The notes below the pieces were generated by a model that searched no databases, was not told where the DNA came from, and saw only the letters and a list, made by a program, of their open reading frames with translations. From Sphingopyxis sp. QXT-31 (GTDB lineage: Bacteria > Pseudomonadota > Alphaproteobacteria > Sphingomonadales > Sphingomonadaceae), in assembly GCF_001984035.1 (NCBI RefSeq), contig NZ_CP019449.1, forward strand, positions 1,178,001-1,242,000: a stretch of DNA of 64,000 nt. The letters are read 5' to 3'. The position numbers and the translations under genes were made by a program. The stretch's first letter is position 1. Each line of letters begins with the position of its first letter. Shown here one piece after another: positions 1 to 64,000 of this stretch.

Positions 1-701
1 TCCGCGAGCATGAGGACCAGATCAAGGTCGTCCGCCAGATGCTCCGCGATTGCGACGACGAGCGCTGCCGCGCCTCGACGAAATTCGCCCTGCGCCTGCT
101 GGCGCTGACGGCCGTGCGCCCGAACGAAATTCAGAACGCCGAATGGTCGGAGTTCGAGGATCTGGACGGCCCGGCGCCGCTGTGGCGCATCCCCGCCTCG
201 CGTATGAAGGGCGACCTCGACCGCAAGGCCGATGAGGACGGCGACCATCTGGTGCCGCTGTCGACGCAGGCGGTCGAGCTGGTGCAGACGTTGCGGATGT
301 TGACCGGGAATTATCGGCTCATGTTCCCCAGCGAGCGCCACCCTCACCGCCCTATCTCCGAGAACACCCTGCGCGCGCTGCTGATCCGCGCTGGCTACTA
401 TCAACGCCACGTCCCGCACGGTTTCCGCGCGGCGTTCAGCACCATCATGAACGAGCGGCCGGACAAGCAGGAAGGCGACCGCGCCGTCATCGACCTGATG
501 CTGGCGCACGTCCCGAAAGACAAGGTCGAGGGCGCATACAACCGCGCTTCCTATATGCCGCGGCGCCGCGAGATCGCGCAGGCATGGGCCGACATCATCA
601 CCGAGGGGCTGGAAGCGCCGGCCGAGCATATCGGCAAGCCTATTCGCTGGGCGGACACCTCGCCGAAAGCACCGCGGAAGACGCTGGAGCGCGTAGGCTA
701 G
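1..701 (+). CDS. int: P4-type tyrosine integrase (5' end missing)
   Basis: Site-specific recombinase that would insert and excise the prophage. The reading frame is open from base 3, so only the C-terminal catalytic part is present. Numbering from the ATG at 39, the catalytic residues are visible: Arg27 in TAVRPNEIQNAEW, the HGFR box at 127-130, His157 in LAH and Tyr167 in AYNR, followed by the usual RRREIAQAWADII tail of P4/CP4 integrases. The N-terminal arm-binding domain lies left of the window, and the attachment site is probably there too. The stop overlaps the end of the convergent gene at 698. Confidence 0.93.
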   Translation, partial: REHEDQIKVVRQMLRDCDDERCRASTKFALRLLALTAVRPNEIQNAEWSEFEDLDGPAPLWRIPASRMKGDLDRKADEDGDHLVPLSTQAVELVQTLRMLTGNYRLMFPSERHPHRPISENTLRALLIRAGYYQRHVPHGFRAAFSTIMNERPDKQEGDRAVIDLMLAHVPKDKVEGAYNRASYMPRRREIAQAWADIITEGLEAPAEHIGKPIRWADTSPKAPRKTLERVG

Positions 702-1177
702 GTCGCCTTGCCGGCCTTTTCGTCGCGACGCTCTCGCATTTCGGCGAGATAGTCCTCATACCGGCGCCAGCTTTGGTTGGCTGGCTCGATGACCATCCCA
801 TTCGAGTGTAGAACCGTCTTGCTGCTGGTCGAATCGTCGTTGACGCCGTCGACGGTGACCGGGACAACGAACCCCTCCGCAGTCAGCGCCCAGGCGATAA
901 CCGGTGTCTGCCAAGGACTGTCGTCTTCGTCGCCCGCGTCGCCGATCATGCCGACCAAGAAGGTGTTCGGCTCGGCCGCCACCATATGAACGGGGGTTTC
1001 CATTATCTTGTCGCGCACATAGCTGCGGATTTCACATGAGGTATCGTCGGCCAGTTCGACCGAATGGACAAAGCCCTTATGTCCGGTCGGCTGGAACGTC
1101 ACCTCGCGGGGCGGGCCGATTCTTGTAATGGCCGAAACAGGCCGCGCATTGCCCTGAATGTCGTCAAAAAATCGCAT
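698..1177 (-). CDS. Hypothetical protein, last gene of the leftward early operon
   Basis: A 159-aa acidic soluble protein of unknown function with no family recognised. It has no signal peptide or membrane segment. The start is set by a strong ribosome site (GGAGG, 7 nt before the ATG at 1177). It is the promoter-distal gene of the leftward early operon, and its last codons overlap the end of the convergent integrase gene by 4 bases. Position next to int and the AlpA-like gene would fit an accessory role in the lysogeny/excision block, which is inference only. Confidence 0.75.
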   Translation of the reverse strand: MRFFDDIQGNARPVSAITRIGPPREVTFQPTGHKGFVHSVELADDTSCEIRSYVRDKIMETPVHMVAAEPNTFLVGMIGDAGDEDDSPWQTPVIAWALTAEGFVVPVTVDGVNDDSTSSKTVLHSNGMVIEPANQSWRRYEDYLAEMRERRDEKAGKAT

Positions 1178-1214
1178 TGGTTCCTCCTCGCGTAGAATGC
1201 ACAGTTGACGCTCA

Positions 1215-1463
1215 TCAGACGCGTTCGGCCAGCACTTTTTCGCGCCACGTTTTGACTTCGCGCTCGCTCCAGCGCGTCGCGGCGCCGCCCGGCTTGCACG
1301 ACTGCGGGAACTTGCCCTCGCGCATAAGGCGGTAAATCATCGTCTTCTTGATGCCCGCCAGTTCGATCACGGCCGCGAGCGGCAACAGCCGATCATCAAA
1401 GCCGTAGTCGACGGCAAAGGGCTCCTGCGGCGGCCGGGCGGCGCCTTTGGGGTTGGTCTTCAT
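1215..1463 (-). CDS. AlpA-family (MerR/excisionase-type) DNA-binding regulator
   Basis: An 82-aa winged-helix regulator of the AlpA type, the family that acts as transcription activator or excisionase for P4-like integrases. The core is seen as LLPLAAVIELAGIKKTMIYR (helix-turn-helix), then MREGKFPQSCKPGG and TRWSEREVKTWREKVLAER, the hallmark order of the family. A longer frame reaches back to 1703, but GGAGAAG lies just before the ATG at 1463 and the extra N-terminus is low-quality sequence, so the short start is preferred. Closeness to int fits a role in excision control. Confidence 0.9.
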   Translation of the reverse strand: MKTNPKGAARPPQEPFAVDYGFDDRLLPLAAVIELAGIKKTMIYRLMREGKFPQSCKPGGAATRWSEREVKTWREKVLAERV

Positions 1464-1536
1464 ATCTTCTCCAGTTTGGCGAGGGTTTCGCGGATCGAGC
1501 CGCTCCCGCCGCAAAGTCCGCAAATCCGCAAAGCGC

Positions 1537-1812
1537 TCAACATTCATCGGCGCCGACAGCCGAGCGCCAGGCCCCAGCACCGCCGGCTTTTGCGTCGTCG
1601 ACACAGCCGGTAGCCTCGTCAGGATCGGGCAACGCCGCGACCGCCTGTTCGGCCGCCCAACAAAGCACCCGGTCGAGGTCGTGCAGCTCGAGCACGGCGC
1701 CACCGAGCGCCAATTTCATCTCTCCCGGCGGCGCGCCGCGGCATTCGAGCGCGACGTTGAACTGCCACTCGTGCAGCAGCTCGGCGATCGGTCGCAAGGG
1801 TTTCGCGCTCAT
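1537..1812 (-). CDS. Hypothetical phage protein (91 aa)
   Basis: A small soluble protein starting MSAKPLRPIAELLHEWQFNV, family not recognised. The start is fixed by an ATGA overlap with the stop of the upstream gene at 1809-1812. Longer frames through this region extend to 2223 but read across the upstream genes and are shadows. It belongs to the chain of small leftward early genes. No motif points to a function. Confidence 0.65.
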   Translation of the reverse strand: MSAKPLRPIAELLHEWQFNVALECRGAPPGEMKLALGGAVLELHDLDRVLCWAAEQAVAALPDPDEATGCVDDAKAGGAGAWRSAVGADEC

Positions 1813-2051
1813 CGCACGCGTCTCCGGCCGACGCCGATCGCGTGCCGTAGCTTCTTGCTGTCGGCGAACATCGCTTCGAGTTCCTGAAATGCCCGGTCTG
1901 TGGGGCCGGATGCGATTGCATGGGCGAGATCGGAAACGGAGATGACGTCCACGCCGGGGCTGTCTTCGATTCCGCGCGAACGGCATTCTTCGCGAAGGTC
2001 GTCGCTGTCGATGTCGCTCAAGTCTACCTCGACCTCTATTCGCTTTCTCAT
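1809..2051 (-). CDS. Hypothetical phage protein (80 aa)
   Basis: An 80-aa protein with an acidic N-terminal half (MRKRIEVEVDLSDIDSDDLR) and a basic C-terminus ending RRRVR; function unknown. The ATG at 2051 is preceded by GGGAGAG and overlaps the stop of the zinc-finger gene (ATGA, 2048-2051), which favours it over the longer in-frame start at 2129. It is translationally coupled at both ends within the leftward operon. Confidence 0.7.
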   Translation of the reverse strand: MRKRIEVEVDLSDIDSDDLREECRSRGIEDSPGVDVISVSDLAHAIASGPTDRAFQELEAMFADSKKLRHAIGVGRRRVR

Positions 2052-2230
2052 TTCGGCGCTCTCCCGTCGCGACAATACCCGCAGCGCCCGTTGACGAGGC
2101 GCGGCATGTCCTCGCCGCATTGTTGGCACTCGCCAGACACGCCAGCGGGCACCGTCGCGCGCGCAGCGCGTAGGCTATGTGCGAGGTGCTGATCGGCGAG
2201 CGTCGTCGCCATGTCGACGTCATCAGCCAT
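2048..2230 (-). CDS. TraR/DksA-type small zinc-finger protein
   Basis: A 60-aa protein whose C-terminal half carries a CxxC-x16-CxxC ribbon (GECQQCGEDMPRLVNGRCGYC), the pattern of phage and plasmid TraR/DksA-like proteins. Such proteins bind the RNA polymerase secondary channel and mimic ppGpp/DksA effects. The N-terminal helix (MATTLADQHLAHSLRAARA) fits the coiled-coil part, though it is shorter than in DksA. It overlaps both neighbours (8 and 4 bases). Regulation of host transcription during infection is an inference from the family. Confidence 0.82.
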   Translation of the reverse strand: MADDVDMATTLADQHLAHSLRAARATVPAGVSGECQQCGEDMPRLVNGRCGYCRDGRAPK

Positions 2231-2477
2231 GCGACACGACCCGCGCGACTTCCTGCGCGATCAAATAGGAACTGTCGGGATAGAGCGCGACGAGCCGCCG
2301 CGCTTCACTTTCAGCCTCGTCGAACGTCGCGTGCGGCCGGGTAAGGTTGGCGCCGTCGATCTTGTGCAGACGGTACGGGCCGGGCGCGCGGATGGTGTCG
2401 CTCACGTTGTTCTCCTGTTGAGCGGTGGGGATGTCGGACTTGCTTTCGAGGAGATCGTCTTTTTCGTCCTCGGTCAT
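2223..2477 (-). CDS. Hypothetical phage protein with two plausible starts
   Basis: An 84-aa product if translation begins at the ATG at 2477, which overlaps the preceding stop in an ATGA. A second in-frame start, GTG at 2405, has a much better ribosome site (AGGAG, 6 nt away) and would give 60 aa beginning SDTIRAPGPY. The shared part resembles small phage proteins that end in a compact alpha/beta fold, but no family is recognised. Both forms may be made. Confidence 0.7.
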   Translation of the reverse strand: MTEDEKDDLLESKSDIPTAQQENNVSDTIRAPGPYRLHKIDGANLTRPHATFDEAESEARRLVALYPDSSYLIAQEVARVVSHG

Positions 2478-2797
2478 GGTCGTTGCCCTTTCAGGCGCGC
2501 CGGAAAGACCGGCGCCCAGACAATCGCCTTGCGGCCGCTCGCGTTTGGCCGGCGCTGTCCGCTGTCGCGAACCTTGCCGAGCCTCGACAGCTCGGTGAGC
2601 CGCGGCCGGATCGACAGGATCGACAAGCCGAGCTTCCCGGCGACCTCGTCCGCCGTCAGCCCGTTCGAGCACTCGACTACCGCCAGCGCACGAGCGCGCA
2701 GCAGCGGCGCGGTCGATGCGACGTGCTCCGCCGCAGCTCGGGAAGTGTCCCGATCGCGAGCGCCTGGCTGGTGCGGATAATTGAACAGGTCGGTCAT
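2474..2797 (-). CDS. Winged-helix DNA-binding phage protein
   Basis: A 107-aa protein. After a short lead containing RDRDTSRAAAEH comes a winged helix: LTADEVAGKLGLSILSIRPR is the helix-turn-helix, followed by LTELSRLGKVRDSG and a wing ending KAIVWAP. This DTSRAAAE-plus-wHTH layout is common in early genes of alphaproteobacterial phages. It is coupled by ATGA overlaps to the 40-aa gene upstream and the gene downstream. A regulatory or replication-linked DNA-binding role is inferred. Confidence 0.82.
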   Translation of the reverse strand: MTDLFNYPHQPGARDRDTSRAAAEHVASTAPLLRARALAVVECSNGLTADEVAGKLGLSILSIRPRLTELSRLGKVRDSGQRRPNASGRKAIVWAPVFPARLKGQRP

Positions 2798-2916
2798 AGC
2801 CCGCCCCGGACGAGCGCCGGCTCCGGCGCCGCGCACCCGTCGACCAGCGCTGCCTCCGCACCGACGAAGATCAGCGTCGTGACGAAGATGAAGTGCGATC
2901 GACGGCGCGCGCTCAT
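2794..2916 (-). CDS. Very small hydrophobic protein (40 aa)
   Basis: A 40-aa frame beginning MSARRRSHFIFVTTLIFVGA fills exactly the gap between its neighbours. Its ATG overlaps the upstream stop (ATGA at 2913-2916) and its TGA overlaps the downstream start (ATGA at 2794-2797). Two perfect couplings in one short frame are unlikely by chance. A positively charged start followed by about 14 hydrophobic residues suggests a single membrane helix. Function unknown. Confidence 0.62.
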   Translation of the reverse strand: MSARRRSHFIFVTTLIFVGAEAALVDGCAAPEPALVRGGL

Positions 2917-3137
2917 GCCGCGGGCCTCGGCCCGGTGTCGTCGCCGACCAGCAGCGCACGAAACTCATTCCAGAGGCGCACGACCTCCAGCGATAGGGAA
3001 AGGCGCGCGGCGCGCTCCTCGGGCGTGTCCCAGTCGGGCGCGCATTCGGCGTACATTCGATTGAGCCGGATGGCGGCGGCGTCAAATGCCGCCCACGCGA
3101 CCTCGGCGGGCGAATTGCTGGCAGCGACATGGATCAT
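2913..3137 (-). CDS. Hypothetical phage protein (74 aa)
   Basis: A mostly alpha-helical 74-aa protein with the segments AWAAFDAAAIRLNRMYAE and LSLSLEVVRLWNEFRALLV; family not recognised. It is joined to the genes on both sides by ATGA overlaps, which fixes the start and supports the frame. No membrane segment and no cysteine pattern for metal binding were seen. Confidence 0.72.
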   Translation of the reverse strand: MIHVAASNSPAEVAWAAFDAAAIRLNRMYAECAPDWDTPEERAARLSLSLEVVRLWNEFRALLVGDDTGPRPAA

Positions 3138-3613
3138 GCGAAGGCCTCCTCGGGCTTAGATGCTGTCATGGCGCGCTCACGCGCTTCCAGCTGCTCGGGG
3201 CTGAGAAACCGCAGGTAGTTCCTCGCCCCTCCCCGCTTCATGCCGAGCGCTTCGTCGATGACGGAGTAGCGGTCGCCAGCGACCAGCATGTCGATGCCGA
3301 GGCGGCGGCGGTGCAGGAGCCGCTCCGACTCCTCGGGCGAAACCCCCGCGATACGATCGCCGAGCCGCTTCTTCGCCTGCGTGAAGGTGCATCCGTAGGG
3401 GTGGAACTTGTCGCGGCCGCAGGGACATTTTGGAAGTGTGCCCTGCAACTTCATGATCGCGATGAAGGGCTCGGTCTGACGGCGCACGGTTTCGGTGCTC
3501 AGTCCGGTGACGGCGCAGAGATCGCGGAGGCTTTCGATCGACGGGAGAAGTTCGACCATCAAAGCGAGCGTCTCGGGAGGAACTGCCGAAGAGATGCGTT
3601 CCATCTTCATCAC
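3134..3613 (-). CDS. HTH protein with a Cys-rich segment
   Basis: A 159-aa protein. Residues about 25-50 (SLRDLCAVTGLSTETVRRQ) read as a helix-turn-helix, followed by a CPCGRDKFHPYGC segment that may bind zinc, and then a second helical part with RYSVIDEALGMKRGGARNYL that also looks HTH-like. It may be a phage sequence-specific regulator with two DNA-contacting parts. The start overlaps the stop of the HerA-like ATPase gene by ATGA. Confidence 0.75.
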   Translation of the reverse strand: MMKMERISSAVPPETLALMVELLPSIESLRDLCAVTGLSTETVRRQTEPFIAIMKLQGTLPKCPCGRDKFHPYGCTFTQAKKRLGDRIAGVSPEESERLLHRRRLGIDMLVAGDRYSVIDEALGMKRGGARNYLRFLSPEQLEARERAMTASKPEEAFA

Positions 3614-4854
3614 CCTACCCTCTGGAATGGGATGACGACCTCGTCGGCGTCCTCGCCCTCGCCGTCATCGGCCAGCAAGAGCGCCTGCATGTCCTCGGGC
3701 CGCAAGGTAGGCAGCGGCGTGATGCCCTTCTCAGGCCCAGCCTTGCCCTGCGTCATGCAGGGGCCGACCGTCACCATCACCGGCCGGCGCGCGACGGCGG
3801 GGCCGAGGCCGAGGAAGGTGCCGCGCTCGAGGTTGCGGACCCGCTCGCCGTCGGGGCGCTGCAACCCGAGCAGATCGCAAGCACGGTTGATGTCGATGTC
3901 GAGGAAGGTCCGGCCTAGGAGGAAGTTGCTCGCCTCAGCCGCGACATTCTTGTGAAGCTTCGACAGGCGCTGCGTCGCGATGATGCCTGCGAGGCCACGT
4001 TTACGGCCGCGACACATGAGGTTCTGCATCGCCTGCAAGCTGGCTTTCCGGATGTCACGGTCCTCGCCGTTGTCGCCGGTCGGCGCAAATAGATGCGCCT
4101 CGTCGACGGCCACGATGGCCGGGTGCCAATGCTCGGCCGGCGCGTCGAACAACCCGCCGAGGAAGGCCGCGACCGCATCCATCTGCCCGTCGATGTCGAG
4201 CCCGTCGAGATTGACGACGACCGAGCCGCGCAGTTGGCGAACCTTGCCCGCGATATTCGACAGCCGAGACGGTTTATGCACAGCCGCGTCGATGACGGTA
4301 TGGCCGAACGCCCCGCCGAAGCCGACGAAGTCGCCCTCCGGGTCGATGATGACCTGCTGCACGATGCCGGCGCATTCTTCGAGGATGCGGCGCAGAAGGT
4401 GCGTCTTGCCGCTCCCGCTGTTGCCCTGAATGAGCAAACGGGTTGTCAGCAGTTCTTCCAGATCGACGAACGCCTTGCCGTCAATCCGCTCGCCAATTTC
4501 GAGCGCGTTGTCACCGACCGGCTCGACCGGCGCGGTAAAAGCGGCCTGAGCCTGCTCGGGTGAAGTCAGCCGCGGCCCCGCTGGGGGGGATGAGGGGGGC
4601 GAGAGCCGCGGCTGACCCGGCGCGGGGGCGACGCGCCGAACGGGTTCGATATAGCGCGCCTCGGCGGCACGCTCGGCGGCGTCAGGCGAAAGGTGCTCGG
4701 GCAACCCTTCCTCTTTCCGCCACCAGATGATGTTGTTGACCGAGGTGTCGCATCCGTCTGCGATTTCGCGGTCGGTTTGCCCAGCTTCGTGCAAGGCGCG
4801 GGCGAGCGCCTTTTGCACGTCGCCGAACGGAGAGCCGGAGCGGTTCAGCATCAT
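3610..4854 (-). CDS. HerA/FtsK-type ATPase with N-terminal HTH
   Basis: A 414-aa P-loop ATPase of the HerA/DUF87 group, which pump or remodel DNA as hexamers. Walker A is GNSGSGKT (144-151), a DPEGDF element follows at 171-176, and Walker B is IVAVDEAH (247-254). The segment RKRGLAGIIATQRLSKL (284-300) is the arginine/sensor region typical of the family. Residues 25-50 (QTDREIADGCDTSVNNIIWW) form a helix-turn-helix, and a proline-rich linker joins the two parts. It is translationally coupled to the ParB-like gene, suggesting joint action on DNA. A role in phage DNA handling or in defence is possible; which is not known. Confidence 0.87.
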   Translation of the reverse strand: MMLNRSGSPFGDVQKALARALHEAGQTDREIADGCDTSVNNIIWWRKEEGLPEHLSPDAAERAAEARYIEPVRRVAPAPGQPRLSPPSSPPAGPRLTSPEQAQAAFTAPVEPVGDNALEIGERIDGKAFVDLEELLTTRLLIQGNSGSGKTHLLRRILEECAGIVQQVIIDPEGDFVGFGGAFGHTVIDAAVHKPSRLSNIAGKVRQLRGSVVVNLDGLDIDGQMDAVAAFLGGLFDAPAEHWHPAIVAVDEAHLFAPTGDNGEDRDIRKASLQAMQNLMCRGRKRGLAGIIATQRLSKLHKNVAAEASNFLLGRTFLDIDINRACDLLGLQRPDGERVRNLERGTFLGLGPAVARRPVMVTVGPCMTQGKAGPEKGITPLPTLRPEDMQALLLADDGEGEDADEVVIPFQRVG

Positions 4855-6002
4855 TCAGCCTCCGCCTCGGCGTAGGCCTCTTCCATCGCCTTGAGCATGG
4901 AGTCGATGCGGTCCTGCCCGCTTTCGACGCCCTCGGTCGCTTCCTTCCAGCCGGGAATGCCGACCTCGGAAAGAACACTGGTCATCAGATCGGCATCGAT
5001 CGGCCGCTCGTCCTTTTCCCGGCTCTGGATGAAGATGCAGAGGCCTGTGAAGATGGCACCGCCGCCGACCAGAACCATGCCGTCGAATGCCTGCGCGATC
5101 ATGGTCAACGCCCGCGTGGCAATTTCCTTGCCCTGCGAGACCAGCGCCTTCTTGATCGCCTGGGTGAAGATGACCTCGCCCGGCTGCCAATACTGCCACG
5201 CCTGATTGCGGCCGACGACCAACCCCGCCTCCGTAACCACGCTGTTGATCGCGATGGCCTTCGCGTCGCCAGCGGCGACGGCAGCGTGGAAGTCGTCCAG
5301 CGTGGACATCGCGCGGCGGCTGCGATTGGCCTGAACAAACAGCTCGGCTTCCTGCTGCGGGTCGTCGAAGTCGAAAACAACCACGGGCAGGTCGCGGATG
5401 TCGCCGCGAAGGGCGGCGCCCTCTTTGCGGTGCTGGCCGTCGATGACATATAGCTCGCCGTTGCGGCGCGAGACGATCAGGGGCAAGCAAAGGCGCCAGT
5501 CCCAATTTTCGGCGATCGTGCGAATCAGTTTCTTGGATGCTCCGCCCTCGATCGAGCGCTGGTAGCTGTCGTCGACTTTCAATTGGTCAATCTGCGCGAA
5601 CTGCGGAGCGGGCGGCGAGCCGATCATCGGCTTGATGCGCAGCGGCTTGTCTGTTTCGCGCTTCGCTGCGCGGGACACTTGAAACTCTTCGGCCTTGCGC
5701 TCCCGGCGCGCCTCGATCGACTTGGTGAGGTCGTCAACGACCGCGTTGTCAGGGCCGGCCGCGGCAGCAAGCTTCGCGGGCATTCCCTTAGGATGGCAGG
5801 CGTAGACTTGGCCGTTCAGATCAAATACGGCGAAGCCGAGCTCGACGATTGTGGCGCCATCGGCGGCGTCGATGGTGAAGCTGCCGTTCTCAGCGACATC
5901 CGGCGAGAACATGCTCTCGACAACCCAGCCAGGAAGCTCCTTCCCAACGGCGTTGATCCAAATTTTTGATGGGGCATTAATTGATTTAACGTCGGCAGCC
6001 AT
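4851..6002 (-). CDS. ParB/sulfiredoxin-fold (DGQHR) domain protein
   Basis: A 383-aa protein, first gene of the leftward operon. The ParB-like core spans about residues 135-235. It contains VDDSYQRS, the family signature VIDGQHRKEGA (187-197) and a downstream VQANRSRRAMS motif. The N-terminal 120 residues and the helical C-terminus are not recognised. Members of this fold bind DNA or act as CTP-dependent clamps or nucleases. The start is supported by AGGAGG before the ATG. Adjacent operators at 6072-6118 suggest repression in the lysogen. Confidence 0.85.
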   Translation of the reverse strand: MAADVKSINAPSKIWINAVGKELPGWVVESMFSPDVAENGSFTIDAADGATIVELGFAVFDLNGQVYACHPKGMPAKLAAAAGPDNAVVDDLTKSIEARRERKAEEFQVSRAAKRETDKPLRIKPMIGSPPAPQFAQIDQLKVDDSYQRSIEGGASKKLIRTIAENWDWRLCLPLIVSRRNGELYVIDGQHRKEGAALRGDIRDLPVVVFDFDDPQQEAELFVQANRSRRAMSTLDDFHAAVAAGDAKAIAINSVVTEAGLVVGRNQAWQYWQPGEVIFTQAIKKALVSQGKEIATRALTMIAQAFDGMVLVGGGAIFTGLCIFIQSREKDERPIDADLMTSVLSEVGIPGWKEATEGVESGQDRIDSMLKAMEEAYAEAEAE

Positions 6003-6071
6003 GAGCCTACCTCCTGCTAGAGTGACACCAGCGTCTTCGGCCCGGAAGCGATCTGCTGATTTCGTCTAGCT

Positions 6072-6118
6072 ATTGGAAATTTATCATGTCGTCAACGAGT
6101 TCTTGATAAATTTCCAAT
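6072..6118. promoter_or_regulatory. Paired operators for the phage repressor, left control region
   Basis: A perfect 16-bp inverted repeat (arms 6071-6086 and 6104-6119). Each arm holds a 15-bp pseudo-palindrome: TTGGAAATTTATCAT at 6073-6087 and TTGATAAATTTCCAA at 6103-6117. The second is repeated exactly at 7541-7555 beside the CI-like repressor gene. The pair sits between the ParB-like operon and the MerR-like gene, as an OL-type site would. Confidence 0.78.
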
Positions 6119-6126
6119 ATCCGCCG

Positions 6127-6185
6127 AAAGGGGCTGCACCCTTTACAAAGGGGTTAAACCCCTTTAAAGAGAGTGGCACCCCTTT
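6127..6185. promoter_or_regulatory. Three tandem AAAGGGG/CCCCTTT palindromes
   Basis: Three imperfect palindromes lie in tandem at 6127-6144, 6147-6165 and 6166-6185. They begin 19-20 bp apart, about two helical turns, directly before the ribosome site of the MerR-like gene at 6195. The middle one is AAAGGGGTTAAACCCCTTT. Such an array suggests cooperative binding, perhaps by the product of the adjacent gene. Confidence 0.6.
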
Positions 6186-6194
6186 GGAGGCCTT

Positions 6195-6950
6195 ATGTCA
6201 CGATACAAAATCTCTGGTGCCACCGTGCCAACTGGCCCGTTCACTCGCGGCAAGGTGGCTCGCTTTACCGGCTTGCAGGACGAGGTTTTGTCGCACTGGA
6301 CAAAGGAAGGGCTTCTGGTCCCGATTAATGATGCCAGTGGACCCGGCAGGCCCAAAGAGTTTGACCAGCTCGAAGTCCAAAAAGCGGCCGTGCTTAAGCA
6401 GATGCGAGAATTTGGGTGCGGAATAGACGCACTAAAATGGTTTGCCTCTATCGTTGACAGGGCGCGAGTGATTGCAGCGGAATCGCCCCTGTTCCCCCTT
6501 CACCGAATATGGGAGCTGGCGCACGTCCGAAGATCTACCGATCAGTTTTTGGAGGGAAAGCGTGTTCGCGTGTGGGACAGGGTCGACGGAGATCTTGTCG
6601 ATGTGCCGGCCCAGTCTCTAGAAGAAATTGCCCTCCACCACTTAAACCCAGGCGGCGGTGTAGAGGCAGAGGCGGCAGAAGTAGCGGCGGCCGTCGACAT
6701 AGTTAAAAAATATCCGACATCTCTAGACTTTCAAGCGATGCTAGTCGGCCCGGCCTTTACTGAAAATTACATCCTCGATCGGAGGACAAACGGGATTTTC
6801 CTGATGTGGCCGACGCCAAAAGGGTGGGAGCTCTACGAAGATTCGGACACGAACATGAGCGGTCTTATGAAGCCGCCGCTTGCAGGGATCATGATTTACG
6901 TCACTCGTGTCATGCGTGATCTGTGGATGATCGACGATGTGCTTCTCTGA
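6195..6950 (+). CDS. MerR-like winged-helix regulator with unknown C-terminal domain
   Basis: A 251-aa protein with an N-terminal MerR-type DNA-binding domain: FTRGKVARFTGLQDEVLSHW is the helix-turn-helix, and GLLVP..GRPKEFDQLEVQKA is the wing and following helix. The rest (about 90-251) is unrecognised and may be a ligand or multimerisation domain. GGAGG precedes the ATG. Codon choice is visibly more AT-rich than in the flanking genes, which suggests separate acquisition. It lies between the two operator regions and is convergent with the repressor gene, so it may be a second lysogeny-control protein. Confidence 0.75.
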   Translation: MSRYKISGATVPTGPFTRGKVARFTGLQDEVLSHWTKEGLLVPINDASGPGRPKEFDQLEVQKAAVLKQMREFGCGIDALKWFASIVDRARVIAAESPLFPLHRIWELAHVRRSTDQFLEGKRVRVWDRVDGDLVDVPAQSLEEIALHHLNPGGGVEAEAAEVAAAVDIVKKYPTSLDFQAMLVGPAFTENYILDRRTNGIFLMWPTPKGWELYEDSDTNMSGLMKPPLAGIMIYVTRVMRDLWMIDDVLL

Positions 6951-7036
6951 GATTGTTGGTCATGCCGACTTGCCAGTCGAGGGCGCCAGTGGCTGCGGCT
7001 GCCGCCGGCGTCACTGCGCCGTCACGATGTCGAAAC

Positions 7037-7489
7037 TCATTTGGTGGCAGCGCGAACTGCAGTCTCTTCTTCGCGATCCGCCTCGGCTTTCGGATGCGCG
7101 CTGGAAAGCGTGGAATGAAGATCGTCAGGAAGCTGAAGAATCTGTGATACGACTTCGGCGAGGTATCGCGCCCTCTTGTCGTACCGCTTCGGAGCATCGG
7201 GCAGCGCCTCAAGGATTGCCCGTTCTAATCGTTCCACCGACGCCGTTGGGCTCAAACGTCCATGAGCTTCGCCCAAGAAAAACTCAGGCAGGGTAATCCC
7301 CTGAACCTCGATCACGCTTCTGAGGTTGCCAACACTAGGCTCGCTGCCGTTCTTCAAGTTAGTGAAGAACGACGTGTTGACCCCCGCGTCACTGGCCCAC
7401 TGATTGTTCGAGTAGCCGTCGGGACGAGGCAGACTCATCAAGCGATCATAGATTTCGCGCGCGCGCCTGGCTGATTCTTCACGTTTCAA
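7037..7489 (-). CDS. CI-like XRE-family phage repressor
   Basis: A 150-aa helix-turn-helix repressor. The core is WASDAGVNTSFFTNLKNG followed by PSVGNLRSVIEVQGITLPEFF, the CI/XRE recognition region. The frame is open to an ATG at 7555, but that start would place two operator copies inside the coding region and has no ribosome site. The TTG at 7489 has GGAG 8 nt upstream and leaves the operators in the promoter, so it is preferred. There is no visible self-cleavage Ser/Lys peptidase domain; the C-terminal part is short and charged, so induction may not use RecA-driven autocleavage. Confidence 0.85.
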   Translation of the reverse strand: MKREESARRAREIYDRLMSLPRPDGYSNNQWASDAGVNTSFFTNLKNGSEPSVGNLRSVIEVQGITLPEFFLGEAHGRLSPTASVERLERAILEALPDAPKRYDKRARYLAEVVSQILQLPDDLHSTLSSAHPKAEADREEETAVRAATK

Positions 7490-7505
7490 ATTCGATCTCC
7501 ATCCG

Positions 7506-7588
7506 TTGGAAATATCCCATAGACTTCGAAATGTTACCATTTGATAAATTTCCAACGATTTTGATTGCGATCATTGGATATTAATCAT
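7506..7588. promoter_or_regulatory. Right operator cluster between repressor and Cro-like genes
   Basis: Three related 15-bp sites lie between the divergent repressor and Cro-like genes. They are 7506-7520 (TTGGAAATATCCCAT, weaker), 7541-7555 (TTGATAAATTTCCAA, identical to 6103-6117) and 7574-7588 (TTGGATATTAATCAT, 12 of 15 matches). A triple operator with graded matches is the layout of lambda OR. A possible -35 (TTGATT, 7561-7566) for the rightward promoter overlaps this cluster. Confidence 0.75.
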
Positions 7589-7599
7589 AGGTCGGAGGG

Positions 7600-7812
7600 A
7601 TGCAGACACCCCTCGAAAAGAGCCTCCTGGCTGAAGTCGAAGCCTTTCTTGAGCGGACGGAGGTTGCCCCATCGAGGCTTGGTCTCGACGCGCTGAACGA
7701 CGGCGCGGTCGTAAGCCAGCTTCGCGCCGGAACGCGTTCGCTCTCTTTGAAAAATGCTGACCGTCTCCTCGCTTATATGCGGGACTATCGCGCGCCCTCC
7801 GAGAAGGGCTGA
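7600..7812 (+). CDS. Small Cro-like HTH protein
   Basis: A 70-aa protein, first gene rightward from the operator cluster. The segment VAPSRLGLDALNDGAVVSQL with RSLSLKNADRLLAYMR matches small XRE-like regulators common in sphingomonad phages (a helix-turn-helix with a following helix). By position and size it could act as Cro, competing with the repressor for the 7506-7588 sites. The GGAGG is unusually close to the ATG, so the exact start is less sure. Confidence 0.78.
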   Translation: MQTPLEKSLLAEVEAFLERTEVAPSRLGLDALNDGAVVSQLRAGTRSLSLKNADRLLAYMRDYRAPSEKG

Positions 7813-7817
7813 CTGCG

Positions 7818-8816
7818 ATGCATCGCACCGAGCGTCGATCAATCTCTGCTGCCGACTTAAACTACGCCGCCGAGTTTCGGCGGCGCGTCGACGAGCTCAA
7901 AGCCAGTGTGCTCATGTCGGGCGTCGTCGGTCGCGCGACCGCGCTCAAGCGCTCGGGCCGCGAGTATAAGGGCCTCTGCCCGTTCCACGGTGAGAACTCG
8001 CCCAGCTTCTTCGTGAACGACGCGAAGGGATTCGGGCACTGCTTCGGCTGCGGGTGGCACGGCGACCAGATCAAGTTCGTCATGGAGCGCGAAGGCTGCG
8101 GCTTTCGTGAGGCGTATCAGCGGCTCGCCAATGATGATCTGCCGACATGGTCGCCGGCCGAGCGCCAGAAAGCAGCAGCCGAAGACCGGCTCGATGACCT
8201 CGAAAAGGAGGAGTGGGCGCGCAAGTTCTTCAAGGCCTCGGCGCCGGTCGCCGAGACGCCGGGCAGGATATATCTGCGGGCGCGCGGCGTCACGATTGAG
8301 CCCCCGCCGTTCGTCCGCTTCGGCATGGTGCCGTCGTGGCGCGATAAGGAAACCGGTGAATGGGGCCGCAACCGCCCTGCCCTTGTTTGCGGGGCGCAGG
8401 ACGGCACCGGCGCCGTGGTCGGCATCCAGCGGATATTCTTCAAGAACGACGACCCTGCGCTCGGCAAGAAGGATTGCAAGCTGAGCCTCGGCTCGATCCG
8501 CGGCTCGGCTCTCCGCCTGGGCGAGGCCGAGCCCGTCATCATCATGGCCGAGGGGCCGGAAGATGGCTTGTCGATCATGCAGGAGGGGCCGGGACACCCG
8601 GTCTGGGTGCCGTTCGGCACGAGTATGATGCCCTCGGTTCAACTGCCGCCGATCGTTCGCAAGGTCATCATCGCCGAACAGAACAACACGGCCGGTCGCA
8701 TCGCCGCCGCCAAGGCGGCTATCGCGCTTTCGGATCTCGGGCTTGAGGTTGCCAGTGCTCGACCGGGCGACCAGTTCGACGACTGGAACGACCAGCTGCG
8801 CGCGGTGACGGCATGA
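7818..8816 (+). CDS. DnaG-type phage primase (CHC2 zinc finger plus Toprim)
   Basis: A 332-aa primase-like protein. The CHC2 zinc finger has Cys54, His57, Cys75 and Cys78 (CPFHGENSP through CFGCGWHGD). The Toprim domain begins at EGPEDGLS (245-252), and later acidic residues are in DQFDDWNDQ near the C-terminus. It would make RNA primers for phage DNA synthesis. It lacks a helicase domain. Its stop overlaps the next gene, which carries a DUF3987-like fold and may supply the partner. Confidence 0.93.
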   Translation: MHRTERRSISAADLNYAAEFRRRVDELKASVLMSGVVGRATALKRSGREYKGLCPFHGENSPSFFVNDAKGFGHCFGCGWHGDQIKFVMEREGCGFREAYQRLANDDLPTWSPAERQKAAAEDRLDDLEKEEWARKFFKASAPVAETPGRIYLRARGVTIEPPPFVRFGMVPSWRDKETGEWGRNRPALVCGAQDGTGAVVGIQRIFFKNDDPALGKKDCKLSLGSIRGSALRLGEAEPVIIMAEGPEDGLSIMQEGPGHPVWVPFGTSMMPSVQLPPIVRKVIIAEQNNTAGRIAAAKAAIALSDLGLEVASARPGDQFDDWNDQLRAVTA

Positions 8817-10342
8817 GCGGGCGCTTCAACGACCAGTTCGCAGATGCGGCGCCCACCGTCGTGCAACCGCTCGACATCATGGGCGACAAGGGCAACCAGG
8901 CCGAATATCCGGTTGAGGCGCTTGGGCCGGTGCTGGCGGCGGCGGTCGCCGCAGGAGTAGATGCTACATTCGTGCCGGTGTCGATCGCTGCGCAGTGCTG
9001 CCTCGCAGCGATCTCGCTCGCCGGGCAGGGTCACTTCGACGTCGAGCTGCCAACCGGACAGAGGCGGCCGACGTCGCTCAGCCTCGTTACCATCGCCGAG
9101 AGCGGCGACCGCAAATCGGCCTGCGACGACTACATGATGGCTCCGGTCTGGGCTTTTCAGGAAAAGCTCGAGGATGATTTTCAGGCCCGGAAGGCGAACA
9201 CGCTGATCGAGCAGTCGGCGTGGGACGAAGCGAAGAAACAAGCGACGCAAACTCACAAGAAGGGTGGCCAAGCCGCCCTTGCGCAGGCCTACCGCGATCT
9301 CGGCCCGCGTCCAGAGGGTCCGCCCGACCCGACTATCGTGATGCGCAGCGGAACAACGCAGGCGCTGGTCAAGCGGTATATCAGCGGTCGCCCGTCGATG
9401 GGCCTCATGTCCGACGAGGGCGGGTCGTGGCTCGGCGGCTACGGCATGACTCCCGATAATCAGCTTCTGACCATATCGCTGCTGAGCGACTTCTGGGACG
9501 GTAGGGCGGTGCAGATCAACACGGTCGGCGAGGGCTTCACAGCGCTCAAGGGGCGCCGGCTCGCCTTCCACCTCATGATTCAGCCGTTCCTCGCCGGTCG
9601 CCTCCTCGGCAACGCCGAGGCGCAGGGGCAAGGGTTCTTGAGCCGCCTCCTCGTCGCGGCTCCCGAGAGCAAAGCCGGATCGAGGTTCGTCGATCCTGAC
9701 CGTCGCCAAAGCCCGGAGCATCGCGCGGCGATCGGGACTTTCCGCGAACGGCTCAGCACGATCATTTCTGCGCCATTGCCCATGGTCGACGACACGCCGG
9801 TCTTGAAGCCCGAGCCCGTCATCTTTTCCGATCAGGCGAAAGCTATGTGGTGGGCGTTCTACAATGCGCTTGAAGCGCGCCTCGGCCCCGAGGGCGACCT
9901 CAAGGAGGTGAAAGGCTTCGTCGGCAAGCTGCCGGAGCAAGCTGCGCGGCTTGCAGTCAATCTCGCAGCCTTCGAGCAAGGCGCTCGCCTGCGCGAGCTG
10001 GACGCGCCGACGCTGGCGCGCGGTATCCAGCTCGCCGAGTTTTATCTGTCCGAAGCCGTGAGGCTATTCGGGAAGCCCAGCACCGACCCGCTCATGGCAG
10101 ACGCTCAACTCCTCTCAGACTGGCTGCGCGAAAAATGGACCGAGAACCTGATCTCCGCGAAGGCAATCGCGCAGTTCGGCCCGAGCCGACTTCGCCGCGG
10201 GGGAGACCATATCGCCGCCCTGATCGATGTCCTCGTACGTCACGAACATCTCTCGGACCAGCTGCCCGGCGGCGGCATGGTAAGCGGCGCCAAGGTCCGT
10301 AAGGCTTGGCGCCTGCAGATGCGCGAGGCCCGCAATGGCTAG
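8813..10342 (+). CDS. DUF3987-type phage replication-associated protein
   Basis: A 509-aa protein like the DUF3987 proteins found next to phage and plasmid primases. It has the typical segments LSLVTIAESGDRKSACDDYM (a P-loop-like site, GDRKS), VMRSGTTQALVKR, LMSDEGGSWLGGYGM (acidic motif) and LLSDFWDGRAVQ. The family is thought to be a divergent helicase or primase-helicase ATPase; the activity is not proven. It overlaps the primase stop in an ATGA, so the two are co-translated. Confidence 0.85.
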   Translation: MSGRFNDQFADAAPTVVQPLDIMGDKGNQAEYPVEALGPVLAAAVAAGVDATFVPVSIAAQCCLAAISLAGQGHFDVELPTGQRRPTSLSLVTIAESGDRKSACDDYMMAPVWAFQEKLEDDFQARKANTLIEQSAWDEAKKQATQTHKKGGQAALAQAYRDLGPRPEGPPDPTIVMRSGTTQALVKRYISGRPSMGLMSDEGGSWLGGYGMTPDNQLLTISLLSDFWDGRAVQINTVGEGFTALKGRRLAFHLMIQPFLAGRLLGNAEAQGQGFLSRLLVAAPESKAGSRFVDPDRRQSPEHRAAIGTFRERLSTIISAPLPMVDDTPVLKPEPVIFSDQAKAMWWAFYNALEARLGPEGDLKEVKGFVGKLPEQAARLAVNLAAFEQGARLRELDAPTLARGIQLAEFYLSEAVRLFGKPSTDPLMADAQLLSDWLREKWTENLISAKAIAQFGPSRLRRGGDHIAALIDVLVRHEHLSDQLPGGGMVSGAKVRKAWRLQMREARNG

Positions 10343-10916
10343 CGCATTCGATCCCTCGGCGTTCATCGCCGCCGAAGCGTCGCGGCCGGTAGCGATCGGT
10401 AGCGATGATTTCTCGATGTTGCGCGCAGCGTCGAAACCCGCAGAAATCCGCGCCATTCCGGCCGTCCCGTGCAAGACGGTAGCGAAAGTAGCAACTGTAG
10501 CAGGCCCCAGCGCCGAAAATGAACTTTCCGATGCTGTCGTAAAGTTGCCGTGGGATGGCTATCTTCTGCCCTGGTCGGGATCGCCCTGCCCGTCATTCAT
10601 CCGCCCAGAGATATTCGACGAGATCACGAACGAGGCCGTCGCCGTCTCGCGCCGCTGGGGCGCTCAGGCGATTGAGGCCGGCTGGTCGACGATTGATCTA
10701 TTCGGCTGCTGGCGTCATCCGCAGTACCGCCGCGTCGACTGCAACGGTCTCGTGGCGTCGATTGTCGGGCTGCTCACGCCAGTGCGGGTGACGGCGCTGT
10801 CGCCGACACGCGCCGATCTCACCGATCATCTCGGCAATGTCATGCGGTTTTATCGTCGGCCGATGCCGTTCGCTGTCCATCTCTGGGAGGCATATGCCAT
10901 GCCAGCAGGCCCGTAA
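10335..10916 (+). CDS. Hypothetical phage protein following the replication genes
   Basis: A 193-aa protein that overlaps the previous gene by 8 bases. The first 65 residues are low-complexity, encoded partly by repeated GTAGC pentamers. The rest holds the conserved-looking segment RRWGAQAIEAGWSTIDLFGCW and VRVTALSPTRADLTD. Similar C-terminal parts occur in proteins encoded beside primases in sphingomonad mobile elements, but no function is known. No membrane segment was seen. Confidence 0.78.
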   Translation: MASAFDPSAFIAAEASRPVAIGSDDFSMLRAASKPAEIRAIPAVPCKTVAKVATVAGPSAENELSDAVVKLPWDGYLLPWSGSPCPSFIRPEIFDEITNEAVAVSRRWGAQAIEAGWSTIDLFGCWRHPQYRRVDCNGLVASIVGLLTPVRVTALSPTRADLTDHLGNVMRFYRRPMPFAVHLWEAYAMPAGP

Positions 10917-11105
10917 GAGTAGCAATGAGGTTGCTACTCTTCGCTACACCGGCGCGCTTTGATGCCCTTCCATCTACTCCCGCAACTGAGGAGTGGAATG
11001 AATATCCTATTGTTTTCTCTATATTTTCAGAGGTTTTAACATGACGATGAGGGGCGATCTTCGAAGTGTAGCGCAGGGGGCCGCTACAGTTGCTACACTT
11101 GCTAC
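10389..11105. repeat. Cluster of GTAGC/GCTAC repeats
   Basis: GTAGC or its complement occurs at 10389, 10399, 10479, 10488, 10497, 10919, 10933, 10943, 11069, 11083, 11092 and 11101, often 9 bp apart. At 10915-10941 two copies form a perfect 11-bp hairpin (arms around TGAGG). At 11068-11089 two more form a 7-bp inverted repeat. The cluster flanks the gap between the replication genes and the NusG-like gene. Confidence 0.7.
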
Positions 11106-11757
11106 TCTCCCGCACTCGCGCTGGTGCATCCTCTCGACCAGCGGCGGCCGCACCCTGCCCCTCGCCCGGTCACTCGACGCCGCCGGGCTCGATGCCTGGG
11201 CGCCGGTGCGCACCCTCCGCCGTCCGATGCCGGGGCAGCGCCGCGCGCGCTACCTCGGCCTGCGGCCCCGCATGAGGGAGATCGACTATGCCATCTTGCC
11301 GGGCTTCGTCTTCGTCGGCGCCGAGCACCTCGACGACCTCGCGCGTATCGCCCTCGACGACGCGCTGCTGCATCCGCCCTTCTCGGTCTTCCAGATGGCG
11401 GGGCGGGTGCCGTTGATCGGCAGCGCAAGCCTAGACGGGCTGCGCGAGGAGGAGGCCGACGCCGCGGTCGCCATTCAAGCCCAGCGGGACGCCGAGACGC
11501 GAGCGCAGGCCCAGCGCGCGCGGGCCGAGCAGATGCGCACCGATCGGGCACGGCGCACGGCACTGCGCCGCGAGCGCCGCGACTTCGAGCAAGGTGCGAG
11601 GGTGGCGGTGCTCGACATGCCGTCGATGGCGGGGATGATCGGCAGCGTGGAGAGTTCGTCCGGCACGAAGGCGACGATCCATTTCGGCGGTTCGCTGACG
11701 ATGGAAATAGAGGCTTGGCAGGTGATTCCCGCTCCGCTATTGGACGGGCACGCCTGA
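11041..11757 (+). CDS. NusG/RfaH-like transcription elongation factor, putative late antiterminator
   Basis: A 238-aa protein with the two-domain layout of NusG paralogues. An NGN-like domain (about 27-130) starts with RWCILSTSGGRTLPLARSLD, continues with LDAWAPVR and has the hallmark AILPGFVFVGAE. A long charged helix (133-182) follows, then a KOW domain (184-230) with FEQGARVAVLDMPSMAGMIG. Chromosomal NusG is shorter and lacks this charged insert. It sits where lambda has Q, between replication and late genes. It probably binds RNA polymerase so that transcripts read through into the 25-kb late operon; this is inference from family and place. Confidence 0.82.
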   Translation: MTMRGDLRSVAQGAATVATLATLPHSRWCILSTSGGRTLPLARSLDAAGLDAWAPVRTLRRPMPGQRRARYLGLRPRMREIDYAILPGFVFVGAEHLDDLARIALDDALLHPPFSVFQMAGRVPLIGSASLDGLREEEADAAVAIQAQRDAETRAQAQRARAEQMRTDRARRTALRRERRDFEQGARVAVLDMPSMAGMIGSVESSSGTKATIHFGGSLTMEIEAWQVIPAPLLDGHA

Positions 11758-11969
11758 CGGCGTCGCTGCTCAAGCAGCAGGCGGGGATAGACGATCTTGG
11801 TCACCATGCCATTGCGCTCCCCGACCAAACGCAGGAAGCCTGTGCTTCCGGCGCTGTGCAACGCAATTCAGGAATGCGAAGACCCAGGACCAATCAGGTC
11901 ACGGCACGTCTAGCCCGGCCCGAGGGAGCCGTGAACGGAATCCCTCGCCCCTTCTCGACGGGAGCAGCC

Positions 11970-12140
11970 ATGCCCCAGCCCGACATCGTCGCCCTGCTGC
12001 AGGACATCGCGCGCGACGTTCACGACGCGGCGTTCGACTTCATGGAGCCAGCACGCGACCGGCGCGACGCCGAGGGCCGCATCGCCCGCATCGAGGATCT
12101 GGCAGCACGCCTGCGATCGACAGTGCGCGGGCATGGGTGA
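11970..12140 (+). CDS. Small hypothetical phage protein (56 aa)
   Basis: A 56-aa helical protein (MPQPDIVALLQDIARDVHDA then RIARIEDLAARLR), preceded by GGGAG. It overlaps the start of the HNH gene by 8 bases. The open frame extends far upstream, but that part lies opposite the NusG-like coding sequence and is a shadow. The 212-bp stretch before it has no gene and holds a GGAAGC/GCTTCC hairpin at 11834-11849. Function unknown. Confidence 0.6.
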   Translation: MPQPDIVALLQDIARDVHDAAFDFMEPARDRRDAEGRIARIEDLAARLRSTVRGHG

Positions 12141-12438
12141 ACGCCTCCGAGGTCGGGCCGGGCAGAAGGCTCGAGCCCGCCGCCTCGCCCGCACCGATGG
12201 CTTATGCGAACGCTGCCTCGACCGCGGCATCGTGCGCCTGGCTGACGAGGTCAACCACAAGGTGCCGCTCGATCATGGCGGCGAGGACGTCGACGAGAAC
12301 ACCGAGAACCTGTGCAAGCCGTGTCACCTTGGGGTCACCGCAGAGCAGTTCGGACATGCCGCCCCGATCAAGGGGCGAGGCATAGGACGCGACGGCCGGC
12401 CGACCAGCCCCGACCATCCTTGGAACAGGAGCGGATGA
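12133..12438 (+). CDS. HNH endonuclease
   Basis: A 101-aa HNH nuclease. The motif is complete: CERC pair, VNHKVPLDHGG with the paired His residues, NTENLCKPCH with Asn and the second CxxC. HNH proteins directly before P27-type small terminases are characteristic of cos-packaging HK97-like phages, where they help the terminase cut the genome ends. It overlaps both neighbours (8 and 4 bases). Confidence 0.92.
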   Translation: MGERLRGRAGQKARARRLARTDGLCERCLDRGIVRLADEVNHKVPLDHGGEDVDENTENLCKPCHLGVTAEQFGHAAPIKGRGIGRDGRPTSPDHPWNRSG

Positions 12439-12614
12439 TGAACATCGAAGCCACCCTATCGGCCCGCCAGCGCTTCTGGACGAAGCCCGCGCTCATGGTC
12501 GCAGCCGTCACCTGCGCGCTGGTCGAGTACGTCTCGCCCGGTGCCGCTGCCGTGCTCGGTGACTACGCTGCCAAGATTATAGGTCGGTACGGCTTCAAGT
12601 TCGAGGTGCAATGA
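12435..12614 (+). CDS. Small one-helix membrane protein
   Basis: A 59-aa protein coupled by ATGA overlaps to the HNH gene before it and the gene after it. Residues about 17-42 (PALMVAAVTCALVEYVSPGA) are hydrophobic enough for one membrane helix. Function unknown. It is not placed with the lysis genes, so calling it a holin would not be justified. Confidence 0.65.
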   Translation: MMNIEATLSARQRFWTKPALMVAAVTCALVEYVSPGAAAVLGDYAAKIIGRYGFKFEVQ

Positions 12615-12898
12615 TGCTGACTGTCCTGCAGGTCCACGAGGCCGCCACCCTGATCCACGACCGCGAGCGCCTGACGATCGCCCTCGCCCAGCCGGGCGCC
12701 GGCCTGCGGGGCGTAGGACCGTTCAGCGACGCGTGGCTCGTCGAGGCCATCGCACCCGTCTATCGCGCCACGCTCGTTGCCCGCCTTGGGGAGATCGACA
12801 CGAAGCTGCGCGCCCTCGGCGTCGACCCTGCCAGTGCGCCCGACGTCGACCAGTCGCCTTGGGATGCAATGACGCGACCGCACGTCGACGCCAGCTGA
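12611..12898 (+). CDS. Hypothetical phage protein (95 aa)
   Basis: A soluble, helical 95-aa protein (MLTVLQVHEAATLIHDRERL, later TLVARLGEIDTKLRALGVDP) between the HNH and small terminase genes. Its ATG overlaps the previous stop. No family is recognised; similar short proteins often sit just before terminase genes. Confidence 0.68.
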   Translation: MMLTVLQVHEAATLIHDRERLTIALAQPGAGLRGVGPFSDAWLVEAIAPVYRATLVARLGEIDTKLRALGVDPASAPDVDQSPWDAMTRPHVDAS

Positions 12899-13026
12899 CA
12901 CGAGGGGCGGCGATCCCAATGGATCGACCGCCACCCCCCGGTCAAAAGGGTGGGAGGGCGCCAAAGGGGACACCCGGCGGCCCATGCACACGCAGCGAGA
13001 CCAATTTTCAGGTAAAAAGTTCGGGG

Positions 13027-13043
13027 CATCCCCGAAGGGGATG
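13027..13043 (+). promoter_or_regulatory. Hairpin covering the ribosome site of the small terminase gene
   Basis: CATCCCC and GGGGATG form a perfect 7-bp stem with a GAA loop, ending 7 bases before the terS ATG. The only Shine-Dalgarno-like stretch (GGGGA) lies inside the stem, so the fold could hold back translation of the small terminase. Confidence 0.45.
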
Positions 13044-13050
13044 ACGTGTC

Positions 13051-13497
13051 ATGAGCCTCACCGCGATCGAGGGAACTGGCGCAATCGTGCCGGAACCCGA
13101 CTGGACCCTGCTACTAACTGACGATCTGGAGCGCGCCGCCGCTTCCGAGCATTGGCGGCGCATCACGACCGAGCTTAAGGACCGCGAGTTGCTCGCCCCG
13201 GCGAACGCTCACGCCATCCAGCGCCTCGTCATCGCCTATCTCGTCTTCGATCGCGCCGCGCGCGAGGTCGCCGAGAACGGCGCGGTCATGAAGCCGAAGC
13301 GCGGCAACCCGAAAGCCATCGCCCGCCTGTCCCCGTACTTCACCGCCATGCGCGAGGCCGGGTCTGACGCTGATCGGCAAGAGCAGGAGCTTGGCATTGC
13401 TCCGCGTCGTCGCTCTGGCGCGGGCAAGGTCGCGAAGCGGACTGTCCGCCGCACCGGTGCCGACGCCTATCTGAAGAACCGCGGCGGCGGTGCCTAA
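13051..13497 (+). CDS. terS: Terminase small subunit, P27 family
   Basis: A 148-aa DNA-packaging recognition protein. It shows the P27-type layout: helical core (AASEHWRRITTELKDRELL, NAHAIQRLVIAYLVFDRAAR), a central NPKAIARLSPYFTAMREAG segment and a basic C-terminal tail. It would bind the cos region and load the large subunit. It lies between HNH and TerL, the standard order, and overlaps the terL start by 8 bases. Confidence 0.88.
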   Translation: MSLTAIEGTGAIVPEPDWTLLLTDDLERAAASEHWRRITTELKDRELLAPANAHAIQRLVIAYLVFDRAAREVAENGAVMKPKRGNPKAIARLSPYFTAMREAGSDADRQEQELGIAPRRRSGAGKVAKRTVRRTGADAYLKNRGGGA

Positions 13498-15301
13498 CCG
13501 CTTCCTCGCCGATCCCGACCCGACGACCGCCTGGGCGAAAGCTGCCGTCGACGGGAAGCTGTTCGTTGTCGGCGATCTGGTTCGGTACGCTGCCGAGCGT
13601 CATCTGCGCGACATCCGCGACGGCGAGGCTCGCGGCATCTATTGGCGGCCGGAGGAAGCCGCCCACTTTCTGAACTTCCTCCCCTCGGTGTTTCAGGTCA
13701 CCGACGGCCCCGCGGCCGGAGAACCGTTCCACCCGTTGGAGTGGCATACATTCGCCGGCGGTAGCCTGTTCGGCTGGCGCACCGCGACCAATCGCTGGCG
13801 ATTTCGCACCGGCTGGCTCGAAACCGGCAAGGGACAGGCAAAATCGCCGTTCATGGGCGCGATCGGCGTCTACATCATGGGCTGGTGCGACATCGCCCGC
13901 GCGCAGTGCTACGCCATCGGCGAGGACAAGGCGACCGCGAACGTCCTCTTTCGCGACGCGGTCGCAATGTGCCGGGCGGACATCCCCGGCGGTGACGAGG
14001 GGGAAAGCCTCGAAGGTCTCGGCGAGGTCGTCATCCGCGGCGAGCTGGAGAACGCGTGGAAGATCGAGCACCCGGATAGCGGGTCATTCTTCCAGCCTAT
14101 CGCCAGCGGCGAATCTCAGTCGGGGCCTCGCCCCTCCTATGTTGCCGGCGACGAGATCCACGAGCTTAAATCGGAATCGGCTCTGCTGACGTGGAAAGCG
14201 GCGATCGACAAGGTGGCGGGCAATGCACTGATGCTGCTCGGGACCAACACGCCCGGCACGACGCAGCACGTCGGCACCAGCTACTCGAATATGTACCAGT
14301 CGATCGTGAAGGGCGAGGCGCGCGATGATACGGCGTTCGCGTTCATCGCTCGCATCGACAAGGCCGACCGCGAGACCGTCTTCGAGAATGAAAAGTGCTG
14401 GCCGAAGTCGCTTCCGGCGCTCGGCGAGACCTTTCCGATCGAGAACATCCGCGAGACCGTCAATTCAGCGCGGTTGCGCCCGTCGACGAAGTCGAGCGTC
14501 AAGCGCCTGTATTTCGGCATCGACACCGCCGCGGCGGACTTCTGGATAAGCGAGGAAAAATGGTCTGCGGTGCAGGGCGCGGTCGACAGCCGCGCGATGA
14601 TCGGCCGCAAATGCTGGCTGTCCCTCGACCTCGCGCAGAAGAACGATCTTACCGCCCTCTCGGCAGCGTGGGAGTTGCCCGAGTTGCTCGCGGTCAAGAC
14701 GTGGTACTGGACCGCGAAAGAGGGGCTTGAGGAGCGCGCCGACGCCGACAAGGCGCCGTACCTTGACTGGGTCGAAGACAAATATCTCACCGCGACGCCC
14801 GGCGCGACGATCGATTACACCTTCGTCGCGCAGCAGGTCGCCGAGATGGACGCCGAGCACGATATTCAGGCGCTTTTCGTCGACTCCGCGTTTCTGTCGG
14901 CCTTCACCGACGCCTGCGACGAAGTTGGGCTCGAGTACTGGATTTACGAGGGGCCGGGCAAGCCTGAGGGGCGCGGCCTCAAGATCATCCGCCACGCGCA
15001 GGGCCAGAAGATCAATTTCGAGGAGCGGCAAATCTGTATGCCGCACTCGATCACCCGCACCGAGGACCGCATTCTAGAGGGTCGCGTGCTGATTGACGCC
15101 TCGCCGGTCACCTACAGTTGCGCGGCGAACGCGGTTGTCGAGGCCGACGGCCTCGGAAACCGCATGTTCAACAAGAAGCGCTCCCGCGGCCGGATCGACG
15201 GCATGGTGACGGTCGCGATGGTCATTGGCGGCGCGACCGCCAACGAGAAGCCGAAGAAGAAGTCGGTCTACGCCACCCGCGGCGTCATCCGCATCAAGTG
15301 A
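13490..15301 (+). CDS. terL: Terminase large subunit
   Basis: A 603-aa packaging motor with ATPase and nuclease domains. A Walker A-type loop ETGKGQAKS is at 111-119, Walker B with catalytic Glu is VAGDEIHE (218-225), and a coupling motif LLGTNTPG follows near 250. The nuclease half begins at LSLDLAQKNDLTAL (about 378-390) and has a second acidic site in ALFVDSAF and a third near RGRIDGMV at the C-terminus. Start is GTG, overlapping terS. It cuts the concatemer and drives DNA into the prohead. Confidence 0.95.
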   Translation: MPNRFLADPDPTTAWAKAAVDGKLFVVGDLVRYAAERHLRDIRDGEARGIYWRPEEAAHFLNFLPSVFQVTDGPAAGEPFHPLEWHTFAGGSLFGWRTATNRWRFRTGWLETGKGQAKSPFMGAIGVYIMGWCDIARAQCYAIGEDKATANVLFRDAVAMCRADIPGGDEGESLEGLGEVVIRGELENAWKIEHPDSGSFFQPIASGESQSGPRPSYVAGDEIHELKSESALLTWKAAIDKVAGNALMLLGTNTPGTTQHVGTSYSNMYQSIVKGEARDDTAFAFIARIDKADRETVFENEKCWPKSLPALGETFPIENIRETVNSARLRPSTKSSVKRLYFGIDTAAADFWISEEKWSAVQGAVDSRAMIGRKCWLSLDLAQKNDLTALSAAWELPELLAVKTWYWTAKEGLEERADADKAPYLDWVEDKYLTATPGATIDYTFVAQQVAEMDAEHDIQALFVDSAFLSAFTDACDEVGLEYWIYEGPGKPEGRGLKIIRHAQGQKINFEERQICMPHSITRTEDRILEGRVLIDASPVTYSCAANAVVEADGLGNRMFNKKRSRGRIDGMVTVAMVIGGATANEKPKKKSVYATRGVIRIK

Positions 15302-15313
15302 CGAGGAGGCGGA

Positions 15314-16603
15314 ATGGGCATTTTCACACGCTTCCTCGACTCAGTCGGCATCATGTCGGGCGAGCCCGCCGCTGCTGCCGTTCGCCAGCCCCCGGTGTCA
15401 GGCCCGATCTTGGCCTATGAAACCTACGATCTGAACGACCCCAGGCTGCTCGAACTGATGCGCGAGGGCCGTACCGGCGTGTCCGGCATCGCCGTCAACG
15501 ACCGAAAGGCCCTGCGCAACAGCACCTTCTTCCGCGCCGTCTGGCTCCAGTCGGCCTCAATGGGAATGTTGCCGGTCCACCTGCGCCGCCGCACCGGTGA
15601 CAAGGTCGAAAAAGCGACCGATCACCCGCTTTTCAACGTCCTGCACAAGAAGCCGAACGACTTTCAGACGGCCAGCCGCTTCAAGGCCTATATGCAGATG
15701 TGCGCCCTGCTCGACGGCGGCGCCTATGCCCTGAAAATCCGCTCGCGCGGCCATGTACGCCAGCTGATCCCGCTTGAACGCGGGTCGTGTAAGCCACGCC
15801 TAACCGATACGTGGGGTCTCGTTTTCGACTATCAGCCGAAAAAGGGCGGGTCGCGCGTCCTCATGGCCGATGACGTGTTTCATTTCGGCTCCCCGCTCAC
15901 GCTCGACGGCCTGAACGGCCTCGGCCTTCTCGACGTTGCTGCCGACACCCTCGGCCTCGCCATTCGGGCGCAGCAGGCGGCGTCGCGGCTGCTCGTCAAC
16001 GGCACGATCGCGCGCGGCGCGCTCGAAACCGATGAGACGCTCGGCGCCGAGGCAATCGAGAACCTGAAAGCGAGCCTCCGCGAGGATTATGCCGGCGTCG
16101 GCGCGACCGACGACTGGCTCATTCTTGAGGAGGGGCTGAAAGCGAAGCTGTTCGCAGGATCTGCGCGCGATTCCCAGCTCGTCGAACTGATGAAGCGCGA
16201 GGCCGAGGAAGTCGCCCGGTTTACCGGCGTGCCCCGCCCCCTGCTGATGTTCGACGAGACCAGCTGGGGCAGCGGCATCGAGCAGCTCGGCCTATTCTTC
16301 GTGACCTACTGCCTGATGCCGTGGTTCGTCATCTGGGAAGAGGCAATCTGGACGTGGCTCCTGACGCCGCAAGAGCAGCTGACGATGTACGCCAAATACA
16401 ACGAGGGCGCGCTGCTTCGCGGCTCGCTGAAAGACCAGGCGGAGTTTCTGAAAGCCGCGCTCGGGCCGAACGTCGGTTATCTCACCCAGAATGAGGCCCG
16501 CGACATGCAGGACCGCAACCCGATCGACGGCGGCGACGAACTGCCGCGCCCCGGCACGACCGCACACAGCATCATGCAAGAGGAACAGGCCGATGCAGCA
16601 TAA
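15314..16603 (+). CDS. Portal protein, HK97 family
   Basis: A 429-aa portal (head-tail connector ring). Typical segments are the N-terminal NSTFFRAVWLQSASMGMLPV, DHPLFNVLHKKPNDFQTASR, the wing and stem region with ADDVFHFGSP, and VARFTGVPRPLLMFD. Length is usual for the family. GAGGAGG precedes the ATG. The 3' end overlaps the protease gene by 11 bases. Confidence 0.95.
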   Translation: MGIFTRFLDSVGIMSGEPAAAAVRQPPVSGPILAYETYDLNDPRLLELMREGRTGVSGIAVNDRKALRNSTFFRAVWLQSASMGMLPVHLRRRTGDKVEKATDHPLFNVLHKKPNDFQTASRFKAYMQMCALLDGGAYALKIRSRGHVRQLIPLERGSCKPRLTDTWGLVFDYQPKKGGSRVLMADDVFHFGSPLTLDGLNGLGLLDVAADTLGLAIRAQQAASRLLVNGTIARGALETDETLGAEAIENLKASLREDYAGVGATDDWLILEEGLKAKLFAGSARDSQLVELMKREAEEVARFTGVPRPLLMFDETSWGSGIEQLGLFFVTYCLMPWFVIWEEAIWTWLLTPQEQLTMYAKYNEGALLRGSLKDQAEFLKAALGPNVGYLTQNEARDMQDRNPIDGGDELPRPGTTAHSIMQEEQADAA

Positions 16604-17474
16604 TGGCTTGCTCGCGGTGCGCGCTACGGCGCGCCCGCCCGAGATCAAGGGCGTCGGCGACGGCGCCGGCTGGAAGTTCGAGACGACCGCACTGGCGGAC
16701 GACTTCAAGCATTTTGAGGTCCGCGCCGAGGCATCCGATCATCCGACCATCTCGATCTTCGACTATATCGGCGACGACGGCGAAGGCGGCGGCGTGACCG
16801 CCAAGCGGATTGCCGCAGCCCTCCGCGCCTGCGCTGGCAAGCCGATCACCGTCGAGATCAATTCGCCGGGCGGCAACTATTTCGAGGGCGTTGCCATCTA
16901 CAATCTGTTGCGCCGCCACGACGCGGCGGTCGACGTCGAAATTCTCGGAATTGCCGCCTCGGCGGCGTCGGTCATCGCCATGGCCGGCGACACGATCGCG
17001 GTCGCGCACAATTCCGAGATCATGATTCACGAGGCCCGCGGCCTGTTCTTCGGCACGAAGTCCGAGATGGCCGATGCAATGGAGACGCTCGGCCATATCG
17101 ACCGATCGATGGTGGAGACCTATGCCCACCGATCGGGCCGCCCCGTCGACGACTTCGAGACGATGATCGCGGGTAAGGACGTCTATTTTCGCGGGCAGGA
17201 GGCCATCGACGCTGGTCTGGCCGACTTGCTCATGGACCGCGAGGCCGAAATGCCCGTCTATGTCGTGGCAGAGACCAATCTGCCCACCGACAAGGCCTCG
17301 CTCGACCGCTTTCTCGCGAAGCACGACATGCCGCGCTCGGCGCGCCGTGAACTGTTCCGCGCGATTGGCACGCACAACGCTGCCGACCCTGCCACGCCGC
17401 GCGCTGGCGAAGCCGAGCCCGCTTTCGAGGTCACCGACGACCACGAACGCCGGCTCCAAGCCCTGTTGTCCTAA
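16593..17474 (+). CDS. Prohead protease, ClpP/S14 type
   Basis: A 293-aa head maturation protease. The ClpP-like site is seen as GIAASAAS with catalytic Ser123 and IMIHEARG with His146; the INSPGGNYFEG loop (90-99) is the oxyanion region. It would cleave the capsid scaffold domain during maturation. An upstream in-frame start at 16491 lies inside the portal gene, while the ATG at 16593 has an AGGAA ribosome site and is preferred. The last 60 residues form a variable tail. Confidence 0.92.
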   Translation: MQHNGLLAVRATARPPEIKGVGDGAGWKFETTALADDFKHFEVRAEASDHPTISIFDYIGDDGEGGGVTAKRIAAALRACAGKPITVEINSPGGNYFEGVAIYNLLRRHDAAVDVEILGIAASAASVIAMAGDTIAVAHNSEIMIHEARGLFFGTKSEMADAMETLGHIDRSMVETYAHRSGRPVDDFETMIAGKDVYFRGQEAIDAGLADLLMDREAEMPVYVVAETNLPTDKASLDRFLAKHDMPRSARRELFRAIGTHNAADPATPRAGEAEPAFEVTDDHERRLQALLS

Positions 17475-17488
17475 AAGGAACATCCATC

Positions 17489-18760
17489 ATGAACGCTATG
17501 ACCACCCTGCGCGGCACCGCCGCGACGGGCCGGGGCCTCCTCGCCGTGCGCGCCGAAGCCCAGCCCAAAAAGCCCGCCACCCTCGATGACGTGCTCGTCA
17601 CCTTCGAGGCCTTCAAGAAGCAGAACGACGCCGCGATCGACGAGATCAAGGCCGGCAAGACCGACGTCCTGACGACCGAGGCCCTCGACAAGATCAACGC
17701 TGCGATCGACGAGGTCACCGCGGCGGTCGACGAGCAGGCGAAGATCATCGCCGCGGCCAAACTCGGCAACGGCGCTGTCATCGGCGACATCGAGGCGGAC
17801 GCCGAATATACCGCCGGCTTCAAGGCCTTCATGCGCCGCGGCGAGAAGGGCATTGCCGACTTCGAGGCGGCAATGTCGAAGGGCACCGACGCCGACGGCG
17901 GTCTGCTCGCGCCGATCGAGTGGGACCGCACCATTGGCGACAAGCTCAAGAAGATCAGTCCGATGCGCCGCGAAAGCCGCGTCATCACGATCTCGGTCGC
18001 GGGCTTCAAGAAGCTGTTCAACGACCGCGCTGTCGGTTCGGGCTGGGTCGGTGAAACCGCCTCGCGCCCGGCGACCAGCACGCCGCAGATCGGCTCCGTC
18101 GATTTTACCCCCGGCGAGCTCTATGCCAACCCTGCGATCTCGCAGGGTCTGCTCGACGATGCCGCGGTCGATCTCGAACAGTGGCTCGGCGGCGAGGTCG
18201 ACACCGAGTTTGCGCGTCAGGAGGGCATCGCTTTCCTGTCGGGTGACGGGACGAACAAGCCGCATGGCATCCTCACCTATGTGACCGGCGCGGCGAACGC
18301 GGCGCGTCACCCGTGGGGCGCCATCCCGGTCGTCAATAGCGGGCACGCTACGACCATCCCGAGCGGCGACGCGCTGATCGACTTCATGATGGACCTGCCG
18401 TCCGAGTTTGAAGCGAATGCGAAGCTGTTCCTCAAGCGGGACTCGCTTCGTGCGCTTCGCAAGCTCAAGGACGGCCAGGGCAACTATCTGTGGCAGCCGT
18501 CGTATGTCGCCGGCACGCCGTCGACGCTCAACGCCGCGCCCGTCGTCGAAATGCCCGATATGCCGAGCATCGCCGCGGGTAACATCGCTGCGCTCTATGG
18601 CGACATGGAGGCGACCTATCTGGTCGTCGATCGCGTCGGCATCCGCGTCCTGCGCGACCCGTTCACCAACAAGCCCTTCGTGCATTTCTACACGACCAAG
18701 CGCGTTGGCGGCGGCGTCCACAACCCCGAACCGATGCGCGCGCTCAAGATCAGCGCGTAA
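17489..18760 (+). CDS. Major capsid protein, HK97 fold
   Basis: A 423-aa capsid protein. The N-terminal 120 residues form a charged, coiled delta/scaffold region (TLDDVLVTFEAFKKQNDAAI) that the upstream protease should remove. The mature part begins near GTDADGGLLAPIEWDR and carries the HK97 pattern: PMRRESRVITIS, WVGETASRPATSTPQ, GELYANPAISQGLLDD and SGDGTNKPHGIL. Strong ribosome site (AAGGAAC). Confidence 0.95.
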   Translation: MNAMTTLRGTAATGRGLLAVRAEAQPKKPATLDDVLVTFEAFKKQNDAAIDEIKAGKTDVLTTEALDKINAAIDEVTAAVDEQAKIIAAAKLGNGAVIGDIEADAEYTAGFKAFMRRGEKGIADFEAAMSKGTDADGGLLAPIEWDRTIGDKLKKISPMRRESRVITISVAGFKKLFNDRAVGSGWVGETASRPATSTPQIGSVDFTPGELYANPAISQGLLDDAAVDLEQWLGGEVDTEFARQEGIAFLSGDGTNKPHGILTYVTGAANAARHPWGAIPVVNSGHATTIPSGDALIDFMMDLPSEFEANAKLFLKRDSLRALRKLKDGQGNYLWQPSYVAGTPSTLNAAPVVEMPDMPSIAAGNIAALYGDMEATYLVVDRVGIRVLRDPFTNKPFVHFYTTKRVGGGVHNPEPMRALKISA

Positions 18761-18767
18761 CCCGTGC

Positions 18768-18788
18768 GGCCGGGCTTCGTGCCCGGCC
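18768..18788 (+). terminator. GC-rich hairpin after the capsid gene
   Basis: GGCCGGGC and GCCCGGCC form a perfect 8-bp stem around TTCGT, 8 bases past the capsid stop. There is no U-run, so it probably acts as an mRNA-stabilising or partial-termination element that raises capsid yield relative to downstream genes. Confidence 0.5.
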
Positions 18789-18816
18789 CACTCCCCCCGC
18801 CATCAGGAGAAAAACG

Positions 18817-19059
18817 ATGGACAAGCAGACCCCCAGCAAAGGCAACGGCGTCCCCGCCGCCACGAAGATCGATCCCTCGGGCGCGCCCGTGCAGATCGTC
18901 CCCGACGTCGATCTCGACCATCCGGCAGTCGACGCCGACCCGCGCGCCAACACGACCGCGGATCAGAACCGCATCGACTTCAACGACCCGACGCTGACGG
19001 GCTCGGAAGCGGTCGAGAAGAACCTCGCCGCGCAGAAGGGCGAGAAGAAGGCCGACTGA
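18817..19059 (+). CDS. Hypothetical head-region protein (80 aa)
   Basis: An 80-aa polar, acidic and probably disordered protein (MDKQTPSKGNGVPAATKIDP, end KNLAAQKGEKKAD), preceded by AGGAG. It lies between the capsid and connector genes, where small decoration or head-completion proteins often occur. No fold could be recognised. Confidence 0.68.
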   Translation: MDKQTPSKGNGVPAATKIDPSGAPVQIVPDVDLDHPAVDADPRANTTADQNRIDFNDPTLTGSEAVEKNLAAQKGEKKAD

Positions 19060-19118
19060 CGCGGCCGGCGCTGGCGCGATGACCGCCAGCGCCACCCCGC
19101 TAACCGATGAGGTGACCT

Positions 19119-19649
19119 ATGGCGGAACCCATTTCGACGGCCGAGGGCAAAAAGCACCTCCGCGTCGAATCCACCGCCGATGACACGCTCATCGCGGACA
19201 AAATCATTGCCGCGCGCGAATGGGTCGAGGATTATACGGGCCTCGTGCTGACGCGCCGAGAGGTGACCGAGGCGATCGACAGCTTCTCGGCTCAAACTCG
19301 CCTCCGCGCTTGGCCGGTTGCCGATGAGCCGATCAGCATAGTCTATCGCGACTTCGTCGGAGCCGAGCAGACCATCGCCGACGCCGTGCTGCGGCCGCAG
19401 ACGCGTCCCGCCCGTATCTATCCCGCACTTGGCGCCGTGTGGCCGAACTGTCGCACGATTAGCGGCCCCGCCGCAGTGACCTTCACGGCGGGCTATGCGA
19501 CCGCAGCCGACGTGCCGCAGGCGCTCAAGCAGGCGATGCTCGTCATGCTCACGGCGTTTTATGACGACCGCCCAGGCGGGGAGATGTTCGCCGCCGCCGA
19601 GCGCAGCGCGAAGGCGCTGTGCCGTCGCTACAAGCGGCGCGTGCTGTGA
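19119..19649 (+). CDS. Head-tail connector protein, gp6-like
   Basis: A 176-aa connector of the HK97 gp6 / SPP1 gp15 type. It starts with the family pattern STAEGKKHLRVESTADDTLI, then AREWVEDYTGLVLTRREVTE; the C-terminal half has VTFTAGYATAADVPQALKQA and MLVMLTAFYDDR. It would form the ring under the portal. GAGGTG precedes the ATG, and the stop is shared with the next gene's GTG. Confidence 0.9.
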   Translation: MAEPISTAEGKKHLRVESTADDTLIADKIIAAREWVEDYTGLVLTRREVTEAIDSFSAQTRLRAWPVADEPISIVYRDFVGAEQTIADAVLRPQTRPARIYPALGAVWPNCRTISGPAAVTFTAGYATAADVPQALKQAMLVMLTAFYDDRPGGEMFAAAERSAKALCRRYKRRVL

Positions 19650-20017
19650 AAGACACCCGCTCGCTCGCGAGCCGCCTCAAAGATCGCATCCGCATCGAGC
19701 GCCCCGTCACCGCGTCCGGCTTCAAGGGCGCAGGCTCGGGCTCGTGGGAGACCGTGCAGGACGACGTGTCCGCCGAGATCGAGGACGTATTGCCGAGCCG
19801 CGACGAGCGGCTCAGCAGCGGCCTGAACATTGCCACCCGCAGGGCGCGCGTGCGCCTGCGTTATCGCACCGACATCAAGGCCGACATGCGCTTTGTCGAC
19901 ATCACCGACGGCACCGACGGCCGCATCATGCAGATCATCGGCGGCCCGGCGAAGCTCGGCCGCGAGGCCGTAGAGTTTATGGTCGAGGATTACAGCACCG
20001 CTGGCAGCGGGGCCTAA
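19646..20017 (+). CDS. Head closure protein, SPP1 gp16-like
   Basis: A 123-aa head-tail adaptor. It reads SLASRLKDRIRIERPVTA, a basic start typical for the family, then a beta-rich core (GSWETVQDDVSAEIEDVLPS, LRYRTDIKADMRFVDITDG). The GTG at 19646 overlaps the previous TGA (GTGA), which fixes the start over the longer frame from 19619. Functions in closing the filled head. Confidence 0.85.
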   Translation: MKDTRSLASRLKDRIRIERPVTASGFKGAGSGSWETVQDDVSAEIEDVLPSRDERLSSGLNIATRRARVRLRYRTDIKADMRFVDITDGTDGRIMQIIGGPAKLGREAVEFMVEDYSTAGSGA

Positions 20018-20553
20018 TGGTCACCGTCCGGGGTGGGGGAGCGGTGCGCCGCTTCCTGACCAACATTCCCGAGCAAATGGACGGCGTCCTGCGCGGCGCC
20101 GCGCGCGCAGGCGGCAAGGTCGTCGCTGATGAGATCAAGGACACGACGCCCTCCGAGGAGGTTCGAGACAATATCCGCATTCGGACAAAGGCCGAGAGCG
20201 ATCATATTCGAGTGAGGATCGACGTGAAGGACCGCTGGGCGCGGTCGCTCGGCATCTGGCTCGAATATGGCACCGACCCGCACTTTATCAGCGTCGACGA
20301 AAGCCAGCGCGGCGGACGCAGCGTGGGCCGCATAAACACCCTCGCCAAGGATAGCGACAAGGGGCACTCGCTGCTGATCGGCGGCAATTTCGTGGGCTCG
20401 ACGGTCTTTCACCCGGGCGCGCGCCCGCACCCCGCCTTTCGCCCCGCGCTCGATCGGAAAGAGGCCGAGGCCGTCGCCGCGGCGCAGGCCTACATCAACA
20501 CCCGCGTCTCGCGCGCGGGCATCAAGCGCGAGCCCGCCGGAGGTGACGAATGA
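20017..20553 (+). CDS. HK97 gp10-like tail/neck protein
   Basis: A 178-aa protein of the gp10 group. The start shares bases with the previous stop (TAATG). The segments FLTNIPEQMDGVLRGAARAG, DTTPSEEVRDNIRIRT, IWLEYGTDPHFISVDES and HPGARPHPAFRPAL are the usual landmarks (the GT.PHxP and P.PFxRPA-like pattern). It links head completion and tail in HK97-like phages. Confidence 0.85.
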   Translation: MVTVRGGGAVRRFLTNIPEQMDGVLRGAARAGGKVVADEIKDTTPSEEVRDNIRIRTKAESDHIRVRIDVKDRWARSLGIWLEYGTDPHFISVDESQRGGRSVGRINTLAKDSDKGHSLLIGGNFVGSTVFHPGARPHPAFRPALDRKEAEAVAAAQAYINTRVSRAGIKREPAGGDE

Positions 20554-20951
20554 CGACTGGTGTCGACATCGTCGGTGCGCTGCTGCTCGCCGATACGGGG
20601 CTGCTCGCCCGCGTCCCTGTCGATAGCATCAAAGCGGCGAAGCTGCCCGACGGTATCACCCTCCCCGCGCTTCTCGTGCGCCTCGTCAGCCAAGTCTCGC
20701 GCCAGACGCTCACGCGGCAGGCGAAGACGCGGAGGATCGACCGGGTGTCGGTGACGGTGCGCGCCGCGAGCTACGAGGAGCAGACCGAGATCATCGCCCT
20801 TGTCCAGAATTGCTGCGCGGGCGTGACCGCCGCCGGGATCGCAGGCGGCGAGCGCGTCGCAGTCCTCGACGCCGGCCAAGGCCCCGATCTGCTCGGCCCC
20901 GGCGACAGCTTCGAGCAGGCTCAAGATTTCCGCGTCAGTTACGACGCTTAG
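20550..20951 (+). CDS. DUF3168-type tail terminator/completion protein
   Basis: A 133-aa protein in the gene position of the tail terminator. It resembles DUF3168: short N-terminal helix (VDIVGALLLADTGLLARVPV), then KLPDGITLPALLVRLVS and a beta segment RIDRVSVTVRAASYEEQTEI. It caps the tail tube so the tail can join the head. Its start overlaps the previous stop (ATGA). Confidence 0.82.
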   Translation: MTTGVDIVGALLLADTGLLARVPVDSIKAAKLPDGITLPALLVRLVSQVSRQTLTRQAKTRRIDRVSVTVRAASYEEQTEIIALVQNCCAGVTAAGIAGGERVAVLDAGQGPDLLGPGDSFEQAQDFRVSYDA

Positions 20952-20982
20952 ACCTTCCGCAAGGGCTGCAGCCCCCATGGAC

Positions 20983-21060
20983 CCCCGATAGCTCAGGACA
21001 GAGCGCTTTGAGGCGAGAGCCAACAGAAGACGGCCACCGGGTGAAAGTCCCGGCTCGGGG
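20983..21060 (+). ncRNA. tRNA-like cloverleaf remnant
   Basis: A 78-nt stretch between tail genes can be folded like a tRNA. The outer stem is CCCCGA/TCGGGG, and the D-arm-like part is GCTC/GAGC with loop AGGACA. The middle stem is GCTTT/AGAGC with only 6 loop bases, followed by a long variable stretch. The T-arm is perfect, CCGGG/CCCGG around TGAAAGT. The short anticodon loop and lack of CCA suggest a decayed or mimic element, not a working tRNA. Confidence 0.4.
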
Positions 21061-21085
21061 AGCGCAACTACCACAGGAGACCATC

Positions 21086-21406
21086 ATGACCGACAGCCCC
21101 AAGAAACGCGCCTTCATTATCGCCTCGTTCAACGACAATGGCACCGGCGAGAGCTTCACCGCAGGCGAGACGCCCCTGATCGATGCAGGCGCCTACGGCA
21201 ATTATGAGGCGGCCGGCCTCGTTGGCACGCCGCCCGTCGCCAGCAAGCCCGCGAAGGCGAAGGCGGCACCCAAGAAGGCCGCGAAGCCGAAGGCCAAGCC
21301 CGCCGCCCGGACCCCTTCCCCCGCGCCTGCGCCGACCCCGGCGCCTGCGCCCGTCACCGCTCCCGAGCCCGTCGCCGACGCGGCCGACGGCGGCGCTGAC
21401 GCCTGA
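21086..21406 (+). CDS. Small tail-region protein with Ala/Pro/Lys-rich tail
   Basis: A 106-aa protein. The first 50 residues (AFIIASFNDNGTGESFTAGE) form a small folded part; the remainder is a low-complexity KAKAAPKKAAKPKAKPAA and PAPAPTPAPAP tail. AGGAG precedes the ATG. It sits just before the tail tube gene. A role as accessory tail or decoration protein is possible but not shown. Confidence 0.7.
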   Translation: MTDSPKKRAFIIASFNDNGTGESFTAGETPLIDAGAYGNYEAAGLVGTPPVASKPAKAKAAPKKAAKPKAKPAARTPSPAPAPTPAPAPVTAPEPVADAADGGADA

Positions 21407-21473
21407 CATTCTGTCCGATCCCCGGACTGAATAACCGCCGGCCCGCCCGGCTTTGCCATCATGGAGATATGAC

Positions 21474-21923
21474 ATGGCTTCTTCGACTGCTGCGGGCACG
21501 ACGCTCGCTATCTCTGCCGGCGTTCCGGCCACCCAGGACGGCACCGGCTACGCCGCGCTGACCTACACCGTCATCGGCGGCATCGACAAAATCGGTGCGA
21601 TCGGCGCGACGACCAACAAGGTCGAGTTCCAGCCGCTCAACGGCCCGAAAGAAAAGCACAAGGGCTCGACCGATTACGGCTCGCTCGGCCCGACGATGGC
21701 GCACGACAAGGCCGACGCCGGCCAAATCCTGCTGCGCACCGCGTCGGCGCCGACCAACCATGCCCTCTATGCCTTCTGCGCGACCTATCCCAATGGCGAC
21801 AAGCGCTACTGGCAGGCGCGCGTGTTCGGCTATCCCGAGAGCATCGACGGCGCCGACAGCGTCATCATGGCAGCGCCGACCGTCGAGATCGTTTCGGCGA
21901 TCATCAAGGTCGACGCGGCCTAA
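21474..21923 (+). CDS. Major tail (tube) protein
   Basis: A 149-aa tail tube subunit by place and features: small, beta-rich and sited directly before the tail chaperone genes. Recognisable pieces are TYTVIGGIDKIGAIGATTNK, EKHKGSTDYGSLGPTMAHDK and the C-terminal SVIMAAPTVEIVSAIIKV, like TP901-1/HK97-type tube proteins. GGAG lies 8 nt before the ATG at 21474. A 6-bp hairpin (CCGGCT/AGCCGG, 21942-21956) follows the gene. Confidence 0.85.
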   Translation: MASSTAAGTTLAISAGVPATQDGTGYAALTYTVIGGIDKIGAIGATTNKVEFQPLNGPKEKHKGSTDYGSLGPTMAHDKADAGQILLRTASAPTNHALYAFCATYPNGDKRYWQARVFGYPESIDGADSVIMAAPTVEIVSAIIKVDAA

Positions 21924-22033
21924 CCGCTTCCACCCCCATTCCGGCTCTGAGCCGGATAACAGGCATCGGCCTCCGCTCGCCGACCTCGCGGTCGAGCGGG
22001 GGTCGGTGCGCCCACAACCGCGAGGATAATCTC

Positions 22034-22474
22034 ATGACCAATGCAGTTTTTGACATCAGCACCGAGGCGGTCGTCGATACCGCCACCCTCCACGTCAAGA
22101 ATGCGGCCGGCGAACATCTCTATGCCGACACCGATCGCAAACTTCCTGTCCAGATCGAAGTCTGGGGACCGGGCAGCGACGCCTACGGCGTCGTCGAGGC
22201 CCGCCAGACCGCCCGCGCTGTGAAGCGCATTCAGGAAAACGAGGGCAAGCTGCCGACGCCGAACTATGAGGACACGCTGCGCGAGTCCGCAGAGGATCTG
22301 GCGACGCTGACGCGCCGCTTCGTCAACTTCGCCTATCCCGCAGCCGGCGACGCCACCGGACCCGAGCTGTTCGCCGCGGTCTATCGTGATCCGAAACTCG
22401 GCTTCATCGCGAAGCAGGTGCAGGCCGCGGTGAAAGACTGGGGAAAGTTCAAGGCCGCATCCGCGACGGGCTGA
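22034..22474 (+). CDS. Tail assembly chaperone G
   Basis: A 146-aa protein equivalent to lambda gpG, which coats the tape measure protein during tail assembly. It reads ATLHVKNAAGEHLYADTDRK, then a central helix. Near its end the codons TGG GGA AAG carry the heptamer GGGAAAG (22441-22447) in the X XXY YYZ frame, so some ribosomes should slip into the T frame. The non-shifted product stops 9 codons later. Confidence 0.85.
   Translation: MTNAVFDISTEAVVDTATLHVKNAAGEHLYADTDRKLPVQIEVWGPGSDAYGVVEARQTARAVKRIQENEGKLPTPNYEDTLRESAEDLATLTRRFVNFAYPAAGDATGPELFAAVYRDPKLGFIAKQVQAAVKDWGKFKAASATG
22441..22447 (+). promoter_or_regulatory. -1 ribosomal frameshift site GGGAAAG
   Basis: The slippery heptamer G GGA AAG is in the correct reading phase of the G gene and is the same heptamer lambda uses for gpGT. 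After slipping, reading continues GTT CAA GGC with no stop until 22902. Confidence 0.82.
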
Positions 22475-22902
22475 CGCTCTACGTTCGGATGATGGGATGG
22501 CTTCACGCCGTCCCAAAGCCCCCTGAGGGGTCCAAGCGAGCGACGGCGACCGAGCAGAACCGGCTCAGCCGTTACGAACAGCAGAAGAAAGACGGCCTCG
22601 AACCCCGGATGCCGCCGAACCCAATGCCGCACTTCATCGCCTGGCTGGTTGAGATCGGCATGGTCGAGGGGGGCGGCATGGGGCCGGCGCCTCTCAGTTG
22701 GCGCGAAATTGCCGAGTGGCAGCGCAGCGTCAATGTCCGGCTATCCCCGTGGGAGGCGCGGCTTATGCGCCATCTGTCTGCCGCCTACGTCGGCGAGAAG
22801 GCCAAGGCCGAGAGCGAAAACTACCCGGCGCCGTGGCGCTCCGAGGTGACGCAGCGCGAGCGTGACATCGAGGAAGCGAGGCTGCGGTCGGTGTTGGGTT
22901 GA
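22447..22902 (+). CDS. T extension of the GT tail chaperone, made by -1 frameshift
   Basis: Open frame in the -1 phase downstream of GGGAAAG. Fused to the first 138 residues of G it gives a 289-aa GT protein. The T part includes LTLYVRMMGWLHAVPK, PHFIAWLVEIGMVEGGGMGP and a helical C-terminus with LSWREIAEWQRSVNVRLSPW, the last resembling GTA/HK97-type tail chaperones that start translation of short helical products. An internal ATG at 22489 has no good ribosome site, which supports the frameshift model. gpGT recruits the tube subunits to the tape measure. Confidence 0.8.
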   Translation, partial: VQGRIRDGLTLYVRMMGWLHAVPKPPEGSKRATATEQNRLSRYEQQKKDGLEPRMPPNPMPHFIAWLVEIGMVEGGGMGPAPLSWREIAEWQRSVNVRLSPWEARLMRHLSAAYVGEKAKAESENYPAPWRSEVTQRERDIEEARLRSVLG

Positions 22903-22950
22903 TCTGGAGCGCGGTGCGCGCGTATCTACCTCCGCTCAAGGGGATTCGAT

Positions 22951-23583
22951 ATGCGCGCACTCGCTCTCGCTCTGGCTCTCGTTTCAACGCCCGCGCTGGC
23001 GGATGAGCGCCGGGTCGTCCCGATTGGCGACGTCCTCGATTCGCTCTCTCTTGACCAGCGCGACAACGTCCGGCTCGCAAAGCTATCTGCGCCGATCAAT
23101 CGCAAGATTTATTTGGTCGAGCGCCTGAGCCTGCCCTCTGGCACCGAATTGGAATGGCAAAGTTCCCGAGGGGCATTTTGCTCCGAAAGCCGAGGGCACT
23201 TCGACAGCGACGGCATAGAATCGGGCCTCTGCCTCGCCGATCGCGACGGCGACGGCCGGATGGAAACAGCCTCGGGCTATGGAATTGTTCGCCCAGTCCA
23301 GCTGAAAGAGCCCGCGCCTTTTACCACGCGCGTCGGCACGGTTTTTTCGCCGAGCGACGTCATCAAGCGCATCGTGTATCTGGGCGGGACATCAACCGAG
23401 GCCCGGTTTAGTTACCGCGAGTTCACCCGAGAGGGGCTTGCAAGGCCGGCGTTCACCGAAGACCTCACGGTGCCGCTGCAGAGCTTCCCGGTGCAGATGA
23501 CCCTTAAGGGGGTTGCCTTCACAATCCACGGGCAGAGCAGCGCCGGGCTCGACGTCACCGTGCCGGATCGACTGCCGAGCTAG
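22951..23583 (+). CDS. Exported protein of unknown function, likely cargo (moron)
   Basis: A 210-aa protein with a clear signal peptide (MRALALALALVSTPALA, cleavage before DE). The mature part has two Cys (about 74 and 90) that could pair, and an Asp-rich ADRDGDGRME loop of the calcium-binding type. It interrupts the usual direct order of tail chaperone then tape measure, has AGGGG before its ATG, and is followed by its own intrinsic terminator. This points to a lysogen-expressed cargo gene acting in the periplasm or at the surface. No promoter was clear in the 48 bases upstream. Confidence 0.78.
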   Translation: MRALALALALVSTPALADERRVVPIGDVLDSLSLDQRDNVRLAKLSAPINRKIYLVERLSLPSGTELEWQSSRGAFCSESRGHFDSDGIESGLCLADRDGDGRMETASGYGIVRPVQLKEPAPFTTRVGTVFSPSDVIKRIVYLGGTSTEARFSYREFTREGLARPAFTEDLTVPLQSFPVQMTLKGVAFTIHGQSSAGLDVTVPDRLPS

Positions 23584-23628
23584 CCGCGAGCGCTTTCGGA
23601 CGCGCTCACCCTTCCCTGAAACATCTAT

Positions 23629-23650
23629 GCCCCGCTTCTGCGGGGCTTTT
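23629..23650 (+). terminator. Intrinsic terminator after the exported cargo gene
   Basis: GCCCCGC and GCGGGGC form a perfect 7-bp stem with loop TTCT, followed by TTTT. It lies 46 bases past the stop and 18 before the tape measure start, so late transcription must read through it, as an antiterminator would allow. Confidence 0.85.
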
Positions 23651-23668
23651 ACCGTGAGGAGGCCACGC

Positions 23669-26600
23669 ATGGACGACGGCACGCCTTCTCTTGAGGTCGG
23701 CTTCGAGATCGACACCAGCAACTCCTATCAGGCGCTTCTGGAGTTGCAGCGCGTTATGGATTCGACCGAGGTTAAGGTCGTCAACGACGCGGCCTCGATC
23801 GAGCGCGCAACCCGCGGCATGATCGACCTCACCGGCGCGACCGCCTCGATCACCAGTTTCGGCAACGCCGCGACCAAGGAACTGCAAGCTATCCGCCGAG
23901 AGCGTGACGCTGCCGAGCGCGGCGGTGAGGGTGTGTCTCGCCAGCTTGAGAAAGACATCGCCAATTTCGGCAAGACCCGAGCGGAGATCCGTGCGACCAA
24001 GATCGAAACGGCCGCGCTGCGCGCCGAGCAGGCCGGGCTCACAGAGCTTGCGGGGCGTCTGCGTGCGCAGCAGGAAGCGCTCGCTGCCGCCCATGCCGGC
24101 GCAGCGGCAATGGCCGCCAGCGAGGCGCAGGCGCTCCGCGATGCCGCTTTTGCTCATCAGATGTTCGAGGCGCGAGCCCGCGAGGGCGCCGCGGCTCTCC
24201 GCGAGATGGAGGCGGCCGCCGAGGCCGAGCGCCGCGCCCTCGACGCGACTGCAATCCGCGAGGCGGCTTGGGCGCACCAGATGTTTGAAGCCCATGCCCG
24301 CGCGGGCGCGCAAGCCATGCGCGAAGCTGAAGCCGCGGCGATGGCACAGCAACGCGCGCTCGTGGAAGCCAATCGCGAGACTGAACAGTCCGCCCGACGG
24401 GCCGCCGCTGCCGAGGCAGCACAGGCCGCTTCGGTCAATTCGCTTCGCGCTGCGGTCGATCCTCTTGCCGGTGCCCAGCAGCGGCTCAGCCGTGAACTGG
24501 AAAACGCTGTTCGCCTCTACCGTGCCGGTGCGATCGGGATGGATGAGTACGAGGCGAGCACGCAGACCCTCGGCGCTCGAATCGAAATGGTGCGGCAGGC
24601 GCAGGCCCGCCAAGCGGCGGGTATGGACGACGCCACCGACGGCGCGCGGCTGCGAGCGAACGACCTCACGAACATCATGTTCCAGCTGCAAGACATCTTC
24701 GTCAGTCTCGCATCGGGGCAGAACCCCTTCGTTGTACTCATTCAGCAGGGCGCACAGCTTGGCGGCATCATGGCGCAGACGGGGATGTCGGCGGCCGCAA
24801 TGGCGCAGGCCATTTTCGGCCTGTTCGTAGTCACGACACCGACCGCTGCCGCCGTTGCGGCGCTGGCCGCCGCCGACGCGCAGCTTGCCGCCGCGCAGGC
24901 CGCGGCGACCGCGAGTGGAACGACCGCGGCGATCAGCGCCGCCGAGCTTGCCGTCGCCACTGAGGTTGCTGCGGCCGCCGCCACCGCCGACGCAAATGCG
25001 CAGCGCGCGCTCGCCGTCGCGCAAGCCGCCGTGGCCGGGTCCGCCGCTGCCGACGCGGCTGCAATTGCCGCACTCGCCGCTGCGCAGGCGGCCGCAACTA
25101 TCACTGCCGCCGAGATGACCGCGGCCGAGGCCGCAGTCGCGACCGCGACGACTGCCGCCGCTGGCGCGTCCGAACTGGCGACCGCCGCCGCCTCCCAGCT
25201 CGCCGCGGCGCAGGCCGCTGCTGCCGCCGCTGGCAACGCCGCGGCAGCTTCGGCGACACGCGCCCTTGCCCCCTGGCTCCGCGTCCTCGGCCCCTTCGCT
25301 CTCGCTCTCGGCGCCGCCGCCGCAGCGATCAAAGTGCTCCAGAGCAATGCGAACGAAGGCCGCGACATGGAGGCCTACGCCAAGTCCCTCGGCCTCACCG
25401 CGAAAGAGGTCCGCAACCTCGATGACGTGACGATCACCTTCGGAGATACTGCGAAGGCTGTTTTTCAGGTCGCCGGTCGCGCGATCTGGGACAACATCGG
25501 CCCAGCTGTCACCCGCGTCTGGACCGTCATGAAAGAATGGACCGCGTGGATTTTCAGCGGCGTCAAAGCGGCCGTGAACTTCATGATCGGCGGGTTCGTC
25601 GGCGCCTACACCATCATCACCGAGAACTGGAGCAAGTTCCCCGCGGTCATCGGCGACGTCTTCTACAGCGCCGTGAATAATGCGATCGGCGCGATCAATG
25701 CGCTGATTGAAAAGGCGGTCTCGGGGGTCAACGGCTCCATCGACACAGCCAACGGCATCCTTGCCAAGGCTGGGCTCGAGTTGCCCCAGCTCACCGCGCC
25801 CCAGATCGAGGAACTGAACAACCAATATAAGGGCGCCGCCGAGAAGTTCGGCAAGACCGTCACCGACACCATGGGCAAGGCTATGGGGGTCGACTACATC
25901 GGCAACGCTGGCGCCGCGGTCTTCGGCCAGGCAGAAAAGAATGCGCGCAGCCGGCTCTACGAGCAGGCGCTGGAAGCTGGCTATCTCGATCCCGAGGCGG
26001 GGAACAAGGGCCGCACGCCTTCAGACCGTCTCGCCCGCGAGGCCGAGGCCACCGAGGCGCAGATCCGCAATCTCTATGCACTGGCGGCCGCCTATCGGGT
26101 CTCCGGCGCCGAGGCCCTGATCGCCGAGGCCCGTGTCAAAGCCGAGAGCGAAGCGATCAAGAAGCGCGGCGACGTCGAGGCCATGGTCAACCGGCAGATT
26201 CGGCTCGCCATCGCGCAACGCATCAAAGACGCCGCCGAGAGCACCGCCGCCATGCGCGAGCAGGCCACCATCCAGTCGGAGGTGAACGCTCGGGTTGCTG
26301 CCGGCAACCTCACCTCCGAGCGCGCCGCGGAGATCGTCAGGGAGCGGATTGCTGATCTTCCCTTGCTTGCCGCTGCGCAGGCCGCGCAGCAGCGCGGCCT
26401 CGCCGCCGAGGCGTCCGCTGCGATGAAAGCCCTCGCCGACCAGCAGGCCATTCGCGAGGACATGCGCAAGGCCGAAGAAGAAGCTCGGTTCAATGCGTCC
26501 ATTGCGGACGGTGCCGATCGCCTTGCGATGCTCCGCGAGGAGTTGCGGCTCGTCGGCGCGACGAACGAGGAGCGGGTCCGCGCGTTGGCGCTGCTCAAAG

Positions 26601-29086
26601 CGACGCAGGAAGCCGAGACCTATGCCGATCCGGTGAAGCGCGAGGCCTATATCGCACAGCAGATGGCGATTGCTGAGGCCTCGCTCGCAGTCGAGCGCGA
26701 GGCTGACGCGCTTCGTCGCCTGCGTGAGGAGTTTGATTATCTGACAGACGCTGCCCGTGAGGCCGGCGACTCCATTGCAAGGGCCTTCGGCGGTGTGGGC
26801 GATTCGATCGCCGACGTGATTGACGTCCTCACCGAATATCAGCGTCGCCAGAACGAAATCGATGAGGCGCGCAAAGCGGCGGGGAACAACCAAGCCCGGC
26901 AGCGCCTGCTCGACAAGCAGACCCGCGCCGTTGAGCTCCAGTCCTACACCGCACTCGCAGGCGCGGCGAAGACGTTTTTCAAGCAGGGCAGCGACGGTTA
27001 CAAGGCGATGGCGGCGGCTGAAAAGGCCTTCGCCCTCGTCCAGCTCGCAAACACTGCGGTCAACGTGGCGGCCGGCGCCGCAAAGATTTTCGCCAGCCTC
27101 GGTCCCTTCGCCTTCCCCGTCGTAGCGGCGATGCTCGGCGTGATGGCGGCGCTCGGTTTCTCGAAGGGTGGCGGCGCCGGATCGCAGCCGCAGACCAACG
27201 AGGGCACCGGCACGGTGCTCGGTGACAGCGAGGCCAAGAGCGAGAGCATCAAGCGCTCGATCGACGCGCTCCGCGAGATCGACACGCTCATGCTCAACTA
27301 TTCGCGTCAGATGGCCGGGTCGCTCCGCACGATCGAGGACAACATTCAGGGCTTCGCCAGCCTGCTTGTCCGCAATGCCGACGGCATCAATGCGAACATG
27401 GGCGTCAAGGAAGGGTTCAAGAGCAACGCCGGCACTACGCTCGCCGGAATCGGCTTCCTGCTGGGCGGCGCGCTCGGCGCGGGCATCGGCGCGCTGCTGA
27501 CCAAAATCCCGATCGTCGGCAGCATCCTCAAGGGCCTGTTCGGCACGAAAACGACCGTCGTCGGCAGCGGTCTGTTCGGTGGGTCGCAGTCGCTGGAGGA
27601 CATCCTCGCGGGCGGCTTCGACGCTCAATATTACAGCGACATCAAGAAGAAGAAGAAGTTCTTCGGCATCTCGGCGGGCACGTCCTATTCGACGCAATAC
27701 AGCTCGGCCGACCCGCTGCTCGAAAATCAGTTCACGCTCATTCTGCGGGAGTTCAACAACGCCATTCTCGCGGCCGCCGGCCCCCTCGGGGCGGCGACCG
27801 CCGAGATACAGCAGCGCCTCAACGGCTTCGTGCTCAACATCGGCAAGATCGACCTAAAGGGCCTCACCGGCGAGCAGATCGATGAGAAGCTGAACGCTGT
27901 CTTCGGCGCCGCCGCCGACGACATGGCGCGCGCAGCCTTCCCCTTTATCGATCAGTTCCAGAAGGCGGGCGAAGGCGCGTTCGAGACGCTGGTGCGGGTC
28001 GCCTCGACGATCGAGGCAGTCACCGCCTCGCTCGACATGCTCGGCCAGGGCGCCACCGACTTGAGCATCGCGGTAAAGCTGGGGCTCGCCGACCAGTTTG
28101 ACAGCGTTTCGGACTTCACCAACGCGATCGACGCTTACTTCGGCGCCTTCTACACGAAGGAGGAACAGGCCGCCGCGCGCATGGCGCAGATGACGCAGGT
28201 TTTCGAGAGCCTCGGCCTCACCCTGCCCACCTCGCTCGCTGCATTCCGCCAGCTCGTCGAGGCGCAAGACCTCAACACCGAGGCGGGTCGCGCTGCCTAT
28301 GCCACCTTGCTCAAGCTCGCCCCGGCCTTCGCCGATCTGCAAGCCGCTATGGAGGGCGCCAAGTCGGCGGCGGACATCGCGAGCGAGCGTCAGGATCTGC
28401 AACGCCAGCTTCTCGAACTGCGCGGCGACACCGCGGCGCTCCGCGCGCTGCAACTCGCGAAGCTCGATCCGAGCAACCGCGCGCTGCAAGAGCAAATCTG
28501 GGCCGTTCAGGATGCCCAGGCGGCCGCCAAGGCCGCCGATGAACTGCGCAAGGCGTGGCAGTCGGTCGGCGACAGCATCATGGACGAGGTGCGCCGCATT
28601 CGGGGCCTCACCGACGCCAACGGCGGGGGTGGCTTCGCTTCGTTGCTCGCGCAGTTCAACGCCGCCAACGCGGCCGCACGCGGCGGCGATATGGACGCGG
28701 CCAAAAGCCTGCCCCAGCTTTCGCAGGCCCTTCTCGCCGCGGCGGCCGACGCTGCAACGAGCCGTCAGGAACTGGACCGCGTGCGCGCGCAGACCGCTGC
28801 GGCCCTTGAGGCGACGTTCGGGCTGGTCAATGGCCTTGCCGGCAATCCGACATCGAACGCGGCGCTGCTCAACGCGGGCGCTGCGTCGCAGGCGCCCGGT
28901 GCCGCCAATGACAACGCGGCTGCAGACAGCGTCGACGAACTGCGTGCTGAGACCGTTCAGCTTCGCGCCGACCTCACAGCGGCGCTCGCGACGATCGCCG
29001 CCAACACCGGCGCGATCAAGCGCAAGCTCGACGACGTTACAGCTCAAAGCGGAGGCGACGCGGTCTCGACGGTGGCGGCTGCGTGA
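23669..29086 (+). CDS. Tail length tape measure protein
   Basis: A 1805-aa, Ala-rich protein that sets tail length and may aid DNA entry. It has long coiled segments (about 60-270 and 780-1100) and the well-kept motif DLTNIMFQLQDIFVSLASGQ with NPFVVLIQQGAQ, usual in tape measures. An extreme Ala/Thr-rich block spans about 390-540. Hydrophobic parts near 545-570 and 1140-1170 may insert in the membrane. The ATG at 23669 follows GAGGAGG, so the longer frame from 23513 is rejected. By the lambda rule of about 0.15 nm per residue the tail would be roughly 270 nm. Confidence 0.93.
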   Translation: MDDGTPSLEVGFEIDTSNSYQALLELQRVMDSTEVKVVNDAASIERATRGMIDLTGATASITSFGNAATKELQAIRRERDAAERGGEGVSRQLEKDIANFGKTRAEIRATKIETAALRAEQAGLTELAGRLRAQQEALAAAHAGAAAMAASEAQALRDAAFAHQMFEARAREGAAALREMEAAAEAERRALDATAIREAAWAHQMFEAHARAGAQAMREAEAAAMAQQRALVEANRETEQSARRAAAAEAAQAASVNSLRAAVDPLAGAQQRLSRELENAVRLYRAGAIGMDEYEASTQTLGARIEMVRQAQARQAAGMDDATDGARLRANDLTNIMFQLQDIFVSLASGQNPFVVLIQQGAQLGGIMAQTGMSAAAMAQAIFGLFVVTTPTAAAVAALAAADAQLAAAQAAATASGTTAAISAAELAVATEVAAAAATADANAQRALAVAQAAVAGSAAADAAAIAALAAAQAAATITAAEMTAAEAAVATATTAAAGASELATAAASQLAAAQAAAAAAGNAAAASATRALAPWLRVLGPFALALGAAAAAIKVLQSNANEGRDMEAYAKSLGLTAKEVRNLDDVTITFGDTAKAVFQVAGRAIWDNIGPAVTRVWTVMKEWTAWIFSGVKAAVNFMIGGFVGAYTIITENWSKFPAVIGDVFYSAVNNAIGAINALIEKAVSGVNGSIDTANGILAKAGLELPQLTAPQIEELNNQYKGAAEKFGKTVTDTMGKAMGVDYIGNAGAAVFGQAEKNARSRLYEQALEAGYLDPEAGNKGRTPSDRLAREAEATEAQIRNLYALAAAYRVSGAEALIAEARVKAESEAIKKRGDVEAMVNRQIRLAIAQRIKDAAESTAAMREQATIQSEVNARVAAGNLTSERAAEIVRERIADLPLLAAAQAAQQRGLAAEASAAMKALADQQAIREDMRKAEEEARFNASIADGADRLAMLREELRLVGATNEERVRALALLKATQEAETYADPVKREAYIAQQMAIAEASLAVEREADALRRLREEFDYLTDAAREAGDSIARAFGGVGDSIADVIDVLTEYQRRQNEIDEARKAAGNNQARQRLLDKQTRAVELQSYTALAGAAKTFFKQGSDGYKAMAAAEKAFALVQLANTAVNVAAGAAKIFASLGPFAFPVVAAMLGVMAALGFSKGGGAGSQPQTNEGTGTVLGDSEAKSESIKRSIDALREIDTLMLNYSRQMAGSLRTIEDNIQGFASLLVRNADGINANMGVKEGFKSNAGTTLAGIGFLLGGALGAGIGALLTKIPIVGSILKGLFGTKTTVVGSGLFGGSQSLEDILAGGFDAQYYSDIKKKKKFFGISAGTSYSTQYSSADPLLENQFTLILREFNNAILAAAGPLGAATAEIQQRLNGFVLNIGKIDLKGLTGEQIDEKLNAVFGAAADDMARAAFPFIDQFQKAGEGAFETLVRVASTIEAVTASLDMLGQGATDLSIAVKLGLADQFDSVSDFTNAIDAYFGAFYTKEEQAAARMAQMTQVFESLGLTLPTSLAAFRQLVEAQDLNTEAGRAAYATLLKLAPAFADLQAAMEGAKSAADIASERQDLQRQLLELRGDTAALRALQLAKLDPSNRALQEQIWAVQDAQAAAKAADELRKAWQSVGDSIMDEVRRIRGLTDANGGGGFASLLAQFNAANAAARGGDMDAAKSLPQLSQALLAAAADAATSRQELDRVRAQTAAALEATFGLVNGLAGNPTSNAALLNAGAASQAPGAANDNAAADSVDELRAETVQLRADLTAALATIAANTGAIKRKLDDVTAQSGGDAVSTVAAA

Positions 29087-31608
29087 GGGTCGTTCCAGAA
29101 GGTGGCGAGGCGATCGACCTCGGCACCGTCGAGACAACGCCGACGATCGGGATTGTCGACTATAGCCGCCGCGTAACCGACGACTTCGGCGTTACGACGG
29201 TTGTTCGGCGCGGCTTCTCGCGGCGCATGTCGGTGCGCCTCGCCCTGCCCTCCGACACCGTCGACGAGGTGCGGCGCACTTTCGAGGCCGTGCGCGCGCA
29301 GCCCGCGCAATGGATTGCGAGCGACGATTTCGCGTGGCTGAACTTCGAGGGCTTCTACAAAGACTTCGAGATCGACCTCGCCCTGCCCCCACTCAGCTTC
29401 TGCACGCTGACGGTCGAGGGGCTGGCCGAAACCGAGACCGTTCCCGACACCGGCGAGGAGGCCGCGCCAGATGGCGGCATTTCATCGCTGCTGCTCGTGC
29501 AGCCCGTCGACATCGGCGAGGCCGAGCTCGTCGCCAGTGATGTCGCCGAGGACGACTATGCCGCATGGTCCGCGGGCAACGTCTACACGGCCGGCGCGCG
29601 CGTGCTGCGGGCTCCCTCGCACCGGATTTATGAGAGCGCGGCCGACGGCAACACTGGCAATGACCCGACCGGCGCCTCGGGACTGTGGATCGATGTCGGC
29701 CCGACCAATCGATGGGCGATGTTCGACCAGGCGCTCGGCACGTCGACCGCGCGCGATGACGGTTTTGCCGTCACGCTCGCCGCTGGGCCGATCGAGGCGG
29801 TGGCGCTGCTCGATGTCGTCGGCGCGACGGTGCGCGTGCAGACGACCGGCTATGACCAGACGCAGCCCGTTGTCGAGGGCGCTATCGTCTTCCTCGACCT
29901 CCCCGCGGTCGACGAGGACGTCATCGTCACCATCGCCGGCACGGGCGAGACCAGCGTCGGCACCCTGCTCGTGGGGCATATCGCGACCCTCGGCCGCACC
30001 GGGGATTCGCCGACTGCCGGCATCACCGATTACAGCCGCAAGGAGACCGACGACTTCGGCGAGGTAACCCTCGTTGAGCGCGCCTTCGCGAAGCGCATGA
30101 GCGCGCGCGCGATCATCAGCACCTCGGCGGTCGACCTCGTTGCAAACCGCATTGCTGCGGTGCGCGCCCGGCCCTCGCTCTGGATTGCCGACACCTCTTT
30201 CGACAGCCTGATTGTCTACGGCTTTTTCAAAGACTTCTCGATCGAGGTCGGCGAGAATGTCAGCGTCCTATCGCTTTCGGTCGAGGGCCTGTCCAAGGCC
30301 GCGCCGCTCGCCTCGCCCGACGACGCCACCGAGCCGCCGACCAGCAACGGAGCCCTGCCGCCTTCGCCTATCTCCGAGGGGCACCTCTGGTTCGATCCGA
30401 ACGACGGGCAGCATGGCTATCGGCAGGACGGCACGACGCTCACCGATGGTGGCTTCCCGGTCACCGACGGGGGCGAGCCGATCGGCTGCTCGGGCTGGGT
30501 CAGCATTCGCGACGGCGAGGCATCCCGCGCGGGCGAGCTCGCCGACGCCGCGATCGACGATCTCTATGCGCTTGGCGAAGACGGCATTCTAACGGGCACG
30601 GAAAAGCGTCAGGCGCTAATCCCGCGTTCGGCCTCGCTGGAGTCCGCCTATACCGCCCTCGTCGCCGCGGCGGCGACTGTGGGCGTTTCCTCGACGGCGG
30701 CGGCCGCCGCGCGCACCGACTGGATAAGCTGGCGCGATAGTCTCGTGCCCGCGTGGAACGACGCCGAGACCGACACGTCTGTCGACCGGGTTATCTACCG
30801 AACGAAACTGGAGGCATACGATGCCGCGCTCGAAAATCTTGCGCGCGCGGTCACCGAGGCCGCCTCGATCGAGCTGACGCTCGCGCCGAACGTCGTCACG
30901 ATCCGCGCGACCGCGGCCGGCACTCCCTATGACGACGAGCTGCCCGTGACCTTTGTCCCCGCGCTCCTTTCGGGGACGACCAACCGAAACGCCGGCGCGA
31001 CTTGGTCGATGACCCTTTCGCCGACACTGGCGGGGACGCAGGACACGACCAGCAACACCGCATCGGAGGGCGCGGTGACGATCACTACGGCGACCGGCGA
31101 CGGCTCCATCACCGTGAGCGCGGAGGGCAAGACTGCGACGGCACGCCTCGTCGTGCAGCGCGACGCAGCGCCGCCGCCGACCGAGGCGCCTGGGGGCGGG
31201 GTCACCCTGTCGACCAGCACCGTTTACGGCGCCGTGACGCTCACGACGTTCCCCGCGGACCCGCCCGAAATCAAGACGATCCGCAGCGCCTCGTCGGGCG
31301 ATGTCGAGTTCGTCGGCAGCTGGGAGTATGGCGGCAATAATCGTGTTCTCGCGGGCAAGCTCGTCTACCGCGTCGCAGGCTCAGGCGGGGCGTGGAACGA
31401 TGTCGCTGCCCAGACGACCGGCTCGGCGAGCGGGCGCACCTATGAGGATTACGGCGAGACCTTCGAGGTCTGGAACGGCATCTGGCAGCAGATCGTCACC
31501 ATCACCCTGACCGCGTCGACCGATTATGAATGGGGCACGATGCTCCGCCGCGCAGGCTCCAGCGCCAGCGTCACCCCGTTCGGCATGTCGCAGGCGAAGC
31601 AGCCGTGA
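29083..31608 (+). CDS. Large tail-tip protein with an internal duplication
   Basis: An 841-aa tail protein of the distal tail region. Two related blocks of about 95 residues lie 290 apart: 20-114 (begins TIGIVDYSRRVTDDFG, ends LTVEGLAE) and 310-404 (begins TAGITDYSRKETDDFG, ends LSVEGLSK). Between them, 158-212 has the W/Y spacing of small carbohydrate-binding modules (AWSAGNVYTAGARVLRAP, GLWIDVGPTNRW). The C-terminal third has an Ig-like beta region (about 605-700). Probably involved in receptor contact; ATGA overlap with the tape measure gene. Confidence 0.8.
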   Translation: MRVVPEGGEAIDLGTVETTPTIGIVDYSRRVTDDFGVTTVVRRGFSRRMSVRLALPSDTVDEVRRTFEAVRAQPAQWIASDDFAWLNFEGFYKDFEIDLALPPLSFCTLTVEGLAETETVPDTGEEAAPDGGISSLLLVQPVDIGEAELVASDVAEDDYAAWSAGNVYTAGARVLRAPSHRIYESAADGNTGNDPTGASGLWIDVGPTNRWAMFDQALGTSTARDDGFAVTLAAGPIEAVALLDVVGATVRVQTTGYDQTQPVVEGAIVFLDLPAVDEDVIVTIAGTGETSVGTLLVGHIATLGRTGDSPTAGITDYSRKETDDFGEVTLVERAFAKRMSARAIISTSAVDLVANRIAAVRARPSLWIADTSFDSLIVYGFFKDFSIEVGENVSVLSLSVEGLSKAAPLASPDDATEPPTSNGALPPSPISEGHLWFDPNDGQHGYRQDGTTLTDGGFPVTDGGEPIGCSGWVSIRDGEASRAGELADAAIDDLYALGEDGILTGTEKRQALIPRSASLESAYTALVAAAATVGVSSTAAAAARTDWISWRDSLVPAWNDAETDTSVDRVIYRTKLEAYDAALENLARAVTEAASIELTLAPNVVTIRATAAGTPYDDELPVTFVPALLSGTTNRNAGATWSMTLSPTLAGTQDTTSNTASEGAVTITTATGDGSITVSAEGKTATARLVVQRDAAPPPTEAPGGGVTLSTSTVYGAVTLTTFPADPPEIKTIRSASSGDVEFVGSWEYGGNNRVLAGKLVYRVAGSGGAWNDVAAQTTGSASGRTYEDYGETFEVWNGIWQQIVTITLTASTDYEWGTMLRRAGSSASVTPFGMSQAKQP

Positions 31609-32150
31609 CGCGCTGGGGCATCTTTGACGACGGCGTGCTGAAAGCGACCGTCCTCCATCCTACCGAGCCGACCGGTGCCGACATCGGTCTCGATCTCACA
31701 GGCTGCAGCGTCGTCGCGCTGGAGCGCGCGCCTGACCCGCGTTTCGAGACGGCCTCGCCGTCGACGGGCGCGATCGAGAGCGACGCGATGCGCGCGGCCG
31801 AGGCCTTCGCCGCGCAGGTTGACGAGATATTCGAGGAGCGCGCTCTGGCGCTCGCCGTCCCCGAGATGAAGCAGCGGATGCACCGGCGAAAGGAAGCCGA
31901 GGCCCGCGCGCTGCTGGTCGACCCCGAGGCGGAAACGCCCATGCTGTCCGCCGAGGCTGCGCAGACAGGGCAAACCGTCGCCGAGATAGCTGCGGCGGTG
32001 CTCGCAAAGGTCGAGGCGGCGATTGCTGTCGACGCCGATCGGGAAGCCGCGCGCCGAGGTGCCAAGCTTGCCGTGCGCGCGGCGGCCGATGCCGCCGCGA
32101 TGCAGATCATCACCAACGATTTCAGAGACGAGGTGTCGCTATGGACTTGA
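31605..32150 (+). CDS. Hypothetical tail-associated protein (181 aa)
   Basis: A 181-aa protein starting at GTG 31605, which overlaps the preceding TGA (GTGA). The first 45 residues look like a small beta domain (TRWGIFDDGVLKATVLHPTE); the rest is helical and charged. By place and shape it could be a fibre chaperone or minor tail component; not recognised. Confidence 0.7.
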   Translation: MTRWGIFDDGVLKATVLHPTEPTGADIGLDLTGCSVVALERAPDPRFETASPSTGAIESDAMRAAEAFAAQVDEIFEERALALAVPEMKQRMHRRKEAEARALLVDPEAETPMLSAEAAQTGQTVAEIAAAVLAKVEAAIAVDADREAARRGAKLAVRAAADAAAMQIITNDFRDEVSLWT

Positions 32151-33994
32151 GGACGCTTGCCACTCCCTCCACGGCGGCGCGGGCATCTGTCCGGCTGATC
32201 GGGCAAGGTCCGGCGCCGGCCTATGCAGGCTACGAGGTGTCGCTCGGCGACATCGACATGAAGCTCTCGGCAGCGCTGTCACTCAGCGGCTATTCGACCA
32301 AGGAAACTTGGCCTGAACTGGCCGCGGTGACCGGGACGCCGAACGCTTGGGCGATCGTCCCGCTGCACGCCGGGACGCATACCGACCCTGTTACCGGCGC
32401 CACGGTGCAAAACACCGGCGTTTATAAGTGGAACGTCACTCCTCCGGGCTGGAAGCGCATGTTCGACACGCAGGCGCTCGCGGCCGAGCTGGTTCTCGCC
32501 GAGATCGATGCGACGTTGAGCGATGCCGGCTTTCTGCTGGTCGCCGCCGACCTCGCGCTCGGCGTCACCTCGAAAATCGGCACCGTCTCGACGAACATCG
32601 CCGCGATTACCGCCGTTGCTGCCAATGCCGCGAACATCAACACACTCGCCCCGATCGCTGCCGCAATCTCGACCTTGGCGGGCATCTCGGTTGCTGTCTC
32701 GACGGCCGCGACGAATGCTGACGCGATCGTGGACGTCGCCACCGACCTCAACCTCGGCGCTTCGTCGCTCATCTTGCAAGCGATCGACGCCGCAACGGCG
32801 GCGATAGCTGCCGCAGCGACCGTGGGGCTCGAAACCGGCAACCAGAACGTGAGGGCGGCGCTTGGCGGCAGCGCCGAGGGCAAAAAGGTCCGGCGCGCAG
32901 TGATGCGCTACGACGTTCACGCGAAAGCGGTCATCTCGAATCGCCTTCTCACCGAAATGCAGAATGCCGGGCGGCTTCTCTGGGACGTCATCGGCCATAG
33001 CGACCCGGCAGGGTCCGGCGTCGTCTCCGCGGGGTCGGGGCGCAAGCCGTCGTCGGGCATCTCCGGCTCGGACCCGCGCCACCTCGAGTTTCTTTTGCAG
33101 CAAGGCTACGATCCCGGCTACCGCGTCATCAACCGCGCGGTGAGCGCGCGCAAGAGCCCCGCGATGGCGGCGCTCACCGGCTCGATCCCGATCCTCGTCA
33201 CGCTCGCCAGCGGAACGACGCTGCCCGCCAGCGGCGCCGTGGCGCTGAGCCTCGTCACCCCGGGAACGCACGGCCCCTCGGAGATGCGAGGCACCGGGTA
33301 CGACGTCTACGAGGGCTATATCGGGACGCAGCGCTGCCGCCTGATCAACACCGGCACCGCGATCAACACCGTCGCGGTGCCGATCTACACCCTCGAACAG
33401 GTCGGCGGCACCGCGCCGATCACCGTCAATCCCTATACGCATTTCATCCTCGCGCCCGATCCGATCGACTATGCGCAGCAGATCCTTTTCGCGACGCGCA
33501 ACGATCCGCTCGTGGCGACCTCTTATTTCATGGTCGACGCGATGGTGACCGCGCGCCGCCCCGGCGCGCCGGTGCCCTTCATCTTCGGGACGTGGAACTG
33601 GGGCGATGGCACCGAGGACATGCTCTACCCCGGCGGCGTACCCACGCCCTCGGCCGGCTTGAGCCGGGTGCTCACGGAAAACGCCCGGATGCAGGACAAA
33701 TATGGCCGGCGCTTCTTCGACTGGCGCGCCTGCTTCCGCGGCGATGCGCCCTATGACGGCACCGTCTACCCTTCGATCTGGCAGTTCACCGGTATCGATA
33801 AGAACCAGGCGGCGAACGACTATGTCACGCCCGGCGACTGGATCACGAACGGGCGCCTGCCGAAGTTCTGGTTCGGCCCCGGCAAGGGCGGGAGCGACCT
33901 GCAGCACACGAACGAGGACACGAAGTTCTACCGCATGAAATACTTCCTCGAAATCATCGCGAAGCCCTTGGGCGTGCTGGAGTACGCGGCATGA
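32141..33994 (+). CDS. Tail fibre with SGNH/GDSL-type hydrolase domain
   Basis: A 617-aa fibre-like protein. Residues about 110-245 are Ala/Thr-rich heptads that probably form a trimeric shaft. The C-terminal domain has the order of SGNH hydrolase blocks: Ser287 in IGHSDPAGSG, the NRAVSARKSPAMAALTGSIP stretch typical of phage members, Asn454 in ATRNDP, and Asp586-x-x-His589 in GGSDLQHTNE. The family removes acyl groups from sugars, so a role in trimming acetylated surface polysaccharide is likely. The first block is atypical (GHSD, not GDS), so activity is not certain. Confidence 0.75.
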   Translation: MDLRTLATPSTAARASVRLIGQGPAPAYAGYEVSLGDIDMKLSAALSLSGYSTKETWPELAAVTGTPNAWAIVPLHAGTHTDPVTGATVQNTGVYKWNVTPPGWKRMFDTQALAAELVLAEIDATLSDAGFLLVAADLALGVTSKIGTVSTNIAAITAVAANAANINTLAPIAAAISTLAGISVAVSTAATNADAIVDVATDLNLGASSLILQAIDAATAAIAAAATVGLETGNQNVRAALGGSAEGKKVRRAVMRYDVHAKAVISNRLLTEMQNAGRLLWDVIGHSDPAGSGVVSAGSGRKPSSGISGSDPRHLEFLLQQGYDPGYRVINRAVSARKSPAMAALTGSIPILVTLASGTTLPASGAVALSLVTPGTHGPSEMRGTGYDVYEGYIGTQRCRLINTGTAINTVAVPIYTLEQVGGTAPITVNPYTHFILAPDPIDYAQQILFATRNDPLVATSYFMVDAMVTARRPGAPVPFIFGTWNWGDGTEDMLYPGGVPTPSAGLSRVLTENARMQDKYGRRFFDWRACFRGDAPYDGTVYPSIWQFTGIDKNQAANDYVTPGDWITNGRLPKFWFGPGKGGSDLQHTNEDTKFYRMKYFLEIIAKPLGVLEYAA

Positions 33995-35046
33995 CACAGA
34001 AGAAAGCTGTAATGCTCGGCACCGCCGACACGACGCTCTATGATGGCAGCTTCGAGATTTTCGACGCCGAGATCATCCGCAAGAGCAGCGTCTTCTCGTT
34101 CATCCCGCGGCACCCGGTCTATGGCCTGACGGCGCCCCCGTCGAACGGCTCGCAGATCCAGAACGCGGCTTGGCGAAACCTCGCCGAGCTCGCCGGGGTG
34201 AGCGAGGCCGCAGCGCGCTATAGTACCTGCCTCATGGGCACAGACGTCGGGCCGACGAAAATGAAGCTCGAGCTTACGCCGAGCGGCCTGCACGGCATCA
34301 CGAGCCAGACCGTCGCGACGAACCAGACCTATTGCGAGATTCAGGCTCCGGATGCCGGCAAGCAGTACGTGCTCGATAATTCGCTCGCAGGTGTCACCGA
34401 TCCCTCGACGGCGGTAGCGGGCAATCAAGAAGGTCAGCATCGTTGGGGACTGGTCTACATCGGCAAGATGACGCGGATGTACCGCACCGACAGCAGCAAA
34501 GTCGGCAACACCGCCTCAATCGTGATGTTCGGGTCGTCTTCCTATGCGCAAGGCAACATGCGCGGCGATGGCAACATCGTGAACTATGGCCTCGTCAGCC
34601 ACGAAAACACTGGCATGTCGACCATCTCGTCGTCGCTGGTCGGCAATCTGAACGATCCGCCGACGCCCTACGCCGTCGACGTGCCCCAGCTGCGCTGGAT
34701 GGTGACGCGCGGGTGGAATGGCGGCAAGCCGCCTGCCATCTCGAACTTCAAGCTGGGCGTGGGTTTCGGCCATGCCTGGGGGCAGACCGGCGCGAACTTC
34801 CTCAACGCGGCTCAGTCGCACGAGGTGTGCGAAATGCACGTCATCGACCTCTCGATCTTCAACGACTATGGGGCCGCCCGCGCAATGCAATCCGGCCTCG
34901 GCTCGACCGGCTATGACAAGAGCCACGAATACGGCGACATCTTCCGCGTTCGCGGTGACGTGCAGTCTGCCTTCAAGCGCATCAAAGCGCCCGGCGGCTA
35001 TATGTACGGCAGCACCCCGCCGACCGCGCCGGCGACGATCCCGTGA
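33991..35046 (+). CDS. Hypothetical tail-fibre-associated protein (351 aa)
   Basis: A 351-aa beta-rich protein following the fibre gene, coupled by ATGA. It has many Gly/Ser/Asn-rich turns (NTASIVMFGSSSYAQGNMRG) and no signal peptide or membrane helix. Its look and position suggest a lectin-like adhesin or fibre tip, but no family was recognised. Confidence 0.68.
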   Translation: MTQKKAVMLGTADTTLYDGSFEIFDAEIIRKSSVFSFIPRHPVYGLTAPPSNGSQIQNAAWRNLAELAGVSEAAARYSTCLMGTDVGPTKMKLELTPSGLHGITSQTVATNQTYCEIQAPDAGKQYVLDNSLAGVTDPSTAVAGNQEGQHRWGLVYIGKMTRMYRTDSSKVGNTASIVMFGSSSYAQGNMRGDGNIVNYGLVSHENTGMSTISSSLVGNLNDPPTPYAVDVPQLRWMVTRGWNGGKPPAISNFKLGVGFGHAWGQTGANFLNAAQSHEVCEMHVIDLSIFNDYGAARAMQSGLGSTGYDKSHEYGDIFRVRGDVQSAFKRIKAPGGYMYGSTPPTAPATIP

Positions 35047-35495
35047 CCCTCGCCGAGATCGCGCCCTATGCTGGCGCCGTCGTCACCTTCATCGCGACAT
35101 GGGGCTGGCAAGCCTACGTCCATCGCGAGACCCGCCAAGAACGCCGCGAGACCAAGGCGGCTGAGGTCGAGCAGCATCGCGATGAGCTGACCTTCCAGCT
35201 GCTCCGCGCGGCAAAGGACGAGGTTGCCGAGGCACGGAAGGACGCCAAGGAAGCGCGCGAAGAAATGAACGCGCTCCGAGCCATCGAAGAGCATTTCTAT
35301 CACTTCGAGCAGGCGCTCAATCATCTGGAAGCCGTCCTCACCGCGGACGGCCCGGAAGCGCGCGCTGTCGCCGAGAAAAACGCGACCGCCTTCCTCGCCC
35401 GCATGCGCCGCCTTCAGCAGGCCAAGGGCAACATCCAACAGGAAATTCAGGTGATCGAGAGCGCTCACCGACTGGACGAAAGGGACGGCGAATGA
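35043..35495 (+). CDS. One-TM coiled-coil protein at the start of the lysis block
   Basis: A 150-aa protein starting at GTG 35043. Residues about 5-24 (EIAPYAGAVVTFIATWGWQA) form a membrane helix, followed by a long charged coiled coil (QERRETKAAEVEQHRDELTF, AKDEVAEARKDAKEAREEMN). It could be an accessory lysis protein or a membrane anchor; true role unknown. ATGA overlap with the endolysin gene. Confidence 0.68.
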   Translation: MTLAEIAPYAGAVVTFIATWGWQAYVHRETRQERRETKAAEVEQHRDELTFQLLRAAKDEVAEARKDAKEAREEMNALRAIEEHFYHFEQALNHLEAVLTADGPEARAVAEKNATAFLARMRRLQQAKGNIQQEIQVIESAHRLDERDGE

Positions 35496-36043
35496 CGATC
35501 GACGAAATGATCGACGGTATCCTCGATCGCGAGGGCCGCTATGTGAACCACCCGAGCGACCCCGGCGGCGCAACGAACTGGGGCATCACTCAGCGCGTTG
35601 CGCGCGCGAACGGCTATCAGGGCGATATGCGGACGCTGCCGAAGGCAACGGCCCGCGAAATCTATCGCCGCGAATATATCGAGAAGCCGGGCTTCCTGCC
35701 GATCGCCGAGATCGACCCGCTGGTCGCCGAGGAAGTCATCGACAGCGGCGTGAACGCCGGACAAGCGCGCGCCGGGCTCTGGTTTCAGCAGGCGCTGAAC
35801 GTGCTCAACCGGCGCGGGCAGGACTATGCCGACATCGGCGAGGATGGCAAAGTCGGCAAGCAATCGATCGCTGCATTTCAGGCGCTGCGCCGCAAGCGCG
35901 GTGAGCAGGGTGCCCGACGCCTTATGCTCCGCGCGCTCAACGGCCTCCAGTTCGCCCACTATTTCAATCTCGCCAAGGGCGGCACGAAGTTCGAAGACTT
36001 CATGGTCGGCTGGGTCGACAGCCGGGTCGGAGCGATCGGATGA
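35492..36043 (+). CDS. Endolysin, GH108 (N-acetylmuramidase) family
   Basis: A 183-aa peptidoglycan hydrolase. The catalytic Glu14 lies in ILDREGRYVNHPSDPGG, followed by GGATNWGIT (25-33), the GH108 signature. The C-terminal part (GKVGKQSIAAFQALRRKRGE to FNLAKGGTKFEDFMVGW) is the family's peptidoglycan-binding domain 3. It has no signal peptide, so it needs a holin. Neighbours on both sides overlap by ATGA. Confidence 0.94.
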   Translation: MTIDEMIDGILDREGRYVNHPSDPGGATNWGITQRVARANGYQGDMRTLPKATAREIYRREYIEKPGFLPIAEIDPLVAEEVIDSGVNAGQARAGLWFQQALNVLNRRGQDYADIGEDGKVGKQSIAAFQALRRKRGEQGARRLMLRALNGLQFAHYFNLAKGGTKFEDFMVGWVDSRVGAIG

Positions 36044-36444
36044 CCTTTCTCGAATATCTCGATCGCGTGGGCGAGCGTCGGCAGGCTCGCGCGCTCAAGC
36101 GCGTTGCCATCCTTCCGAACGACTTTCGCGGCTGGCTCGGCTTCGGCCTGTTCTTGCAATCGACGATGCTCTTCCTGCTGATTGCGGCGGTGCCGAGCTT
36201 GCGGGAAAGCCAAGGCTTCCTGACGCTCGCATCGGCGGTCATCGTGACGGGGTGGATCGGCGGCGCCGCGGCGTTCGCCTATGCTGCCGGCAAGCGTGAC
36301 GCCGAGCAGCAAGAACAGACCCGACAGGCGCTCGATCTTGCGAGCAGTGCCATTGCGAACAACGCAGGCGGCGAAGCGGGCGCGGCGCGCCAAGTCGCCG
36401 ACGCGGCGGACGCGGAAGCCGAAGCTATCGAGGCTCGGCGTTGA
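36040..36444 (+). CDS. Two-TM protein, holin candidate
   Basis: A 134-aa protein with two membrane helices (about 32-51, WLGFGLFLQSTMLFLLIAAV, and 60-84, VIVTGWIGGAAAFAYAAG) and a charged C-terminal coil. Directly after the endolysin and with a class II holin topology, it is the best holin candidate in the prophage. The family is not recognised from sequence alone. Confidence 0.65.
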   Translation: MTFLEYLDRVGERRQARALKRVAILPNDFRGWLGFGLFLQSTMLFLLIAAVPSLRESQGFLTLASAVIVTGWIGGAAAFAYAAGKRDAEQQEQTRQALDLASSAIANNAGGEAGAARQVADAADAEAEAIEARR

Positions 36445-36641
36445 TGCCCCGCTACTTCACCCGCCCCCGCGCCCAAGGATGGGTAGGCGACGACCTCTAC
36501 GACGACGAGCGCAAATCATTGCGTCCTGATCTCACTGTTGACGAGCACGTCGCGACCGACACCGGCCTTCTGGACGCTGGCGGCAATACCGTCATGCGCG
36601 CTCCGAACCCTGTCGGTTTTGGCCGCGACGAGGAGTGGTGA
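36444..36641 (+). CDS. Small hypothetical protein in the lysis block
   Basis: A 65-aa polar protein (MPRYFTRPRAQGWVGDDLYD, end NPVGFGRDEEW). Its ATG shares one base with the previous stop (TGATG). No hydrophobic segment. Function unknown. Confidence 0.6.
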   Translation: MPRYFTRPRAQGWVGDDLYDDERKSLRPDLTVDEHVATDTGLLDAGGNTVMRAPNPVGFGRDEEW

Positions 36642-36642
36642 A

Positions 36643-37083
36643 ATGATGTTCCTAATCGCCAAGCTCGGCGGATGGCTCTCGGGCAAACTGCTCGGCGAGC
36701 TCGGTGGCCGCATTACGGAAAACCGCGCCGACGCCATTTCGGCATGGCTGCTTGCTCTCGTCGGCCTGCTGATCCTCGGCGGCGCGCTGTACCTTGGCGT
36801 TAACGCGATCCGCAACGACGCGCGAAACGATCTGCTTCGCGACCAGGCGGAAGAGCGGCGGGCAGCTCTCGAAGCGCAAAGGATTCGCGAAAGCGCCGCG
36901 GCTGCCGCGCGCGCCGGGGAACTGGCGGCCGGTGCTGCCGCCGACGCCGAACAGCAAAAGGAGCTGACCGATGCAACGAAAGACCTTCCTGATTCTCGCC
37001 CTTCCGATCGCGCTCGCCGCCGCGTCTGTGTCGAGCTGCAGCAGCAAGATCGGGCCGCCGGTCGACCTCCGCGTCCCTGCTGA
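36643..37083 (+). CDS. Inner-membrane spanin (Rz-like)
   Basis: A 146-aa protein. One membrane helix (about 33-55, AWLLALVGLLILGGALYLGV) is followed by a periplasmic coiled coil (NDLLRDQAEERRAALEAQRI), the i-spanin layout. The downstream lipoprotein gene starts within its 3' end in another frame, the Rz/Rz1 arrangement. GAGGAG precedes the ATG at 36643. It would join the o-spanin to fuse the two membranes at lysis. Confidence 0.75.
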   Translation: MMFLIAKLGGWLSGKLLGELGGRITENRADAISAWLLALVGLLILGGALYLGVNAIRNDARNDLLRDQAEERRAALEAQRIRESAAAAARAGELAAGAAADAEQQKELTDATKDLPDSRPSDRARRRVCVELQQQDRAAGRPPRPC

Positions 37084-37282
37084 CACCTTCGACCGCCCTG
37101 ACCGGCCACAGATGACCGCTGAGGCACTGGAGAGCGCAGAGGCGGGCGAAAGGGTGCAGGACGCCCGCGACGCATGGGGAAAGGCTCTGGCCCGTCAGCT
37201 TGACGCCGCCTGCCGCCTGCTGGCGGCGAGCGGGGTTGTCGGGCTTAATCCCTGCCGACCGGCGAAGGCCGAGTGGGAATGA
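36971..37282 (+). CDS. Outer-membrane spanin lipoprotein (Rz1-like)
   Basis: A 103-aa lipoprotein. Signal MQRKTFLILALPIALAAASV with lipobox VSSC; lipidated Cys at 23, then SSKIGPPVDLRVPADTFDRP, the proline-rich stretch typical of o-spanins. It overlaps the i-spanin gene by 113 bases in the +1 frame. The C-terminal helix (AWGKALARQLDAACRLLAAS) is conserved in many alphaproteobacterial phage lysis blocks. Confidence 0.8.
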   Translation: MQRKTFLILALPIALAAASVSSCSSKIGPPVDLRVPADTFDRPDRPQMTAEALESAEAGERVQDARDAWGKALARQLDAACRLLAASGVVGLNPCRPAKAEWE

Positions 37283-37308
37283 TGGGCGTGGCTGCGCACG
37301 GTAAGGAT

Positions 37309-37337
37309 TTCACAAAGCCCCCGCATTAGGCTATCAC
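37309..37337 (+). promoter_or_regulatory. Candidate sigma70 promoter of the PIN module
   Basis: TTCACA (37309-37314), a 17-bp spacer and TATCAC (37332-37337) lie 26 bases before the GTG of the following gene. The match to consensus is moderate (5/6 and 4/6). It would let the two-gene module be expressed in the lysogen apart from late transcription. Confidence 0.4.
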
Positions 37338-37362
37338 CCCTCGCTGTTGGGAAGGGCAGAAC

Positions 37363-38151
37363 GTGGACGTCATCGGACCTCGCCAGATTGAGCTCAAAGT
37401 CCACGGCCTCACCAAAGAGGATCACGGGCGCGTCCTCGCGCGCACGTTCGCCACCAAGCTTACGCAACTGGTGGCCGCCTTAGAGGCCGCGGACACGCTC
37501 GCAAACGGCGACGCGACGCACGACTATATTCTCGCAAATATGCATATGTCCGAACCGACGGCATTACTGCGGGAAGTGCCGATCAAACCTGATTTTGACG
37601 GCGTGTCAGCCATCCCAACCTTCAACGACGCAATCGACGGCATTAAGGTCCAAGACTCGCGCGTTGTCCGGCTGGCGCCTGTCGTTCAAAAGGTGAGCCG
37701 CCTAACCGCCGGGGCAGAAAGCCGGTTCGGTTTCGCCGAAGTGCGCACAGATGCGGTCGTTACCCGCATCGACGACTTCCTGCGTAAAAGGGCTAATGCT
37801 GCTCGGAAAAGCGCGCGCGGGGCTTGGTACGATGGCGTGTCGATGGGTTCCTTCGATGGCATCCTGGACTATGTCGATCTTCGCGGGTCGCTCCCGCAAA
37901 TCAAACTCACACTCTCCGCTGGTGGCAAAGAAATCGACTGCGTTTGTAGCCGAGAGGACATCGACGCTCTCGGCGACGCCCTGCATAGCCGCGTAAGAGT
38001 GCATGGCCGGGCCATATATTCCTCCACTGCGCCGCTCCCTCTTCGTGTCGAAGTCTCTTCGATTGAGCCCATAAAAAAGGACGGCGACCTAACCCGTTGG
38101 CGCGGCGCTTTTCGACCGTTCACAATTGAAGCATGGGACGGTGACGCCTGA
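37363..38151 (+). CDS. Unknown partner protein of a PIN-domain nuclease
   Basis: A 262-aa soluble protein of unknown family, starting at GTG 37363 with a GGGAAGGG ribosome site. It begins LKVHGLTKEDHGRVLARTFA, then TKLTQLVAALEAADTLANGD; the central part has a small beta-rich region (GILDYVDLRGSLPQIKLTLS). It overlaps the PIN gene by one base (TGATG), so the two are co-translated in a cargo-type position after the lysis genes. It may be a regulator, sensor or antidote for the nuclease; inference from context. Confidence 0.72.
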   Translation: MDVIGPRQIELKVHGLTKEDHGRVLARTFATKLTQLVAALEAADTLANGDATHDYILANMHMSEPTALLREVPIKPDFDGVSAIPTFNDAIDGIKVQDSRVVRLAPVVQKVSRLTAGAESRFGFAEVRTDAVVTRIDDFLRKRANAARKSARGAWYDGVSMGSFDGILDYVDLRGSLPQIKLTLSAGGKEIDCVCSREDIDALGDALHSRVRVHGRAIYSSTAPLPLRVEVSSIEPIKKDGDLTRWRGAFRPFTIEAWDGDA

Positions 38152-38780
38152 TGCTCGACAATCTGTTCTGGGATTCTTGCCTGTTCATTCGCTACGTCAC
38201 GAACGACGTAGAAGCTCCCCATTTCGCTGACATTGCCCGTTTCGTGGACGAAGCGAAGGCGAACAAGCGTAAGATATTCTATTCGACGATTTCGCTGGCG
38301 GAGTTCCGTCAGGAGTATTTCGACAACAGCCAGTTCGGCTCGATCCGAGATTTTTTCGACGACATGGGGTCGGCCTGCATACCGATAGAGCCCAGCCCCA
38401 ACGTGCTGATCGGGGTCAGCGAATTGCGAAGCGCCAAGTCAACGAATCCGGGTGACCCGAAAGGCAAAGGGCGGGTCATCGCCACGCCCGATGCTATCGT
38501 GATGATGTCCGCGCTTTATGCTCGCGACGCGCTGGGTGTCGCAGATATTGTGCTGCATTCGACGGACGAGGGTAAAGGCAAAGGCTGGGCCGGGAAGACC
38601 GTGCCTATCATCGGTTTCGAGGCGTGGTACCCGGAGGCAACCCGGACAGATCGGGTGAAGGAAGTATGCTCTCTCGCTAGGGAAAAGCCGATCCACCCGG
38701 TGCCGGATATGTTCGTAGGCAACGTCGTAAATGTCGCTTTTGACGCAAAGCGAGCAAATGGCGAGCAACCCACGGCCTGA
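38151..38780 (+). CDS. PIN-domain nuclease
   Basis: A 209-aa PIN-like protein. The acidic sites of the fold are visible: Asp8 in NLFWDSCLFIRYVTND, Glu48 region in STISLAEFRQE, Asp in ATPDAIVMMSALYARD and Asp in IVLHSTDEGKG. PIN enzymes cut RNA; many are toxins or defence effectors. Longer than the usual 130-150-aa VapC, so it is not a classical VapBC toxin. Its partner lies directly upstream. No late-gene signal drives it uniquely. Confidence 0.82.
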   Translation: MLDNLFWDSCLFIRYVTNDVEAPHFADIARFVDEAKANKRKIFYSTISLAEFRQEYFDNSQFGSIRDFFDDMGSACIPIEPSPNVLIGVSELRSAKSTNPGDPKGKGRVIATPDAIVMMSALYARDALGVADIVLHSTDEGKGKGWAGKTVPIIGFEAWYPEATRTDRVKEVCSLAREKPIHPVPDMFVGNVVNVAFDAKRANGEQPTA

Positions 38781-39125
38781 GAGAAGCGCCTGATTAGCGA
38801 CTGGCGGGCGCGACCCTCGCGAGAGGCCCGACGCCGCGCCCTACGGGAATACTGCGAAATCACCGCCGCCCCAGCACCTGCAATACCTGCCACCCGTACC
38901 GTCCCATCGTCGCCAGGCGCTCGTCAAAGCGCTTGGGGTCGTCGTCGGTGCAAACAGGTCAGGCTCGTCCTTGGGGGATGAAGGCCTGACCTGCTCGCGG
39001 TCCGTGAGGTCGTTCGGACCAGCGGAGTGGGACCGCCGTTGAAATGATAGCTCCCCGAGCCGTTGTTGCAAAGGCGACAGTGGGCGCGTCCGCTAATTCA
39101 AAGCCGGACCGCGCCCTATTTCGAC
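38781..39125. other. 345-bp gap without a convincing gene
   Basis: Holds a perfect 10-bp inverted repeat (38955-38964 and 38984-38993, CAGGTCAGGC/GCCTGACCTG, 19-base loop). On the minus strand, about 38932-38865, a protein-like tail (DPKRFDERLATMGRYGWQVL then a stop) has no start codon and may be a gene remnant. Nothing else is supported. Confidence 0.5.
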
Positions 39126-39329
39126 CTAGTGGACCGAAAGTCTCGTCAGGAGCTCGGGAGCCTCCTGCAGGTGTTCCAGAACCGCTGTCCAGAACGCAAC
39201 CTCATCCTTAGCGTTGCGCTCTTGCGACCAGCCGATTTGACGCTCGACCATTTCTTCGGCCTTCTCAGCATGGCGTTGCCGAAGGCTGCTCGCACAGCTC
39301 GCAACAGTGTGCTTACCAAAAGAGAGCAT
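39126..39329 (-). CDS. Small helical hypothetical protein (67 aa)
   Basis: A 67-aa protein (MLSFGKHTVASCASSLRQRH, later AFWTAVLEHLQEAPELL). The ATG at 39329 has GGGGAG 7 nt upstream, better than the longer start at 39377. Its helical, charged make-up with spaced Trp resembles short sphingomonad proteins of unknown role. A longer plus-strand frame across the same bases (39063-39392) is judged a shadow. Confidence 0.5.
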   Translation of the reverse strand: MLSFGKHTVASCASSLRQRHAEKAEEMVERQIGWSQERNAKDEVAFWTAVLEHLQEAPELLTRLSVH

Positions 39330-39537
39330 GCCAGTTCTCCCCTCTACGGATACCCCTCCGCGAGTCTCAAATATCAAAAACTGCTCTTTTGAAAAAGACC
39401 AACTTCCCGGCGGCGTGGCGTCGTTAACTTTAGAGGCGTATGAAATTATCTCCGGTCGCCCGGATCCCCACGAAAAGGGCGGCCAGGCCGGGGCGAAAGG
39501 TTGGTCCCCACCGTCCCGGCCACCTTGAGCGGGAGCG

Positions 39538-39708
39538 CTAGTCGAGCACCTCAGCGCCGTCCGCAGGCGTCTTGGTCACCGTAACGATTACAGGCTCATC
39601 CACGACGGCCGCAGGAGGCTCGAAAGACTGCTCTTCTCGGTCCCGCTCGGCCGCCGCGCAGCCCGTTGCTGCAATCAGAACCAGCGCGGCCACTGTCGTG
39701 CGCCTCAT
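39538..39708 (-). CDS. Small lipoprotein (56 aa)
   Basis: A 56-aa frame with GGGGAG before its ATG, signal MRRTTVAALVLIAATGC with lipobox ATGC (Cys17), then a short acidic tail (AERDREEQSFEPP to PADGAEVLD). The mature part is only 40 residues. Such small lipoproteins are common in cargo regions and envelope stress loci; the role is unknown. Confidence 0.65.
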   Translation of the reverse strand: MRRTTVAALVLIAATGCAAAERDREEQSFEPPAAVVDEPVIVTVTKTPADGAEVLD

Positions 39709-40280
39709 GATGTTCTCCCCACAAGAATCAATCTGTTAGCGAAATGAAGCTTGGACCATTCCGTCCGCGGAAGCTATTCGGAAGCGCGGCCTATGGTCGT
39801 GGTCGGCGCAAGTCGGCGAGCGGGCAACCGGGCTGACGTACCCAGAGGCGGCGCGGTTGCCCGCTATTCGGCATCGCCAGGATCGAGCGGCCTCTGCCCT
39901 CAACATATATCAATGCAAATTCTGCGACCGACCGCTAGGAAGTCACCAACGACTCGGTCTGCCCGCCGTCAAATGCGACCCGAGACGAACGGCAGATGTA
40001 GGGGGCGATGTCGATTGCGAACATCGTTTGGAGCGGCGCAGGGGGGACTTGCGCCGCTCCTTTTTTGCCTTCTTCTGGGAGCTTGATGGCGAGTTCTATC
40101 ACAACTCGCTGGCGACCAACGGCAAGAAGGTCGGGCCGCGCGCGGCGCATCTGCGGGCGAATATCGAGCGCGCCACGCGCCACGAGCTGCGCCAGTTCCG
40201 ATACCTCCGATTCCTCAAGCCGCGGTTCGCGAAAGGGTGCCGCCATCCGCAGCGGCCCTTCCCCAAACCCGACTATGCGG
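39709..40280. other. 572-bp stretch with a strong terminator but no supported gene
   Basis: Opposite long frames exist here (plus 39857-40300, minus 39935-40321). Both run through the terminator hairpin and neither has a good start, so none is annotated. The terminator at 40030-40066 points to a plus-strand transcript ending there, possibly a small RNA from about 39,850-40,030. Confidence 0.5.
40030..40066 (+). terminator. Strong intrinsic terminator
   Basis: GGAGCGGCGCA and TGCGCCGCTCC form a perfect 11-bp stem around a 9-base loop, followed directly by six T. No annotated gene ends nearby on the plus strand. Confidence 0.88.
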
Positions 40281-40499
40281 TCAGGAAGGAAGGAGCCTGA
40301 TATAATCCCGCATGGCGACAAAGCCCGGATTGAGGCGCTCTACCGCGCGCGCCGCATCGCCTTCGTTTTCGGCCGCGATCATTGTGACGTGGCCGAGCCT
40401 CTCGGGTTCGGTCGCCACCTCCTGCCCCCGATAGTTCCGGAGCCAATCAGCCACGAGATCGCGTTCGACGTAAGGCACAGAGAAAGATTTTTTGGCCAT
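40281..40499 (-). CDS. Hypothetical protein (72 aa)
   Basis: A 72-aa soluble protein (MAKKSFSVPYVERDLVADWL, later AENEGDAARAVERLNPGFVA). A TATAAT box lies only 6 bases before the ATG and no ribosome site is seen, so it may be read from a leaderless or very short leader mRNA. The longer in-frame start at 40640 adds low-quality Arg/Cys-rich sequence. Function unknown. Confidence 0.55.
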   Translation of the reverse strand: MAKKSFSVPYVERDLVADWLRNYRGQEVATEPERLGHVTMIAAENEGDAARAVERLNPGFVAMRDYIRLLPS

Positions 40500-40646
40500 G
40501 CGGCGATTATAGGAGCGCGCATGAAATTGACCAGTTGCAGTTTCCGCTGAGCAGCGGCAGCAGCGGCGTGCGGCCCGTCGATTGGACGAGCCCCCGACCA
40601 GGGGGTGCGAGGACGGCGTGACCCCGTCGGGCCGCTCCACAACATC

Positions 40647-40680
40647 AAAGGCGGCGGGTCTCCAGACCTCGCCGCCTTTT
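40647..40680 (+). terminator. Two-part terminator-like hairpin
   Basis: AAAGGCGGCG/CGCCGCCTTT with an inner GGTC/GACC stem, then TTTT on the plus strand. It lies just past the stop of the minus-strand XRE gene (40686) and may act for transcripts from both sides. Confidence 0.7.
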
Positions 40681-40685
40681 GTGTT

Positions 40686-41297
40686 TCAGACCTCCTCGGC
40701 GGCCGCGAGCATGCCCAGTAGATAGGCCTTCACCTCTTTGGCATTCTCAAAGCCGCCGGCCTGCACGAAGCGGCCCTGAATGCCGAAAATGTCGTTCAGC
40801 GCCGCGACGAACTGGCCTACCGCCACGGCGCCCCAGCCCTTGCCGGCGATCTGGCCGATCCAATTGGTGAGGCTTTCCGCGTCCACCATGTCGGTGAGCG
40901 GGACATAGTAGCGCTCGGTTCTCCCCATGATCTCGTTACCATCCCCGTCCCGGTCGACGACATCTTCGCGGCTGTCGAGGTCGAGGGTGAGGCTATCGGC
41001 GCTGAACCTCCACCGCCCCCACGTTCGACCGTCGGCCAACTTCCGGCTTTCCTCCCACAAGTCGAAAAGCTGACCGGGGCTGTAGATCGGGTCGTCACCG
41101 GCTTCGACGTCGGGCCGGGCTTCGGGATGGTCGACGAGGTAGAGTACAGCCATCGCCGTGCGCGGCTCGATCGCCTTCTCGCCGCGCTCCATCATTCCGA
41201 TGAATTGCGGCGTCATGCCGAGGCCCCTCGCCAGTGCGGCTTGGCGCAGGTTCATCGCCTTGCGCAGCGCCCTTAGGTCGTCTCCTTGCATCATCAT
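40686..41297 (-). CDS. XRE-family regulator with unknown C-terminal domain
   Basis: A 203-aa protein. Residues 6-50 hold the helix-turn-helix (LRALRKAMNLRQAALARGLG, then MTPQFIGMMERGEKAIEPRT). The remaining 150 residues include DVVDRDGDGNEIMGRTERYY and a helical C-terminus (GGFENAKEVKAYLLGMLAAA) not seen in simple repressors. The ATG at 41297 has GAGG 7 nt upstream; a GTG at 41318 is an alternative. It may control a nearby cargo gene. Confidence 0.78.
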   Translation of the reverse strand: MMMQGDDLRALRKAMNLRQAALARGLGMTPQFIGMMERGEKAIEPRTAMAVLYLVDHPEARPDVEAGDDPIYSPGQLFDLWEESRKLADGRTWGRWRFSADSLTLDLDSREDVVDRDGDGNEIMGRTERYYVPLTDMVDAESLTNWIGQIAGKGWGAVAVGQFVAALNDIFGIQGRFVQAGGFENAKEVKAYLLGMLAAAEEV

Positions 41298-41485
41298 CGC
41301 ATCGCCTCTATCTTGCACCCTATCCCGCCCCGGAGGCTAGACCGGGGCGGGGGCTTCTAGGCTTGGATTGTGAAGCTAAAGGTCACTTTCCAAACCCGGA
41401 GCCGGATCGAGAATGACATTCTCTTTCCTTTCAGGTTGTCGGCGGGATCAGGTGAGTTCCCTCTCCGTCCGACAAAAATGGTTAT

Positions 41486-41536
41486 ACAAACTCAGTTGCT
41501 ATCTGTCCAGCAGAAAAGCAACTGAGTTTGTTTTTT
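41486..41536 (+). terminator. Perfect 15-bp hairpin with U-run before an exported-protein gene
   Basis: ACAAACTCAGTTGCT (41486-41500) and AGCAACTGAGTTTGT (41517-41531) pair fully around a 16-base loop and are followed by TTTTT. The next gene's ribosome site (GGGGGTG) starts directly after, so this is either the end of an upstream small transcript or an attenuator for that gene. Confidence 0.72.
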
Positions 41537-41545
41537 GGGGGTGAT

Positions 41546-41896
41546 ATGAAGCTTGCTCTCGTATTGCTAGCGGCGGCCACGCAGCCCCTCCCGACTAGCG
41601 AATCTGCGACTGTCTTCGCTATGACTTCCAACGACGGCGAGGCCTTCGTCTGCGCCGATTTGATTGAAGCTCAGCAGATAAATGAATGGCAAGCACGACA
41701 ATGGATACTGGGATTCTGGAGCGGGCTTAACGTAGCTTTCGGAGTATCAGGCGTAGCCCCCGATGACGTAGGAAAATCTACGACACCCAGTGGCATTGTG
41801 GGTGAAGTAAAAGCGCTCTGCTCCCGCCAGCCCTCACAGCCCTTACCCCAGGCAGTTCGAGACGTCTATTTGCGCATGCGCAATTCCGGTCTGTAG
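41546..41896 (+). CDS. Exported two-Cys small protein, HdeA/Rap1a-like
   Basis: A 116-aa protein with a short signal (MKLALVLLAAATQPLPTS). The mature part has Cys at about 38 and 93, positioned as in small periplasmic disulfide proteins, with QWILGFWSGLNVAF between and LPQAVRDVYLRMR at the end. This resembles HdeA or the Rap1a/Tai immunity type; which is not settled. The ATG at 41546 follows GGGGGTG. A leading hairpin-terminator suggests conditional expression. Confidence 0.68.
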   Translation: MKLALVLLAAATQPLPTSESATVFAMTSNDGEAFVCADLIEAQQINEWQARQWILGFWSGLNVAFGVSGVAPDDVGKSTTPSGIVGEVKALCSRQPSQPLPQAVRDVYLRMRNSGL

Positions 41897-41903
41897 CTGA
41901 GCA

Positions 41904-42128
41904 TTACAGGCCTCGCCCGACGATCACTTGGGCTACTTCCATTCCTTTGCTTGTCAGTTCCGTGAACGCATCGTCAGTTACCCCGGTGTATCGCTCGATC
42001 AGCCCGAAGGCCTGCAGTGCGTTATCGGTGCGCTTAAACGGCAACGACTGCCCAGCGTGAGCGAGTTCGCACAGCCGGCGTTTCTTAGGCCCGCTTAGCC
42101 GCTCAGCCAGGTAAGTTGGGTCAAACAT
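41904..42128 (-). CDS. Small hypothetical protein (74 aa)
   Basis: A 74-aa protein (MFDPTYLAERLSGPKKRRLC, later DNALQAFGLIERYTG and FTELTSKGMEVAQVI) with a winged-helix feel (helix, turn, helix, then L.xKG). GAGGA precedes the ATG. Second gene of a minus-strand pair after the HIRAN gene, 9 bases apart. Function unknown. Confidence 0.62.
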   Translation of the reverse strand: MFDPTYLAERLSGPKKRRLCELAHAGQSLPFKRTDNALQAFGLIERYTGVTDDAFTELTSKGMEVAQVIVGRGL

Positions 42129-42137
42129 GCTCTGTCC

Positions 42138-42521
42138 TCAATCTGGACATTCGTCATCCGGCCACCAATCCCGATAGGGCTGGCGACCGGCCGCGGTCGT
42201 AGGCGGCAGCGTCGGAGCCTCGCCGTTGAAGGCGATGCGGACGAAGGCCCCATACTCATTCAAACCTTGGAAGATCGCCCACACGTCACCGCGGCTTTGC
42301 TGCAAACCGACGAACGGCGCACGCCCGGCTGGGAGATAGCCCAGTTGCACGCCCTCGGGCGAATCGATGGCGATGGCGTTCGGGTCGGCCGGGTTTTTCG
42401 GCTCCGCGCGAAGTTCGACCTTGTCGCCGGGCACGAGCAACTCGGCTGCGAAGCGCCTTGTCGGCACGCGCGCATTGGGGAAGTTGAGGGCCCGGATCGG
42501 CAACGTGATCTGCGTCAGCAT
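42138..42521 (-). CDS. HIRAN-domain protein
   Basis: A 127-aa protein built around a HIRAN domain: RRFAAELLVPGDKVELRAEP, then KNPADPNAIAIDSPEGVQLG and YLPAGRAPFVGLQQS. HIRAN domains recognise DNA 3' ends and occur alone or joined to helicases/nucleases. Here it stands alone. The DNA-end role is family knowledge; the cell role is open. A promoter palindrome lies upstream (42584-42612). Confidence 0.82.
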   Translation of the reverse strand: MLTQITLPIRALNFPNARVPTRRFAAELLVPGDKVELRAEPKNPADPNAIAIDSPEGVQLGYLPAGRAPFVGLQQSRGDVWAIFQGLNEYGAFVRIAFNGEAPTLPPTTAAGRQPYRDWWPDDECPD

Positions 42522-42583
42522 ATGCGCTATTTAGTGCCGCAAGCCGTCCCCTGCATTATCGAAATGCCGGGGTGGATTTTTAT

Positions 42584-42612
42584 TTTATGGTATAATTTAT
42601 GGTATACCATAA
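42584..42612. promoter_or_regulatory. Palindromic operator TTATGGTATACCATAA
   Basis: A perfect 16-bp palindrome (42597-42612), plus a second copy of TTTATGGTATA at 42584-42594, exactly 12 bp from the copy at 42596-42606. It is AT-rich, lies 63 bp or more upstream of the HIRAN gene and after the efflux operon, so it most likely serves the HIRAN pair. Confidence 0.55.
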
Positions 42613-42687
42613 TCCTGTCGAAATAAACCGATGCTTTTTCAAGGTCTAAGGCGCTTGATGCAATGGCCTCCCGCTCCGCCATTTACC

Positions 42688-44103
42688 TCAGTCTGCGGAC
42701 ACCCCGTCGTCGCCCAGCGACCGGTACAGCGTGATCCGGTTGCGCACTGCCGCCAATTCCACCGCAATTTCGCTGCGTCGCGCGCTGTAGAGGCTGCGCT
42801 GGGCGTCGAGGCTCGACAGGAAGCTGTCGACGCCGCCGCGGTAGCGCGCGTCGGTCAGGCGCGCGGTGTCGGCGGCGGCTTCGGTGTTCGCATTGGCAGC
42901 GCGAAGGCGCTCGCCGAGCGTGCCTTGGTCGGCGAGCGCGTCGGCGACTTCGCGGAAGGCGGTCTGGATCGCGCGTTCATAGGCGGCGAGCGCGGCGTCG
43001 CGTTGCGCTTCGCTGACCGCCACGCCCGCGCGGCGCCCGCCGGCGTCGAAGATCGGCAGGCTGGCGTCGGCGCCCGCGGTGAGGCGGAAGGCGTCGCCGG
43101 TGAACAGCGAGCCCAGCGCATCGCTCGCGAAGCCGAGCAGCCCGGTCAGCGAGATCGTCGGGAACAGCCTCGCGCGCGCGACGCCGATATCGGCATTGGC
43201 GGCGCGGAGCAGATATTCGGCCTCGACCACGTCGGGACGGCGGAGCAGGATGTCCGAACTGGTCCCGGCGGGCAGCGTCGCTATCGAGGCGCTGACGTCG
43301 TCGAGGCTCGCGGGCAGCAGCGCCCGGTCATAGTCCGCGCCGACGAGAAGGCGGATCAGATTCTCGTCCTGCGCCACCGCCGCGGTCTGCAGCGCGAGGT
43401 CGCCCTCGGCGGTCGCGAGTACCTGTTCGGCCTGGCGGAGATCGGTGCGTGGCGCGACCCCGCCCTCGAGCCGAGCGCGGGTGAGCGTGACGCTGCGCCG
43501 CGCGCTTTCCGCCGTGTCGCGCGCTATCGCGAGCAGTTCGCGGTCGGCGGCATGGTTCGCCCAGGCTTCGGCGAGGTCGGCGATCAGCGCCAGGCGCACC
43601 GTGCGCGCGGCAGCTTCGGTCGCGAAGGCGCGGTCGCGCTCGGCGGCGGTCGCGTTGGCGAGCCGCCCGAACAGGTCGAGCTCGAACGCCGAAACGCCGG
43701 CCTGTAAGGCATAGCTCTGGCGGCCACCGGAACCGGTCGTGCCGACCGTGCCGCCGTTGCTGACGCCGCCGTCGGTATAGTCGGCCGAGCCGCTGACCCC
43801 GATAGCGGGGAATTGCGCCGAGCGCGTGACGCGCACCTGCGCGCGGGCGGCTGCGATATTGGCGGCGGCGATACGCAGGTCGCGGTTGTTGGTAAGCGCC
43901 TGGCCGATCAATTGCTGCAGCCGCGGGTCACGGAACAATTCGTGCAGCGTCACGCGCGGCAGCGCCGCTTCGCTCTGCGCAAGATAAGCGTCGCCGACGG
44001 GCCACGATACCGGCGCCGGCACCGCCGGCTGCACATATTTGGGCGCGAGCGAGCAGGCGCCGAGCGCGAGCGTCGCGGCGCCGAGAATCAGCGCGCGCCT
44101 CAT
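42688..44103 (-). CDS. Outer-membrane factor of RND efflux, NodT/OprM type
   Basis: A 471-aa lipoprotein forming the outer-membrane channel. Signal MRRALILGAATLALGAC with lipobox LGAC, then SLAPKYVQPAVPAP, as in OprM/NodT. The two TolC-like repeats are seen with NNRDLRIAAANIAAARAQVR and GVAVSEAQRDAALAAYERAI. Its start overlaps the pump stop (ATGA at 44100-44103). Last gene of the efflux operon. Confidence 0.94.
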   Translation of the reverse strand: MRRALILGAATLALGACSLAPKYVQPAVPAPVSWPVGDAYLAQSEAALPRVTLHELFRDPRLQQLIGQALTNNRDLRIAAANIAAARAQVRVTRSAQFPAIGVSGSADYTDGGVSNGGTVGTTGSGGRQSYALQAGVSAFELDLFGRLANATAAERDRAFATEAAARTVRLALIADLAEAWANHAADRELLAIARDTAESARRSVTLTRARLEGGVAPRTDLRQAEQVLATAEGDLALQTAAVAQDENLIRLLVGADYDRALLPASLDDVSASIATLPAGTSSDILLRRPDVVEAEYLLRAANADIGVARARLFPTISLTGLLGFASDALGSLFTGDAFRLTAGADASLPIFDAGGRRAGVAVSEAQRDAALAAYERAIQTAFREVADALADQGTLGERLRAANANTEAAADTARLTDARYRGGVDSFLSSLDAQRSLYSARRSEIAVELAAVRNRITLYRSLGDDGVSAD

Positions 44104-47100
44104 GCCGTCGCCACCTTGCCGCCGCGGCGACGGCCCAGCCACTCGCGCGCCGCCTTCACCCCGTCGCGCACGCCGCGCCGCACGAGCACGAAGAAGAGCG
44201 GAATGAAGAAGATCGCGAGGAAGGCCGCGGTCAGCATGCCGCCGATCACCGAGGTGCCGATCGCGACGCGGCTGTTCGCCCCTGCCCCCGTCGCGATCGC
44301 GAGCGGCAGCACGCCGAAGATGAAGGCGAAGCTGGTCATCAGGATCGGGCGCAGGCGGATGCGCGCGGCCTCGACCGCGGCCTCGATCACGCGCTTGCCC
44401 TTACGCTCTTCCTGCTCGGCGAATTCGATCATCAGGATCGCGTTCTTGGCGGCGAGCCCCATCGTCGTGAGCAGCCCGATCTGGAGATAGACGTCATTCT
44501 CCAGCCCGCGCAGGTTCACCGCGACCACCGCGCCGATCAGCCCGAGCGGGATGACGAGCAGCACCGCGAAGGGGATCGACCAGCTCTCGTAGAGTGCGGC
44601 AAGGCACAGAAAGACCACGAGCAAGGAGATGGCGTAGAGGAAGGGCGCCTGCCCCGACGACAGCCGCTCCTGATAGGAGGAGCCCGACCAGGCGACGCTG
44701 GTCCCGGGTATCTCGCCCGCCATCCGCTCCATCTCGTCCATCGCCTCGCCCGAGCTGGTGCCCGCCGCGGGCTGGCCCGAGATTTCGAACGCGGGCACGC
44801 CCTGGAAGCGCGAACTGCTGCTCGGCGTGGTCGACCAGCCGATTTTCGAGAAGGCCGAGAACGGCGACATCTCGCCGTCGTTCGAGCGCACATACCATTG
44901 GCTGAGGTCCTCGGGCTTGGCGCGATAGGGCGCGTCGCCCTGGACATAGACACGCTTGACGCGCCCGTCGTCGATGAAGTCGTTGACGTAACGCCCGCCC
45001 CAGGCGGTCGCGAGCGTGCTGTTCACATCGCTGTTCGTAAGGCCGTAGGCGGTCAGACGCTGCGTATCGATATCGATCTTGAGCGTCGCGACGTCGGGCA
45101 GGTCGGACAGCCGCACCGAGGTCAGCTTGGGATTGGCATTCGCCATCGCCAGCAGGCGCTCGCGCGCCTCGACGAATTGCTCGCGGCTCATCCCGCTGCG
45201 GTTCTGGAACTGCATCGTGAAGCCCGACGAGTCACCCAGACCGCGCACCGCGCCCGGCACCAGCGCGAAGATCTGGGCATCGCGGAGGCCGCTCAGCGCC
45301 GCCCGCGCCCGCTCGGCGATGGCGTCGGCGGTATTTTCCTTGCCCGGGCGGTCGTCCCAATGGACGAGGTTGACGAAGCCCTGCCCCGTATTCTGCCCCG
45401 CCGCGGCGCCGCCACCGCCGCCCGCGATCAGGAACAGCGCGCCGGTGTTCGCCTTTTCCTGCGTGAGCATATATTTTTCGATCTCGTCGCGTACCTGCAG
45501 CGTTCGTTCTTGGGTCGCGCCCGCGGGCAAACGGAATTGGACCTGGACGCGCCCCTGGTCCTCGCCCGGCAGGAAGCCGCCGGGCAGCCGTAGGAACAGG
45601 AAGACGAGCGCGACGAGCAGCACCGCATAAATGCCAAGGAACAGCCATTTGCGGTCGACTACCTGGGTCACGCTGCCGACATAGCGCTCGACCAACGAAT
45701 CGAAGCGTGTGTTGAAGCCGTTTTTGGCGCGCTCGAACACCGCGCGCGCGCGCGGGAAGCGCCCGCCCGCGGTGGCGGCTTCGCCATGGTCCTTCGGCTT
45801 GAGCAGGGTCGAGGTCAGCGCGGGGCTCAGGATCAGCGCGACGAGCACCGAGAGCATCATCGCCGAGATGATCGTGACCGAAAACTGCCGGTAGATGACC
45901 CCGGTCGACCCGCCGAAGAAGGCCATGGGGAGGAACACCGCCGCCAGCACCAGCGCGATCGCGATCAGCGCGACCTGCAGCTCCTGCATCGACTGGATCG
46001 TCGCCTCGCGCGCCGACATGCCGGGATTTTCTTCCATCAGGCGCTCGACATTCTCGACCACAACAATCGCGTCGTCGACGAGCAGGCCGATCGCCAGCGT
46101 CAGCCCGAACAAAGTCAGCGTGTTGATGCTGAACCCCAGCATATAGAAGATGGCGAAGGTCCCGAGCAGCACCACCGGCACCGCGATCGCCGGGATCAGC
46201 ACCGCGCGCCAGCTCTGCAGGAAGACGAACATGACGAGGATCACGAGCAGGATCGCCTCGAACAGCGATTTCTGCACCTCGCTCACCGACAGCTTGATGA
46301 ACTCGGTCGAATCGTTGGCATAGCTGTAGGTCAGGCCGTCGGGGAAATCGGCCGCGAGCTCCTCCATCCGCGCCTTGACCCGCTCGGCCGTTTCGAGCGC
46401 GTCCGATCCCGGCGACAGCGAGATCGACATGCCAGCGCCCGGATGACCGTTGATCCGGCTGACCACGGCATAGCTTTCGGCACCGATCTCGACGCGCGCG
46501 ACGTCCTTGATCCGCACCGTAGACCCGTCGGGCAGCGTCTTGAGCACGATATTCTCGAACTCGGGCACGGTCTGCAGCCGCGACTGCGCGGTCACCGTCG
46601 CGTTGAGCATCTGGCCCGCGGACGACGGCAGTCCCCCGACCTCGCCTGCCGCGACCTCGCTGTTCTGCGCGGTGACCGCCGCGATCACGTCGCTCGGCAT
46701 CAACGACACCGCCGCCAGCCGCTGCGGGTTGAGCCAGATGCGCATCGCGTGCGGCGCGCCGAAGATGTTGACGTCGCCGACGCCCTCGACGCGCGACAGC
46801 GGATCCTGGATGTTCGACGTCATATAGTCGGACACGTCCTGGTTCACGCGCGTGTCGGTCTCGTCATAGACGCCGACCAGCAGCAACGTGTCCGAATTCG
46901 ACTTGGTGACGCGCACCCCCTGCTGCTGCACCTGCTGCGGCAGGCGCGACAGCGCGGCCTGGATCTTGTTCTGGACCTGCACCTGCGCGATGTCGGGATC
47001 GGTGCCCTTGGCAAAGATCGCGGTGATGCTCGCCTGCCCGCGCGAGCTGGACTGCGAGCTGAAATAGAGCAGGCCGTCGATCCCGGTCAGCTGCTGTTCG

Positions 47101-47294
47101 AGCACTTGGGTGACGCTGTTCTCGATCGTCTCGGCCGAGGCGCCGGGATAGCTGGCGCGAACGTTGACCTGCGCCGGTGCGATGTCGGGATATTGCTCGA
47201 TCGGCAGCATATAGAGCGCGCCGACCCCGCCCAGCATGACGATGATCGACAGCACCCAGGCGAAGATCGGACGGTCGATGAACAGGCGTGACAT
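44100..47294 (-). CDS. RND multidrug efflux pump, HAE1 family (AcrB/MexB-like)
   Basis: A 1064-aa proton-driven pump of the inner membrane. It begins MSRLFIDRPIFAWVLSIIVM and has the two large periplasmic loops and 12 membrane helices expected. The proton-relay pair is in TM4 (LLVDDAIVVVENVERLMEEN). Length and all landmark motifs (e.g. YPGASAETIENSVTQVLEQQ) match hydrophobic/amphiphilic exporters. It works with the membrane fusion protein upstream and the outer-membrane factor downstream. No local TetR regulator is seen. Confidence 0.96.
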   Translation of the reverse strand: MSRLFIDRPIFAWVLSIIVMLGGVGALYMLPIEQYPDIAPAQVNVRASYPGASAETIENSVTQVLEQQLTGIDGLLYFSSQSSSRGQASITAIFAKGTDPDIAQVQVQNKIQAALSRLPQQVQQQGVRVTKSNSDTLLLVGVYDETDTRVNQDVSDYMTSNIQDPLSRVEGVGDVNIFGAPHAMRIWLNPQRLAAVSLMPSDVIAAVTAQNSEVAAGEVGGLPSSAGQMLNATVTAQSRLQTVPEFENIVLKTLPDGSTVRIKDVARVEIGAESYAVVSRINGHPGAGMSISLSPGSDALETAERVKARMEELAADFPDGLTYSYANDSTEFIKLSVSEVQKSLFEAILLVILVMFVFLQSWRAVLIPAIAVPVVLLGTFAIFYMLGFSINTLTLFGLTLAIGLLVDDAIVVVENVERLMEENPGMSAREATIQSMQELQVALIAIALVLAAVFLPMAFFGGSTGVIYRQFSVTIISAMMLSVLVALILSPALTSTLLKPKDHGEAATAGGRFPRARAVFERAKNGFNTRFDSLVERYVGSVTQVVDRKWLFLGIYAVLLVALVFLFLRLPGGFLPGEDQGRVQVQFRLPAGATQERTLQVRDEIEKYMLTQEKANTGALFLIAGGGGGAAAGQNTGQGFVNLVHWDDRPGKENTADAIAERARAALSGLRDAQIFALVPGAVRGLGDSSGFTMQFQNRSGMSREQFVEARERLLAMANANPKLTSVRLSDLPDVATLKIDIDTQRLTAYGLTNSDVNSTLATAWGGRYVNDFIDDGRVKRVYVQGDAPYRAKPEDLSQWYVRSNDGEMSPFSAFSKIGWSTTPSSSSRFQGVPAFEISGQPAAGTSSGEAMDEMERMAGEIPGTSVAWSGSSYQERLSSGQAPFLYAISLLVVFLCLAALYESWSIPFAVLLVIPLGLIGAVVAVNLRGLENDVYLQIGLLTTMGLAAKNAILMIEFAEQEERKGKRVIEAAVEAARIRLRPILMTSFAFIFGVLPLAIATGAGANSRVAIGTSVIGGMLTAAFLAIFFIPLFFVLVRRGVRDGVKAAREWLGRRRGGKVATA

Positions 47295-47300
47295 GGGCGG

Positions 47301-48497
47301 TCAGTCGCCCTTCTTCGCTTGCCCGCCCGCCGCGCCGCCACCCTTTGGCGCGCCGACCCGCTGCGCGCTCGACGCCGCGACGGGGCGGATATCCTGTCCC
47401 TGGCGCAGATTGCCGAGCCCCTGCGTGATCACGCGGTCGCCCGCCTTGAGCCCGTCGGAGACGACCCAGAAGGCGCCGAGCGTGCGGTCGGCCTTCACCT
47501 TGCGGCGCATCGCCTTGTTGTCCTTGCCGACGAGGTAGACGAAGGCCGAGCCGTCGAAATCGCGCTGGATCGCCGCCTGCGGCACGCGGAAGGCGTTCTG
47601 CTCGATCGCCTGGTCGAACACCGCTTTCACGAACATCCCGGGCAGCAAGGTGCCCTGCGGGTTCGGGAAGCGCGCGCGTAGCGCGATCGTGCCGGTCTCT
47701 TCGTTCACCACGGCTTCGGAAAACTCGATCGTACCGGTAAGGCCATAGGCGCTGCCGTCCTCGAGCAGCAGCCGCACATTGGCGCCGCCGGGCAGCACGC
47801 CCCCGCTCGCGATCGACTGGCGCAGCGTCGTCAACTCGGCGCTCGACTGCTGCATGTCGACATAGATGGGGTCGGTGCGCTGGATCACCGCCAGCGCGTC
47901 GGCCTGGTTCGCGTTCACCAACGCGCCCGCGGTGAACAGGGTGCGGCCGATGCGCCCGCTGATCGGCGCGCTGATCGTGGTGAAGCGCAAATTGATCCGT
48001 GCGGTTTCGAGCGCCGCGGCATTCTGCGCGACGACGGCATTGGCGACGCGCGCCTGCGCCGCGGCGTCGGTGTAATCCTGCTTCGCGATCGCCTCCATCT
48101 CGGCGAGCGGCCTGAAGCGGTCGGCGCGCGTCTTCGCGGCCTCGGCGCTGGCGCGCGCGCTAGACAGGTTTGCCGACGCCTGGTCGACCGCGGCGCGGTA
48201 GAGGCTGGCGTCGATCTGGAACAGCGGCTGTCCCGCGCGGACATAGCTGCCCTGCTCGAACAGGCGGCGCAGGATGATGCCGTTGACCTGCGGTCGCACT
48301 TCACTGGTCTCGAAAGCGACGGTGCGGCCGCCGAGCTCGATCGGCACCGGAACCGCGCCGGGCTGGACCACGACATATCCGACCTCGGGTGCCGGGCGCC
48401 CGCCCTTGCTGTCGTCGCCCGCCGAACAGGCGGCGAGCGTAGCCAATGCCATGGAGACAGCGCCGAGCCGCAGCATCGACCGCCCATATTTTTGCAT
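47301..48497 (-). CDS. RND efflux membrane fusion protein (AcrA/MexA-like)
   Basis: A 398-aa periplasmic adaptor, first gene of the efflux operon. Signal with lipobox LAAC near residue 24, then GYVVVQPGAVPVPIELGGRT, the lipoyl half with VRPQVNGIILRRLFEQGSYV and LFQIDASLYRAAVDQASANL, the helical hairpin, and the beta barrel with LRARFPNPQGTLLPGMFVKA. It joins pump and outer-membrane factor. Six bases separate it from the pump gene. The promoter should lie in 48498-48705, shared with the divergent autotransporter. Confidence 0.95.
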   Translation of the reverse strand: MQKYGRSMLRLGAVSMALATLAACSAGDDSKGGRPAPEVGYVVVQPGAVPVPIELGGRTVAFETSEVRPQVNGIILRRLFEQGSYVRAGQPLFQIDASLYRAAVDQASANLSSARASAEAAKTRADRFRPLAEMEAIAKQDYTDAAAQARVANAVVAQNAAALETARINLRFTTISAPISGRIGRTLFTAGALVNANQADALAVIQRTDPIYVDMQQSSAELTTLRQSIASGGVLPGGANVRLLLEDGSAYGLTGTIEFSEAVVNEETGTIALRARFPNPQGTLLPGMFVKAVFDQAIEQNAFRVPQAAIQRDFDGSAFVYLVGKDNKAMRRKVKADRTLGAFWVVSDGLKAGDRVITQGLGNLRQGQDIRPVAASSAQRVGAPKGGGAAGGQAKKGD

Positions 48498-48705
48498 TCG
48501 AAGGACCTTTTCGGGCTTGGGGACAGCCTGTTTCGCCGCTCATTCAGCAAATTGAGCCGCCGCGCGCAATGGCTTGGTTGCGATTGCGACAAGTTGCGAC
48601 ACTTTTCCTGCCGTGGTCCGCGTTATTTTTCCAAGGCCGCGCCCGGTCCGCTCCGTCAAGCCATTGTCGCGGGAGCTGTCCCGCCCCGATTTCAAGAGGA
48701 ACTCA

Positions 48706-51700
48706 ATGCGCAAGACCCTGCTCGCGTCGACCTGCCTGGTGGCAGTCATGGCCACCCCCGCCTTTGCCGAAACCGTGATCGGTAATGCGCTTACCACGCC
48801 GATCCGTTCCTCGACCGTCAACGGCGGCACCACCCCCGACGACTCCCGCCTCGCGGCCTCGGGCTCGATCAAGCCGACTTCGGGCACCGCGGTGACCATC
48901 GACAGCAATCACAAGTTCGTCAACGAAGGCACGATCCAGATCACCAATGCCGACGGATCGAAGGGCATCGTCGCCAATGCCGGCGTGACGAGCAACATCA
49001 CCAACACCGCCAGCGGCAAGATCATCATCGACGAAAGCTATGCGCCGACCGACATCGACAACGACGGCGACATCGACGGTGCCTTCGCGATTGGCAACAA
49101 CCGCGTCGGCATCGAGACCCTCGGCGCCTTCACCGGCAATGTCGTCAACTCGGGCGCGATCACGGTCGAGGGGAATAATTCGGCGGGCATCCGTCTAGGC
49201 GGCGCGCTGACCGGTAATTTCACCAATGACGGCACGATCTCGGTACTCGGCGACCGTGCGCTCGGCGTCGGGATCCAGGACGTCACCGGCAATGTCCGCC
49301 TCGCGGGCACGATCGCCGCGACCGGCCTCGACGCGACCGCGGCGCGGCTCAGCGGCAACATCACCGGCTCGCTCGTCGTACAGGGCAATCTGACCTCGAC
49401 CGGCTATCGCTTCACCACCCCGCCGGCGGATCCGTCGAAGCTCGACGCCGACGACCTGCTCAACGGCGGCCCAGCGCTGTCGATCGAGGGCAACGTCACC
49501 GGCGGCGTCATCTTCGCCATCCCCCCGAAGGACAGCAGCACCACCGACAATGACGAGGACAAGGACGGCATCGAGGACGCCAAGGAAGGCTCGGCGGTCG
49601 TCCGCTCCTTCGGTTCGGCCCCTGCGGTGCGCATCGGCGCGGCCGGGCGCGACGTCACCATCGGCGCGGTCCCCGGCACCGGTACCGGCTTCGGCGTGAT
49701 CGTCGACGGCACGATCCTCGGCAACGGCCTCTATGCGGGCAAGAACGCCACGGCGATGCAAATCGGCGGCCTCGGCGGCAATGTGAATATCGCCGGCGGC
49801 GTTGCGATCGGCAGCGCCGGCCTCGTCAGCGCCATCTCGAACGGCGCCTCGGCGACCGCGATCCAGGTCGGCGCGGGCACAACGCTCGGCGAAATCCGCA
49901 ATGCCGGCAAGATCGACGCACAGGGCGGCAACGCCGCGACCGCGATCACCACCGGCATCGTCGTCGAGGCCGGCAGCAATGTCGGGCTGATCCGCAACAG
50001 TGGCACCATCGCTGCGAAGGCGGCGGGCGACAACGGCACCGCGCGCGGTATCGTCGACCTGTCTGGCACCGTCGGGACGATCGAGAACAGCGGCACCATT
50101 TCGGCGACCGGCGCGCTCGGCACCTCCGACCGCAACATCGCGATCGACCTGTCGAGCAACCTCGGCGGCGCCTCGGTCAAGCAGACCGCGGTTGCGTCGG
50201 GCATCGCTGCCCCCGCGATCATCGGCGACGTGCGCTTCGGCGTCGGCAACGACCTCATCGACATCGCCGACGGCTCGATGAAGGGCGACGCCTTCTTCGG
50301 CACCGGCAACAACACGCTCGCGCTGTCGGGCGACGGCACCTTCGACGGCACCGCAACCTTCGGCGGCGGCAACGACATCATGACCCTCGCCGGAACCTCG
50401 AAATTCGGCGGCGTCGCCGATTTCGGCGGCGGCAGCGACTCGCTGACCATCGGCGGCACCGCGATGTTCTCGGGCCGCCTCGCCAATTCACAGGGCCTGG
50501 CGGTCGCGGTCAGTGGCGGCACCTTCGACGTCGTCGGCGCGGCGACGATCTCGTCGCTCGCCGTCACCAACAAGGGCGTGCTCGGCGTGACGCTCGACGG
50601 CGGCAACACCGGTACCGCGATCCAGGTGACGGGCAACGCCAGCTTCGGCGCCGAATCGAAGCTCGCGCTGCGTCTCACCAGCCTCGACGATGCCGAGGGC
50701 CAGCATGTCGTGCTAACAGCCGGTACGCTGACCGGCGCGAATAACCTCACCGCCACCTCGACGCTGCTACCCTTCCTCTACAAGGGCACGCTGACCTCGA
50801 ACGCCACCCAGCTGATCGTCGATGTGTCGCGCAAGACCACGACCGAACTCGGCCTCAACCGCTCGGAAGGCGGCGCCTTCAACGCGGTGATCGACGCGCT
50901 GTCGGCGGACGAGGATATCGAACAGGTCTTCCTCGACATCACCGACGGCGGCCAGTTCAAGGCCCAGCTGGGCCAGATGCTGCCCGAGCATGAGGGCGGC
51001 GTGTTCGAAACCGTAACCTCCGGCTCGCGTGCCTTGGCCCGCTACCTGAACGACCCCAACGCGCCGTTCCAGGACCAGGGCAAATGGGGTTACTGGATCA
51101 ACCAGGCGGTCTGGGGCACGTCGAAGAGCGTCGGCGACACGGCGGGCTACGACGTCACCGGCTGGGGCGTCGCGCTCGGCGCCGAGATCAAGACCGATCT
51201 TGGCAATTTCGGCGGCTCGGTCGGCTTCCTCAGCGGCAAGGACGGCAACAAGGCGAACGCCAACGAAGTGTCGTCGAGCCAGTTCGAGGGCGCGCTCCAC
51301 TGGCGCCTTCGCTCGAACGGCATCCTCGCCAGCGCGCGCGTCTCGGGCGCCCCGGTCAGCTTCAAGGGCACGCGCCTGTTCCAGGCCGAAGCCGGTGCCG
51401 ACGACATCAACGAGACGATGCGCGCCAAGTGGGACGGCACCCTGTGGTCGGCCGCTGGCTCGGTTGCCTATGACACGCGTCTCGGCGGCATCTCGTTCCG
51501 CCCGGCGGTAGCGGTCGACTATTACAAGCTGCAGGAAGACGGCTACACCGAAACCGGCGGCGGCGACGCCCTCGACCTCACCGTGCTGAGCCGCGACAGC
51601 GACGAACTCGCGGTGTCGGGCACCGTCGCGCTCGGCCTCGATTTCGGCGGCCAAGACGAATATGACGGCTGGACGCGCTTCGAGATCGAGGGCGGCCGCC

Positions 51701-51918
51701 GCCAGATCGTCGGCGGCTCGCTCGGCACGACGACCGCGTCGTTCAAGGACGGCACCCCCTTCACTCTCACCCCTGATGATCGCACGAGCGGCTGGGTCGG
51801 CCGCATCCGCGGGATCGCCGGCAACTCTGCATTCCAGGTTGGGGGCGAACTCTCCGCGGAAGAACAGCAAAGCCATGTGGCTTGGGCTTTCCGTGCGAGC
51901 CTCAAGGTCGGTCTCTAA
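48706..51918 (+). CDS. Autotransporter with C-terminal beta-barrel
   Basis: A 1070-aa type V secretion protein. Signal peptide MRKTLLASTCLVAVMATPAFA (given here as residues 1-21), then a long repetitive right-handed beta-helix passenger (about 25-720) rich in NSG/NDGT turns, and a barrel domain of about 280 residues at the end (from KWGYWINQAVWGTSK). An Asp-rich DNDEDKDGIEDAKEG loop may bind calcium. The last residue is Leu, not the usual Phe/Trp. AGAGGAA precedes the ATG at 48706, so the longer frame from 48574 is rejected. Divergent from the efflux operon. Confidence 0.92.
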   Translation: MRKTLLASTCLVAVMATPAFAETVIGNALTTPIRSSTVNGGTTPDDSRLAASGSIKPTSGTAVTIDSNHKFVNEGTIQITNADGSKGIVANAGVTSNITNTASGKIIIDESYAPTDIDNDGDIDGAFAIGNNRVGIETLGAFTGNVVNSGAITVEGNNSAGIRLGGALTGNFTNDGTISVLGDRALGVGIQDVTGNVRLAGTIAATGLDATAARLSGNITGSLVVQGNLTSTGYRFTTPPADPSKLDADDLLNGGPALSIEGNVTGGVIFAIPPKDSSTTDNDEDKDGIEDAKEGSAVVRSFGSAPAVRIGAAGRDVTIGAVPGTGTGFGVIVDGTILGNGLYAGKNATAMQIGGLGGNVNIAGGVAIGSAGLVSAISNGASATAIQVGAGTTLGEIRNAGKIDAQGGNAATAITTGIVVEAGSNVGLIRNSGTIAAKAAGDNGTARGIVDLSGTVGTIENSGTISATGALGTSDRNIAIDLSSNLGGASVKQTAVASGIAAPAIIGDVRFGVGNDLIDIADGSMKGDAFFGTGNNTLALSGDGTFDGTATFGGGNDIMTLAGTSKFGGVADFGGGSDSLTIGGTAMFSGRLANSQGLAVAVSGGTFDVVGAATISSLAVTNKGVLGVTLDGGNTGTAIQVTGNASFGAESKLALRLTSLDDAEGQHVVLTAGTLTGANNLTATSTLLPFLYKGTLTSNATQLIVDVSRKTTTELGLNRSEGGAFNAVIDALSADEDIEQVFLDITDGGQFKAQLGQMLPEHEGGVFETVTSGSRALARYLNDPNAPFQDQGKWGYWINQAVWGTSKSVGDTAGYDVTGWGVALGAEIKTDLGNFGGSVGFLSGKDGNKANANEVSSSQFEGALHWRLRSNGILASARVSGAPVSFKGTRLFQAEAGADDINETMRAKWDGTLWSAAGSVAYDTRLGGISFRPAVAVDYYKLQEDGYTETGGGDALDLTVLSRDSDELAVSGTVALGLDFGGQDEYDGWTRFEIEGGRRQIVGGSLGTTTASFKDGTPFTLTPDDRTSGWVGRIRGIAGNSAFQVGGELSAEEQQSHVAWAFRASLKVGL

Positions 51919-51941
51919 GCCCCCGGGTCCGACCTTGTCCC

Positions 51942-51985
51942 GGCAAGGGGGAAGCACCCACCCCACCCTCCGCTTCCCCCTTGCC
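51942..51985 (+). terminator. Long hairpin after the autotransporter
   Basis: GGCAAGGGGGAAGC and GCTTCCCCCTTGCC form a perfect 14-bp stem around a 16-base C-rich loop, followed by a T-rich CTTCTATTTG. It separates the autotransporter from the sigma-factor cassette. Confidence 0.8.
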
Positions 51986-52192
51986 CTTCTATTTGACGAA
52001 CGAACGAGGATCATGATTGCCGCCACCGCCCCCTTCCCTCTTCACCGCGAGCATCGTTTCCATGCGGGAGAGGTCATGCCGCGGTTGCGCGCCGCGCTGG
52101 GGGCGCTATATGACGGCCCCGCCAGGGGGACGTGGGGCACCAGCCAGGCAGGTGCCGAAAAGCAGCAGATGGCGTTCCGAATCAATCGATCC

Positions 52193-52714
52193 ATGACAGA
52201 GGCGACCGACGCACCGCAGCCCATGCAGGGCATCGAGGGGGTATTGCTCGCCAACCGCGCGCGCATCATCCGCTTCCTCGAGGTGCGCGGTGCGGGCCCG
52301 GGCGCCGAGGACCTGTTCCAGGACCTGTGGATGCGGCTCACCGATCGCCGCACCGGGCCGATCGCCGACCCGCTCTCCTATGTCATGCGCGCCGCGAACA
52401 ATCTGATGCTCGACCGCTATCGCTCGGCGCGCCAGAGCGAGCTGCGCGACAAGGCGTGGGGCGAAAATGCCGCCACCGAAGCGCCTTCGGCCGAAACCGC
52501 GCTGATCTCGCGGCAGCAACTCGAGCAGGTCGAGGCGGCGATCGAGGCGACCGGCACGCGCCCCGCGCGCATCTTCCGCCGCTTCCGCGTCGACGGTATC
52601 GCGCAGCGCGACATCGCCGCCGAACAGGGCGTGAGCCTCAGCACGGTCGAGGCCGACCTGCGCAAGGTCTATGCCGCGCTCGCCGCGATCAGGAGGCAGT
52701 TCGATGCAACCTGA
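52193..52714 (+). CDS. ECF sigma factor (FecI-type)
   Basis: A 173-aa sigma factor with only regions 2 and 4. Region 2 is seen in FLEVRGAGPGAEDLFQDLWM and PLSYVMRAANNLMLDRYRSA; region 4 in FRRFRVDGIAQRDIAAEQGV with SLSTVEADLRKVYAAL. With the FecR-like and TonB-receptor genes behind it, it forms a cell-surface signalling cassette. The start is uncertain: ATG 52169 and ATG 52013 are in-frame alternatives, and none has a strong ribosome site. Its stop overlaps the fecR start by 11 bases. Confidence 0.88.
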   Translation: MTEATDAPQPMQGIEGVLLANRARIIRFLEVRGAGPGAEDLFQDLWMRLTDRRTGPIADPLSYVMRAANNLMLDRYRSARQSELRDKAWGENAATEAPSAETALISRQQLEQVEAAIEATGTRPARIFRRFRVDGIAQRDIAAEQGVSLSTVEADLRKVYAALAAIRRQFDAT

Positions 52715-53639
52715 CATGACCGCCATCGAAGCGCGCGCGATCGACTGGGTCATCGCCCAGCGCGATCCCGCTTTCGCCGACTGGTACGCTTTCGCCGACT
52801 GGCTGGCCGAGGACCCGGCGCACGCCGCGGCCTATGACGCCGTCGCGCTGCTCGACGCCGACCTCGACGCGCTTCCCGCCCGGCCCGCGGCGCCCGTCGC
52901 GGCCAACGACGAAGCGCCCCGCGTGCGTCCGTCGCGCCGCGCCTGGTTCGGCGGGGCGATCGCCGCCGCCCTCGTCGCCGCGATCACCGTCCCCAATATC
53001 GGCCTGTTCGGCGACCCGAATCGAATCCAGACGGCGCCGGGCGAGCACCGCACGCTCGAACTCGCCGACGGGTCGCGGATCGAGATCAACGGCGGCTCGG
53101 TCGTGACCCTCGACGAGGAACGCCCACGCTTTGCCAAGCTGGAGAGCGGCGAAGCGATGTTCCATGTCGTCCACCGCGAATCGGATCCCTTCGTGGTCGA
53201 GACGGGCGGCGCGCGGCTCGTCGATCTCGGCACCGCCTTCAACGTCGTGCGCCGCGACCGCGCGACCAGCGTCGCGGTGTCCGAAGGCATCGTGGTCTAC
53301 AACCCGCACCGCGACAATGTGCGCATGGTCGCGGGCGAAGGCATCGAGGCGCGCGACGGCGAGAAGAGCGCACCCAAGGTACGCAAGATCGACAGCGCGA
53401 CGATCGGCGGCTGGCGCAGCGGCCAGCTGGTCTATGCCGACACGCCCTTGTCCGTGGTCGCGGGCGACCTCCGGCGCACTGCGGGAATCGCGGTCAGCGT
53501 ATCGCCCGAAGCCGCGGACCTCCCCTTCCGCGGCGCGCTCGTGATCGGCGCAGACAAGGGCCGTGCCATCACAGACCTCGCCGCGCTCTCCGGTACCCGC
53601 GCCGAGCGGCGCGGCGACGGCTGGGTTCTCACGCGCTGA
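52704..53639 (+). CDS. FecR-family anti-sigma/signal transducer
   Basis: A 311-aa inner-membrane protein. The cytosolic N-terminal DUF4880-like part has AIDWVIAQRDPAFADWYAF and ADWLAEDPAHAAAYD. One membrane helix lies at about 88-108 (WFGGAIAAALVAAITVPNIG). The periplasmic FecR domain follows (PGEHRTLELADGSRIEINGG, FVVETGGARLVDLGTAFNV). It holds the sigma factor until the TonB receptor signals. AGGAGG precedes the ATG at 52704. Confidence 0.93.
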   Translation: MQPDMTAIEARAIDWVIAQRDPAFADWYAFADWLAEDPAHAAAYDAVALLDADLDALPARPAAPVAANDEAPRVRPSRRAWFGGAIAAALVAAITVPNIGLFGDPNRIQTAPGEHRTLELADGSRIEINGGSVVTLDEERPRFAKLESGEAMFHVVHRESDPFVVETGGARLVDLGTAFNVVRRDRATSVAVSEGIVVYNPHRDNVRMVAGEGIEARDGEKSAPKVRKIDSATIGGWRSGQLVYADTPLSVVAGDLRRTAGIAVSVSPEAADLPFRGALVIGADKGRAITDLAALSGTRAERRGDGWVLTR

Positions 53640-53641
53640 CG

Positions 53642-56089
53642 ATGCGGCGCAGCCTGCCCCTCGCCGCCGCGATCGCGATGCTCGCCGTCCCTGCCGTGGC
53701 GCAGGCCGCGGAAGAACGCGCGTTCGACGTGCCCAAGGGAAATTTGTCGACCAGCCTGCCTTTGCTTAGCCGCCAGGGCGGCGTCAGCATCAGCGTCGCC
53801 GACGCCGGCCTCTGGGGCAACCGCGTCAAGAAGGTGCGCGGGCGGATGAGCATCGAAGAGGCGATCCACCGCATGCTCGCGGGCTCCGACGCGCGCGCCG
53901 TGCGCGTCAGCGCGACCAGCTGGCGCATCGAACGCCGCCCGCCGCCGCCCAAGGTCGCGCGACGCGCCACCTCGCCGCCAAAACAGCCGCCGCCCCGAGC
54001 GCGGGCACCCGACAATCTCGTCGCCGGGCCCGATGACGAGATCATCGTCACCGCCTCGAAGACCGATCTGCCCTACGCAAGCTTTGCGGGCGTCGCCACC
54101 GTGCTGGATGGCGGCGATTTGGCGTTCGGCGGCGAGCGCGGGATGGAATCGATCCTGTCGCGCATGGCGACCGTCTCCTCGACCCACCTGGGTTCGGGGC
54201 GCAACAAGCTGTTCATCCGCGGCATCGCCGATTCCAGCTTCACCGGCCCGACTCAATCGACCGTCGGCCAATATCTCGGCGACATCCGGCTCAGCTACAA
54301 TGCGCCCGACCCGGACCTCCGCCTCTATGACATCCAGAATGTCGAGGTCCTCGAAGGGCCGCAGGGCACACTCTACGGCGCCGGTTCGCTCGGCGGCATC
54401 ATCCGCGCGGTCCCCAACGCCCCCGATCCCTATCGCCAGACGGTTCAGGCGATCGCCGGCGTGTCGGTGACCCAGCATGGCGACCCCGGCGGCGACCTCG
54501 GTGCGATCGTCAACCTGCCCGTCGGCGACGGCGGCCATGCGCTGCGCCTCGTCGGCTATATGCTCAGCGACGGCGGCTATATCGACAATCCGATGCTGGG
54601 CCAGAACGACGTCAACCGCGTCGACGTCCGCGGCGGTCGCGGCACCTTTCGCTTCGACGCGGGCAATGACTGGACGATCGATCTCGGCGGCGTCTACCAG
54701 ACGATCGCTTCGCGCGACGCGCAATATGCCGACAAGAATGCGCCGCCGCTGATCCGCAATTCGAACGTCGAGCAAAATGCCAAGGCCAAATACGGCCTCG
54801 GGACCATCGTCGTGATGAAGGAGTGGGACGGGCTGTTCTTCCAGTCGTCGAACGCCTTCGTCAGCCACCGGCTGTTCGAACGCTTCGACGCCAGCAAGCC
54901 GAACGATCCGCCGCGCATCCTCGACCAACGCAACGCGACGCGGATGTTCGTCAGCGAGACGCGGCTGTCGCGCCCGTTCGACGACGGGCTCGGCTGGGTG
55001 GTCGGGGTCAGCCTGCTCGACAACCGCACGCGCCAGAGCCGCGAAATCGGCGACGCCTTCGTCCAGATGCCGCTCACCGGCGTATCGAACCGGATCACCG
55101 AAGTGACAGGCTATGGCGAGGCGACGGTCGAGCTGATGCCGAACCTGATCGCAGCGGGCGGCCTCCGGCTCTCGCACGCGCGCCTCGACGGTGCGGGGCG
55201 CGACGTTCCGCTCGACGTCGCTTTCGCGGGCCGCGCCGAGACCGCGCACCGGTCCGAAACCGACCTCCTGCCCTCGGCCTCGCTGCTCGCTACGCCGATG
55301 CGCGACGTGACGCTCTACGTCCGCTATCAGGAGGGTTTCCGCCCAGGCGGCCTCGCGGTCGACAATAATTTCGTCCGCCGCTTCCGCAACGACCAGGTCC
55401 AGACGCTCGAAACCGGGGTGCGCTTCGGCGAGAAGGGCTGGACGCCGTTTGACGCCAGCCTGTCGATATCGCATAGCCGCTGGCGCGATATCCAGGCCGA
55501 TTTCATCGACACGAACGGCTTCCCGACCACCGCCAATATCGGCGACGGGCGGATCACCAGCGTCACCGGCGCCTTTGCGGTGCGTCCGATCCCCGAGCTG
55601 TCGTTCGAGCTGGGCGGCGTGTACAATCACAGCCGCGTGACCGAGCTTTTCTCGACCGAATTGCGCACAATCGCGGTGCGCGCCGCGGCGGCGGGCGGCG
55701 ATGTCGGGATTACCATCCCGCAGGAACAATTGCTCGAGCGCCTCGGCCAGATTCCGAATGTCGCAAAATATGCGGTGCGCGGCTCGTTCAACTATGCCGC
55801 GCCGATGGGCGACGAGGATCTGCGCGTGAACGGCTGGGCGAATTATGTCGGCCCGTCCCGGCTCGGTATCGGTCCGATCCTCGGCGAGGGCCAGGGCAAA
55901 TATGTCGACACCGGCCTCGCGATGCGTCTCGGCAACCATCGCCGCGGCCTGTCGCTGACGCTGACCAACCTCTTCGACGCCAAGGGCAACCGCTTCGCCC
56001 TCGGCACGCCCTTCGTCGAGGGCAGCGCGGGGTATCTGACCCCGCTGCGCCCGCGGACGCTCCGGATCGCGATCGACTTGTCGTATTGA
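53642..56089 (+). CDS. TonB-dependent receptor with N-terminal STN signalling domain
   Basis: An 815-aa outer-membrane receptor. Signal peptide ends VPAVAQA, then an STN domain (about 25-100, FDVPKGNLSTSLPLLSRQGG to RVSATSWRIERR), a Pro-rich linker, the TonB box region with DEIIVTASK, the plug (LFIRGIADSSFTGPTQSTVG, VEVLEGPQGTLYGAGSLGGI) and a 22-strand barrel. It takes up an unknown ligand and passes the signal to FecR, the standard logic for STN receptors. Two bases separate it from fecR. Confidence 0.94.
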   Translation: MRRSLPLAAAIAMLAVPAVAQAAEERAFDVPKGNLSTSLPLLSRQGGVSISVADAGLWGNRVKKVRGRMSIEEAIHRMLAGSDARAVRVSATSWRIERRPPPPKVARRATSPPKQPPPRARAPDNLVAGPDDEIIVTASKTDLPYASFAGVATVLDGGDLAFGGERGMESILSRMATVSSTHLGSGRNKLFIRGIADSSFTGPTQSTVGQYLGDIRLSYNAPDPDLRLYDIQNVEVLEGPQGTLYGAGSLGGIIRAVPNAPDPYRQTVQAIAGVSVTQHGDPGGDLGAIVNLPVGDGGHALRLVGYMLSDGGYIDNPMLGQNDVNRVDVRGGRGTFRFDAGNDWTIDLGGVYQTIASRDAQYADKNAPPLIRNSNVEQNAKAKYGLGTIVVMKEWDGLFFQSSNAFVSHRLFERFDASKPNDPPRILDQRNATRMFVSETRLSRPFDDGLGWVVGVSLLDNRTRQSREIGDAFVQMPLTGVSNRITEVTGYGEATVELMPNLIAAGGLRLSHARLDGAGRDVPLDVAFAGRAETAHRSETDLLPSASLLATPMRDVTLYVRYQEGFRPGGLAVDNNFVRRFRNDQVQTLETGVRFGEKGWTPFDASLSISHSRWRDIQADFIDTNGFPTTANIGDGRITSVTGAFAVRPIPELSFELGGVYNHSRVTELFSTELRTIAVRAAAAGGDVGITIPQEQLLERLGQIPNVAKYAVRGSFNYAAPMGDEDLRVNGWANYVGPSRLGIGPILGEGQGKYVDTGLAMRLGNHRRGLSLTLTNLFDAKGNRFALGTPFVEGSAGYLTPLRPRTLRIAIDLSY

Positions 56090-56109
56090 CGGGTGGCTTA
56101 GGGCCGCTT

Positions 56110-56290
56110 CGGGGTGGGGAGCGGACGTTCCGAATGCTCCCTGCGGCGTAGCCGTGGGGAGGGGGACCACCCGCAGGGTGATGGAGGAGTCGGTGCCATA
56201 AGCGTCAGCGTTGGAGGCCTCCACCCCTCCACCATGCTTCGCATGTTCCCCCTCCCCATCGCTGCGCGACAGGGAGAATAAGATGTCCGC
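56110..56290. repeat. Extragenic inverted repeat element
   Basis: Two perfect 12-bp arms, TGGGGAGGGGGA (56155-56166) and TCCCCCTCCCCA (56247-56258), with further small G/C-rich palindromes between, lie in the gap after the TonB receptor. Such G4AG5 elements look like dispersed extragenic repeats of sphingomonads. They may also end both convergent transcripts. Confidence 0.5.
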
Positions 56291-56316
56291 TCCGCCCGAA
56301 ACCTGCCCTCAGCCAC

Positions 56317-57456
56317 CTATTCCGCCAAAGTCAGCGCCTCGTAGCGCTCCATATGATAATCGGCGCTGCCGAACTGGCCCTCTATCATCGTCGCGCGCTT
56401 GAAATAATGGCCGATCGCCAGCTCCTGCGTGATGCCGATGCCGCCGTGCGTCTGGATCGCGTTCTGGCCAACGAAGTTCGCGCCGCGCGCGACCTTGTAC
56501 TTCGCCGCCGACACCGCGGCCTTGCGCTCGTCGGCGGGGAGGCCCAGCTTCAGCGTCCCCATGATCGTCATCGAGCGCGCCTGCTCGACCTCCATGAACA
56601 TGTCGACCATACGGTGCTGCAGCACCTGGAACTTCGCGATCGGTACGCCGAACTGCTTGCGCTGTTGCGTATAGTCCAGCGTGCCTTCGTGCAGCTTCTG
56701 CATCACGCCGGTGGCTTCCGCGCACACCGCGATGGTCGCCTCGTCGACGATCTGTTCGATCAGCGCCAGCCCTTCGCCCTCGCCGCCCAGCAGCGCGTCG
56801 GCGGGGATGGCGACATTCTCGAAATAGATTTCCGACGCGCGGCTGCCGTCGACGGTCGGATAGTCGCGGCGAACGATGCCCGGCAGGTTCGCGTCGATCA
56901 GGAACAAGGACACGCCCTCGCGGTCGCGCTGGCCGCCGCCGGTGCGCGCGGTGACGAGCAGGTGCGTCGCCCAAGGTGCGGCATAGACCACGCTCTTGTG
57001 ACCATTGAGCACATAGCCCGCGCCATCCTTCTTCGCGCTGGTGCGCAGATTGGCGAGGTCGTAGCGGCCCTGCGGTTCGGCGTAAGCGAAGGCAACGATG
57101 ACCTTGCCCGCGATGATCTCGGGGATGAATTTGTCGGCCTGCGCGCCGCCGACGGCCTTGAGCGCGCCGCCCGCGATGACTACGGTGGGCAGGTACGGCT
57201 CGATGCCGAGCACTTTGCCGAGTTCCTCCATGATGATCGCATTTTCCAGAGCGCCGCCGCCGAGGCCACCATGCTCTTCCGAAAAGGCCGCGCCGAGCAT
57301 GCCCAGTTCTTGCGCCAGCGCGGTCCAGATCGCGGGATCGCGGCCCTCGTCGCTCGCGATGAACTTCTGGCGCGTCTCGAAATCATAGGTGTCGCCGAGG
57401 AAGCGGGCCAGCGTGTCGCGGATCATGTCCTGCGTTTCGGTGTAGGTGAAATCCAT
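56317..57456 (-). CDS. Acyl-CoA dehydrogenase, second subunit
   Basis: A 379-aa FAD enzyme of the acyl-CoA dehydrogenase family (fatty acid or side-chain beta-oxidation). Recognised parts are FSEEHGGLGGGALENAIIME, AFAYAEPQGRYDLANLRTSA, ALIEQIVDEATIAVCAEATG and the C-terminal THGGIGITQELAIGHYFKRA. GAGGA before the ATG at 57456 fixes the start. It follows a second, different dehydrogenase gene. Adjacent pairs like this often form alpha2beta2 enzymes in steroid or branched-acid breakdown; whether both subunits are active is not clear. Confidence 0.92.
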   Translation of the reverse strand: MDFTYTETQDMIRDTLARFLGDTYDFETRQKFIASDEGRDPAIWTALAQELGMLGAAFSEEHGGLGGGALENAIIMEELGKVLGIEPYLPTVVIAGGALKAVGGAQADKFIPEIIAGKVIVAFAYAEPQGRYDLANLRTSAKKDGAGYVLNGHKSVVYAAPWATHLLVTARTGGGQRDREGVSLFLIDANLPGIVRRDYPTVDGSRASEIYFENVAIPADALLGGEGEGLALIEQIVDEATIAVCAEATGVMQKLHEGTLDYTQQRKQFGVPIAKFQVLQHRMVDMFMEVEQARSMTIMGTLKLGLPADERKAAVSAAKYKVARGANFVGQNAIQTHGGIGITQELAIGHYFKRATMIEGQFGSADYHMERYEALTLAE

Positions 57457-57483
57457 TGTCGTTATCCTCGATTTCATCGTCAA

Positions 57484-57549
57484 CCCGGCGGAAGCCGGGA
57501 TCTCACCGCTGCGTCATGGCGCGAGGTCGAGATCCCGGCCTCCGCCGGG
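57484..57549. repeat. REP-like inverted repeat inside the dehydrogenase operon
   Basis: Arms 57484-57504 and 57529-57549 match in 20 of 21 positions (CCCGGCGGAAGCCGGGATCTC form). This is the common proteobacterial CCGGCGGAGGCCGGGATC extragenic element and could trim or stabilise the mRNA between the two genes. Confidence 0.7.
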
Positions 57550-57567
57550 ATGACGTCAATTATGTGA

Positions 57568-58761
57568 TCAGAGCCCCAAAACCATCTTCGCGATGATGTT
57601 GCGCTGGATCTCGTTCGACCCGCCGTAAATCGTCGTCTTGCGGACGTTGAAATAGGTCGGCGCCGCGCGGTGCGCATAATCGGGCCCGATCGGATGCTCG
57701 TTGTCGCCCTCGCCGAAACCGCGGAAATAGGGCGCGCCATAATGGCCCACCGCTTCTAGCGTCAGTTCGGTCAGCCGCTGCTGGATTTCCGATCCCTTGA
57801 TCTTGAGCAGGCTCGATTCCGGCCCCGGTCCGCGGCCCGCATTGGGCCCCGCCAGGCTGCGCAGCTCGGTAAATTCGAGCGCCGTGAGATCGACCTCGAG
57901 CTCGGCGATCTTGCGCTTGAAGAAGGCGTTCTGGATCAGCGGCTTGTCGCCGTCGAGTTCGGTACGCGCGATCGCCTTGACCTTCTCGACGCCGCGCTTC
58001 GACGCAGCGACGCCGGCGATGCCGGTGCGCTCGTGCGCGAGCAGGAACTTGGCGCAGGTCCAGCCCTTATTCTCTTCGTAGACGCGCTGCGACTGCGGGA
58101 CGCGAACATCCTCCAGCCACACTTCGTTGACTTCATGCTCGCCGCCCAGCGTGATGATCGGGCGCACGGTGATGCCGGGCGACTTCATGTCGATGAGGAG
58201 GAAGCTGATGCCTTCCTGCTGCTTGGCGTCCTTGTCGGTGCGGACGAGGAAAAAGCCCCAGTCGGCGTGCTGCGCCATCGTCGTCCAGGTCTTCTGGCCG
58301 TTGACGATATAGTCGTCGCCGTCGGGAACCGCCGTCGTGCGCAGGCTGGCGAGATCCGATCCCGCGCCGGGTTCCGAATAGCCCTGGCACCACCAATCCT
58401 CGCCCGACAGGATGCGGGGGAGGAAATAGGCCTTCTGCTCGGGGGTACCGAAAGTGTAGATCACCGGGCCGACCATCGCGAGGCCGAAGGGCATCAGCCG
58501 GATGCAGTCGGCGCGCGCGGTTTCCTCGGAGAAGATGAAGCGCTGCGTCGGGGTCCAGCCGGTGCCGCCATATTCGACCGGCCATGCGGGAGCGACCCAG
58601 CCCTTCTTGTAGAGCACCTTGTGCCACGCCAGGAAATCTTCCTTGGACAGCTCTTCCCCCTCATCCTGCTTGCCGCGCAATTCTTCGGGGTAGTTTTCGG
58701 CGATGAAGTTCCGGACTTCCTGCTGGAAGGCCAGGTCTTCGGGGCTGAACTCCATGTCCAT
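57568..58761 (-). CDS. Acyl-CoA dehydrogenase, first subunit
   Basis: A 397-aa acyl-CoA dehydrogenase, first gene of the operon. Motifs are CQGYSEPGAGSDLASLRTTA, KTWTTMAQHADWGFFLVRTD and the end IYGGSNEIQRNIIAKMVLGL. At the usual catalytic YEG site it has YGG, so if active it must use another Glu, as isovaleryl-type and steroid-type enzymes do. GGGAG precedes the ATG at 58761; the longer frame to 58806 is rejected. A MerR-type palindrome lies about 45 bp upstream. Confidence 0.93.
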   Translation of the reverse strand: MDMEFSPEDLAFQQEVRNFIAENYPEELRGKQDEGEELSKEDFLAWHKVLYKKGWVAPAWPVEYGGTGWTPTQRFIFSEETARADCIRLMPFGLAMVGPVIYTFGTPEQKAYFLPRILSGEDWWCQGYSEPGAGSDLASLRTTAVPDGDDYIVNGQKTWTTMAQHADWGFFLVRTDKDAKQQEGISFLLIDMKSPGITVRPIITLGGEHEVNEVWLEDVRVPQSQRVYEENKGWTCAKFLLAHERTGIAGVAASKRGVEKVKAIARTELDGDKPLIQNAFFKRKIAELEVDLTALEFTELRSLAGPNAGRGPGPESSLLKIKGSEIQQRLTELTLEAVGHYGAPYFRGFGEGDNEHPIGPDYAHRAAPTYFNVRKTTIYGGSNEIQRNIIAKMVLGL

Positions 58762-58801
58762 TCTGATTCTCCCAAGGGCTGTGCCCGGTTTATAGGACCG
58801 G

Positions 58802-58824
58802 TTCACGCTTACGTAAAGGTAAGT
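58802..58824. promoter_or_regulatory. Candidate MerR-type operator before the dehydrogenase operon
   Basis: CTTACGTAAAGGTAAG (58808-58823) with outer TTCACG forms an imperfect palindrome. On the minus strand it reads TTACCTTTACGTAAGCGTGA, close to sites I recall for LiuR-type regulators of acyl-CoA catabolism. Position in the promoter fits; the match is from memory and needs a motif scan. Confidence 0.42.
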
Positions 58825-58952
58825 TGTATTTTGCTACGCGATATGCGGCAACTTCGCCAACTTCGAAGGACTTGTCCAGATGCGCACGAAGGCGCCGCGG
58901 CGCAAAGCCGGGCGCGGTATTATCCTGCGTTGATATGCGGACTTCCGGCGCG

Positions 58953-59570
58953 CTATTGCGTCGGCAGCGGCGGTGCACCGCGATAGGCGATGCACCAGCG
59001 CAGCGCGACGAAAGGTTCGCGGGTTGCGATCGGCGCCGACTTACCCTCGGGCGCCACGACGACCGTCGAGGCTTCCATCTCGAAACCCGCGGGCGGGTCA
59101 TAGCCCTCGATGAAGCTGTCGCTCGCCGATATGCCGATCGCGTTGCCGTTGGCGGTGGTCCGGTTCGCCGCGCCGGTGCTGGTCTGGATTCCGCCGCGGT
59201 GGGCGTGCGGCGGCAGGTTGGTTTCGGCGAGCTTCAAGCTCTCGTGGCCTAGCTTCTGTCCAGGCGCCACCGGCAGCAGCCCCGGCCCCACGCCATTGCC
59301 GACCGCCGCGCGGCTGCGCAGGTCGGGCAGCTGGAACACCCGGTTGTCGCCGCCATAGGTCGTCCCGATAGCGTTGTAGAGCGCCAGATTGTCGCGGATC
59401 ACCAGCTCCCTGCCGTCGGCTTCGTAATAGTCCATCGGGCAATATGGGAAAGACACGAGCATCAGCTGCCCCGCCGAAGGCGAAACCTGCGCCGCAGCCG
59501 GCGCCGTCGACAGACATGCCAACCCGTATAGCGCAAGCGACATCCGCAAATTCATGGCCCTGCCCCGCAT
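58953..59570 (-). CDS. Secreted tail-collar-domain protein 1
   Basis: A 205-aa exported protein with a phage tail collar domain, as in microcystin-dependent (MdpB) proteins. Signal ends APAAAQ. Collar landmarks are PMDYYEADGRELVIRDNLAL, YNAIGTTYGGDNRVFQLPDL and the NLPPHAHRGG His motif; conserved Cys near both ends. Start ATG 59570 has AGGGG 7 nt before it; ATG 59555 is possible. Third of three tandem paralogues. No phage genes are near, so these look like a host surface or secreted set. Confidence 0.85.
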   Translation of the reverse strand: MRGRAMNLRMSLALYGLACLSTAPAAAQVSPSAGQLMLVSFPYCPMDYYEADGRELVIRDNLALYNAIGTTYGGDNRVFQLPDLRSRAAVGNGVGPGLLPVAPGQKLGHESLKLAETNLPPHAHRGGIQTSTGAANRTTANGNAIGISASDSFIEGYDPPAGFEMEASTVVVAPEGKSAPIATREPFVALRWCIAYRGAPPLPTQ

Positions 59571-59597
59571 ATTCCTGCCCCTATTCCTCGTTCGCCG

Positions 59598-60230
59598 TCA
59601 GTTGCGCGGCGGAAACACGCCCCAGGCCGCGATACAAAAGCGGTTCACGGTGAAGGGCGACTGGTTCGACACCGGATCGCTGCCGCCGGTCTTCTGGATT
59701 GCCACCGTGTCGGGATGCAGATTGCCATCGAAGGCGATCGTCGTCGAATATTGCGGCCCGCTCGTCTTGCCGAAGGCGTTGCGGAAGGGACGCGGTGTGT
59801 CGCTGTCGCCGTCGACCGAGCGGATCAACGCCTTGTGGCTGTGCGTCGCCAGCTGGTCGATCGTCAGCACCTGGTTTTCGGCGCCACCGGTGCCGCCCAG
59901 CGGCAGGTTGGCGAGTATCGGTCCCCACCCCGCTCCCACGGCGATCCGCCCGCGCAGATCGGGGATCGCGAAGGTCGTGACCCCATCGCCGCCATAGGTC
60001 TTGTCGATGAGCGAGAAGAGCTGCGAATAGGATGTCTTTTGCAGCAGGCGCCCGTCGGCCTCCAGCCAGCGCGCCGGACAGGGCCCCGCCATCTCGATCA
60101 GCTGCCCGATATAATAATGCTCGATAGGATCGGGCGGCGGAAGCTGCGCCATCGCGGGCATTGCCGCCACGGCCGCCCCGGTCCCGATCGACGCCAGCAT
60201 CGCCGCCTTGCCGTAACGCATGTTCTTCAT
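59598..60230 (-). CDS. Secreted tail-collar-domain protein 2
   Basis: A 210-aa paralogue of its neighbours. Signal peptide ends AAMPAMAQ. Collar motif: ARWLEADGRLLQKTSYSQLF, SLIDKTYGGDGVTTFAIPDL, then DQLATHSHKALIRS with the paired His. The end NRFCIAAWGVFPP matches the C-terminal Cys of the others. 27 bases from gene 1. Substrate or binding partner unknown. Confidence 0.85.
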   Translation of the reverse strand: MKNMRYGKAAMLASIGTGAAVAAMPAMAQLPPPDPIEHYYIGQLIEMAGPCPARWLEADGRLLQKTSYSQLFSLIDKTYGGDGVTTFAIPDLRGRIAVGAGWGPILANLPLGGTGGAENQVLTIDQLATHSHKALIRSVDGDSDTPRPFRNAFGKTSGPQYSTTIAFDGNLHPDTVAIQKTGGSDPVSNQSPFTVNRFCIAAWGVFPPRN

Positions 60231-60264
60231 TCCCCCGATGCTCCCGCCATCACCATGCCGCGCA

Positions 60265-60864
60265 TCAGCCCGGTGACGCCCCGTTCGGGAGGATGCAATA
60301 TTGGATACCCAGCCCGGGCGAGCGCCGTTCGAACGGCTTTCCGTCGCCGCTGTTCACGAACGCCAGTGTTTCGCGGTTCATCAGATTCGCCGCCGGCAAG
60401 CCGCCCGCGACATATTTATTCGCCTGCGTCGTCGCAAAGATCGCGCCGAGCGCGCGATAGGCGTTACCGGCCCCGCTGGTTGTGCGGATCAGCGCGGTAT
60501 GCTCGTGGCGCGGCATCTGATTTTCGGTCAGCGCCACCATATCGCTGCCGCCCTTTTCGCCCTGCGCGCGCGTCGTGCGCCCCTCGGCGCTACCCGCCCC
60601 CATCGACGTCCGGCCGCGCATGTCTGGCAACGCAAAGGTCGTGACGCCGTCGCCGCCATAGGCCTTGCCGATGGTTGTGAAGAGGTCCGGATAGTCGGCA
60701 ATCTTCAGCAGCTGACCTTCGGCCGGCAGCGTTCCACCCGGACAGAATTTATAGGCGAATTTGACCAGTTCACCGCGATACTGCGCCGATGCCGACGGCG
60801 CCGCCGCAATCGCACCGCAAACCAGCACGACGCCAATACCACGCCGCACCCTTGTCCGGATCAT
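60265..60864 (-). CDS. Secreted tail-collar-domain protein 3
   Basis: A 199-aa paralogue and the first gene in the row. Signal ends APSASAQ. The collar part reads GTLPAEGQLLKIADYPDLFT, TIGKAYGGDGVTTFALPDM and NQMPRHEHTALIRT; the end IQYCILPNG carries the shared Cys. GGGGGA 6 nt before the ATG at 60864 fixes the start. It is the most compact and probably the head of a three-gene transcript. Confidence 0.86.
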   Translation of the reverse strand: MIRTRVRRGIGVVLVCGAIAAAPSASAQYRGELVKFAYKFCPGGTLPAEGQLLKIADYPDLFTTIGKAYGGDGVTTFALPDMRGRTSMGAGSAEGRTTRAQGEKGGSDMVALTENQMPRHEHTALIRTTSGAGNAYRALGAIFATTQANKYVAGGLPAANLMNRETLAFVNSGDGKPFERRSPGLGIQYCILPNGASPG

Positions 60865-60949
60865 CCGCAATCCCCCGATAGCCCTTCTGCAACCTTAAGG
60901 GAAAGCTTCTTGAAGTCAAAAGCTTAGCGATGAATTGAGTGGGCCCGAT

Positions 60950-61849
60950 TTATGCCCGGCGGAGGGTCACCAGCACCACCGCCCCTTCGCTCGCATAGGC
61001 GCTGCGCCGCTCGACGATCGACAGCGTCACCGGCACGGCAGCGCCGTCGCGCGCGACCAGCTCCGACTCGATCCGCGCCGGCACGCCGGTCCGGAAAAGC
61101 TCTTCCAGTGCCTCGGCGAAAGCCTGGCGCCGCGCGAGCGCAAGCAGCGCCGAAAAGCGTACGCGCCGGATCGCCTCGTCGCCGACGCCGATCGTCGCCA
61201 GCAGCGCGTTATTGGCGTGCTCGATCGCTTCGCGCACCGAGATGCAGGCATGGCCGATGCCGCCGTCGACCTCGATCGCGCGAATCGCCGCGCCGCGCGC
61301 GTCGTCGCGTTCGCGCGCCGCCATCGCTTCGCTGACGTCGCGCAGCACGATCGCCCCGCCGATCGGCAACGGAATCAGGTCGGCATGCAGCCACTGCCCC
61401 GGACGCAGCAGCGACGGCAGGTCGCCCGAAAAACGCTCGCGGTGATCGATCATGCGCAGAATATGGTGGAAGACCAGGCTGGTCTCGATCGCGGGCAGCG
61501 CGGCGACCAGCGGCTGGCCGACCAGCGCCGCGGCGTTCGCCTCGAGCATGTCGCCCGCGGCGGGGTTGATCGCGACGATCCGACGCTGCCGGTCGACGAG
61601 AATCAGGCTGTCGCGAATCGATTCAAGCAACAGCGCCTGCGATTCGCGCAGCCTTGCCGCGGACGAGTCCGCTGCCTCTGCACCCGCCCCACCCAGCCGA
61701 CGATAATCGTCGAGCGAGATGAGAACATGCGCGTCCTTGCCGTGATGTGTCACCACCACGGGCCGCCGCGCCGCGTGCTGCCTCCAGTTCGCAAAACCGC
61801 GGATGAAATCCGCCGCCGATACGCGTTCGGGTGAGCGATCCAACTCCAT
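60950..61849 (-). CDS. PAS-domain protein with N-terminal Phd/YefM-like domain
   Basis: A 299-aa soluble sensor-like protein. Residues 1-55 (VSAADFIRGFANWRQHAARR, then PVVVTHHGKDAHVLISLDDY) match the Phd/YefM antitoxin DNA-binding fold. A PAS domain follows (about 65-175, SLILVDRQRRIVAINPAAGD, MIDHRERFSGDL), and a second, PAS-like region fills the C-terminus. No kinase, cyclase or toxin domain is present. The likely role is a one-component, signal-sensing transcription factor. Confidence 0.82.
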   Translation of the reverse strand: MELDRSPERVSAADFIRGFANWRQHAARRPVVVTHHGKDAHVLISLDDYRRLGGAGAEAADSSAARLRESQALLLESIRDSLILVDRQRRIVAINPAAGDMLEANAAALVGQPLVAALPAIETSLVFHHILRMIDHRERFSGDLPSLLRPGQWLHADLIPLPIGGAIVLRDVSEAMAARERDDARGAAIRAIEVDGGIGHACISVREAIEHANNALLATIGVGDEAIRRVRFSALLALARRQAFAEALEELFRTGVPARIESELVARDGAAVPVTLSIVERRSAYASEGAVVLVTLRRA

Positions 61850-61918
61850 ATTGTCCTCCGGACCGATGCCGTCTCTCGTATTTTGGGACGCGCGGGGGCG
61901 CCTTCGCTCCGGACCGGA

Positions 61919-63544
61919 TCAACCCACCAGCCGCGCCTGGCCGCAGCGCAACGCGTTGACGCGGGCGTCGGCCTGCCCGACATGGAGGCCGAGCACAGCC
62001 GTCACTTGCTCTAGCACGCCGTCGAGCACCGGCGCAGCGGTGGCGACGGTCTGGGCCACAAGAGTCTTCAAGGCCCCGAGATTCAACCCGATTCCCAGCA
62101 CCGATCCCGTCAGTTCCATGCGGTCCGACAGCGACTTCGCGGCGCCCGCCACCAACCCCGTGCTCGACACTGTCTTGACCGTGCCGTCGGCAATGTCGTC
62201 CCGCGAAAAGGCGACGGGTTTCTCCTCCAGATCGGACAGGAAAAGTTCGGCCTCGGCATCGACGCTGGCGAGCGGCAGCTTCAGCAGTCGCGCCTTCCCG
62301 GGATCGAGCGCGCGCCCCATGTCGCGGAAGTCGCTGTCGCTGACGCTGCCGATCGCAAGCATCGCGGGCGAGGTCGTCACCGCAAGCTTCACCGCCTCGT
62401 CGCTACCCTTGCTGCAGTCGATGTCCGAAATGCGTGCGGCGGCCGACCCGAGCTCGGCGAGCACCGGAATCTCGACCGTCGCGACCGGGGTCGCCACCTT
62501 CGTATCGACGCGCAGCCGCACCTGCGCGGTGCGGACGACGACCTCATTGTCGTCCGTGACTGCGATCAGCGGCGAATTGGCCGGCGGCTCGCCGATGATC
62601 AGCCCCACCTTGATATGCGACCCGCCGGGCAGGCCGCTGACCAGGTCGAGGTCGACCTGGCGATCGGCCGAAGCGGTCACCAGCATCGCGCGCATCAGGC
62701 TGAGCAGGTTGACGCGCACCGGGTTCGCGGGATCGACGCGTGCGCTCGCGTGGCGCGGGCCGAGGTCGATCACCGAGGCCGGGATCAAGGTCGTCGGGTC
62801 CGCGCGTGCCGCCATATGCTCGACCACCGACGCGGCGCTGCCGTCGGAAGCTGCGGCAAGCGCCGAGAGTACCTGCGGCATGGTCACCTCGCTGTTCAGC
62901 GTCTGGCCGAAGGTCAGCGCCTCGACCCCGATCTCGGTGCGCAGCGCTTCCGAAAAGGCGAGCAGGTCGACGTCGGCGCTCGCCAGCGCGTTGTAATCCA
63001 TCACCGAAAGGCCCAATTCGCTGCCCGTCAGCGCCGACAGGATCGCGTTGGGGACGCCGCCGTTGACCGCCGCGACACGCGAGCCGAGCGAAAAGGCCGC
63101 ATAGCCGCGCCGCGCACCCGTAGCGCTCGCGCTGATCACATTGCTGTTGCGCCCGGTGATGAGGCGCCCGAAGAACAGGGGATGCGAGCGTGTCAGCACG
63201 ATGCGCACCGCATTTGGCGACGACCCGCCCTCGGTGAAGCGCTGTTCGGCGGCGATGCCGGCGTCGGGGGCGTAGCTGCCGCGGGTGATCGAGGCGATGA
63301 CTATGCCGCAGTCGCAGTTGGCGGCGATGATGCGTTCCGCCGCTGCGCGTTCCTCGCCGGGCTTGGCGGCGGCGGCCATCGCGGCAGCATCGGCGATCCC
63401 CTGCAGCTTGCGACGGTCGAGGTGCAGCGCGCCGATATCGACCGCCAGCGCCGCAGCGCCGATCAGCATCGTCAGCCCGAAGGCGGCGGCGATGCTGATC
63501 GCTCCGCGCGTATCGCGATGCAGCGAAGAGAGCAGCGCGCGCAT
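61919..63544 (-). CDS. TadG-like pilus-assembly protein
   Basis: A 541-aa protein of the TadG type. The N-terminus RDTRGAISIAAAFGLTMLIG with AALAVDIGALHLDRRKLQGI is the TadE/G-like membrane anchor; the rest is periplasmic and contains the repeated beta-rich parts of such proteins (DVDLLAFSEALRTEIGVEAL). The frame extends to 63973 but the ATG at 63544 overlaps the TadE-like stop (TGATG), so that start is used. It should assist Flp/Tad pilus assembly or a related surface structure. Confidence 0.84.
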   Translation of the reverse strand: MRALLSSLHRDTRGAISIAAAFGLTMLIGAAALAVDIGALHLDRRKLQGIADAAAMAAAAKPGEERAAAERIIAANCDCGIVIASITRGSYAPDAGIAAEQRFTEGGSSPNAVRIVLTRSHPLFFGRLITGRNSNVISASATGARRGYAAFSLGSRVAAVNGGVPNAILSALTGSELGLSVMDYNALASADVDLLAFSEALRTEIGVEALTFGQTLNSEVTMPQVLSALAAASDGSAASVVEHMAARADPTTLIPASVIDLGPRHASARVDPANPVRVNLLSLMRAMLVTASADRQVDLDLVSGLPGGSHIKVGLIIGEPPANSPLIAVTDDNEVVVRTAQVRLRVDTKVATPVATVEIPVLAELGSAAARISDIDCSKGSDEAVKLAVTTSPAMLAIGSVSDSDFRDMGRALDPGKARLLKLPLASVDAEAELFLSDLEEKPVAFSRDDIADGTVKTVSSTGLVAGAAKSLSDRMELTGSVLGIGLNLGALKTLVAQTVATAAPVLDGVLEQVTAVLGLHVGQADARVNALRCGQARLVG

Positions 63545-63999
63545 CAGTCGGCCGGCAGTTCGAAGGTCGCGCTGGCGCGGATCTCGTCGCCGGGCGAGGG
63601 CACGAGCGAATTGCGCAGCAGGCTGGTTTCCGGAACCCGGTAGGTCAGATCGACCGTGATCGCGTCGCTTGTTTCGGAGACCGCCACGTCGCGGAGTTCG
63701 GTGCGATAGCCCCCGACGCCGTGCATGCTGCGGTCGATCGCGCGCACCGCCACCGCGCGGCGGTCGGCGGCGTCGAGCCCGGTGATCGCGGCGCGCGCGC
63801 CGTCGTTCGCCGCCTGCTGCACGCTGTGCGCGAGCATGAAATATTGGCCGTAGATCAGGATGCCGAGCAGCAGCATCAGGAACAGCGGCAGCAGCAGCGC
63901 GGTCTCGATCATCGCAGTGCCGCGCGCGTTGCGCCGAAAGACGGCAGCAAGGCGGCGGAGGTGGGCCGCACACGGGATATGGCGAACGATCCAGGTCAT
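63544..63999 (-). CDS. TadE-like pseudopilin/pilus protein (start at window edge)
   Basis: A 151-aa protein with the TadE signature RGTAMIETALLLPLFLMLLL then GILIYGQYFMLAHSVQQAAN, a prepilin-like N-terminal helix, and a beta-rich periplasmic tail. The ATG at 63999 is the last possible one in the window; the true start could lie further right. It is joined to the TadG-like gene. Other tad genes, if present, are outside. Confidence 0.84.
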   Translation of the reverse strand: MTWIVRHIPCAAHLRRLAAVFRRNARGTAMIETALLLPLFLMLLLGILIYGQYFMLAHSVQQAANDGARAAITGLDAADRRAVAVRAIDRSMHGVGGYRTELRDVAVSETSDAITVDLTYRVPETSLLRNSLVPSPGDEIRASATFELPAD

Positions 64000-64000
64000 G

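Follow-up and report, generated by a model that had tools for sequence, protein, structure and literature searches.

What does a NusG-like gene do between the replication genes and the packaging genes of a phage, and what part is played by the gene-free DNA that follows it? We considered this question for a window of 64,000 nt from Sphingopyxis sp. QXT-31 (contig NZ_CP019449.1, positions 1,178,001 to 1,242,000); "the window" denotes this whole stretch, coordinates refer to it, and all the genes, RNA elements and terminators located below lie on its + strand. We consider it likely that the gene encodes a phage-specific NusG paralog which is recruited by a cis-acting RNA and serves as an elongation or antitermination factor for the late genes. 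Operons for capsules, toxins, antibiotics and lipopolysaccharide are known to have specialised NusG paralogs (PMC6391919), and rfaH-like genes occur on plasmids and prophages (PMC7593976); here and below, papers are cited for those parts of their text that were available. In the open-licence PMC literature we found no phage late-gene system built on a NusG paralog.

The gene (11041-11757) encodes a protein of 238 aa, which the initial annotation had called a NusG/RfaH-like factor with NGN and KOW domains joined by a long charged helix, and both points are borne out. Precisely, the protein matched PHROG_6386, "transcription antiterminator" (E 5.8e-11), and the best PDB neighbours of its AlphaFold2 model (mean pLDDT 89.8, pTM 0.69), obtained by Foldseek/VIA, were NusG and RfaH. 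In this model both domains expected of the NusG/Spt5 family, an NGN domain and a C-terminal KOW domain, are present: the first superposes on the NGN domain of RfaH (2.6 Å over 99 residues), the second (residues 182-232), modelled as a beta-barrel and in this state only, fits a KOW domain of Spt5 (1.2 Å over 50 residues), and a 50-residue helix (residues 128-177) joins them. By sequence, the window protein itself matched no Pfam family and no PDB chain, nor any NCBIfam family up to E 10; among the curated NCBIfam models left unmatched are those for RfaH and LoaP. Among 42 aligned family members, Pfam NusG (PF02357) was matched by 10 at E up to 1 (best 6e-4) and the KOW family PF23290 by 3 (best E 2.4e-7).

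The true start of the gene, or the role of its first part (11041-11115), is unsure, because the encoded N-terminal extension, ATVATLATLP, lies over a GCTAC repeat and is absent from most of the relatives shown. One database copy of the same protein (P0002) starts only at residue 78. Directly upstream of the gene there is an inverted repeat, AGAGTAGCAA..TTGCTACTCT, at 10916-10940, a possible operator or bidirectional hairpin. Further copies of GTTGCTAC are present within the gene at 11089 and, in inverted orientation, at 10488.

A probable position for late regulators, and the terminators beyond it

The NusG-like gene sits between a replication module and a packaging module. Upstream are a DNA primase-like gene (7818-8816; PHROG_510, E 8e-51) and a DNA helicase-like gene (8813-10342; PHROG_2373, E 6e-56). 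Downstream, the first short ORF after the RNA lies at 11970-12140, and a similar ORF was read by eye in several relatives. It is followed by an HNH endonuclease gene at the start of the packaging module (12133-12438; PHROG_144), by the genes for the small and large terminase subunits (13051-15301; PHROG_83 and PHROG_9) and by those for the portal, the head maturation protease and the major head protein (15314-18760).

The gene had been placed in the position of lambda Q, and gene replacement in related phages bears this out. Searching with the large terminase, we obtained 51 phage loci, of which we used the 38 with at least 3 kb of upstream sequence (the window phage included; the loci were not dereplicated, and two of them, L177 and L198, are nearly alike). 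In 18 of the 38, among them the window phage, there was a NusG-like gene and in none of these 18 any of five alternative families, vs an alternative family in each of the 20 loci without a NusG-like gene. The NusG-like gene ends 1.1-3.0 kb before the terminase and the alternative families lie 1.3-3.5 kb before it. To select the alternative families we had used 15 of the 20 NusG-negative loci; the five unused ones (L177, L186, L187, L194 and L198) also carried one, and the 18 NusG-positive loci are an independent test of the exclusion. We termed the families A, B, C1, C2 and D, the last three being the result of splitting a family C that was found to be a mixture.

We consider this place a slot for late regulators because the NusG-like gene and unrelated families replace each other there. 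Such replacement is what would be expected of interchangeable late regulators, and the position before the packaging genes, together with replacement by other genes in relatives, is likewise what marks a Q-like gene. As for the replacing families (L152-L198, 1.3-3.5 kb before the terminase), they are candidate late regulators of their own. None of the eight alternative proteins tried is named in PHROGs, where two weak matches pointed to a family without known function; in Pfam these proteins gave one sub-threshold match, to sigma-70 region 4 (E 0.011). The predicted structure of a family A protein (pLDDT 59.7) was too poor to search with.

An intrinsic terminator with a U-run inside the late operon had been put forward as the obstacle that this factor must overcome. 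The terminator itself stands: at 23629-23650 a 7-bp stem without mismatches leads into UUUU (-16.8 kcal/mol, z -3.9), which makes a sound intrinsic terminator candidate. It was omitted by a scan that asked for 5 T in 8 and was listed by a second scan. On one side it is flanked by an ORF of unknown function and on the other, after about 20 nt, by the tape-measure gene (23669-29086; PHROG_7740, E 6e-60), with which the late operon continues. The strongest terminator-like hairpin of the + strand (40030-40066; 13-bp stem, T6) lies beyond the late genes.

The terminator does not, however, single out the NusG-like factor. In 5 of 9 tape-measure loci, our own included, a scored terminator lay within 50 nt before the tape-measure start, and a terminator-like hairpin precedes the tape measure in the window and in L199, L201, L203, L205, L206 (by eye) and L207; the position is conserved and the stem sequences differ, except that those of L201 and L207 are the same. 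Among five records searched for the regulators, a NusG-like gene was present in that of the window phage (G408) and in G410 (L203) and absent from G409, G411 and G412; G411 (L205) carries alternative family A, and family B was in none of the five. We therefore rejected this terminator as specific to the NusG system, since it is conserved in phages with and without the gene. In fact, as it occurs together with NusG in L203 and with family A in L205, it must be passed at least partly, whichever the regulator. The ORF next to it (22951-23583) gave no match in the 11 records in which it was searched.

We also considered terminator density as a signature of antitermination, at 83 loci of the family left from 114 after dereplication, and rejected it. 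Downstream of the gene there were 23 sense vs 30 antisense terminators in 722 kb, and upstream 9 on the sense vs 17 on the antisense strand in 695 kb; the sense strand was thus not enriched for terminators over the 10 kb that follow the gene. This lack of excess fits a late regulator that would block Rho or couple ribosomes to transcription, as RfaH does, instead of passing intrinsic terminators. RfaH is among the closest folds, it is described as rather inefficient on intrinsic terminators (PMC7819879) and it works against Rho (PMC5449661). Nevertheless, strong sense-strand hairpin-T sequences are present within 10 kb downstream in some phages, as well as before the tape-measure gene, and we judge this alternative unlikely.

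The structured RNA downstream of the gene

The 212-bp leader after the gene (11758-11969) had been described as gene-free, with a GGAAGC hairpin, and as a possible loading site. We found no assignable gene in it, the next short ORF starting at 11970, and the GGAAGC hairpin (11834-11849) is real and forms part of a larger conserved element. The pattern was first noticed by reading side by side the sequence downstream of the gene at the 114 loci. In the window, the element (11764-11868), recognised by a covariance-model match, by its fold and by covariation, consists of four hairpins: P1 (11765-11778; 5 bp), P2 (11780-11826; conserved internal loop GACGATCT / TTGCGC), P3 (11830-11853; GGAAGC/GCTTCC) and the mini-hairpin P4 (11855-11865; GTGC AAC GCAA), with the loops UCAA, CACCAU, CUGU and AAC, respectively. 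The window copy folds as P1-P4 (z -1.8; 7 of 200 shuffles as good).

Across loci, P1 follows the pattern GCYGC..GCRGC, and the internal loop of P2, in members with a long interdomain linker, has GAYGATCTKGG on one side and TTGCGC on the other. P4 is a hairpin with a three-nucleotide loop (GTCC-GAA-GGC, GTCC-TAC-GGC, GTCG-TAA-GC or GTGC-AAC-GCA), found elsewhere as GTCCGAAGGC, GTCCTACGGC and GTCGTAAGC. The 3' strand of P2 reads CGCTCTTGC in long-linker relatives such as L056 and L063 and GCCATTGCGC in the window; the former appears close to the boxA sequence of lambda, from which the window copy departs. In Rfam 15, we found no match at the gathering score for the window or for six further loci, and none up to E 1 for 11700-11970; the element would be a new RNA family, without an Rfam entry. 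In three phages ARAGORN called a tRNA or tRNA-like gene shortly after the element: L037 (10771-10844, odd anticodon), L072 (10749-10825, Met) and L111 (10632-10706, Thr).

The structure P1-P4 is supported by covariation. In A2, a set of 28 loci of the long-linker class hand-picked from the 83, P1 and P2 were paired in 92.3% of cells vs 43-57% when the partner was slid by 1-3 columns, and P3 and P4, in 37 chosen sequences, in 80.5% vs 34-43%; the comparison with these slid controls favours the structures, which were derived from the very sequences counted. The 37 were obtained from the 83 loci by taking the 70 with the P4 motif, setting aside 9 doubtful ones and aligning, of the 61 left, those with a like P3 layout. 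The weak part of P3 and P4 is the outer P3 stem (62% paired). Two-sided changes were found in 11 of 13 pairs of P1 and P2, a value reached by 0 of 500 shuffles, in an R1-guided alignment (48 distinct rows) that leans to the structure and includes weak matches, and in 8 of 11 pairs of P3 and P4, a value reached by 5 of 500 shuffles. As the rows were hand-picked or filtered beforehand, all of these counts apply to selected sets. A measure of further pair types on A2 was reached by 39 of 500 shuffles. RNAalifold alone recovered only P1 on the alignment A3 and nothing on A4, hence not P2-P4, and we used the counts for the named structure for this reason.

Folding energy was modestly below that of shuffles (mean z -1.1 for 67 elements vs -0.14 for 139 controls). 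A strict three-hairpin descriptor was present at 35 of 82 loci, vs 24 of 820 shuffles, 41 of 761 other regions and 18 of 82 opposite strands. A free P2 descriptor for the short-linker members (34 of 42 vs 240 of 420 mononucleotide shuffles) was rejected as too weak, and the P2 stems of these members are descriptive only, because the patterns were written after looking.

To examine the linkage of RNA and gene we used R1, a covariance model that covers only the long-linker class of the RNA. In the 4.3-Mb genome that contains the window, R1 found 11764-11823 with 64.7 bits, the next best match having 25 bits. At E up to 0.001 it gave 3 matches in 397 genomes of the same family (our own included), each at most 20 nt from a match to the family protein. 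The protein profile matched 13 of the 397 genomes and R1 only 3 because R1 covers only the long-linker class. For 14 further protein matches (the 13 from the 397 genomes and one from a virus record), we saw the element by eye just downstream in 12; we saw none in L145, and L135 was unclear. At R1 scores of at least 25 bits, the terminase loci gave 3 of 18 with and 0 of 20 without the NusG-like gene. Most of the other NusG-positive loci have an element of another P2 class, seen by eye only; no element was seen by eye at L165 and L170, that is at at least 2 of 20 loci.

We also ran two pattern scans for the P2 loop only, read off loci that had been found by the gene, on 2.9 million viral contigs, which gave 22 matches (16 and 6). 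Twenty of these were at the end of an ORF of the NusG-like family: in 19 the motif lay 17-62 nt after the ORF, and in L215 it fell within the final 80 nt of the open frame. P1 was present at all the gene-linked matches except L227. The two remaining matches, L214 and L224, had neither P1 nor the gene and look like chance. As regards the 20 gene-linked matches, 14 lay in contigs that the protein or terminase searches had already brought up, and the other 6, also with the gene, in new ones. The conserved RNA is thus found directly downstream of the NusG-like gene in very different prophages, and the proposal of a loading site is supported to the extent that a covarying RNA linked to the gene is a candidate for it.

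This linkage weighs against an RNA that acts alone on RNA polymerase, in the manner of HK022 put, with the NusG-like protein as a separate elongation factor. Such an RNA would suit an element of about 100 nt with several hairpins and conserved unpaired bases ahead of a long operon, and put RNAs, of about 70 nt and two stem-loops, need no dedicated protein (PMC9378689). However, in the NusG-negative phages with the same terminase, R1 (limited to the long-linker class) and the P4 motif find no element except partial ones in L177 and L198, and we hold this alternative to be rather improbable. As for partial copies, the 3' part of the RNA (3' strand of P2, P3 and P4) occurs as an extra copy in L060, L177 and L198; in the last two, which have no NusG gene, it lies about 2.2 and 1.5 kb before the terminase, respectively. 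All three are probably leftovers of recombination.

In many relatives the loop of P1 holds the stop codon of the NusG gene: a stop codon in the loop of a 5-bp hairpin was present at 36 of 82 loci vs 2.9% of shuffles. This overlap of P1 with the end of the gene would be expected if the RNA were a feedback element acting on termination, decay or translation of the mRNA of the gene itself, not on the late genes. On the other hand, about 0.9 kb separates the gene from the RNA downstream of it in L041 and about 70 nt in L151, and control of the late genes is what both the position of the gene and the other families found in its place suggest, which leaves feedback, to our judgement, very improbable. 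A domesticated or degenerate NusG copy without a late-gene role, for which one could cite that two family members tried against 50,697 deposited phage records gave no match, is hardly credible given residues conserved across dozens of prophages, a constant location and a covarying RNA.

Interdomain linkers and the class of the RNA

We measured the linker between two fixed residues in non-redundant members of the family. It had 18-34 residues in 42 members (21 residues in 27, 32 in 5) and 50-72 in 40 (50 residues in 22, 61 in 15, and 72, 51 and 54 in one each). Hence 38 of the 40 long linkers had 50, 61 or 72 residues, lengths spaced by three helical turns. On a tree of the NGN and KOW domains the long linker arose once. 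Exactly 11 residues were gained or lost in 6 of 17 changes inferred on a tree of which 35 of 79 inner branches are open, a pattern noticed after the fact. The helical phase was kept within 20 degrees in 7 of 11 changes of at least 5 residues, vs 16% expected (binomial P 5e-4 against lengths 5-35 taken evenly). As linker lengths step by 11 residues and the helical phase is kept, the data suggest that the long helix is a rigid, straight spacer whose angle matters.

The long helix marks only about half of the family, the other half having a linker of 18-34 residues and a related RNA. R1 scored at least 25 bits in 35 of 40 long-linker members (one of the five misses, L094, lay outside the R1 search) and in 0 of 43 short-linker members (one of which, L034, is a broken ORF). 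The match of helix length to RNA class rests on one evolutionary change and is, for this reason, no independent test.

Proposed mechanism and comparison with known systems

Taken as a whole, the initial interpretation is partly supported: it is borne out as regards the protein family, the Q position and the leader RNA as a candidate loading site, and read-through of 23629-23650 by the factor is a proposal. In the mechanism that we favour, the phage NusG paralog recruited by its cis RNA, RNA polymerase would read out of the nusG-like gene and make the P1-P4 RNA, to which the NusG-like protein may bind as it emerges. The NGN domain would then dock on the clamp helices of the polymerase, as its predicted fold suggests by analogy with NusG and RfaH, and the modified polymerase would read the late genes, which take up about 27 kb of one strand, past pauses and terminators such as 23629-23650. 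The charged helix, judging from the model and from the length pattern, may set the distance and angle of the KOW domain from the NGN domain, possibly along the RNA exit side.

A fuller version is held only tentatively, at somewhat less than an even chance. According to it, the late-gene switch would consist of the phage's own NusG paralog and of a three-hairpin-plus-tail RNA receptor at the stop codon of its gene, the two coming in at least two paired classes (a long helix with the GAYGATCTKGG/TTGCGC loop, and a short linker with a P2 of GAG/CTC type), with the helix as a ruler that changes in 11-residue, three-turn steps and lets the KOW domain keep its angular setting on the elongation complex.

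If the proposal is true, phages have a further way to switch on late genes, and dozens of protein-RNA pairs become available for studying how RNA guides a NusG paralog to its target, what role a rigid interdomain helix has on the elongation complex and why one locus can exchange unrelated genes.

Several known systems share parts of this arrangement. Lambda N with its nut site also combines an RNA site with a phage protein. Lambda N, a small peptide without ordered structure, works by recruiting Nus factors of the host, whereas here the phage would bring its own NusG-like protein. With lambda Q and Q21 the gene shares the place between replication and packaging genes and the service of one late operon, but the window protein has no sequence or fold match to lambda Q, and the site at which Q loads is a DNA element of the late promoter (PMC11150451), whereas the site proposed here is an RNA downstream of the gene. 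GafZ, an antiterminator of the Caulobacter gene transfer agent, likewise serves an alphaproteobacterial phage-like late operon; its promoter contains a putative DNA element, and the factor, whose sequence and predicted structure are described as resembling neither Q nor AlpA, likely works together with host NusA, NusG and NusE (PMC11150451). HK022 put is, as here, a structured multi-hairpin cis RNA ahead of phage operons, but it is described as needing no dedicated protein (PMC9378689), whereas here RNA and protein gene are linked.

RfaH has the same NGN and KOW architecture and serves few operons. Unlike the present system, with its structured RNA, RfaH reads the ops DNA element, and its C-terminal domain switches fold (PMC7819879), whereas the KOW domain here is modelled as a beta-barrel with a long helix.

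The closest precedent for RNA-hairpin-dependent antitermination by a NusG paralog is LoaP, for which an RNA hairpin is required and which passes an intrinsic terminator (PMC12691694). As in the difficidin operon of Bacillus velezensis, on which LoaP acts, we have here a specialised NusG paralog, hairpins in a leader RNA and a long operon, and the covarying RNA, which immediately follows the gene and precedes the late genes, would correspond to the cis RNA hairpin of LoaP. That hairpin is of the UNCG type; some relatives here have UUCG or UCCG in the P2 loop, while the P2 loop of the window, CACCAU, is not of this type. The system proposed here differs from LoaP in that the gene is a phage gene, the RNA has four hairpins and not one small one, and a 50-residue helix stands between the two domains of the protein.
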